Assembly (NCBI GenBank): GCA_913041415.1
Contig: CAJWHS010000023.1
Location: 1 to 33,250, forward strand
Length of the DNA stretch: 33,250 bases
Source of the DNA: an uncultured Acidimicrobiaceae bacterium
Lineage (GTDB): Bacteria > Actinomycetota > Acidimicrobiia > Acidimicrobiales > Aldehydirespiratoraceae
Reading direction: 5' to 3'
In this document: in pieces, positions 1 through 33,250 of the stretch
Layout of the letters: the number at the start of each line of letters is the position of its first letter
Position numbering within the stretch: the stretch's first letter is position 1
Program-made: the position numbers and the translations under genes
The notes under the pieces: generated by a model
The model's input: the letters and a program-made list of their open reading frames with translations, nothing else
Told to the model about the DNA's origin: nothing
Database searches by the model: none

Positions 1-1211
1 ATGTAGCAGGGGTCGGTGATCGCCGGGCAGGCCACTCGGACATGGACCTCGCTGGCGCCGGCATCCCGCAACATCTGCACGAGCGGGCCGGACGTCGTGC
101 CCCGCACGATCGAATCGTCGACCATGACCACGCGCTTGCCGGCGAGGTTGTCGGCGAGCGGGTTGAACTTCATCCGGACCTTCGACTCGCGGAGTTCCTG
201 GGTGGGCTCAATGAACGTGCGCCCGACATAGCGGTTCTTGGTGAATCCCTCGGTGTACGGGATGCCCGCTTCCTGGGCGAACCCGACGGCGTGCGGGGTG
301 CCCGAGTCGGGCACGGCGACGACGACGTCGGCCTCAATTGGCGCCTCGCGGGCCAACTCACGGCCGAGGCGCTGACGGGTGCTGTGCACCAGCTTGCCCT
401 CATAGATCGAGTCGGGCCGGGAGAAGTAGATCTGCTCGAACGTGCAGAAGGCGTGTTGCTTGGGCACGGCACCTTGCTCGATGCGGTAGCCGTCGGCGTC
501 AAGTCTGCAGATTTCGCCGGGTGCGAGTTCGTGGACCAGTTCGGCACCGATGGCAGAGAACGCACAGGTTTCCGATGCGAGCAGGTAACCGCTCTCAAAC
601 TTGCCAAGGACTAGCGGGCGGAAACCCCACGGATCGCGGACTCCGTAGACCGCGTCGCGGGTGATGATCGTCAGTGCGAAAGCACCTTCGGCCTGGGCCA
701 TAAGCATCTTGATCCGGTTCATCCAATCACCGGAACCACCGGTGAGGAGATGAATCATCACCTCGGTGTCCGACGAGGTCTGCAGCCCCACGCCCCGCTC
801 CAGGAGTTGGCGACGAAGGATGTGCGCGTTCACGAGGTTGCCGTTGTGGGCAATGCCCAGCGGGCCGTCGATCGTCTCGATGACGTGCGGCTGGGCGTTG
901 CGCAGGCCGGTGCCGCCGGTGGTGCTGTATCGGGTGTGGCCGATTGCGAACTCCCCCTTCAGCGTGGAGAGGTTGTCCTCGTTGAACACGGCGGGGACGA
1001 GACCTTGGCCCTTGTGGACATGCGCGACGCCATGGTCGACCGACGCCATACCGGCCGCCTCTTGACCGCGATGCTGCAGGGTGTATAGCGAGAAGAACGC
1101 AAGGCGGGCAGCGTCCTGATCGGGGGCGTGGATGCCGATGACACCGCACTCCTCTTTCAGTTCGTCGCCGTCGGCGTCGTCGCCCCAAATCTCAGAATCG
1201 TTGGGAAACAT
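1..1211 (-). CDS. purF: Amidophosphoribosyltransferase PurF (3' end cut by window edge)
   Basis: PurF makes 5-phosphoribosylamine from PRPP and glutamine, the first committed step of purine synthesis. The frame is open from ATG at 1211 to base 1, so 403 codons are visible of roughly 500; the ORF track omits it because the stop lies outside. An N-terminal nucleophile amidotransferase domain starts at EECGVIGIH with Cys22 after a short propeptide-like leader. It is followed by GHTRYSTTGG, AHNGNLVN and TSSDTE. The phosphoribosyltransferase PRPP loop is VMVDDSIVRGTTSG at about 362-375. HAFCTFEQIYFSRPDS supplies one Cys expected to ligate the 4Fe-4S cluster of Bacillus-type enzymes. Only 3 bases separate it from the purK stop, so it is the last visible gene of the pur operon. 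Confidence 0.97.
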   Translation of the reverse strand, partial: MFPNDSEIWGDDADGDELKEECGVIGIHAPDQDAARLAFFSLYTLQHRGQEAAGMASVDHGVAHVHKGQGLVPAVFNEDNLSTLKGEFAIGHTRYSTTGGTGLRNAQPHVIETIDGPLGIAHNGNLVNAHILRRQLLERGVGLQTSSDTEVMIHLLTGGSGDWMNRIKMLMAQAEGAFALTIITRDAVYGVRDPWGFRPLVLGKFESGYLLASETCAFSAIGAELVHELAPGEICRLDADGYRIEQGAVPKQHAFCTFEQIYFSRPDSIYEGKLVHSTRQRLGRELAREAPIEADVVVAVPDSGTPHAVGFAQEAGIPYTEGFTKNRYVGRTFIEPTQELRESKVRMKFNPLADNLAGKRVVMVDDSIVRGTTSGPLVQMLRDAGASEVHVRVACPAITDPCY

Positions 1212-1214
1212 GGT

Positions 1215-2354
1215 TCACCGTTCGTTGAGTGCCGCTCGGGCGTCGATTACTCGTTGTAGTGCATCGGTGGAGTCGTCGCCGACCACTGTGAGATGCCCCA
1301 TCTTTCGGCCCCTGCGGGCCTCGTGCTTTCCGTACAGGTGCAGGTGCACGCCGGGTCGGGCGAGCGCAGCAGTCCAGTCGGGTTCGCCGTTATACCAGAG
1401 GTCGCCCAGCAGCTGGGCCATCGCCGCCGGGGCACAGCTGCCGTCACCGAGGGGTTGGCCGGTGACGGCCCGCAACTGTTGTTCGAATTGGCTCGCAACC
1501 GCTGCCTCGATCGTGCAGTGCCCGGAGTTGTGGGGACGAGGGGCGATCTCGTTGACGAGGATCCCTTCGGCGGTGTCGAAGAGTTCGACGCACAGCACGC
1601 CGACGAGCTCAAGCCCCGTCGCAACGAGGTGAGCGGTCGCACGGGCCGCCTCGGTGGTGGTGTCGGGTATTCGAGCGGGGACGGTCGTCGTGTCGAGGAT
1701 GTGGTTGGCGTGGGTGTTCTCCATCACGCCGTGGTCGACGACGTCGCCATCGACCCCACGAGCGACGATGACGCTGAGCTCACGCTCGAAGGCGATGACC
1801 GACTCGACGACCAGGCGCTCAGCGCCGAGCGCCTCCCAGACCGCAGCGACATCGGCTGGATCGGTGATGCGAACCTGCCCCTTACCGTCGTAACCGAATC
1901 GGGCGGTCTTGGCGATCACCGGCACGCCAAGCTCGGCAACGGCAGACGCAAGCTCCGCCTCGGTTGCGGCCGAGCGCCACGGGGCGACCGCAACACCTGC
2001 TGCGGTGAGTGCTTCCTTTTCAAGCTTCCGGTCTTGGGCAGCGGCGATGATCGAGCCTGCTGGACGGGCCGGCACGCCTGCGGCTTCGGCTGCTTCGGCG
2101 ATGGAGAGGTCGACGTTCTCGAATTCCCAGGTCATCGCGTCGATCATCTGAAGAAAGGCGGCGACTGCGGCCGGATCGTCGAACGCGCCCGCGATTTCCC
2201 GGTCGGCCAGCACGCCGGCGGGCGTCTTCTCGGCGCCGCCGGTGAGTACTACGACGCCGTACCCGTGCTGCCGGGCGCTCTGCGCGAGCATGCGGCCCAA
2301 CTGGCCCCCGCCAACGATGCCGATCGTGCTTCCGGGAGCGAGTGGGGTGGTCAC
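1215..2354 (-). CDS. purK: N5-carboxyaminoimidazole ribonucleotide synthetase PurK
   Basis: ATP-grasp enzyme that carboxylates aminoimidazole ribonucleotide with bicarbonate to N5-CAIR, the substrate of PurE. It has 379 residues, normal for the family. Visible marks are the N-terminal GGGQLGR near residues 15-21, ARFGYDGKGQ in the ATP-grasp domain, NEIAPRPHNSGH near residue 270 for metal and nucleotide binding, and the C-terminal HLYGKHEARRGRKMGH block. The start is GTG at 2354, 4 bases after the purE stop. The first PurK motif follows within 15 residues, so no other start fits better. It lies between purE and purF in the same transcript. Confidence 0.97.
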   Translation of the reverse strand: MTTPLAPGSTIGIVGGGQLGRMLAQSARQHGYGVVVLTGGAEKTPAGVLADREIAGAFDDPAAVAAFLQMIDAMTWEFENVDLSIAEAAEAAGVPARPAGSIIAAAQDRKLEKEALTAAGVAVAPWRSAATEAELASAVAELGVPVIAKTARFGYDGKGQVRITDPADVAAVWEALGAERLVVESVIAFERELSVIVARGVDGDVVDHGVMENTHANHILDTTTVPARIPDTTTEAARATAHLVATGLELVGVLCVELFDTAEGILVNEIAPRPHNSGHCTIEAAVASQFEQQLRAVTGQPLGDGSCAPAAMAQLLGDLWYNGEPDWTAALARPGVHLHLYGKHEARRGRKMGHLTVVGDDSTDALQRVIDARAALNER

Positions 2355-2358
2355 GGCC

Positions 2359-2850
2359 TCAGTGCTCGAGTTCGATCGACCGGACCTGGGCGGCTCGTTC
2401 GGCCCGGAAGGCGGTGAGCGTTGCCGCCAAGGCTTCGTCGTGACGGGCCAACATCGCCACGGCGAAGAGCCCGGCGTTGGTGGCGCCTGCGTCTCCGATC
2501 GCCATGGTGGCGACGGGAACGCCGCCGGGCATCTGCACGATCGACAGCAAGGAGTCCATGCCGTTGAGCGCCCGACTCTTTATCGGCACGCCGATCACCG
2601 GAACGATTGTGTGGCCGGCCACCATGCCCGGAAGATGGGCGGCTCCGCCGGCGCCGGCGATGATGATCTCGATGCCGCGCTGCTCGGCGGTCTCGGCGTA
2701 TTCGACCATCCAGTCGGGCGTACGATGCGCGCTGACGACCTTCGCCTCGAAGGGCACGCCGAACTGTTCGAGGATGTCGGCGGCCCGCGACATCGTCTCC
2801 CAATCGGAGTCGCTGCCCATGATCACGCCGACACGCGCACCGTCTTGCAC
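2359..2850 (-). CDS. purE: N5-carboxyaminoimidazole ribonucleotide mutase PurE
   Basis: Converts N5-CAIR to CAIR and works directly after PurK. The product is 163 residues, the usual class I PurE size. [13 protein letters not shown] lies at the N-terminus, followed by [23 protein letters not shown] and the [15 protein letters not shown] block. The ORF track extends the frame to 3090, but that part shadows purC. I chose GTG at 2850 because GGAAGGAA lies about 9 bases upstream and the MGSDSD motif follows 10 residues in. The 95-base gap to purC is the largest inside the pur operon. It contains TTTTTACCGT on the minus strand, which could hold a weak internal promoter; that is inference only. Confidence 0.95.
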
Positions 2851-2945
2851 GGAACCCGTTCCTTCCCTGGAAGCCCGTCTCCAGTCTGCATGTTCGCGCG
2901 CCCGCTGCGTGTCGCGTGGGACGGTAAAAACAGTCGATCGTTGGC

Positions 2946-3932
2946 TCAGCCGTGGGTGGCGAGCAGCGCCGCTGTGACCCGCTCGGCGGCGGGATATCCC
3001 GCAGGCTCGAACGTTCGCCGGGTGAGGGCGGCGTAGGTCTCCTGGTAGACGCCGGCGGCTTCCAACGCCAGCTGCTCGGGCAGCGGCCATGGCTCGGAGA
3101 CCTTGTCGTAGCCGTCGCGCACGTACGCGAGCCGAACGTATTCCTTGTCGAGGTTCTCCGGCTCATCTCCCGCCGCTCGATGCTCCTCGACCGTGGACGC
3201 CCGCCAGTAACGAGACGAGTCCGGGGTGTGGACCTCGTCGATGATCGTGAGCACCCCGTTGGCGTCGAGGCCGAACTCGTACTTGGTGTCGACGAGCACC
3301 AGACCCGCCTCGGCGGCGATCTGCTGTCCCCGTTCGAAGATCTCAAGCGCGACGGTGCGCGTCTGATCCCACAGCTCGGCGTCGACGATGCCACGTTCGA
3401 CGATCTCGAGTTCCGTGATCGGTTCGTCGTGGCCGCCCTGTTCAGCCTTGGTGGTGGGGGTGATGATCGCATCGGGCAGTGGGTCGTTCTTCCGCATGCC
3501 ATCGGGGAAGTCAAGCCCGTAGATCGTGCGGGCACCAGCGTCGTAATGCGTCCACAGCGCGGTCGAGGTCGAGCCGGACAGTCGGCCTCGCACGACGACC
3601 TCGACCGGCAGAGTGTCGCACCTCTTTCCGATCGTGACGTTGGCATCTGGAACCGAGACGACGTGCGACGGCACAAGGTCGGCGATCTGTTCGAACCACC
3701 AGGCGGCGAGTTCGTTCAGCACCTGACCGCGATACGGAACGGTGCCCAGGACATAGTCGAACGCCGAGATGCGGTCGGTGGCGATCAGGGCGAGGGTGTC
3801 GCCGAGATCGACGATGTCGCGCACCTTGCCGGCGATGAGCGGGCCGAGACTCGCGACGGCGTCGGCCTCGATGCCCGTGAACGGATGAGTGAGGCCGGGA
3901 CCGAAATCCGTCGTGCTCGAGCCACCGCTCAT
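2946..3932 (-). CDS. purC: Phosphoribosylaminoimidazole-succinocarboxamide (SAICAR) synthase PurC
   Basis: Joins CAIR and aspartate with ATP to give SAICAR. At 328 residues it is in the longer size class of PurC. Recognisable blocks are [28 protein letters not shown] near the N-terminus, [40 protein letters not shown], and [17 protein letters not shown] at 3932 overlaps the purQ stop as ATGA, which sets the start and suggests translational coupling. The ORF track's longer version to 4064 is a shadow of purQ. The next gene, purE, follows after 95 bases. Confidence 0.97.
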
Positions 3933-4714
3933 TGGGCAGCGGCCACAAAGGCCTCGAACAACGGCAGACCGGAGCCACCCTCGGGGCCCGACGGGCGCTG
4001 CCAGTCGAGGACATGATCCTCGGGGTGCGGCATCAGACCGACGATGTTGCCGGTGTCGTCGCATATGCCGGCGATGTCGTTGACCGAGCCGTTGGGATTG
4101 GCCGGGTACGCCCCGCCGGCAGCGACGGGATCATCGCTCGTAGGGCGGGCACCATCGGCCAGATACCGGAAGGCGACGAGGCCGTCCTCGAGGCGAGCAG
4201 CCGTGGTGTCGTCGCTGACGGCCACCCGGCCTTCGCCGTGTGCGATCGGACAACGGATCGTTGTGCCGCCCACCGCCCCTAGCCAGCCCGACCGACACGA
4301 GGGTTCGACCTGCAACGTGACCCAGCGGCACTCGAAACGACCCTCGGCATTTTCCGTGAGCGTCACCGAGCGGGGTTCGCCCATGGGACCCGGCAACAGC
4401 CCGGCCTTTACCAGGACCTGGAAGCCGTTGCAGATGCCGAGCATCGGTCGAGATGCCTGGGCGGCAGCCGCGAGCTCGTCGGCAAACCAGGTGCGCAGCT
4501 CGAGCGCCAGACGACCACCGGCACCGAGTGCGTCGCCGTAGCTGAAACCTCCGGGCAAGAGGATCGCAGCATGGTCGGCGATCTGCACTGTGCCGCTGCG
4601 CAGCTCGTTGACGTGAGCAATGGTGGCGGTTCCGCCTGCGAGTTCGATCGCCTGAGCGGCCTCGAGATCGCGATTGGTGCCGGACGCGTGCGGGATCAGG
4701 ATCGGAACGCTCAT
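3929..4714 (-). CDS. purQ: Phosphoribosylformylglycinamidine synthase, glutaminase subunit PurQ
   Basis: Class I glutamine amidotransferase that feeds ammonia to PurL for conversion of FGAR to FGAM. Nucleophile Cys95 sits in GICNGFQ and the His230-x-Glu232 pair in GLMPHPE. LPGGFSYGD near residues 53-61 is typical of PurQ. At 261 residues it is somewhat longer than the ~225 of Bacillus-type PurQ. ATG at 4714 overlaps the purL stop as ATGA and the gene's own stop overlaps purC as ATGA, so purL, purQ and purC are probably translated as a coupled set. No stand-alone purS is present; PurS-like sequence is fused to PurL instead. Confidence 0.97.
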   Translation of the reverse strand: MSVPILIPHASGTNRDLEAAQAIELAGGTATIAHVNELRSGTVQIADHAAILLPGGFSYGDALGAGGRLALELRTWFADELAAAAQASRPMLGICNGFQVLVKAGLLPGPMGEPRSVTLTENAEGRFECRWVTLQVEPSCRSGWLGAVGGTTIRCPIAHGEGRVAVSDDTTAARLEDGLVAFRYLADGARPTSDDPVAAGGAYPANPNGSVNDIAGICDDTGNIVGLMPHPEDHVLDWQRPSGPEGGSGLPLFEAFVAAAQ

Positions 4715-7575
4715 GCGGTCGCTCCCTTGGGCGGTCCGGACGGGCCGTGCGTCGAGGCCGCGACCGCCTCGGTGAGAGTGATCTGGATGGGTTCGAGATT
4801 CGAGTCCTCCCCCTGTGCAGGGTCGAGAAGATGGAAGACGATGTCGTCGCCGGCGGTGACCTCACCGAGGCGGCGACCATGATCACCGAGGAACGCTCCT
4901 AAGGCGTCCCGGTGCTCCCGGGCCGCACTGAGCAGGAGGCGGCCCGGTGCTTCGTTGACAAGCGCAGTGAACGGATCGAGTCCGTCGAGCGGCACCACGA
5001 CCGATACGCCGAGTCGCGCTGCGATCGCCATCTCGCTGACGGCAACCGCAAGGCCGCCCTCACTGCAGTCGTGGGCCGCGGTGACCTTCCCGTCGCAGAT
5101 CGCGGCGTGGATCGCCCGGTAGCGCAGCAGTGGATCATCGAGCGGGGTGGGCACCCGAGTGGCGTCGAGATCGAAAAGATCAGAAGCGAGCGAGCCGCCG
5201 AGCGCACCCTCGTTCGCGCCGACGAACCAGAGGTCGTCACCGGTCTGCATGCCGGCGGAATCGATCGCCCGGCGCAGGTCGGGCACGAGGCCGAGCGCCG
5301 AGATCAGCAAGGTGCCGGGGATTGCTTCACCATCGAACTCGTTGAACAGCGAGTCCTTGCCGGAGATGAACGGCATCCGATAGGTGCGAGCGCCGTCGGT
5401 GCAGCCCTGCACGGCGCGAACGAGCGAACCGAGTCGGTCGGCCTTGGTCGGGTCACCCCAACAGAAGTTGTCGAGCACAGCGACCTGATCGGGGTCGCCG
5501 CCGACGGCCACGAGGTTGCGCACCGCTTCGTCCATCGCAAGGAGTGCCATCGCGTGCGGGTCGTGGCGACCGACCGAGGGGCAGATCCCGTTGGAGAGCA
5601 CGACGGCTTTGTGGCCTTCGGTGCCGAGCGGCTTGAGTACCGCCGCGTCGGCAGGGCCATCGGCCTCGGGACCGACATAGGGACGCACCACGGTGCCGCC
5701 ACGGACCTCGTGGTCGTAGCGGCGGATAATGTCCTCCTTGGAGGCTACGTTCGGATGTGCCAGCAATTGGAGCACATGGGCGACGGTGGGCACCGGGGTG
5801 GTGACCTCGACTGGAGCCGAGTCGGTCCATGCACCGACAAGTTCCTGACGTGGGATGCCGTCGTGCAGGAACGCCATCGGCATGTCGACCACGCCAGTGT
5901 CGCCATGACGGACGACCAGGCGTTGATCGCCGGTGAAACGACCGAGGTCGGTCACCTCAACGTCCCATGCGTCGCAGAGGGCCTGGAGCGCTTCGAGCTT
6001 GGCGGGCGGCACTGCGATGACGATGCGCTCTTGGGCCTCGCTGATCCAGATCTCCCACGGCTGCAGGCCGGGGTACTTGAGCGGCACGACCGACAGGTCG
6101 ACCTCGACACCGAGATCCTCACCCATCTCGCCGACCGACGACGAGAACCCGCCGGCACCACAGTCGGTGATGGCGTTGTAAAGCTTGGCGTCGCGGGCAC
6201 GCTCGATGACCTCGATCAAGCCCTTTTCGGTGATCGGGTCACCGATCTGCACGGCGGAGCCGACATGGTCGACCGTGGAGGCGTCCATACCGGCCGACGA
6301 GAACGTCGCGCCGTGGATGCCATCTCGACCGACCCGTCCACCAAGGCTGATGATGCGGTCGCCGACCTGAGGCTCGGTCGGGTGCGAGCCGTGCGGGAGG
6401 ATGCCGAGGGCACCGCAATAGACCAGTGGGTTGCCGACATAGCCGGGGTCGTAGAGCACCGAACCGTTGACGGTGGGCAGCCCGAGCTTGTTTCCGTAAT
6501 CACCGATGCCGGCCACGACGCCGTCGCGAATACGGCGGGGATGCAGCACTCCGGTGGGCAACTCGTCGTCGGGTAGGTCCGCAGGGCCAAAGCACAGAAC
6601 ATCGGTGCAGGCGATCGGACGCGCCGATACACCAATGACGTCGCGGACCACACCACCGACACCGGTGTTCGCGCCACCGAACGGCTCGAGCGCGGACGGG
6701 TGGTTGTGGGTCTCGACCTTGAACGCGACGTCGTGGTAGCCGTCGAAGGCGACGATCCCGGCGTCGTCAACGAACGCCGAACGCAGCCACGGTGGATTGA
6801 GCTCTTCCGTGACCTCACGCAGCGCCGGAAGCAGGCCATCGTGAAAGCTGACGGTGACTTCGCCGTCGGACGAGGTGTGGGTGAGGTTGATGCGGGCCCG
6901 GAACGTCTTGTGCACGCAGTGCTCGGACCAGGTCTGGGCGAGGGTCTCGAGCTCGGCGTCGGTGGGCGAACGTCCCTCGCCGGCGAAGTGCGCCTGGATC
7001 GCTTGCATCTCGGTCAGGTCGAGCGAGAGCACACGATCCTTGGACAGGCGGAGCAGGTCATCGTCGCTCAACTCGGCGAGCGGCACGTCGTCGACACGCA
7101 CATCGGCGGACGCCACCCCGGCGAACTCAGCAGGCAGCTCACCCTCGGTCGAGATCTCGATGGTGTCGTTCGCAAGCAGCCGCCGGGTGAGGGTGGCCAC
7201 GTCGGTGTCGGACAGGTCGCCGATGAGATCATAGCGGCGAGCCGTGACCACCCGGATTTCCTGCAGGCCGAGGTTGGCCGCCGCTCGTTCGAGCTCTCGA
7301 GCGTCGGGGTCGGTCGCACCCGGCATCAGTGCGACCTCGACCACACGCCCCTGTGCCGGCGTGACGCCGTCGATCACGGCCTCGTCGACGACGGGGTCGA
7401 TCAGCACCTCCCGACAGAGTCGATCGAGTTCCTCGGGGCTCAGCGCTCCGTCGACGTGATGCACCCGCGTGACCCGGCACGAGGTCAACCCATCCACGCC
7501 GACCAACCGGGCGTTCGCGACGACCGGGCCGCCTCTTGGGTCGTCGGGGGCAGTGACGTCGATGCGCACGGTCAT
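4711..7575 (-). CDS. purL: Phosphoribosylformylglycinamidine synthase PurL with two N-terminal PurS-like domains
   Basis: Synthetase subunit of FGAM synthase. The predicted protein is 954 residues, about 200 longer than ordinary small PurL. Two segments at the N-terminus each resemble PurS. The first runs from MTVRIDVTAPDDPRGG to REVLIDPVVDEAVID (about 1-70). The second runs from VVEVALMPGATDPDAR to RRLLANDTIEIS (about 75-150). The PurL core follows: SEHCVHKTFRARI, ETHNHPSALEPFGGANTG, ITDCGAGGFSSSVGEMG, FISGKDSLFNE and HDCSEGGLAVAVSEMA. I start it at ATG 7575, not 7644 as in the ORF track, because the PurS-like fold begins there and TAGGTT lies 8 bases upstream as for a leaderless gene. First gene of the pur operon, divergent from hrpA. 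The domain assignment is by eye. Confidence 0.95.
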   Translation of the reverse strand: MTVRIDVTAPDDPRGGPVVANARLVGVDGLTSCRVTRVHHVDGALSPEELDRLCREVLIDPVVDEAVIDGVTPAQGRVVEVALMPGATDPDARELERAAANLGLQEIRVVTARRYDLIGDLSDTDVATLTRRLLANDTIEISTEGELPAEFAGVASADVRVDDVPLAELSDDDLLRLSKDRVLSLDLTEMQAIQAHFAGEGRSPTDAELETLAQTWSEHCVHKTFRARINLTHTSSDGEVTVSFHDGLLPALREVTEELNPPWLRSAFVDDAGIVAFDGYHDVAFKVETHNHPSALEPFGGANTGVGGVVRDVIGVSARPIACTDVLCFGPADLPDDELPTGVLHPRRIRDGVVAGIGDYGNKLGLPTVNGSVLYDPGYVGNPLVYCGALGILPHGSHPTEPQVGDRIISLGGRVGRDGIHGATFSSAGMDASTVDHVGSAVQIGDPITEKGLIEVIERARDAKLYNAITDCGAGGFSSSVGEMGEDLGVEVDLSVVPLKYPGLQPWEIWISEAQERIVIAVPPAKLEALQALCDAWDVEVTDLGRFTGDQRLVVRHGDTGVVDMPMAFLHDGIPRQELVGAWTDSAPVEVTTPVPTVAHVLQLLAHPNVASKEDIIRRYDHEVRGGTVVRPYVGPEADGPADAAVLKPLGTEGHKAVVLSNGICPSVGRHDPHAMALLAMDEAVRNLVAVGGDPDQVAVLDNFCWGDPTKADRLGSLVRAVQGCTDGARTYRMPFISGKDSLFNEFDGEAIPGTLLISALGLVPDLRRAIDSAGMQTGDDLWFVGANEGALGGSLASDLFDLDATRVPTPLDDPLLRYRAIHAAICDGKVTAAHDCSEGGLAVAVSEMAIAARLGVSVVVPLDGLDPFTALVNEAPGRLLLSAAREHRDALGAFLGDHGRRLGEVTAGDDIVFHLLDPAQGEDSNLEPIQITLTEAVAASTHGPSGPPKGATA

Positions 7576-7583
7576 AGGTCTGG

Positions 7584-7589
7584 AACCTA
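7584..7589 (-). promoter_or_regulatory. -10-like hexamer TAGGTT for purL
   Basis: TAGGTT on the minus strand ends 8 bases before the chosen purL ATG. The TAnnnT form and distance match those before hrpA, the thioesterase, rrf2, the phosphatase and divIVA genes, and suggest a leaderless transcript. I see no good -35 box. Confidence 0.45.
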
Positions 7590-7709
7590 GACGGGCCACC
7601 TCTCGCGCGGTTGTCATTCCGACGCTTTCCACAGCCGGAACCACCCGACAGGTCAGCAGACGTTTCCGGGCCGTTAAGACCGGCTCGCGTCCTGCGCCTC
7701 ATTCCTGCC

Positions 7710-7715
7710 TACGGT
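7710..7715 (+). promoter_or_regulatory. -10-like hexamer TACGGT for hrpA
   Basis: TACGGT ends 7 bases before the hrpA ATG and no Shine-Dalgarno is present, so the message probably begins at or next to the start codon. No clear -35 box is visible. Confidence 0.45.
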
Positions 7716-7722
7716 TGACCCC

Positions 7723-11484
<3,762 letters not shown>

Positions 11485-11505
11485 ACCGCAACGGAGATGG
11501 CCGCC

Positions 11506-11511
11506 TAGCGT
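11506..11511 (+). promoter_or_regulatory. -10-like hexamer TAGCGT for the thioesterase gene
   Basis: TAGCGT ends exactly 7 bases before ATG 11519, as at hrpA and rrf2. A TTGAAC that could serve as -35 lies at 11481-11486 with a long 19-base spacer and overlaps the hrpA stop codon. This suggests the thioesterase gene has its own leaderless start. Confidence 0.45.
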
Positions 11512-11518
11512 CTCGGTC

Positions 11519-11908
11519 ATGACCGGTGAATGGACTGCTCCCGAGTTCGGCCTCAAGGCGGCGCTCGGCTTCGCGCTCGCGAACCGAGACGGCCAATCGA
11601 CCGTCGTGCTCGAAATCTTAGCTGGCCATCTCAACCCCAATGGCGTGGTTCACGGCGCCGTGCCGTTCACGATGATGGACACTGCCACGGGAGGGGCAGT
11701 GATGAACACGATCGACGGCGGCCGTCGGTGCGCCACCATCGAGATGCAGACCCGCTATCACCGTCCCGTCGCCACCGGCACGCTCACAGCGACCGCGGAG
11801 ATGATCACCGCCGGACGCCGGGTCGTGCACCTGCATGCCGAGACCTGCGATCGCGACGACCGGTTGGTCGCCAGAGCGACAGCGGGCTTCGCGGTCTTCG
11901 AGCCCTGA
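11519..11908 (+). CDS. PaaI-like hotdog-fold thioesterase
   Basis: A 129-residue protein of the hotdog acyl-CoA thioesterase superfamily (PaaI/YbgC/YdiI type). The core motif is HLNPNGVVHGAVPFTMMDTATGGAV, with the conserved N-x-x-G-x-x-HGG-like turn (here NGVVHGA) and an acidic residue on the following helix (MMDTA). ATIEMQTRYHRPV is the usual following strand pair. The ORF track starts 21 codons earlier, inside the hrpA end. I use ATG 11519 because a TAnnnT hexamer sits 7 bases before it and the fold begins soon after. Substrate unknown: phenylacetyl-CoA, menaquinone-pathway or general acyl-CoA hydrolysis are all possible. It converges on the unknown ORF at 11950. Confidence 0.85.
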   Translation: MTGEWTAPEFGLKAALGFALANRDGQSTVVLEILAGHLNPNGVVHGAVPFTMMDTATGGAVMNTIDGGRRCATIEMQTRYHRPVATGTLTATAEMITAGRRVVHLHAETCDRDDRLVARATAGFAVFEP

Positions 11909-11949
11909 CGTTCGGCGTTTGAGGACCCAACAGCCAGCCGCGATGAGCG

Positions 11950-12387
11950 TCACCGGGCTGCCTCGATGGTGAGCGAATGGAGGCCCTGCAACCGCACGGC
12001 GATGGTCTCTCGTGCCGTCTTCCATGTCCAGAACGCTGGGCCTCGGTGTTCGAGGTGTGGCCGCAGTGCCTCCAGGAACGGCATCACCGCAGCCGGGCGA
12101 CTCACCGGGAGCTCGGCTCGAGCCACCTCGCCTTCGGTCGGGCCGGGTCGGACGAAGCAGCCCACACCGAAGAGATCGTCAACGATCGCGTGAAGCTCAG
12201 CGAGATCCCCGGTGCCACGAACCACCGCCCGGTGCGGCACTGGATCACCACCGAAACGAGCATCGACCGCACCGGAATTGAGCCACGAGCGCGCCGGATC
12301 GACCGGCTCGACGAGCTGCCGGTAGGCCAGACGGACGGCGGGATCGTCGAGGCTCAGGCGGCCTTCTCGAGGATGTGCACACCACAC
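11950..12387 (-). CDS. Hypothetical protein overlapping the thiolase 3' end
   Basis: Reading frame downstream of the thiolase gene. From the tentative GTG at 12387 it gives 145 residues and overlaps the thiolase end by about 34 bases in another frame. The sequence looks like a real soluble protein: balanced composition, clear hydrophobic spacing in RLAYRQLVEPVD, DLAELHAIVDDLFGVGCFVRPG and PAVMPFLEALRPHLEHRG, and an ending at TIEAAR. I do not recognise a family. The ORF track extends the frame to 12615, but that part is an Arg-rich shadow of the thiolase. There is no good ATG near the natural beginning, so the start is uncertain. Position suggests co-transcription with the thiolase and DUF35 genes. 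Confidence 0.5.
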   Translation of the reverse strand: MWCAHPREGRLSLDDPAVRLAYRQLVEPVDPARSWLNSGAVDARFGGDPVPHRAVVRGTGDLAELHAIVDDLFGVGCFVRPGPTEGEVARAELPVSRPAAVMPFLEALRPHLEHRGPAFWTWKTARETIAVRLQGLHSLTIEAAR

Positions 12388-13607
12388 GCCGAGCCGAGAC
12401 CGATCACGTGGGCGAGGCCGACCTTGGCCCCTTTCACCTGGCGATCGCCCGCCTCGCCACGAAGGTGGGTGGCGACCTCGTAGATGTTGGCGATGCCAGT
12501 CGCGCCGATCGGGTGGCCCTTGGAGATCAGGCCGCCCGACACGTTGACCGGCGTGCGGCCGTCGCGGAACGGCGCACCGGAGTCGATGAAGTCGCCGGCC
12601 CCACCGGGCTCGCACAGGCCGAGATTGTCGTAGTGGATCAACTCGGCGGTGGCGAAGCAGTCGTGGAGTTCGACGAGATCGAGATCCCCGGGCGCAACGC
12701 CCGCCTGCTCGTAGGCCTGAGCTGCGGCGTTGCGGGTGAGCGTGTTGACGTCAGGCTGGACCTGTGCCGACGACGTCCACGGATCCGACGTCAAGACGGA
12801 AGCGGAGATCTTTACAGCCCGCTTCTGGACCTTCTTCGGCATCGACTTGAGGCGCTCGCCGGAAACGAGCACGGCAGCCGCGGCCCCATCGCCGGTCGGG
12901 CAACACATGAGCAGGGTGTTCGGGTAACTCATCACGGGCGCACCCATGATCTCGTCGAGGCTGAACTCCTTCTGGTACTGGGCCAGCGGGTTGAGCGTCG
13001 AATGCAGGTGGTTCTTGTATGCGACCTTGGCGAATTGCTCGAAGCCGACACCGTCGTTCTCGTAGGCGTACCCCATGCCCGCTTGGGCGAACACACCTGG
13101 CATGCCGGCCGTGCCGATGTAGCCGTCGGTTCCGGTGACGGCGCCATAGCGGCCCGACGGCGCAAAGACCTTGGCCTCCTTCTTCGAGCCTGCTCCACCG
13201 AGCAACCCCATCTTCCCCATCTGCTCAACACCGACGGCGAGACCCAGGTCGGCTTCGCCGGCCTTGATCGACAGCATCACGGTGCGCAGCGCCGTCGCAC
13301 CGGTCGCGCAGGCGTTCGAGACGTTGTAGGCGGGAATACCCGTCTGCCCGATCTGCTTTTGCACCTGCTGGGCCATGCCCGATGACGCCTGGAACAGTGT
13401 GCCCGCAGCGAACACATCCATGTCGTGGATCGTGACCCCGCCGTCCTTTAGGGCGGCGATCGAACTCGTCGACGCCAGATCGACAGCGTCTTGATTCGGG
13501 TAGCGACCGAACTTCGTCATGTGGGTACCGAGGACCCAGACCGAATCGTCTTCGATCATCGGGTTGGATGCCTTCGGCTTTTTCTTGCCCTTTTCAGACT
13601 TCGCCAT
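12354..13607 (-). CDS. SCP2/lipid-transfer-type thiolase (acetyl-CoA acetyltransferase family)
   Basis: 417-residue thiolase of the SCP-x group, acting on acyl-CoA or beta-ketoacyl-CoA. The nucleophile is Cys100 in NVSNACATGATAL. ELHDCFATAELIHYDNLGL and SGGLISKGHPIGATG carry the active-site His residues, and GLGSACGVHIL the second Cys. The N-terminus has an extra Lys-rich stretch, MAKSEKGKKKPKASNP, before the fold starts at VWVLGTHMTKFG. The ATG at 13607 has a strong AGGAGG 7 bases upstream that overlaps the stop region of the DUF35 gene, so the two are coupled. Such thiolases often work with DUF35 partners in sterol or fatty-acid side-chain degradation. The present substrate is not shown by the sequence. 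Confidence 0.9.
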   Translation of the reverse strand: MAKSEKGKKKPKASNPMIEDDSVWVLGTHMTKFGRYPNQDAVDLASTSSIAALKDGGVTIHDMDVFAAGTLFQASSGMAQQVQKQIGQTGIPAYNVSNACATGATALRTVMLSIKAGEADLGLAVGVEQMGKMGLLGGAGSKKEAKVFAPSGRYGAVTGTDGYIGTAGMPGVFAQAGMGYAYENDGVGFEQFAKVAYKNHLHSTLNPLAQYQKEFSLDEIMGAPVMSYPNTLLMCCPTGDGAAAAVLVSGERLKSMPKKVQKRAVKISASVLTSDPWTSSAQVQPDVNTLTRNAAAQAYEQAGVAPGDLDLVELHDCFATAELIHYDNLGLCEPGGAGDFIDSGAPFRDGRTPVNVSGGLISKGHPIGATGIANIYEVATHLRGEAGDRQVKGAKVGLAHVIGLGSACGVHILEKAA

Positions 13608-13614
13608 GGTGTTG

Positions 13615-13620
13615 CCTCCT
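13615..13620 (-). promoter_or_regulatory. Strong Shine-Dalgarno AGGAGG for the thiolase
   Basis: AGGAGG on the minus strand lies 7 bases before the thiolase ATG and shares its first base with the stop codon of the DUF35 gene. It fixes the thiolase start and indicates a downstream gene in a polycistronic message. Confidence 0.75.
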
Positions 13621-14018
13621 CAGGCGGGCTCGTAGCCGAACGCGATGGCTTCGGTGCCTTTGTCGTCTGTGCCAATCGAATAGGTGGTGAGCTTGACCTT
13701 CATTCCGAGCTTCACCCGCTCGGGGTCCGGCTCGCAGTTGACGACGTTGGATCGCACGCTCGTGCCGTCGTCGGTCTCGATGATCGCCGACACGTACGGA
13801 GCCGGGATGCCCGGCGCAGCGCGGTGGACGATGGTGAACGACGTGACCACACCCTGGTTGCGGACGCGTACGTTCTCGAACTCCTGGGCGCCACAGTTGC
13901 CGCATGCAATGCGTCGGTCGAAGAAGCGGGCACCACAGGAGGTGCACGCTTTAGCGTTGAGGTATGGCCGGTTGCCGATGTGCAGATAGTCGACGAGGGG
14001 GACCTGCTTTACGGTCAT
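13620..14018 (-). CDS. DUF35 OB-fold acyl-CoA-associated zinc-ribbon protein
   Basis: 132-residue DUF35-type protein: an N-terminal rubredoxin-like zinc ribbon and a C-terminal OB fold. The ribbon is CTSCG at 25-29 and CGNCG at 39-43, giving all four zinc-binding Cys (25, 28, 39, 42). The OB part includes VRNQGVVTSFTIVHRA and PYVSAIIETDDGTSV. Such proteins bind and support thiolases, hydratases and HMG-CoA synthase-like enzymes, and the direct neighbour is an SCP2-type thiolase 12 bases downstream. A complex of the two is a reasonable inference. ATG 14018 has GGAG close upstream; the longer track start (TTG at 14045) is less likely. It follows the nitroreductase gene after 51 bases. Confidence 0.88.
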   Translation of the reverse strand: MTVKQVPLVDYLHIGNRPYLNAKACTSCGARFFDRRIACGNCGAQEFENVRVRNQGVVTSFTIVHRAAPGIPAPYVSAIIETDDGTSVRSNVVNCEPDPERVKLGMKVKLTTYSIGTDDKGTEAIAFGYEPA

Positions 14019-14069
14019 CTCACTCCGTGGGTCGGGATGACCCAACGGTAGTTCTTGCCGGTAGGAGGA

Positions 14070-14669
14070 TTACCAATCGCCGCGGTGCATGACCGTGTCG
14101 AATGGCGGCCGCTTCCGGCCTGCGGACATCGACGGCCGATCCGGAGCAGGGTGACCAAGCGAAATAGTTCCGATCGCGCGAAGCCCATCGGGGACGCCGA
14201 ACTCGCTCCGCACATCGTCCTCATGCTCGAACAGACCGAAGAGCAAGGCCCCGAGCCCGGCGTCGGCGGCAGCGAGCAGGACGGTCATGGCCGCTGCGCC
14301 CCCGTCGACCCACCAGTACGGCACCGACCAGGCATCCTGGCCGTCGCCGAGCCCGGTGCGGACCTTGTCGGCCTCGTTGTATCGACGCACATACGCTCCC
14401 GGCTCAACCCATGGTACGACCAGGACCGGAGCGTCGAGGAGTTGCGGCCACGGGAATGACGGCCGCTTGTCGATGGGAAGGGTCGTATCCCAATAGCGGG
14501 CGACGTCGGCGCCGTCGAGCACGAGAAACTGCAGTGAGTCGGTCTTGCCCGCCGAGGGACCGCGACGGGCGAGGTCGAGGATTTCATCGACGACGACGGG
14601 GTCGACAGGTTCGGCCGTATAGGCGCGGGTCATCCGGCGCCCTCGAACGAGGCGGCCGAACTCGCTCAC
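14070..14669 (-). CDS. Nitroreductase family protein
   Basis: 199-residue flavin-dependent nitroreductase-fold protein. The opening LVRGRRMTRAYTAEPVDPVVVDEILDLARRGPSAGKTDSLQF is the family signature: an Arg-rich FMN phosphate-binding start, then P-S-x-G for the flavin. GGAAAMTVLLAAADAGLGALLFGLFE is the central helix and loop, and RAIGTISLGHPAP the C-terminal strand. The start is GTG at 14669; the next in-frame ATG would remove the conserved Arg motif. Electron donor and substrate cannot be read from the sequence. Partners in lipid or xenobiotic degradation are possible, given the adjacent thiolase. The upstream unknown gene ends 22 bases before it. Confidence 0.85.
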   Translation of the reverse strand: MSEFGRLVRGRRMTRAYTAEPVDPVVVDEILDLARRGPSAGKTDSLQFLVLDGADVARYWDTTLPIDKRPSFPWPQLLDAPVLVVPWVEPGAYVRRYNEADKVRTGLGDGQDAWSVPYWWVDGGAAAMTVLLAAADAGLGALLFGLFEHEDDVRSEFGVPDGLRAIGTISLGHPAPDRPSMSAGRKRPPFDTVMHRGDW

Positions 14670-14691
14670 GATCGCGATCCCGAGACGGAGA

Positions 14692-15360
14692 TCAGAGGAG
14701 CTTCTCGAGATCCTCGGTCATCGCCCAACCGAAGGTGATCAGCGTGTCGCCGGCGTCGATGTCGAGGTGCGCGAACTGGGCGATGACGGCGGGATCGACA
14801 TTCTCGGGCTTCGAGCTCTCATGATCGAGCACGACCGCCTGGCTGCCATCGCCGCGGACGGTGAAGGCGCGGTCCTCGAACTTGGAGGCCCCGATGCCGA
14901 AGCGCTTGGCGAGGCGACGCCCCCAGGCCCGCTCCTCGCCCGAAGCCTTGTGATCAGGCCGCGGCACGATGTCGGTCAGGCTCTTGTAGGCCTCGAACGC
15001 CCCGGCGTCGTTCACCTGGGCGCCGACCAGGACGTCCTCGTCGGGGAAGGCAAGGACGGAGCGGCGGAGCTGATCGGTGACGACCGCCCGCAAGACCGTG
15101 TCGCGCTTGGTGTTGCGACAGACGTGGGCAGCGCCGACGAGCAGACTCGGCGTGCCGCCGATGCGCTCCAGGGTGCAGAACGAGAAGCCGCGAATCTTGC
15201 CACCCTCGCTCGCGACGGTACACAGGACCCACGCCTCGGCCTGCTTCGAAAGCATCCCCACCTCGAACGCATTGGTGGAGTCAGCGCAAAGATCCGCCAT
15301 CTCAGCGAGCTCAGCGTCGCTCAACGCTGTGCAGTCCTTGGTGTCAACCTCGATTGCCAT
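14692..15360 (-). CDS. Conserved-looking hypothetical protein, possible GNAT-like fold
   Basis: 222 residues from ATG 15360; GTG at 15378 would add six residues. I do not recognise the family. The middle part (SEGGKIRGFSFCTLERIGG, then LLVGAAHVCRNTKRDTVLRAVVTDQLRRSVLAF) resembles the strand-loop-helix layout of GNAT acetyltransferases, with RNTKRDTVLR where an acetyl-CoA loop would be, but the match is weak. The C-terminal half is acidic and Lys-containing with no membrane segment, so a soluble protein is expected. It lies upstream of the nitroreductase in the same direction and may be first in that operon. The 168 bases between it and dnaE show nothing definite. Confidence 0.6.
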   Translation of the reverse strand: MAIEVDTKDCTALSDAELAEMADLCADSTNAFEVGMLSKQAEAWVLCTVASEGGKIRGFSFCTLERIGGTPSLLVGAAHVCRNTKRDTVLRAVVTDQLRRSVLAFPDEDVLVGAQVNDAGAFEAYKSLTDIVPRPDHKASGEERAWGRRLAKRFGIGASKFEDRAFTVRGDGSQAVVLDHESSKPENVDPAVIAQFAHLDIDAGDTLITFGWAMTEDLEKLL

Positions 15361-15546
15361 GCGATGAACCCCACTCACTCGCCTCGATACAGTCCGATCA
15401 GTTTTCAGGGGGAACGCGCGATTCGCAACCTGGGCGCCTCCCTTCGTTGCGGATCAACCCGGCGCTTCGAACACACCGACGCCATTTCCTCGCGTCGTCA
15501 CCGGCGCCCGACAGCCCACCGGGCGGCGCACTGCGGGTTCTCGACC

Positions 15547-18500
15547 TCAGACGAGGATTGAATCCGGACCGAATGCCACCCGAAGTTCAGCCACCACCCC
15601 GTTTGCGTTGTTGACCGCGAAATCATCCGGAAGGCGCAGCACCTGACGATCGGAGAGATGCAACTCGACCGGGGCATCACCCGGATGCGCGCTCAGAATC
15701 AGCTTCAGCTCATCGATGCGCTCGGGCTTCTGATTCTCAGCTGACAGCCGCAGCCGGACGGGCGCGTTGTCGCTCAGATCATCGACAATCTCGATGTCCT
15801 GAGCGAACATCTTCGGCAGATCACCGTCGTTCTCGGTGCGTCCCCGGACCAGGACGATCGCATCGTCCTGGAGCTTCGGGCCGTGCTCTTGCATCGTGCG
15901 GGGGAAGACCATGACCTCAACCGAACCCTCGAGGTCCTCGAGCTCGAACACCGCCATCAGATCGCCCTTGCGGGTCCACTTGCGCTGGAGATTGGTGATG
16001 ACCCCGCCAACCTTCACGATCGCTCCGTCGGGGGTGTCGGCGAGTCCGGCCACACCGGTGTCGGCCTTGCGCCGAACCTGCGCCTCGAAACCAAGAAGGG
16101 GATGGTCGGAGATGTAGAGGCCGAGCATCTCTTTTTCGTTCGCAAGGCGGGGCATCTTGTCGAATTCGACATCAGGAATCGACGGTCGTTCATCGAAGGA
16201 GGGGCCATCATCGAGTTCGCCGAACAGCGACATGACACCCATGTCGTGTTCTTTCCGGCGCTGCACCGTCAGATCGATGATCTGCTCGTACACCTGCAGC
16301 AGACCCTTCCGGGGATGGCCGAGACAGTCGAACGCACCACCCTTGATCAACGACTCGATCGTGCGCTTGTTGAGCGCCTCGATCTCGACCCGCTCGACGA
16401 AATCGATGAACGACTCGAAGGGACCATCCTCATTCCGGGCAGCGAGAATCTTCACGACGATGCCCTCGCCGACGTTTCGGATCGCCGACATTCCGAAGAT
16501 GATGCTGCCCGGGGTGACGCCCCGTTGCTCACTCCCTTCGGCGTAGGGACCACCGTCCCATTTGGGGTTGGGCACCGGCGTGAAGTCCATCTCCGAACGG
16601 TTGATGTCAGGCACCTCGACGGCGATGCCCATGAGGCGACACTCGTTGAGATATACCGCTGCGGACTCGAGCTTGCTCTTTACCGACGTGAGCAGCGCCG
16701 AAAGATACTCAACGGGATGGTTCGCCTTCAGGTAGGCAATTTGGTACGCGACATAGCCGTAGCCATACGAGTGCGACTTGTTGAAGGCGTAATCGGCGAA
16801 CTGAGCAATGATGTCAAACATCTCGACGGCGAGCGAGTGGTCGTAGCCCTGCTCGACGACGCCGGCGGTGAACTTCTCCCGCTCCTTCTCCATCGCCTCG
16901 CGGATCTTCTTGCCCATCGCCTTGCGGAGGGAGTCCGCCTCGGCGAGTGAGTAGCCCGCGAACTTCTGCGCCATTCGCATGACGCTCTCCTGATAGATCA
17001 TCAGGCCGTAGGTGTCGCCGAGCAGTTCCTCAGCGTCGGAGTGGATGAACTCGACCGGCTTGCGCCCGTTCTTGCGGTCGGCGTAGTCGTTGTGCATGTT
17101 CGCCGCCATCGGGCCGGGCCGATAGAGAGCGACGAGAGCGGCAACATCGTCGAACGAGTCTGGGGCGAGCGAGCGGATCAGGGCCCGCATGGGTGAGGAC
17201 TCGAGCTGGAAAACCCCAATGGTATCGCCCCGCTTGAGCAGTTCGAAGGTGGGTTGATCGTCAAGCTCGATGGCGTCGATGTCGAGCTCGATACCCCTCT
17301 TGTCCTTGACCCAAGTCAGACAGTCGGAAATGACGTCGAGGTTTCGCAGGCCCAGGAAGTCCATCTTGAGCAACCCGAGATCCTCGACGCCGTGCATCTC
17401 GTACTGGGTGACGACCGGCGCCTCCTCGATGGGCTTGCCGGACTCGGGCTTGCGTTGGATCGGCAGGTATTCGGTAAGCGGATCGTTGGTGATCACCACC
17501 GCGGCGGCGTGGATGCCGTCCTGACGGCGCAGACCCTCGAGGCCCTTGGCGACATCGACAACCCTGGCGACATCGGCGTCGGTGTTGACCATGTCGCGAA
17601 GCTCGCCGGCGGACTTGTAGCCGTCGAGGTACTTCGGGTGCTCTTCGAAGCAGTACTTCAGCGGGGTGTCCCTGCCCATGATCAGCGGCGGCATCGCCTT
17701 TGCGACCTTGTCGCCAACGGAGTACGGGTAGCCGAGCACGCGAGCTGCGTCACGTACGGCAGCTCGGGCCTTGATTTGGCTGAAGGTGACGATCTGGGCG
17801 ACACAGTCACGGCCGTACATGTCGGCGGCGTAGCGGATCATGTTGTCGCGGTATCGCGTGTCGAAGTCCATGTCGATGTCGGGCATCGACAAGCGCGACG
17901 GGTTGAGAAAGCGCTCGAAGAGTAGATCGTACTTGATCGGGTCGAGATCAGTGATCCAGAGCGTGTAGGCCACCGCACAACCAGCGGCGGAGCCTCGGCC
18001 GGGCCCGACCCGGATGTCGTTGTCGCGGGCGTACCGGATGAGATCCCAGGTGATGAGGAAGTAAGCCGAGAACCCCATGTTGTCGATGACGCTTAGCTCA
18101 TAGTCGAGACGCTCGACGACCTCATCGCTGAGGTTGGCGCCCCAACGCTTGTGGGCACCCTCGTAGGTGAGGTGGCGGAGATAATCGGTGTCGCTCGAGA
18201 ACCCCTCGGGAAGCGGGAACTCCGGCAGCTGCGGTTTGCCGAACTCGATCTCGACACCGCAGCGCTCGGCGATCCACAGCGTGTTGTCGCACGCCTCCGG
18301 GACCTCGCTGAACAGCCGACGCATCTCGCCGGCGGTCTTGATGTAGTGGCCGTCGCCGTGGAACTTGAAGCGGTCGGTATCGCTGAGCAGTGATCCGGTC
18401 TGCACGCACAGCAGGGCGTCGTGGGCCTCGGCATTGTGTTGATGGGTGTAGTGCGAGTCGTTCGTGGCGAGGATCGGTGCCTTGATCTTGCGAGCGATCT

Positions 18501-19116
18501 CGAGCAGCTGCGGGTTGGTGGTGCGCTGCTCGGGAATGCCTTGATCTTGCAGCTCAATGAAGAAGTTGTTGCGCCCGAAGATGTCCTGGAAACGAGCGGC
18601 GTGCTCGAGCGCAGTATCGAGTCGCCCCTGCATCAGCGACTGGAGGACGTGTCCCCCGAGACAACCCGACGTGGCGATGATGCCCTCGGCGTGCTGCTCC
18701 ATCAGCTCCCAGTCGGCCCGGGGCTTGTAGTGATAGCCCTCCATATAGGCCTTTGAGGACAACTGGATCAGGTTCTGGTACCCGATATTGTTCTCCGCCA
18801 TGAGGATGGCGTGGTAGTAGAGCTTCTTGCCTCCACCGGTATCGCCGCCGGAGTCGTCGGCTCTGCCTCGACGACTGGGACGCTCGTGGCGGCTTTCGTG
18901 CGCAAGGTAGATCTCGGTGCCGATGATCGGCTTGATGCCCTGATCCTTGCAGCCCCGGTAGAAGTCGAGGACGCCGTACATATTGCCGTGATCGGTGATC
19001 GCCATGGCGGGCTGGCCGTCGGCGGAGGCAGCAGCAATCGCCTCGTCGAGGCGCGACGCGCCGTCGAGCATCGAATACTCGGTGTGGACATGCAGATGAG
19101 CGAACGAATCCGCCAT
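15547..19116 (-). CDS. dnaE: DNA polymerase III alpha subunit DnaE (DnaE1 type)
   Basis: Replicative polymerase, 1189 residues, full length. The N-terminal PHP domain opens with FAHLHVHTEYSMLDG and keeps metal-binding motifs such as AITDHGNMYG and ATNDSHYTHQ, so it may be a proofreading PHP domain as in mycobacterial DnaE1. The polymerase core shows GPGRGSAAG and the catalytic PDIDMDFD, then YRPGPMAANM, FNKSHSYGYGYVAYQ and the helix-hairpin-helix region. MGVMSLFGE fits the internal beta-clamp-binding site. An OB domain (VGGVITNLQRKWTRKGDLMAVFELED) follows. ATG 19116 has GGAGGA 8 bases upstream. Nothing is overlapped by either end. It is preceded by a 133-base leader region with promoter, palindrome and DnaA-box-like repeats. 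Confidence 0.98.
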   Translation of the reverse strand: MADSFAHLHVHTEYSMLDGASRLDEAIAAASADGQPAMAITDHGNMYGVLDFYRGCKDQGIKPIIGTEIYLAHESRHERPSRRGRADDSGGDTGGGKKLYYHAILMAENNIGYQNLIQLSSKAYMEGYHYKPRADWELMEQHAEGIIATSGCLGGHVLQSLMQGRLDTALEHAARFQDIFGRNNFFIELQDQGIPEQRTTNPQLLEIARKIKAPILATNDSHYTHQHNAEAHDALLCVQTGSLLSDTDRFKFHGDGHYIKTAGEMRRLFSEVPEACDNTLWIAERCGVEIEFGKPQLPEFPLPEGFSSDTDYLRHLTYEGAHKRWGANLSDEVVERLDYELSVIDNMGFSAYFLITWDLIRYARDNDIRVGPGRGSAAGCAVAYTLWITDLDPIKYDLLFERFLNPSRLSMPDIDMDFDTRYRDNMIRYAADMYGRDCVAQIVTFSQIKARAAVRDAARVLGYPYSVGDKVAKAMPPLIMGRDTPLKYCFEEHPKYLDGYKSAGELRDMVNTDADVARVVDVAKGLEGLRRQDGIHAAAVVITNDPLTEYLPIQRKPESGKPIEEAPVVTQYEMHGVEDLGLLKMDFLGLRNLDVISDCLTWVKDKRGIELDIDAIELDDQPTFELLKRGDTIGVFQLESSPMRALIRSLAPDSFDDVAALVALYRPGPMAANMHNDYADRKNGRKPVEFIHSDAEELLGDTYGLMIYQESVMRMAQKFAGYSLAEADSLRKAMGKKIREAMEKEREKFTAGVVEQGYDHSLAVEMFDIIAQFADYAFNKSHSYGYGYVAYQIAYLKANHPVEYLSALLTSVKSKLESAAVYLNECRLMGIAVEVPDINRSEMDFTPVPNPKWDGGPYAEGSEQRGVTPGSIIFGMSAIRNVGEGIVVKILAARNEDGPFESFIDFVERVEIEALNKRTIESLIKGGAFDCLGHPRKGLLQVYEQIIDLTVQRRKEHDMGVMSLFGELDDGPSFDERPSIPDVEFDKMPRLANEKEMLGLYISDHPLLGFEAQVRRKADTGVAGLADTPDGAIVKVGGVITNLQRKWTRKGDLMAVFELEDLEGSVEVMVFPRTMQEHGPKLQDDAIVLVRGRTENDGDLPKMFAQDIEIVDDLSDNAPVRLRLSAENQKPERIDELKLILSAHPGDAPVELHLSDRQVLRLPDDFAVNNANGVVAELRVAFGPDSILV

Positions 19117-19124
19117 CTCGGCTC

Positions 19125-19130
19125 TCCTCC
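19125..19130 (-). promoter_or_regulatory. Shine-Dalgarno GGAGGA for dnaE
   Basis: GGAGGA on the minus strand is 8 bases before ATG 19116. dnaE therefore has a normal leader, unlike the leaderless-looking genes around it. Confidence 0.7.
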
Positions 19131-19151
19131 CGGCCGGCCGGTGACGCTGCC

Positions 19152-19181
19152 TGTGGACACCGATGTGGACGCCCTGTGGAC
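19152..19181 (-). repeat. Three DnaA-box-like repeats (TGTGGAC) in the dnaE leader
   Basis: TGTGGAC occurs on the plus strand at 19152-19158, 19164-19170 and 19175-19181. On the coding strand these read GTGTCCACA, GCGTCCACA and CCGTCCACA, differing from the actinobacterial DnaA box TTGTCCACA at one, two and two positions. They are spaced 12 and 11 bases apart, about one helical turn, so bound proteins would lie on one face. They lie 36-65 bases upstream of the dnaE ATG. DnaA binding is an inference. Confidence 0.5.
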
Positions 19182-19186
19182 GGGTT

Positions 19187-19196
19187 ACACCGGTGT
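19187..19196. promoter_or_regulatory. Palindrome ACACCGGTGT in the dnaE leader
   Basis: Perfect 10-base palindrome, nearly symmetric over 14 bases (TTACACCGGTGTGA). It sits 7 bases downstream of the TAGGTT -10 element, at or next to the predicted transcription start, a place where a dimeric repressor could act. Confidence 0.35.
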
Positions 19197-19203
19197 GATT
19201 TCG

Positions 19204-19232
19204 AACCTAACCGGCGAATCCCCGAGCCACAA
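19204..19232 (-). promoter_or_regulatory. dnaE: Predicted dnaE promoter (TTGTGG-N17-TAGGTT)
   Basis: On the minus strand TTGTGG (19232-19227) and TAGGTT (19209-19204) are separated by exactly 17 bases. The -10 hexamer is the same as the one before purL. Transcription would begin near 19197, giving a leader of about 80 bases that contains the palindrome, the TGTGGAC repeats and the Shine-Dalgarno. Confidence 0.45.
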
Positions 19233-19249
19233 GAGGGGTTTTGGCGAAC

Positions 19250-19768
19250 TCAGAGATAGGTGCCGGGACGGGTGTCGGCCCCCTCACCACCCGGCCCCTC
19301 TCCCCCGCCGGAACCGATCTGACCCCGCAAGCCCTGGAGTTGCTGCTGCGCAGCCATCTGCTGCGCGAAGAGCATTGCCTGCATGCCTTGCACCAACCCC
19401 TCGAGCCAGCCGACAAGCTGCGCTTTGGCGATCTGGAGCTCGCCCGCAGTCGGTGTCTCCTCCGTGCTGAAAGGAAGAGCAAGACGATCGAGTTCCTCTC
19501 GCAGGTCGGGACTCAACGCCCCGCCGAGTTCGTTGACCGACGTCTCGTAGATGTCGCGGAGGCGATGCCGACTGGGCTCATCAAGCTCCATCGTGCGCAG
19601 CTCCTCGAGCAGCTGCTTCATCATCGCCCCGATGCGCATGACCTTGGCCGGGTGGTCCACCGTCTCGTCGACCACCTGTTCGTCGAGATGCTCGGGATCG
19701 ACAAGCTCAACTTCGGCTCGTTCGACCAGATCGGTGCGGTCGCTCGATTTGGAATGCTGCTCGGTCAC
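19250..19768 (-). CDS. bpa: Bacterial proteasome activator Bpa/PafE
   Basis: 172-residue homologue of mycobacterial Bpa (DUF2587), the ATP-independent ring activator of the 20S proteasome. The family in Mycobacterium is about 174 residues. The predicted helical core runs from VMRIGAMMKQLLEELRTMELDEPSRHRLRDIYETSVNELG and ELQIAKAQLVGWLEGLVQGMQAMLFAQQMAAQQQLQGL (a helical ring subunit). The flexible Gly-rich tail ends in RPGTYL, matching the proteasome-docking C-terminus (GQYL in Mycobacterium). This implies that the organism has a 20S proteasome elsewhere. The start is GTG at 19768 with no clear Shine-Dalgarno. It follows the phosphatase gene after 39 bases and precedes dnaE. Confidence 0.88.
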   Translation of the reverse strand: MTEQHSKSSDRTDLVERAEVELVDPEHLDEQVVDETVDHPAKVMRIGAMMKQLLEELRTMELDEPSRHRLRDIYETSVNELGGALSPDLREELDRLALPFSTEETPTAGELQIAKAQLVGWLEGLVQGMQAMLFAQQMAAQQQLQGLRGQIGSGGGEGPGGEGADTRPGTYL

Positions 19769-19807
19769 GGGAACTCGTCTCGGTGAAAGGTGGTCAAGAA
19801 ATGATGG

Positions 19808-20908
19808 TCACGAGGTGAAGGTGAGGAGCGGTACGTGCATCTCCTCCGAGCTGAGTGAACCATGGCGGGCAACCAACCACGACGGCGTCCGGTCAGCCGG
19901 ATCCGCAAAGCTCCAGTGATCACGTGCCACAACGGCAACATCACCGAGGCGACGACGAGCCTGGTCATTCACGGTGGGCCCGAACCAACCCTCGTCGAGG
20001 ATCTGCTCGCAGGTCAGCACCCAGGCCTGTCGACCGTGGGCGTCAGCGGTCGCAGCGAAGACGTCCCGCTGACGACCCGGCTCGGCGTGCAGCCAGCGGA
20101 ACCGCCCCTCACCCGACACCTGGAAGCACAACGATGTCGCCGACGGGGTCAAGTCGAGCTCACCGTCGGGACACGACACCAGACCGTGATCGGCAGTGAC
20201 CACCAGGGCGGTGCCACGCGGCAGCATCGGCAACAGATCGGCAACCATCCGGTCGACGGCAGCCAGCTCAGCGTCGTAGTGCTCGCCGAAGCCAAACTCG
20301 TGAGCGATCTTGTCGATCCCGTCGTAGTAGGCGTACACGAACGGTTCGCCTGCAGCGACAGCTCGCCGGATCTCGACCGGCAACGTCGGCAGGGTTCGCC
20401 ATCCGTGCTGACGACCGCCGGCCTGATGGGCCCGGGTGAAACCGGTGGCCACAAACGGGGCGTTCTGCACCACGACTGGGCGCTGTCCGCAAAACGCCGG
20501 GTTCGGTTGAAACTCCTCGGGCACGATGCGCTCTCGTGCATCACCCTGCTTGGTCCTCCACGACAAAACATTCATCACGTCGTTGTCGACAGCAACGCGA
20601 TAGCCAACCACCCCGTGTTCACCGGGAGGAAGCCCGGTGGTGATCGAGGTGAGCGCTGCGCTGGTGGTCGACGGCGCGACCGTGGTGATCGAGCGTCCGG
20701 TCAACCCGTTGAGGGTCGGGGCGAGATGGGCTCGGGCCTGGAGCTGATGCCAGCCGAGGCCGTCGATGACAAGGAGCACGACTGCCGACGCATCGAGCAC
20801 CTCATCGCCGAAGAGCGGGGACGAACCCAGCTCCGGTTCCAGCAGGCCCGGCACGATCTGGGTGACACAGCCGTCGTTCCAGTCGGGAAGCACGGGAGAG
20901 GCGCTCAT
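19808..20908 (-). CDS. Alkaline phosphatase superfamily protein (nucleotide pyrophosphatase/phosphodiesterase-like)
   Basis: 366-residue metal-dependent hydrolase of the alkaline phosphatase superfamily, nearest to type I phosphodiesterases/nucleotide pyrophosphatases. VVLLVIDGLGW carries the first metal Asp (49). APSTTSAALTSITTGLPPGEHGVVGY holds the nucleophile Thr81 or Thr82. YYDGIDKIAHEFG and VVTADHG give further metal ligands. There is no convincing signal peptide, so it is probably cytoplasmic. The track starts at 20944; I use ATG 20908 because TAGCCT lies 8 bases upstream as for a leaderless gene. It is divergent from the Rrf2 regulator with only 62 bases between start codons, and upstream of bpa. 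Substrate unknown. Confidence 0.85.
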   Translation of the reverse strand: MSASPVLPDWNDGCVTQIVPGLLEPELGSSPLFGDEVLDASAVVLLVIDGLGWHQLQARAHLAPTLNGLTGRSITTVAPSTTSAALTSITTGLPPGEHGVVGYRVAVDNDVMNVLSWRTKQGDARERIVPEEFQPNPAFCGQRPVVVQNAPFVATGFTRAHQAGGRQHGWRTLPTLPVEIRRAVAAGEPFVYAYYDGIDKIAHEFGFGEHYDAELAAVDRMVADLLPMLPRGTALVVTADHGLVSCPDGELDLTPSATSLCFQVSGEGRFRWLHAEPGRQRDVFAATADAHGRQAWVLTCEQILDEGWFGPTVNDQARRRLGDVAVVARDHWSFADPADRTPSWLVARHGSLSSEEMHVPLLTFTS

Positions 20909-20916
20909 CGGAGATG

Positions 20917-20922
20917 AGGCTA
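20917..20922 (-). promoter_or_regulatory. -10-like hexamer TAGCCT for the phosphatase gene
   Basis: TAGCCT on the minus strand ends 8 bases before ATG 20908. No Shine-Dalgarno is visible. It shares the 62-base divergent region with the rrf2 promoter, so one bound regulator could affect both. Confidence 0.45.
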
Positions 20923-20957
20923 GCGACCGACAGCACCGTGGCACGGGCGTTCCGGCG

Positions 20958-20963
20958 TAGAAT
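20958..20963 (+). promoter_or_regulatory. -10-like hexamer TAGAAT for rrf2
   Basis: TAGAAT ends exactly 7 bases before ATG 20971. It is the closest match to TATAAT among the leaderless-type boxes of this window. Confidence 0.55.
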
Positions 20964-20970
20964 CAGCTGT

Positions 20971-21414
20971 ATGCGCGTCTCGACCCGTGGAGATTATGCG
21001 GCCCGGGCACTGCTCTCGCTTGCGCTCCACAGCGAAACGTCGCCCACGTCGGTCCGCGAAATCGCCGAACGCACGGTGCTCCCGCAGCCCTACCTCGAGC
21101 AGATCCTCTTGGCCTTGAAGGGCGCCGGACTCGTGCGTTCCAAGCGCGGCGTCGGCGGCGGGTACGTCCTCGCCCGGGATCCCGACGACATCAAGCTTTC
21201 CGAGATCATCCGAGCCGTCGACGGTCCGATCACTGCCGGCGACTTCGGCGAGCCCCACACCGACGGCGCCTGCGACCACGAAGGCCAGTGCGTCCTTCTT
21301 GCGATCTGGGGTGCTGCGGGTTCGCATATGCGAACCTTCCTCGACAGCTTTTCGCTCGCCGACATCGCAGGCATGTCGCAGGGCCAGCGGCCCTGGCCTG
21401 CCACCGGCGACTGA
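20971..21414 (+). CDS. Rrf2 family transcriptional regulator
   Basis: 147-residue winged-helix DNA-binding regulator of the Rrf2 family (IscR, NsrR, RsrR, CymR). MRVSTRGDYAARALLSLA opens the protein. LPQPYLEQILLALKGAGLVRSKRGVGGGYVLAR is the recognition helix and wing. The C-terminal part has only two Cys, C101 and C107 in CDHEGQC. IscR and NsrR have three, so the first Fe-S ligand is missing and a different ligand set or no cluster is likely. The track starts 19 codons upstream; ATG 20971 is preferred because of family alignment and the TAGAAT 7 bases ahead. It is divergent from the phosphatase gene. Its stop abuts the stop of rluD on the other strand with no gap. Confidence 0.93.
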   Translation: MRVSTRGDYAARALLSLALHSETSPTSVREIAERTVLPQPYLEQILLALKGAGLVRSKRGVGGGYVLARDPDDIKLSEIIRAVDGPITAGDFGEPHTDGACDHEGQCVLLAIWGAAGSHMRTFLDSFSLADIAGMSQGQRPWPATGD

Positions 21415-22338
21415 TCAGGAGAGTTGACCGAGCACTGACGAGAGATCGTCGGGTAGCGCGGCCTCGAACGACATCGCCTCATGGCTCACCGGGTGCCGGA
21501 ATGACAGTTGTGCCGCATGCAAGAACGGCCGACCCGGCTCCAGCCCCGGTCGGCCGCCGTCGTAGTCGCGATCTCCGACGACAGGATGGTTAATCGCCCG
21601 CAGATGCACTCGGATCTGATGGGTACGGCCAGTCTCAAGTCGACACTGAACCAACGAGCAGGTGACAGGCGTCTCGAACCGCCGCTCGACGCGATAGTGA
21701 GTAATCGCGCGGCGTCCGTTCTCGGTGACGGTCATGCGGGTGAGATGACGAGCCGACCGCCCGATCGGGGCATCGACCGTGCCGGCGTCAGAATCGAGAT
21801 GGCCCCAGACGAGGGCAAGGTAAACACGCTCAGGCTCGTGGGCGCTCATCTGACCGACCAACTCGACGTAGGCCTCCTCGCTGCGAGCAACGACCAGCAG
21901 GCCTGATGTGCCCCGGTCGAGCCGGTGCACGATGCCGGGACGGTGGACCTCACCGACCCGCAGGAGTTCCGGATAGCGCGCAACTAGCCCGTTTACGAGC
22001 GTGTCATCGGCCTGCCCGGCTCCAGGATGCACAACGAGGCCGGCCGGTTTGTCGACCACGATCACGTCGTCATCTTCGTGGACAACGGTGAACTCGACGT
22101 CGACTTGGGGCGCCGGGGTGGGATCATCAGGAGGCGGGAGTTCGATCGTGACGACCGTTCCGGCGTCGACCTTGCGGCTCGGCGTCGTGATCGGGCGGCC
22201 GTCGACAACGACCTTGCTCCCGACGATCAGTTCCTTCGCAAGCGAGCGGCTGATCCCAGCAATCGCCGACACGACGCGGTCGATCCGCTCGCCGTGGAAG
22301 GCCTCTGGAAGCGTCTCGATCAGGTGCTGGTCGTTCAT
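21415..22338 (-). CDS. Ribosomal large subunit pseudouridine synthase, RluD/RluA family
   Basis: 307-residue pseudouridine synthase that modifies uridines in 23S rRNA. An N-terminal S4 RNA-binding domain (ERIDRVVSAIAGISRSLAKELI, VDGRPI) is followed by the catalytic domain. DDVIVVDKPAGLVVHPG, HRLDRGTSGLLVVAR with catalytic Asp141, and RLETGRTHQIRVHL are family motifs. The ATG at 22338 was chosen because the S4 domain starts directly after it; the track's longer form is an Arg/Ser-rich shadow of the DksA-like gene. The gene lies 25 bases after that gene and probably shares its transcript. RluD specificity (positions 1911, 1915 and 1917) is likely but not proven by sequence. Confidence 0.93.
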   Translation of the reverse strand: MNDQHLIETLPEAFHGERIDRVVSAIAGISRSLAKELIVGSKVVVDGRPITTPSRKVDAGTVVTIELPPPDDPTPAPQVDVEFTVVHEDDDVIVVDKPAGLVVHPGAGQADDTLVNGLVARYPELLRVGEVHRPGIVHRLDRGTSGLLVVARSEEAYVELVGQMSAHEPERVYLALVWGHLDSDAGTVDAPIGRSARHLTRMTVTENGRRAITHYRVERRFETPVTCSLVQCRLETGRTHQIRVHLRAINHPVVGDRDYDGGRPGLEPGRPFLHAAQLSFRHPVSHEAMSFEAALPDDLSSVLGQLS

Positions 22339-22363
22339 GGCGGCCTCGCCGGCCCGTCCCGAC

Positions 22364-22882
22364 TCAGCGGCGGTTGCCGAGGCCGCCAACCTTGTACTCG
22401 ACACGCTCTGCGGCCCACGGGATCGCACGAAGGCGCTCTTGAGGGATCGCCTTCCCCGATGCGACACAGACGCCGTACGTACCGGCCTTGATGCGGTCGA
22501 GTGCGGCGTCGATCTGCTCGACGGCTTGGCGCGCCTGGTTGGACAGCGCAAGGTCGCGCTCGCGCTCGACGGCGAGCGTGTCACCCTCGCCTGACTCTTC
22601 GTCGAACTGCACGTCGCCGGGCTCGCGGCCCTCGATCAGGGCCTCGGCCTCGGCCCGGTAGGTCTCCTCGGAGTGCAAGTACTTGGCCCGCTCCTCCTCG
22701 AGACGGACCTTCATATCGCCGATGAACTTCTTGCCAAACGGCGACTTGGCCTTCTTGACGGCTTTTTTGGCCGTCACCTTCTTCGCAGGCGCCTTCTTCG
22801 CTGCGGACTTCTTCGCAGGCGCCTTCTTCGCTGCGGACTTTTTGGTGGCGGACTTCTTGGCCGCCTTCTTCGCCGTCGCCAT
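22364..22882 (-). CDS. DksA/TraR-like protein with Lys/Ala-rich N-terminal tail
   Basis: 172 residues in two parts. Residues 1 to about 50 are a histone H1-like Lys/Ala tail (AKKSATKKSAAKKAPAKK repeated). The rest is a coiled-coil DksA/TraR-type protein: FIGDMKVRLEEERAKYLHSEETYRAEAEAL, then LALSNQARQAVEQIDAALDRIKAGTYGVCVASGKAIPQERL. DksA binds RNA polymerase through its secondary channel. Here the four-Cys zinc finger is degenerate: one Cys remains (YGVCVASGK) and the second pair is replaced by AAER. The tail could bind DNA or RNA, as in mycobacterial HupB; that is inference. ATG 22882 has GAGGA about 9 bases upstream. It lies between divIVA and rluD. Confidence 0.85.
   Translation of the reverse strand: MATAKKAAKKSATKKSAAKKAPAKKSAAKKAPAKKVTAKKAVKKAKSPFGKKFIGDMKVRLEEERAKYLHSEETYRAEAEALIEGREPGDVQFDEESGEGDTLAVERERDLALSNQARQAVEQIDAALDRIKAGTYGVCVASGKAIPQERLRAIPWAAERVEYKVGGLGNRR
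22781..22840. repeat. Perfect 30-base tandem duplication in the Lys-rich tail
   Basis: CTTCGCAGGCGCCTTCTTCG plus CTGCGGACTT occurs twice back to back, 22781-22810 and 22811-22840, without a mismatch. It encodes ten residues of the Lys/Ala tail per copy. Identical third codon positions indicate a recent duplication or ongoing slippage. Confidence 0.95.
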
Positions 22883-22913
22883 TGCGCTCGTCCTCGTTTC
22901 GTCGCCGGTCCAC

Positions 22914-22933
22914 GCCTTGAACCGGCTCAAGGC
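22914..22933 (-). other. Stem-loop in the leader of the DksA-like gene
   Basis: GCCTTGA and its reverse complement TCAAGGC surround a 6-base loop; one further C-G pair extends the stem to 8. It sits a few bases downstream of the predicted -10, so it would form at the very 5' end of the mRNA. There is no U tract, so it is not an ordinary terminator. Confidence 0.4.
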
Positions 22934-22938
22934 GGCGA

Positions 22939-22944
22939 ATTGTA
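22939..22944 (-). promoter_or_regulatory. Possible -10 element TACAAT upstream of the DksA-like gene
   Basis: TACAAT on the minus strand lies about 57 bases before the ATG, in the 103-base gap after divIVA. I see no convincing -35 box at 16-18 bases. A leader of about 50 bases with a hairpin and a Shine-Dalgarno would result. Confidence 0.35.
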
Positions 22945-22985
22945 GGGCCGGAGCGGGCAATTACCGCGAATACCCCGAGGAACGG

Positions 22986-24251
22986 TCAGCGGCGGCGGTT
23001 GAACCAGGCCCGCCCACCGTCGTCCTCCCGGTCGTCGAAGAACGTCGCCAGAGCATCCTCGCCGAACTCGTCGGAACCCTCGCCGCTGGCAACGTCACGC
23101 AATTGCTCGAGAAAGGCATCACTGCTCGAATCCGGCTCAGGCTCGTCGAACAACGGGCGTTTGTCGCTCGACGACACCTCCTCAAGATCCGCAGACGTCA
23201 CCAGTAGTTCCTCAAGATCCGCAGACGTCACCAGTAGTGGCGGGGTATCGGCGGTGCAGGACTCAGTATCGTCCGACTCAGCCACGACCGGCTCGGCCGT
23301 GAGGTCGGACGCAGGCGCCTCATCAGCGACACGCAGCAAGGTGGGCTCAGCGTCAGGCATTGGGCTCGGAGCGAAGGTGAACACGTCCGCTTCGGCCACT
23401 TCGTCGGTCCGCTGCGGAGCGTCCTCAAGCAGCGGGTCATAGGTCGCCACCTGTTCCTCGTCGACCGACTCCGTCTCGGCAGCGCCATCCGAAGCAACTT
23501 CATCCGCAATGGCGACGACGCTGATGGCCTGGGTGATCTCCGACTCGGGAGCGGGCTCCGGCGCAGGGGCGCTCGAGTCAACCGCTTCGATAACGATGGG
23601 CTCAGCGATTTCGGCGACCGTGTCCTTGGGCGTCTCGAAATCGGCGGGGGCGACGACACCGCTCGTAGCGGACATTGCTGGGAAGCGGAACTGTTCAGGA
23701 TCGTCAAGCAAGTGCTGAAGCGCGGCGACGGATGCCCCAAGCACGTCGCGGGATTGCTCGAGATGCCGTTCGAGAATTGCGATGTCGTCGGTGAGGAACG
23801 CCCGATACCGCTGGAGTTCGGCGACTTCGGCGAGGACGAGTTCGCGTTCAGTGCGCACGCTCTCCTCAACGGCGGCCTCGGCTTCGGCAAGCATGCGACG
23901 ACGATCGGTTTCGGCTTCGGCGACGACAAGCGAGGCGTGGTCGTCGGCCTGGCGGCGGATCTCGGCTGCCTCGGCGTCGGCTTCTTCAATTGCAGCGTCA
24001 ACGGTGCGCTGCGCCAACAGCAGCATCTTGGTCAGGCCCCCCTCACTCGCTTCGACCGGATCGGCGCCGCTCGACCCGGCGACATTGGCCTCGGCAGACT
24101 CAACCCGACTCTGCAGTTCGGCAATCCGGCCCTGCGCAAGCGCAGCCGCCTTTGCTACTCGATCGATGTAGGCGTCGACCTCAGCAACGTCGTAGCCGCG
24201 GAAGCGCTCGTTGAACGCAATGTCTTGGAAGAGCGGAGAAAGATCATCCAT
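22986..24251 (-). CDS. DivIVA-domain protein (Wag31-like)
   Basis: 421-residue DivIVA-type protein. The N-terminal membrane-curvature domain is FQDIAFNERFRGYDVAEVDAYIDRVAKA (about 8-36). A long coiled coil follows, from AALAQGRIAELQSRVE to LQHLLDD (about 36-185), rich in Ala, Glu and Arg. The last ~230 residues are acidic, Pro/Ser/Ala-rich and probably disordered, ending in a basic AWFNRRR. DivIVA/Wag31 directs polar growth or septum positioning in Actinobacteria, which fits the place after yggT, sepF and ftsZ. The track starts at 24260. I choose ATG 24251 because TAGGAT lies exactly 7 bases ahead of it. A 30-base tandem duplication in the tail encodes LLVTSADLEE twice. Confidence 0.9.
   Translation of the reverse strand: MDDLSPLFQDIAFNERFRGYDVAEVDAYIDRVAKAAALAQGRIAELQSRVESAEANVAGSSGADPVEASEGGLTKMLLLAQRTVDAAIEEADAEAAEIRRQADDHASLVVAEAETDRRRMLAEAEAAVEESVRTERELVLAEVAELQRYRAFLTDDIAILERHLEQSRDVLGASVAALQHLLDDPEQFRFPAMSATSGVVAPADFETPKDTVAEIAEPIVIEAVDSSAPAPEPAPESEITQAISVVAIADEVASDGAAETESVDEEQVATYDPLLEDAPQRTDEVAEADVFTFAPSPMPDAEPTLLRVADEAPASDLTAEPVVAESDDTESCTADTPPLLVTSADLEELLVTSADLEEVSSSDKRPLFDEPEPDSSSDAFLEQLRDVASGEGSDEFGEDALATFFDDREDDGGRAWFNRRR
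23181..23240. repeat. 30-base tandem duplication inside divIVA
   Basis: The unit starting CCTCAAGATCCGCAGACGTC and ending ACCAGTAG occurs at 23181-23210 and 23211-23240; 29 of 30 bases agree, only the last differing. It encodes LVTSADLEE-type decapeptides in the disordered acidic tail. Confidence 0.95.
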
Positions 24252-24258
24252 GCGGCGC

Positions 24259-24264
24259 ATCCTA
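24259..24264 (-). promoter_or_regulatory. -10-like hexamer TAGGAT for divIVA
   Basis: TAGGAT on the minus strand ends 7 bases before ATG 24251 and decides between the two nearby ATG codons. It suggests divIVA has its own leaderless promoter inside the 66-base gap after yggT. Confidence 0.45.
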
Positions 24265-24317
24265 GATTCCGTAACTCATCCGATGAGGGACCGCAGCGCG
24301 GTGTTCTGAGCCGAGAA

Positions 24318-24569
24318 TCAGCAGATGATGCCTCGCAGGACCTGCACGCCGATGATGACGATGATCGGTGACAAATCGAGGGCGACGGAGCCCAGCCGCA
24401 CGGCGGGGATCGCCCTGCGCAGTGGAGCCAGCACGGGGTCGGTGACCATGAACAAGAATCCCGCAACGGTCGCCATCGACCCATTCGGGTCGAGTGGGAA
24501 CCAGCTCAGGATAATCCGAGCGAAGATCGCGAGCAGGTACAGATCGAGAAGAAGACAGATGATGAGCAC
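24318..24569 (-). CDS. YggT family membrane protein
   Basis: 83-residue integral membrane protein of the YggT family. There are two hydrophobic segments, LIICLLLDLYLLAIFARIILSWF at the N-terminus and LDLSPIIVIIGVQVLRGII at the C-terminus. Between them are SWFPLDPNGSMATVAGFLFMVTDPVLAPLRRAIP, with the typical TDP-x-LAPLRR signature. The start is GTG at 24569, 6 bases after the sepF stop. In many Gram-positive genomes yggT sits between sepF and divIVA as here. The role is unknown; links to division or to osmotic response have been proposed. Confidence 0.92.
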   Translation of the reverse strand: MLIICLLLDLYLLAIFARIILSWFPLDPNGSMATVAGFLFMVTDPVLAPLRRAIPAVRLGSVALDLSPIIVIIGVQVLRGIIC

Positions 24570-24575
24570 GATGGG

Positions 24576-25187
24576 TCACTCGAAGGCGCGGTGGGTGTCG
24601 GCGTCTGACACTTCGACATCGGCGGGCACCAGCAGGTACACCTGATCCGCAACCCGCTCCATGCCCCCACCGCGGGCATAACAGAGCCCACTTGCAAAGT
24701 CGACGATTCGGCGACGCAAGTCGCGATCGGCGTGCTGCAGATTGATGATCACTGCTTGGCCGGCCTTGAACCGGTCACCGATCAGTTGGGCGTCGTTGAA
24801 GGTCTCGGGGCTGACAGTGTGGGGGCTCGCCGCACGACTGTCGACAATGCGGACCGCCGGCGGTACCGGAGCGTTGGGGGCTGACGCCCCGACACTGAGG
24901 GCGGGACTCGGGGGAGCCGATTCGGGGCGGGACTCGCCCGGAACGACACGCACCGAGCCAGAGGGTTCAGAACGCAAAACGTTCGCAATCGGACGGACCG
25001 TCGCAATCTGAGGGCCAGGGGTGGGGTTGGCGACGGCCTTCACGGGGCGAGCGTCTTCCGACGCCGACGCGGCCTCAGCCCCGGAGCGGTCGGGACCGGC
25101 GTCGATGGGCGCGTACTCGTCGAACGAGTCGTATTCATCATCAGGACCCAGCCCGAGATAGATGAGCGTCTTCTTCAGCATGGACAC
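24576..25187 (-). CDS. sepF: Cell division protein SepF
   Basis: 203-residue membrane-binding partner of FtsZ. The N-terminus MSMLKKTLIYLGLGPDDEY is the amphipathic membrane helix. A Pro/Ser/Ala-rich linker follows to about residue 115. The C-terminal SepF domain carries FNDAQLIGDRFKAGQAVIINLQHADRDLRRRIVDFASGLCYARGGGMERVADQVYLLVPADVEV. In Actinobacteria, which lack FtsA, SepF is thought to tether FtsZ to the membrane. The start may be GTG 25187, 6 bases after AAGGAGG, or ATG 25181 two codons later; I prefer the GTG for spacing. It lies 72 bases after yggS. Confidence 0.95.
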   Translation of the reverse strand: MSMLKKTLIYLGLGPDDEYDSFDEYAPIDAGPDRSGAEAASASEDARPVKAVANPTPGPQIATVRPIANVLRSEPSGSVRVVPGESRPESAPPSPALSVGASAPNAPVPPAVRIVDSRAASPHTVSPETFNDAQLIGDRFKAGQAVIINLQHADRDLRRRIVDFASGLCYARGGGMERVADQVYLLVPADVEVSDADTHRAFE

Positions 25188-25193
25188 GATTGC

Positions 25194-25212
25194 CCTCCTT
25201 GCGGAAAGGCTA
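25194..25212 (-). promoter_or_regulatory. Shine-Dalgarno AAGGAGG and possible -10 TAGCCT for sepF
   Basis: AAGGAGG (25200-25194) is 6 bases before GTG 25187, one of the strongest ribosome binding sites in the window. TAGCCT (25212-25207) just upstream could be a -10, giving a very short leader. No -35 is clear, so the promoter part is weak. Confidence 0.45.
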
Positions 25213-25259
25213 CTCCCGTCCCCGCCGTCGTCGGTGTCATCCCCACACCTGGCGGACGG

Positions 25260-25907
25260 TCACCCGAGTCGTTCGCCAAAGAGGTCGCGGCCGATTCGAA
25301 CCATCGTGGCGCCCTCGTCAACGGCGATCTCGAGATCGGCACTCATCCCCATCGAGCACTCGTCGAGACCGAGTCGATCAACGAGGCCTCGAAGCAAGGA
25401 AAAGCCCGGGCGAGCCGCCTCCGGCTCGGCGAGCAGTGCGACCCCCATCAGACCGATGACCTCGAGCCCGACGCCGGTGGCGTGCATGACAAGATCCTCG
25501 GTGGTGTCGGGGCCGCAGCCGCCCTTGTTCTCCTCACCGGAGATGTCGACCTGAATCATCACCTTGGCACCTGGCGCTCGCTTGGCGATCTCGGTGGCGA
25601 GCTCGGGCCGATCAACGGTTTGCCACACGTCGACATGCGAGGCAAGCTGCCTAACCTTGTTGCGCTGCAGCCGGCCGATGAAGTGCACCGTTGGCGTGGT
25701 GGTGATCTCGGTGAGCTTGGCAGCCGCCTCCTGGGCATAGTTCTCGCCGATATCGTCGAGCCCGGCTGCTACAGCGGCGTCGATGGCCGAAGGACCAAAG
25801 GTCTTGGTGACCGCCACGATGCGGACGTCGGCCCCGCCCGCCGTGTCGAGACGGGTCCGGACGGTTGCAGCCCGTTCGGCGACCACCGCCGGGTCGACCA
25901 AGGTCAT
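25260..25907 (-). CDS. PLP homeostasis protein YggS (COG0325)
   Basis: 215-residue PLP-binding single-domain barrel protein without known catalytic activity, involved in keeping vitamin B6 and amino-acid pools in balance. The PLP lysine is Lys35 in IVAVTKTFGPSAI. GLDDIGENYAQEAAAK, VHFIGRLQRNKVR, MIQVDISGEENKGG, GLMGVA, LSMGMSADLEIAV-like and VRIGRDLFGER are family blocks. ATG 25907 overlaps the pgeF stop as ATGA, which sets the start; the track's longer frame is an Arg-rich shadow. A place between ftsZ and sepF is standard in Gram-positive division clusters. Confidence 0.96.
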   Translation of the reverse strand: MTLVDPAVVAERAATVRTRLDTAGGADVRIVAVTKTFGPSAIDAAVAAGLDDIGENYAQEAAAKLTEITTTPTVHFIGRLQRNKVRQLASHVDVWQTVDRPELATEIAKRAPGAKVMIQVDISGEENKGGCGPDTTEDLVMHATGVGLEVIGLMGVALLAEPEAARPGFSLLRGLVDRLGLDECSMGMSADLEIAVDEGATMVRIGRDLFGERLG

Positions 25908-26581
25908 GCCGCCACCAGCCGAGCCGCAGTGATTTGACGACCCACATCGCCGCGCACGCGATGGGAGAAAAAGCGCTCGTCTGCGGTGTCGAAACCGAGA
26001 TCGTCGACAACGTCGACACCCGCCTGGTGCAGGGCAAGCTTGGTTGCAGCAGCCATGTCGAGGGCGAGAGTACCGGCGACCGTCTCGCCGCGACATGTGC
26101 CGCCAACGGCGGTCTCAACCTGGGCGAGTTCATCGGCTCCGAACTCGTAGTGAGCCGGCCGGATGCACGGGCCGATAACCGCCTGGAGCCGGCCTGAGCC
26201 GATCATCCGCAAAGCCTCGACACTGCGGTCGACCACGCCTGCGACGAGACCTCGCCACCCGGCGTGTATCACCCCGACCGCGCGTTCGCCGACCACGACG
26301 ACCGGGACGCAATCAGCGGTCTGCACACACAGCACCGCTCCCAGCAGCCCGGTGACGGCGGCGTCGCCGTCGGTGCCGGCATACCCGCCGGGCGAGTCGA
26401 CGAGGGCGACGTCGGAGCCGTGGACCTGTCGCAGCCACGTCCATTCACCATCGAAGACACTTCGTCGACGCTCGGCGAATTTGTCGGCAAGCGCGTCGAT
26501 GCGAAAATCACCGTCATGCCGGTCGGTCAGGCAAATTTCGACCGCTGTGCCGGCGCCTGCGGGGAGTCGCCGGAAGCGCAT
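25904..26581 (-). CDS. pgeF: Peptidoglycan editing factor PgeF (laccase domain, YfiH/YlmD type)
   Basis: 225-residue protein of the multi-copper-oxidase-like laccase domain family; in E. coli PgeF removes wrongly placed L-Ser from cell-wall precursors. Metal-site motifs are LRQVHGSDV, QTADCVPV with its Cys, GVIHAGWRGL and VIGPCIRPAHYEFG. FFSHRVRGDVGRQITAARL ends the protein. ATG 26581 lies 4 bases after the ftsZ stop, and the stop overlaps yggS as ATGA. This tight set suggests co-translation with FtsZ. Purine nucleoside activity has also been reported for the family. Confidence 0.95.
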   Translation of the reverse strand: MRFRRLPAGAGTAVEICLTDRHDGDFRIDALADKFAERRRSVFDGEWTWLRQVHGSDVALVDSPGGYAGTDGDAAVTGLLGAVLCVQTADCVPVVVVGERAVGVIHAGWRGLVAGVVDRSVEALRMIGSGRLQAVIGPCIRPAHYEFGADELAQVETAVGGTCRGETVAGTLALDMAAATKLALHQAGVDVVDDLGFDTADERFFSHRVRGDVGRQITAARLVAA

Positions 26582-26585
26582 CGAC

Positions 26586-27695
26586 CTACTTCAGGAACGA
26601 CGGGACGTCGAAGTCGGGATCGCCAAGATCAAGATCGCCTTCGTCGTCGGTGGCAAACACGTCGACGATCGGCACCTCGCCGGTGGGGTCACTGCGCTCG
26701 AGCATCGGCTCTCGGCCCGGAGCTTGCCCCGTACGAGCGATCGACTCCTCCCAGCGATCGAAGCCGGCAGCGATCACGGTGACACGGACGTCGTCGCCCA
26801 ACTCGTCGTCGATCACCGTGCCGAAGATGATGTTGGCGTCCGGGTGGGCAACACCGTGGATGATCTCAGCTGCCTCGTTGACTTCGAGCAGGCCGAGATC
26901 CGGACCGCCGCAGATATTGAGGAGAATGCCGCGGGCGTTCTCGATCGATGCCTCGAGCAGCGGACTCGAGATCGCAGCGCGGGCAGCGGCAATCGCACGG
27001 CCCTCACCGCTGCCGTGACCGATCCCCATGAGCGCCGAACCGGCGTCGACCATGACGGCGCGAACGTCGGCGAAGTCGGTGTTGATCAAGCCGGGCGTGG
27101 TGATGAGATCGGTGATGCCCTGCACACCCTGCAGGAGGATCTCATCGGCCATCTTAAAAGCGTTGAGCATCGACGTGTCGTTCGTCGAGATCGACAGCAG
27201 CCGATCGTTGGGGATGACGATGAGGGTGTCGACCTTTTCCTTGAGCTTCTGGATGCCCTGCTCGGCTTGGACGGAACGGCGACGACCTTCGAAGGCGAAC
27301 GGTCGGGTGACGACACCGATGGTGAGCGCACCCTGGCTCTTCGCGACCTCGGCGATCACCGGTGCGGCACCCGTGCCGGTGCCACCCCCCTTGCCAGCGG
27401 TGATGAACACCAGGTCGGCCCCGGTGAGCGACTCGCGGATCTCGTCGACGTGCTCCTCTGCGGCTTGGCGTCCGACCTCGGGGTCCGAACCCGCACCGAG
27501 CCCGCGCGTGAGGTCGCGACCGATGTCGAGCTTTTCGTCGGCGTCGCTCATGAGCAGCGCCTGGGCGTCGGTATTGGCAGCGATGAACCCGACGCCCTTC
27601 AACCCGGCGTCGATCATGCGGTTGACGGCGTTGACACCGCCGCCGCCGACACCGACGACCTTGATGACAGCCAGATAGTTCTGCGGATCAGACAT
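26586..27695 (-). CDS. ftsZ: Cell division protein FtsZ
   Basis: Tubulin-like GTPase that forms the division ring; 369 residues. [17 protein letters not shown] near the N-terminus, GGGTGTG at 103-109 (GTP signature), [11 protein letters not shown] and the T7 loop [11 protein letters not shown] are present. The C-terminal linker is short (~35 residues) and acidic, and ends in FDVPSFLK, the conserved peptide bound by SepF and other partners. ATG 27695 is preferred; GTG 27698 directly before it is equally open. ftsQ lies 115 bases upstream, and that gap holds a hairpin. No ftsA is present, as expected for Actinobacteria. Confidence 0.98.
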
Positions 27696-27738
27696 CACGT
27701 TGGGATCCCCCGTGCGAGATCAAGTAGAGCACTGCCCG

Positions 27739-27758
27739 GGCACGCGACAGTGCGTGCC
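27739..27758 (-). other. Hairpin in the ftsQ-ftsZ gap
   Basis: GGCACGC and GCGTGCC form a perfect 7-pair stem with a 6-base loop. GCACTG (27729-27734) and CAGTGC (27748-27753) can form an alternative stem that excludes the first. A TACGGT (27775-27770) just upstream could be a -10, so the hairpin would fall near the start of an ftsZ leader of about 68 bases. There is no U tract. Confidence 0.4.
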
Positions 27759-27813
27759 GGAGTGACGAGACCGTACACCCGAACCCCACGGATTTTGGGG
27801 ACGCCCACCCCGC

Positions 27814-28620
27814 CTAACCCGTAGGAGCAGTCGTAGCAGGCTCTGCGCACTGGGGGGAGCGCTTCAGGACGGGGTTCGCGCCGACCCGCACATCGATCTC
27901 ACAAATCCCTGCCAGATCGACCTGGTCGAGCACGGAGCGAACCGCCTCGTACTTGGTGTCGAGATCACGATCGTCGCCCATGATCGCGACGACACCGCCG
28001 ACCAGATCGAGCCTGAGCAGCGGTGTGCCGGCTCCTGCGGAGTCGATGTCGAACGTCTTGACCCACGGTGCGAGATCGAGCGGCATGGCGTCGATCAGTT
28101 CGAGTGCCGGGAGGGCAAGGGTCTGCACATCGCCGAGATCGCCGGCGGGCACGAGCGTGATGACGGGCAGGTCGCCGACGGCGGAGGTTTCCGAGCGGGC
28201 GATCGCAACCGCTTCAGCGTCGATGACGACCCCGCTGCCGTCATCGACGGGCAACAGAGCGACACCGATGCGGCGGGTGACCACGATCTCGACCGTGCCG
28301 GGCCACGCTCGGTCGACGGCAGCCGTCTGGACCCACGGCAGCGCGACAATCCCCTCGGCGGCGCCATCGAGGTCGAGATCGAGCATCGGCGTGCCGATGA
28401 CCAAGCCGGATGCCTCAGCAACCTGATCGGCCTCTGCGCCGAATGCCCCATCGATCTCAACGGTGTCGAGATCGAAGACGGCCGAGCGGCTCAGGGCATA
28501 CCCGCCACCCGCAAGGGCGACGACCACGACGATGCCCGCGAGCACGCGAAGACGCCGTCGTCCTTCGGCGCGACGGACGGAAATTCTCCGCTGCCTGAGC
28601 CGAGGATCGATCGATGTCAC
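27814..28620 (-). CDS. ftsQ: Cell division protein FtsQ
   Basis: 268-residue bitopic divisome protein. A basic cytoplasmic N-terminus (RLRQRRISVRRAEGRRRLR) is followed by one membrane segment, VLAGIVVVVALAGGGYAL (about 26-43). The POTRA domain starts at VFDLDTVEIDGAFGAEADQVAEASGLVIGTPMLDLD, and ALPWVQTAAVDRAWPGTVEIVVTRR is the typical FtsQ/DivIB block. GTG 28620 overlaps the murB stop as GTGA. FtsQ bridges early and late divisome parts together with FtsB and FtsL. The Cys-containing C-terminal tail is short and Pro/Thr-rich. Confidence 0.94.
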   Translation of the reverse strand: MTSIDPRLRQRRISVRRAEGRRRLRVLAGIVVVVALAGGGYALSRSAVFDLDTVEIDGAFGAEADQVAEASGLVIGTPMLDLDLDGAAEGIVALPWVQTAAVDRAWPGTVEIVVTRRIGVALLPVDDGSGVVIDAEAVAIARSETSAVGDLPVITLVPAGDLGDVQTLALPALELIDAMPLDLAPWVKTFDIDSAGAGTPLLRLDLVGGVVAIMGDDRDLDTKYEAVRSVLDQVDLAGICEIDVRVGANPVLKRSPQCAEPATTAPTG

Positions 28621-29558
28621 GACGACCAGGGCACCTCGTCGTCGGTGAAACCGACAAGATGGGTCTCGGGTTGCAGCACAACGCCATGGGCGTACTCGAC
28701 CAAGGTTTGGACCTCGATCATCACCTGGAGCACATCGGCCGCAGTGCCTCCCTCATCGGCCTGGATAAAGTTCGCATGCTTCACCGACACTTCTGCGGTG
28801 CCGACCCGAAGCCCCTTCCCTCCCGCAGTGTCGATCAGTCGGCCGGCACTCTCGCCGTCGGGATTGGTGAACACCGAACCCGCGTTCTGACCCCCGGGTT
28901 GGTTGTCGCGGCGCCACTGGACGATCTCGGCCATCTCGGCCTTGCCCTTTCGTTCATCACCCGGGCTGAGCGACAGCCGGCAACCGACGACGACTTCATC
29001 GGTGCGGAGTGCCGAGTGGCGATAGGACAGTTGGAGTTCCTCAGCGGGGACGATGCGCCGCTCCCCCGCTGCGAAGTCGACGACGTCGGCGTCGAGCAGT
29101 GCGTCCTTCATATCGGCGCCGTGGCCGCCAGCATTCATCCGAACAGCGCCGCCGATCGAACCCGGCACACCGACGGCCCACTCGAAGCCGGCGAGGCCGT
29201 ACCCGACCGTCGTTCGCGCGACGACCGGTAGTTTTGCCGCTGCGCCGGCGATCACGATCGTCTCATCGACCACGTTGATCGCCGCGTAGTCGCCGGCCAT
29301 GTGTATGACGAGGCCGTCGAACCCGCAATCGGCGACGAGCATGTTGCTGCCACGACCCAGCGTCATCACGGGAATGCCCGTGCCGGCAACGGCGGCGGCA
29401 ACTGCGCTCAGGGTCTCGTGATCGTCGACGACAACCATGGCGGCGGCGCGGCCGCCAACCCGATACGTCGTGAGTGCGCCCATCGGGACGTCGACCGCGA
29501 TCTTGTCGCCGACGTCGTCCATCAATCGTTCGATCACCGCAACGAGGACGGGGTTCAT
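28617..29558 (-). CDS. murB: UDP-N-acetylenolpyruvoylglucosamine reductase MurB
   Basis: FAD-dependent reductase that makes UDP-MurNAc, the second committed step of peptidoglycan synthesis; 313 residues. TTYRVGGRAAAMVV opens the FAD domain, then LGRGSNMLVAD (67-77) and WAVGVPGSIGGAVRMNAGG (127-145). NAGSVFTNP contains the proton-donating Ser, and the C-terminal part has VSVKHANFIQADEGGTAADV. ATG 29558 overlaps the murC stop as ATGA, and its own stop overlaps ftsQ. Cytoplasmic. Confidence 0.97.
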   Translation of the reverse strand: MNPVLVAVIERLMDDVGDKIAVDVPMGALTTYRVGGRAAAMVVVDDHETLSAVAAAVAGTGIPVMTLGRGSNMLVADCGFDGLVIHMAGDYAAINVVDETIVIAGAAAKLPVVARTTVGYGLAGFEWAVGVPGSIGGAVRMNAGGHGADMKDALLDADVVDFAAGERRIVPAEELQLSYRHSALRTDEVVVGCRLSLSPGDERKGKAEMAEIVQWRRDNQPGGQNAGSVFTNPDGESAGRLIDTAGGKGLRVGTAEVSVKHANFIQADEGGTAADVLQVMIEVQTLVEYAHGVVLQPETHLVGFTDDEVPWSS

Positions 29559-30937
29559 GCCGCGCCCTTATGCTCGAGTCGTCCGATCACCTGACCCGGC
29601 AGGCCGGTCAGATCACCGGCGCCCAGCGTGAGGCAGAGATCACCGGGGCGTAACCGCTGGGCCAGCCATCCGGCGGCGTCGTCGAGACGCGGCATCCAGG
29701 CCACCGTGGACCACGGATGAGCGTCGAGCACGGCATCGACAATGAGCTTGCCGGTGATGCCGGGGCGCGGGGTCTCCCCCGAGGCATAGATGTCGGTGAC
29801 CACGAGAACGTCAGCACCGCCGAACCCGTGAGCGAAGTCCTGCCAGAGCGCCGCCGTTCGGCTGTAGCGATGCGGCTGGAATACGCACACGATGCGTTCC
29901 CATCCGCCGTCGGTGGCAGCTGCGAGCGCAGCCTCGACCTCGGTGGGCAGATGCGCGTAATCGTCAACGAAGGTCACCCCGTCGATCTCGCCTCGGAACT
30001 CGAAGCGCCGAGCGACACCGCCGAACCGGGCGAGTGCCATGGCAGCTGCGGCGGCCGAACCACCGGCGGCGATCGTCGCCACCAAGGCCGCCGCTGCGTT
30101 GCGGGCGTTGTGCATGCCCGGGGTCGGCAACTCGACGCGAGCCACCTCCACCCCATCGTGCCGGATGGTGAAGGCCACTGACGCTCGGTCCGTCTCCATG
30201 TCGACTATGCGGTAATCGGCGTGTTCGGCCGTGCCATAGGTAATGCCCGGCACTGCGCTCGCAATCTGCATCGCCCCGGGATCGTCTGCACAGTAGATCG
30301 GTGTGGTGGCGGCATCGGCGAACTGGACGAACGCCGCCATGAGTTGCTCGGGGTCGTTGTCATAGGTTTCGAGATGGTCGGGTTCGACGTTGGTGACGAT
30401 CGCGACCTCCGCACCGAGCGACAAGAACGTGCGGTCGGACTCGTCGCCTTCGATGATGAACCACTCCCCGTCAGCCCAGACGGCACCGGAGCCGATCTCG
30501 TTGACGTCGCCACCGATGATGAACGACGGATCGAGGTCGGCCTCCATCATCGCCATAGCGAGCATGGAACTCGTGGTGGTCTTACCGTGTGTGCCGGCGA
30601 CGACGATCGAGCGACGCTCGGCCGAGATCGCCGGGAGGATGTCACTGCGGCGCAGCACCGGGATCTGGCGCTCGTTCGCGGCGCGAACTTCGGGGTTGTG
30701 CTCAGGGATCGCCGTGCTGATCGCCACGAGATCGGCGGCGCCGACGTTGGCGGCGGCGTGACCGACGTGGATCTCCATGCCGGCGACCCGTAGTCGTTCG
30801 GCGACCGGACCATCCTTCAGATCGCTGCCGGTGACGGTGTGCCCCATGCGGTGGAGCACGTCGGCGATCGCGCCCATGCCTGCGCCACCGGCGCCGACAA
30901 GGTGGATGTGGTGGGCTTCGCTCAGGTCCGGGGTCAT
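29555..30937 (-). CDS. murC: UDP-N-acetylmuramate--L-alanine ligase MurC
   Basis: ATP-dependent Mur ligase adding L-Ala to UDP-MurNAc; 460 residues, full length. HHIHLVGAGGAGMGAIADVL is the N-terminal Rossmann motif, GTHGKTTTSS (115-124) the ATP loop, and EGDESDRTFL with NVEPDHLETY the central domain. The C-terminal domain has RRFEFRGEIDGVTFVDDYAHLPTEV and QPHRYSRTAAL. DDYAHLPTEV is the MurC form of the DYAHHPTE motif, with Leu in place of the second His. ATG 30937 overlaps the murG stop as ATGA. Confidence 0.97.
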   Translation of the reverse strand: MTPDLSEAHHIHLVGAGGAGMGAIADVLHRMGHTVTGSDLKDGPVAERLRVAGMEIHVGHAAANVGAADLVAISTAIPEHNPEVRAANERQIPVLRRSDILPAISAERRSIVVAGTHGKTTTSSMLAMAMMEADLDPSFIIGGDVNEIGSGAVWADGEWFIIEGDESDRTFLSLGAEVAIVTNVEPDHLETYDNDPEQLMAAFVQFADAATTPIYCADDPGAMQIASAVPGITYGTAEHADYRIVDMETDRASVAFTIRHDGVEVARVELPTPGMHNARNAAAALVATIAAGGSAAAAAMALARFGGVARRFEFRGEIDGVTFVDDYAHLPTEVEAALAAATDGGWERIVCVFQPHRYSRTAALWQDFAHGFGGADVLVVTDIYASGETPRPGITGKLIVDAVLDAHPWSTVAWMPRLDDAAGWLAQRLRPGDLCLTLGAGDLTGLPGQVIGRLEHKGAA

Positions 30938-31240
30938 CGTGGTGTTCCCTCCGGGGAGGCGGAGTTGGGGCGAGGTCGCGACGCATGCTGCTCGAGAAGA
31001 TCGACAACCGCTACCGCCGCGTCGGGACGGGCCACCGACGAGGCCGCCGCCGCCATCGACGCCAGCCGATCGGGGTCGTCCACCAGGCGGTCGACCTCTG
31101 CGGCGAACCGGTCGGCGTCGAGTTCACCGTCGACAACAAGCACCGCAGCACCTGCGTCGACGAGCGCGCGCGCGTTGGCGGTCTGATGATCGCCGGGTGC
31201 ACCCGGCAGGGGGACGAGCACGCTGGGCAGTCCAGCGACC
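30934..31240 (-). CDS. murG: MurG glycosyltransferase, C-terminal fragment only
   Basis: About 100 C-terminal residues of the lipid II-forming GlcNAc transferase (full length about 360). VAGLPSVLVPLPGAPGDHQTANARALVDAGAAVLV is the UDP-GlcNAc binding region typical of MurG, followed by the C-terminal helices to EGTPR. The stop overlaps murC as ATGA, as in an intact cluster. Upstream of about 31240 the MurG frame is lost: the DNA instead encodes alanine racemase in another frame, and no N-terminal MurG domain is present. The ATG at 31245 in the ORF track lies on the foreign side and is not a real start. Loss of an essential gene points to a false contig join. Confidence 0.85.
31221..31240. other. 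Junction between two sequence sources
   Basis: About 20 bases, CGCTGGGCAGTCCAGCGACC on the plus strand. On the minus strand they read in one frame as the MurG residues VAGLPS and in another as the Alr residues GRWTAQ. Both neighbours look natural up to this word and unnatural past it. Base composition and codon use change here. Confidence 0.7.
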
Positions 31241-31996
31241 CCCATAACCGACGGACTCGCCGGTTGGCACGTCGCGCAGAGCGATCACCGAACTGGAGAA
31301 TCGCATTGCAGGGCGAAGCGGAGCAGGATTCGGTAGCCCTTTGGTTTGTCCCCCATACACCGCGTAACCCACCCGCACCCAGTCGCTGGACGCTGACAAC
31401 CCTCGCTGCATTGCTGCCGAGTTGTGCAGGCTCGTAGTATCCTGGCCGCCGCGAACCGTTTGTTCCCAGCTTTGGAGTTGTGCTTGGATGAGTGCGTTGT
31501 CTGGTTCTTCGGCCGACGCCAGATGGGACATTGCCGTGATTGCACCGATGCCATACGACAGCAGGGTGTCGCGAATGCCCGCGTATCGCTCGGCTGTAAA
31601 TCCCAGCCGATGCATGCCGGTATCGATCTTGATCCACGCCTGAGACAGATCTGCCCCCAGCGTTTTGCACCACTCGATTTGCTCGTCGGAGTGTATGACC
31701 GGCCAAAGATTCAGTTTGCCGGCCAAAGCAAGATCGCTGGCAGTGTGGGGCCCCTCCAGAATCAGTAGCGGGGCACTGACGCCGGCTTCGCGGAGAGCCA
31801 CGGCCTCTTCAGTAAACGCGACCGCAAGGGCATCTATGATGGATTCAATATGTTGCGCGACCTGAACCGCGCCATGACCGAACGCGTCGGCTTTCACCAC
31901 GGCCATGAACCGATGCGCTGCCAGCGATCCCCGGAGGGTGCGAATGTTCTCACTGATGGCTGCGAGATCGATGTGAACCGCTGTCGTGCGTGACAT
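31221..31996 (-). CDS. alr: Alanine racemase, 3' end lost at the junction
   Basis: N-terminal ~258 residues of a PLP alanine racemase (family about 360). The PLP lysine is Lys35 in VVKADAFGHG (usual KAxAYGHG, here with Phe for Tyr). Later marks are KIDTGMHRLGF, MSHLASAEEPDN, SLHNSAAMQ and RVGYAVYGG. The reading ends at SVGYGGRWTAQR, just before the segment that would hold the catalytic Tyr. The ORF track continues to 31124 with an Arg-rich nonsense tail (TRRSSDRQRARARRRRC), which is MurG DNA in the wrong frame. ATG 31996 shares its A with the stop of the aminotransferase (TGATG). Base composition is lower in GC than the rest of the window. Confidence 0.88.
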
Positions 31997-32856
31997 CAGG
32001 GGCTGCTGAAACGGTGTTGCTGAAACAGTTTTTGTGCAGCTGACCAGCGGGACCCCGGGCGGCCATCATTGACTGGCTTGCCATCCAAAGAGACTACAGG
32101 CACCAGTTCTTTGGTAGAGGAACTCAGCCAGATTTCCGACGCGCTGAGTACCTCGCCGCGGCTCACCGGGCGGACCTCCACAGGCCAGTCTGTATGCGCC
32201 GCCAGCAGTTCAAGGCATTGGCGACGCGTGACTCCAGGCAGTTTCTGATGATCCAGTTCAGGAGTTAGGATCTTGTCGCCGCATACAATAAAGACATTGC
32301 AGACCGCCGCTTCGGTGAGTTCATCTCGCTCGTTAAATAGCAGTACTTCCTCAGCCTGCTCTTCAACCGCCTCCATCATGTGAAGCACGTTGCCCAGCAA
32401 AGCCGTCGATTTAATATGGCAGCGTCCCCAACGCTGGTCTCGTCGGGTCACTGTGCGAAAGCAGGAGGCTGTCTCGAGTGATCCGTCAGAGGGTGGACTG
32501 ATGTCAAACGCGTAAGCGAAGACCGTCGGCAAAGGATGCTCAGGAAAGACGTGTTGACGCTTTTCCACCACCCCGCGGGTAATTTGCAGATATATTCCGA
32601 GATTGCCGGCGCCATTACGCGCGATGATTTCTTCGAGGATGTTGATCAATTGCTCGTCAGAATGCGGCTGCGACAAGGCGATACCATTCAGTGACTGATG
32701 GAGCCGTTCTAAATGGTATTGCAAGGTCACCATCTTCCCGTCATAGCAGGGAATGACCTCGTAGACGCCATCGCCGAACAAAAATCCTCGGTCCATTGGC
32801 GAGATGCGGACGTCGGCGAGGGGGGCGTAGTCACCGTTGAGGTAGGCGATGGTCAT
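31996..32856 (-). CDS. dat: D-amino acid aminotransferase (class IV PLP aminotransferase)
   Basis: 286-residue fold-type IV PLP enzyme interconverting D-alanine plus 2-oxoglutarate and pyruvate plus D-glutamate. ISPMDRGFLFGDGVYEVIP is the N-terminal family block. The Schiff-base lysine is Lys149 in RWGRCHIKSTALLGNVL, where the RxH/KS-x-xLLGNVL pattern points to D-amino-acid rather than branched-chain specificity. ELTEAAVCNVFIV binds the PLP phosphate. ATG 32856 overlaps the upstream D-glutamate cyclase stop as ATGA, and the stop couples to alr. Codons are far less GC-biased than in the left 31 kb. 4-amino-4-deoxychorismate lyase is an alternative reading but fits less well. Confidence 0.88.
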   Translation of the reverse strand: MTIAYLNGDYAPLADVRISPMDRGFLFGDGVYEVIPCYDGKMVTLQYHLERLHQSLNGIALSQPHSDEQLINILEEIIARNGAGNLGIYLQITRGVVEKRQHVFPEHPLPTVFAYAFDISPPSDGSLETASCFRTVTRRDQRWGRCHIKSTALLGNVLHMMEAVEEQAEEVLLFNERDELTEAAVCNVFIVCGDKILTPELDHQKLPGVTRRQCLELLAAHTDWPVEVRPVSRGEVLSASEIWLSSSTKELVPVVSLDGKPVNDGRPGSRWSAAQKLFQQHRFSSP

Positions 32857-33250
32857 GCCCGTTCTCCTGATGTCAGCGTATCGTGAACCGCTTGAGTGAG
32901 ACGTTCACCTTCGGCGGCTGGAAAGCTATCTTCAGTGGGCGTCGCTTCACCGGTCACGCCATCAACCGCACCACGCGCCACCAGATATTCCAGATCTTCT
33001 CGAATGCGATGTTCAGCGCTGTATTCCGGGTCTGATAGCCAGCGAGCGACGGTGCAAAGCGCATAGGCTGCCCAGTTGGAGACGTCGGCTACCACCAATT
33101 CGTCACAGGTACTGACCGAAGGCTGAATATTGAGCTTCGACAAGCTGTTCAGCACGTTTCCCATCCCAAGTTCGTTGCCGCCATCACCAATGGCAATGGT
33201 AGGGCAGTTAGCCTGCACAAGGTAGGGTTCTGCGCCGCCGCATCGTGCAG
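32853..33250 (-). CDS. D-glutamate cyclase-like protein (DUF4392), 5' end beyond window
   Basis: The frame is open to the right edge. The track's GTG at 33218 is internal, because upstream codons read RCGGAEPYL in register with it and match the family. TIAIGDGGNELGMGNV is the signature of DUF4392, whose mammalian member (DGLUCY) converts D-glutamate to 5-oxo-D-proline reversibly. DELVVADVSNWAAYAL follows, and about 132 C-terminal residues are visible. Together with dat and alr downstream this makes a D-amino-acid operon: Alr and Dat form and use D-Ala and D-Glu, and the cyclase removes D-Glu. The enzyme function is taken from the family; specificity here is untested. Confidence 0.82.
   Translation of the reverse strand, partial: ARCGGAEPYLVQANCPTIAIGDGGNELGMGNVLNSLSKLNIQPSVSTCDELVVADVSNWAAYALCTVARWLSDPEYSAEHRIREDLEYLVARGAVDGVTGEATPTEDSFPAAEGERLTQAVHDTLTSGERA

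Follow-up and report, generated by a model that had tools for sequence, protein, structure and literature searches.

The window analysed here (the whole stretch of 33,250 nt, positions 1 to 33,250 of contig CAJWHS010000023.1 from an uncultured Acidimicrobiaceae bacterium) carries on its minus strand a 1189-aa open reading frame for dnaE (15547-19116), encoding the DNA polymerase III alpha subunit, with Pfam DNA_pol3_alpha (1e-94), finger and PHP domains. We propose dnaE as the regulated gene of the element described below. Its start codon is at 19116 on the minus strand, and the gene upstream, co-directional with it (19250-19768, minus strand), encodes the bacterial proteasome activator Bpa (Pfam BPA, 1.1e-53). 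On the same strand the bpa-dnaE gap reads TTGTGG-N17-TAGGTT-CGA-AATCACACCGGTGTAACC-CGTCCACA-GGG-CGTCCACA-TCGG-TGTCCACA-...-GGGAGGAGAGCCGAG-ATG. An earlier note on this sequence had described a good promoter here. Both hexamers are indeed present, a -35-like TTGTGG (19227-19232, minus strand) that is kept in the closest relatives only and a -10 TAGGTT (19204-19209, minus strand) that is conserved in relatives, but a strict sigma-70 scan gave the dnaE promoter no score. Rfam returned no match.

The heptamer TGTGGAC occurs at 19152-19158, 19164-19170 and 19175-19181, with a spacing of 12 and 11 bp, beside ACACCGGTGT (19187-19196); the coordinates of the earlier note were correct throughout. On the dnaE strand the repeats correspond to three tandem 9-mers facing in one direction: box 1, CCGTCCACA (19175-19183), box 2, GCGTCCACA (19164-19172) and box 3, GTGTCCACA (19152-19160), all on the minus strand, separated by gaps of 2 bp (19173-19174) and 3 bp (19161-19163). 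Boxes 1, 2 and 3 are respectively 2, 2 and 1 bases away from TTGTCCACA, and the best copy therefore differs by a single base from the actinobacterial DnaA box (GTGTCCACA against TTGTCCACA), as had been noticed previously. All three 9-mers lie within two mismatches of TTRTCCACA, in direct orientation and 2-3 bp apart, an arrangement kept in relatives, and the genome encodes a DnaA with a box-recognition domain (G000:C29), of which the domain IV RDHTT motif, RDHTTVMHACRK, is kept. Taken singly, TGTGGAC is not unusual in the window, with 7 copies against 4.7 expected, a fourth copy being located at 19083 within dnaE codons; the exact triple has a single occurrence in the 2.68-Mb genome, in the dnaE leader. 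The neighbouring ACACCGGTGT forms the centre of an 18-bp palindrome, AATCACACCGGTGTAACC (19183-19200, minus strand), with the consensus AATnACA-N4-TGTnATT, the last base of which is the first base of the box 1 9-mer.

Conservation of the dnaE element

We examined the genomes of 61 relatives; dnaE was found in 61/61, and all of the leaders were read. The phylogenetic footprinting that the earlier note had asked for gave a positive answer, since the triple array is present at dnaE in 18 of the 61 relatives. A looser pattern of three TCCACA motifs at the same pitch was found at 22 places in the 61 genomes, 18 of them being the dnaE leader, compared to 1 for a reversed-pattern control. Three boxes spaced by 11 and 12 bp (11 and 11 in one genus) characterize most species of the window's genus and the genera that we call g3, g7, g8 and g10. 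The first two box bases vary in the closest relatives of the window, and sister genera read TTGTCCACA or, in two genomes, the E. coli form TTATCCACA; this applies in particular to box 1. When columns were compared across the 17 three-box species, identity averaged 98% in the cores of boxes 1 and 2 versus 56% in the 20 nt past box 3. In the 61 dnaE leaders the density of the RTCCACA core is 69 times that of their flanks, a factor that is approximate because the background is mostly coding. At least one box was found in 41/61 leaders and at least two in 35/61; the remaining 20 have no box within 110 nt. In one of the genomes, a cluster of at least four TCCACA boxes lies away from dnaE (L139, G013:C311:2590). 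That the repeats of the dnaE leader are DnaA boxes is thus strongly supported by their conservation across the family, by the perfect TTGTCCACA or TTATCCACA of sister genera and by gaps of 2 and 3 bp, which are those preferred in vivo in E. coli (PMC11317965).

The palindrome is no mere adjunct of the repeats; it turned out to be the more widely conserved part of the element, often occurring without DnaA boxes. With a threshold of at least 10 of the 12 fixed positions, reached by 0.03% of shuffled leaders, it was called in 49/61 dnaE leaders, just 5' of the box position. Among 38 leaders with a downstream box, 33 have the box core starting exactly 1 nt past the palindrome. Of the 49 palindrome-bearing leaders, 48 show a TAnnnT motif 5' of the palindrome, no more than 20 nt and usually 2-4 nt away (6% expected). 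The position of the -10 just upstream and the fixed offset of the boxes together place the palindrome on the predicted transcription start site. The sequence, the geometry, the conservation and the genome-wide specificity of the dnaE element are established.

Palindrome sites at other genes and in other Actinomycetota

The exact palindrome was detected at 72 places in 47 of the 61 genomes, with none for the reversed-pattern control. These sites map to dnaE (25), crgA (22: 21 upstream of the gene and 1 downstream), whiB (6), dnaA (5) and nrdA or nrdJ (4), with one each at recA, at the gene of a FliA-like sigma factor and at trpS, and 7 places to which no gene was assigned. The window's own genome has exact palindromes at crgA and dnaA and one-mismatch sites at whiB and recA. 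The crgA layout is the reverse of that at dnaE: an inverted DnaA-box pair, TTRTCCACAGCCTGTGGACAA, is followed by the palindrome and then by a promoter (TATCCT or TAGAGT beside the ATG) that is probably leaderless. A DnaA box lies within 60 bp of 17 of the 22 crgA palindromes, as compared to about 3% expected. The crgA promoter of the window's own genome (L094, G000:C12, 1442-1518) carries the inverted pair TTGTCCACAGCCTGTGGACAA and the palindrome AATTACACGGATGTGATT; crgA is followed there, on the opposite strand, by dcd and a thymidine-kinase-like gene. In the rpmH-dnaA spacer (L064, G000:C29, 8510-8527), a perfect palindrome, AATGACATGAATGTCATT, lies upstream of dnaA with a near copy adjoining it.

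At whiB and nrd, no DnaA box was found within 60 bp of the palindrome. In the whiB promoters of several genera (L098, L070, L111, L113, L114, L116, L128) the palindrome overlaps the -35/-10 region, and its right arm coincides with a TGTAAT -10 in several promoters of whiB, nrdA and nrdJ. The nrdJ promoters L119 and L125 carry separate NrdR-like boxes in addition to the palindrome. Two palindromes lie upstream of a FliA/WhiG-like sigma factor gene (L120, 2001-2060), and at the recA promoters L086 and L097 a palindrome-like site adjoins a LexA-type box, GAACAGCTGTTC, possibly by chance. Since 20/61 dnaE leaders are boxless and the whiB and nrd sites have no nearby box, palindrome and boxes are separable.

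A palindrome half with an adjacent box was searched for in 296 genomes of the class; 19 of the 20 matches lie at dnaE, and the control had none. In two of these matches (L165 and L170) the module has the opposite orientation with respect to dnaE and, like its crgA counterpart, stands ahead of a leaderless promoter. Among the matches listed in a collection-wide scan, the module is found in other Actinomycetota at nrdR-nrdJ, dnaA and crgA; the number of matches was about that expected by chance for 257 Gb, and we therefore used the gene contexts alone. A strict search for the composite in the phylum retrieved it in 5/397 genomes, this rarity being due to the palindrome-adjacent box, which is often degenerate (ATCCCCA) in Mycobacteriaceae. 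In that family (the family of genome G604; loci L304-L353), the palindrome lies within 160 nt 3' of crgA in 45/50 readable loci, as compared to 0.12% of shuffles, and a DnaA-box core is present 3' of crgA in 47/50, the boxes (TGTGGATAA repeats) coming after the palindrome. The next gene at the Gordonia and Williamsia crgA loci resembles, by eye, a homologue of Rv0010c. We take crgA of Mycobacterium tuberculosis to be Rv0011c, with which the synteny in relatives agrees.

Five DnaA-bound regions have been described in M. tuberculosis, namely oriC, Rv0010c-Rv0011c, the region upstream of dnaB (Rv0057), Rv3843c-RVnc0040 and rpmH-dnaA, and homologous DnaA regions were found in M. smegmatis by ChIP-seq (PMC7738170). 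Homoplasic clinical mutations and IS6110 insertions at Rv0010c-Rv0011c cluster in a small palindrome, where IS6110 joins at GAATC (PMC7738170). The expression of both Rv0010c and Rv0011c was unchanged in dnaA mutants (PMC7738170), and the element may therefore serve DnaA itself rather than transcription. The same locus was selected by the motif ATCAC-N4..7-GTGAT, and the HigA2 and DnaA sites coincide there (PMC11205783). The present palindrome can be read as ATCAC-N6-GTGAT, which fits this motif. Synteny and the published motif, together with 45 related genomes, suggest that the palindrome described here is the one mutated at the M. tuberculosis crgA locus.

Candidate binding proteins and alternative readings

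The palindrome is probably bound by a second, putative factor distinct from DnaA, and we compared it to the sites of known regulators. BldD, the XRE regulator of whiB and whiG in Streptomyces, has a box that shares with it the TNAC...GTNA half-sites and the whiB and sigma factor targets, with a spacing differing by one base; BldD was rejected because two genera that keep the dnaE palindrome, g3 (one genome) and g5 (five genomes), yielded no homologue. The NrdR box, a palindrome of the ACAC-N8-GTGT type, is similar in its presence at nrd promoters but differs in half-site order and spacing, and NrdR-like boxes occur separately in the same nrdJ promoters. Likewise, the LexA/SOS box (GAAC-N4-GTTC) differs from the dnaE site, and a LexA-type box stands separately beside the palindrome-like site at recA. 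WhiA, which recognizes GACAC, does not fit either, as the base before ACA varies freely. The MtrA consensus consists of direct repeats (K-T-R-A-C-C-N5-GTKAC; PMC5650626), whereas the dnaE site is an inverted repeat. An XRE-type dimer is, by its geometry, a plausible candidate; HigA2, which binds the M. tuberculosis site in vitro at the micromolar level only (PMC11205783), constitutes a hint in this direction.

The composite could be mainly a locus for the control of DnaA itself, by titration or by datA/DARS-like loading and unloading, that happens to lie in the dnaE promoter and affects dnaE only secondarily. The layout taken alone is compatible with a datA/DARS-like locus, the Mycobacteriaceae copy lies 3' of crgA, and some other actinobacterial copies sit between gene ends without an evident promoter. 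Moreover, mutations of the M. tuberculosis palindrome phenocopy dnaA mutations while the flanking genes show no dnaA-dependent change (PMC7738170). In Acidimicrobiia, however, the element stands at a fixed distance from the dnaE -10 and recurs at the crgA, whiB and nrd promoters, as an operator would, and we consider this explanation unlikely, albeit worth keeping in view. Less probable still is that the regulator of the palindrome is the main control and that the TCCACA repeats are sites for the same or another protein and not for DnaA. The palindrome is commoner than the boxes (49 versus 41 of the 61 leaders) and stands alone at whiB and nrd; against this, in many species the repeats agree with the DnaA box base for base, and they return in inverted form at crgA, a type of locus where binding of DnaA has been demonstrated in mycobacteria.

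That the palindrome is a 5' hairpin of the dnaE message might be argued from its location at the predicted transcript start and from its arms, which are able to pair in many species. Its positions 4 and 15 are nevertheless complementary in 17/49 leaders as compared to 16.8 expected, a lack of covariation between paired positions indicating that the site acts as DNA and not as RNA. The folding of the dnaE leader is also ordinary (z = -1.4), and the same palindrome lies upstream of or inside the promoters of crgA, whiB and dnaA; we disfavour this reading as very improbable. Finally, chance repeats or phylogenetic inertia would agree with the ordinary frequency of the lone heptamer in the window, but they hardly account for boxes that are invariant amid diverged flanks, for controls with zero matches, or for the recurrence of the module at unrelated genes and in another class, and can practically be set aside.

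Proposed control of dnaE by DnaA and a second factor

The reading that we favour, and consider fairly probable, is that the dnaE start site is a composite operator for DnaA and a second factor, which links the supply of Pol III alpha to DnaA and belongs to a module shared with other genes. The occupancy of dnaE by DnaA, the existence of the second factor and the sign of the regulation are what we infer. The putative dimeric factor would cover AATnACA-N4-TGTnATT from about -3 to +15, the -10 ending at about -7, and DnaA would fill the three tandem boxes downstream, from about +15 to +46. Filling would be cooperative, because the gaps of 2 and 3 bp suit DnaA-DnaA contacts; in vivo, E. coli DnaA favours box pairs separated by 2-3 bp (PMC11317965). 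As both proteins would sit on initially transcribed DNA, repression is the simplest effect, and the operator probably acts on dnaE in this way. Promoter escape or early elongation would be blocked at high levels of active DnaA, and dnaE would be switched on as DnaA activity falls after initiation, so that the amount of Pol III alpha available would keep step with the DnaA cycle. Present also at the crgA, dnaA, whiB and nrd promoters, the module would tie division, dNTP supply and initiation to one signal, and regulation of the opposite sign is conceivable at crgA, where the sites lie upstream of the promoter.

More tentatively, AATnACA-N4-TGTnATT could be a cell-cycle operator with its own putative regulator, acting together with DnaA across Actinomycetota. 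In Acidimicrobiia it would control dnaE, crgA, dnaA, whiB and the genes of ribonucleotide reductase, and at the crgA locus of M. tuberculosis it would be the palindrome in which mutations recur; we hold this broader proposal to be possible but somewhat doubtful.

Like the DnaA-regulated promoters of E. coli nrdAB and polA, B. subtilis dnaA-dnaN and Caulobacter dnaQ and dnaB (PMC8203912), that of dnaE serves a gene of DNA synthesis and contains DnaA boxes; in contrast to them, its boxes are tandem, lie inside the leader and are fused to a conserved palindrome. We came across no mention of dnaE in this review (PMC8203912). The direct repeats with gaps of 2 or 3 bp recall the E. coli double DnaA box (PMC11317965) and the low-affinity arrays of oriC, whereas dnaE has three boxes and an overlapping operator of a putative other factor. 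The Rv0010c-Rv0011c site of M. tuberculosis (PMC7738170, PMC11205783) likewise has boxes beside a palindrome of the ATCAC-N6-GTGAT form, at crgA; that site is 3' of the gene and was read as DnaA-box-like only, whereas the present element lies on the dnaE promoter and its palindrome is, by comparison, a separate site. Our searches of the open-access literature brought up no previous account of DnaA boxes at an actinobacterial dnaE. We regard the element as control of an already familiar type, in which the target, dnaE, and the widely conserved partner site are new.

How Actinobacteria link initiation to the supply of polymerase and dNTPs and to division is poorly known, and a two-part element with its targets and phylogenetic range is now defined. 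It suggests that the clinically mutated palindrome at M. tuberculosis crgA is part of a general replication regulon with a second DNA-binding protein that can be found.

Follow-up and report, generated by a model that had tools for sequence, protein, structure and literature searches.

The stretch of DNA analyzed here (the window) is a complete contig, C23, of 33,250 bases, one of 143 contigs in a 2.68 Mb actinobacterial draft genome rated 96.85% complete and 0.38% contaminated. Read on the minus strand from its right end, the contig carries a D-glutamate cyclase-like gene, a class IV aminotransferase gene, alr (alanine racemase), murG, murC and murB. The last two, murB (28617-29558, minus strand; TIGR00179) and murC (29555-30937, minus strand; TIGR01082), are actinobacterial and intact, both scoring above the model cut-off, and congener matches cover the murC region. 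The actinobacterial murG is represented by its 3′ part (30934-31239, minus strand), the last ~101 codons, which align with positions 273-352 of the 353 positions of TIGR01133. It meets the 5′ part of an alr gene (31219-31996, minus strand; ~260 codons, TIGR00492 positions 2-271 of 369) in a joining word of 21 bases (31219-31239; GTCGCTGGACTGCCCAGCGTG on the minus strand). An initial annotation of this DNA had MurG cut to its last ~100 residues and Alr to its first ~258, in good agreement with these profile matches. Besides alr, the foreign part carries two more genes: a complete class IV aminotransferase gene (31996-32856, minus strand; PF01063), likely a D-amino-acid transaminase (dat), is followed by the C-terminal part of the D-glutamate cyclase-like gene (32853-33250, minus strand; PF14336 positions 175-286 of 291), which is cut by the contig end. 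The best NCBIfam matches of the dat candidate are all D-amino-acid transaminase models, each below its curated cut-off.

To the left of the join, the window is actinobacterial. Its matches to three congeners, at about 90-93%, all stop at 31239; the murG 3′ part itself shows 92-94% protein identity to these three. Two congeners (G001 and G003) match positions 1-15100 in one piece, and the matches of the congeners, taken jointly, cover almost the whole of 15002-31239 at 87-93%. No further foreign segments were seen in the window when positions 1-31239 were matched to congeners in this way. The segment 22749-22880, which has weaker copies elsewhere in its own and related genomes and was considered as a dispersed element, turned out to be minus-strand coding sequence, repetitive and rich in lysine and alanine, with no match in Rfam.

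To the right of the join, the DNA comes from the Halieaceae. When relatives of the alr gene were sought in one genome from each species, they turned up in Halieaceae draft genomes, the two best at 92% (L014) and 91% protein identity. The first of these (isolate name ERR599006_bin.26) matches the window in one piece of 2,032 bases from the contig end to position 31219, at 95.0% DNA identity, and five others (L015-L019) match the same stretch at 79-92%. The Halieaceae matches start at 31219-31221, and in all six genomes alr runs on past the point where the window switches to murG. Positions 31241-33250 had no match in four congeners, while the same kind of search matched two Halieaceae genomes, used as a positive control. 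The separate search of both sides that the initial annotation had proposed thus returned different phyla, actinobacterial congeners on the left and, on the right, Halieaceae gammaproteobacteria, pointing to a marine member of that family as the source. The actinobacterium has a complete alr gene of its own on another contig (C11). As a side observation, alr, the D-amino-acid transaminase gene and the D-glutamate cyclase-like gene adjoin in six Halieaceae genomes with 79-95% DNA identity throughout, and this conserved arrangement suggests that the trio may form a cluster for the supply of D-amino acids, perhaps D-glutamate.

GC content falls from ~67% on the left of the join to ~56% on the right and third-position GC from 0.72-0.81 to 0.53-0.65, bearing out the rightward drop in GC and codon use noted earlier. 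A broken host gene immediately next to foreign genes that differ from it in base composition would fit a real horizontal transfer, in which a Halieaceae alr-dat-cyclase segment integrated into, and broke, the actinobacterial murG. This reading is extremely improbable, for reasons found on both sides of the break. The segment 31219-33250 contains no mobility gene, only alr, dat and the cyclase-like gene up to the point where the contig end cuts it. Moreover, murG is normally an essential gene, and a search of the draft genome with the TIGR01133 profile found no second full copy.

The join can be placed to the base. The congener and Halieaceae matches overlap in exactly 21 bases, 31219-31239, which are read in different frames in murG and in alr. 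Immediately outside this word, the window has the Halieaceae base at 31240, unlike all three congeners, and the murG base at 31218, unlike L014. Inside it, the window is fully identical to L014, while murG of the three congeners differs at 3-4 silent sites. On the murG side, the 21-base identity is therefore inferred rather than read from the species' own intact gene. The word does not occur at a second place in the draft genome, even with up to two mismatches allowed. The initial annotation had placed both breaks in a shared word of 20 bases, 31221-31240, that made sense in both genes in different frames. The shared break and the two frames are confirmed; the limits are not, and should be shifted to 31219-31239, giving 21 bases.

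Twenty-one bases is a common minimum word length among short-read assemblers, and a minimum k of 21 is among the settings with which MEGAHIT is run (PMC12607879). Calculated from the sizes and base composition of the two genomes, about six shared words of 21 bases would be expected by chance for such a pair; the join therefore needs no biological cause. It should be noted that this figure rests on an analytic estimate, since a direct count between the loci examined, which found no 21-base word besides the join, drew on a sample too small to give a rate.

The true continuation of murG was located on another contig of the assembly. This contig, C67 (L009), carries positions 8-219 of the murG model together with ftsW, murD and mraY, which is the order expected of a cell-wall gene cluster; the congeners show the same order along 6-7 kb of matching DNA. 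The expectation that murG should be intact with ftsW nearby is thus supported by the position of this other half beside ftsW and by the congeners, six out of eight of which have murG whole or nearly whole. With G001 as the reference, a gap of 120 bases separates the murG sequence on C67 from that on C23. C67 ends inside murG in a second false join, to a congener-like hrpA fragment: its start (L009:1-174) is 98% identical to hrpA of the congeners G001 and G002, but only 91% to the window's own hrpA copy at 9763-9936. From L009:154, where the match to murG begins, to L009:174, where that to hrpA ends, the two overlap by 21 bases, the same word length as in C23.

The murG sequence next to this second join has a peculiarity of its own. 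The 246 bases directly at the join (L009:154-399) are 100% identical to G001; the next longest run identical to G001 is 82 bases and mean identity is ~91%. Because this long run stands next to a G001-like hrpA fragment, the comparison suggests that the end of C67 may derive from a G001-like congener that was present in the sample. The 246-base identity can be read either in this way or as a recent exchange of murG between the species.

The two halves of murG together also weigh against the transfer reading. Had a Halieaceae segment been inserted into murG, its far end or further Halieaceae DNA would be expected to face the other half, which instead faces the hrpA gene of a congener. In addition, ~120 bases of the target are gone, and at either break in murG the overlap is exactly one word of assembler size. 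Insertion is rejected because the two halves face unrelated sequences of two organisms through joining words of equal length, in line with the earlier view that an integration destroying an essential gene was the less likely explanation. A recent genuine transfer of the Halieaceae D-amino-acid cluster into the cell-wall cluster of some cells, with the loss of murG, is just as hard to credit.

A chimeric DNA molecule that arose during library amplification could also have joined the two genomes before sequencing, with the assembler merely following it. Amplification chimeras do form at short shared words as well, but two joins in one gene, both of exactly 21 bases, are what a fixed word length gives, and a rare chimeric molecule alone would not yield a contig extension of 2 kb. 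We consider this origin very unlikely.

The best explanation, to which we give a probability of about 0.97 on the basis of these sequence comparisons, is that C23 is an assembly chimera rather than a biological feature, with positions up to 31239 derived from the actinobacterium and positions 31219-33250 from a gammaproteobacterium of the Halieaceae, whose DNA was presumably present in the same sample. The chimeric contig joined at a k-mer-sized repeat that the initial annotation had proposed is thus upheld by the different phyla of the two sources, whose matches have exactly 21 bases in common, and by the second 21-base join on C67. In the course of events that we envisage, a de Bruijn-graph assembler with a smallest word of 21 would have lost the true path inside murG, either because the graph was tangled with that of a co-occurring congener or because coverage was low, and would then have passed from the actinobacterial murG into the Halieaceae alr through the word common to both. 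The joining is an ordinary assembly error. In the cell, murG most likely lies intact between murC and ftsW, and the actinobacterium is likely to lack the Halieaceae genes.

Breaks at this gene are not confined to the present genome. In five of the nine genomes of the genus (G000, G001, G002, G004 and G007), a contig breaks off inside murG or no more than ~500 bases away (the murG contigs of the last four are L114, L115, L117, L127 and L128), and one further genome, G005, lacks murG. Such a contig end at murG was found in 2 of 20 other members of the family (Fisher p = 0.009, computed post hoc after the pattern had been noticed). G007 likewise has its murG divided between two contigs, one of which (C73) ends in 175 bases with no murG match; by sequence, this end looks like another false join. 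murG is thus a recurrent spot of assembly trouble in the genus, possibly owing to a stretch that is nearly identical between co-occurring species.

Read as one genome, C23 would wrongly give the actinobacterium a broken murG as well as D-amino-acid genes of the Halieaceae. The warning that the last 2 kb would mislead anyone taking the window as a single genome was well founded, positions 31240-33250 being of Halieaceae origin. C23 should be cut at 31219-31239, with 31240-33250 dropped from the genome and the word itself counted as ambiguous; the join is useful only as a warning on the contig. The case also illustrates that relatives alone, with no need of reads, suffice to fix the end of a chimeric contig to the base, since the overlap between the two sources' matches is exactly one assembler word, and that such joins persist even in a draft genome with estimates of 96.9% completeness and 0.4% contamination.

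Compared with a horizontally acquired, gene-interrupting insertion, C23 has in common that a broken host gene stands next to foreign genes of another composition. It differs in that the murG halves on C23 and C67 face different sequences and part of the target is lost, in that no mobility genes are seen in 31219-33250, and in that the overlap of the flanks has the size of an assembler word. The closer likeness is to the inter-genome chimeric contigs of de Bruijn-graph assembly, where k-mer sets common to related species cause tangled graphs and chimeric contigs (PMC7299287). In both cases, two species are found in one contig, the switch occurs at a common word, and the join adjoins a stretch common to related species. 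Nothing essential sets C23 apart from these contigs except that its other side comes from another phylum, and for this reason its joining word is a chance match rather than a conserved homologous stretch.
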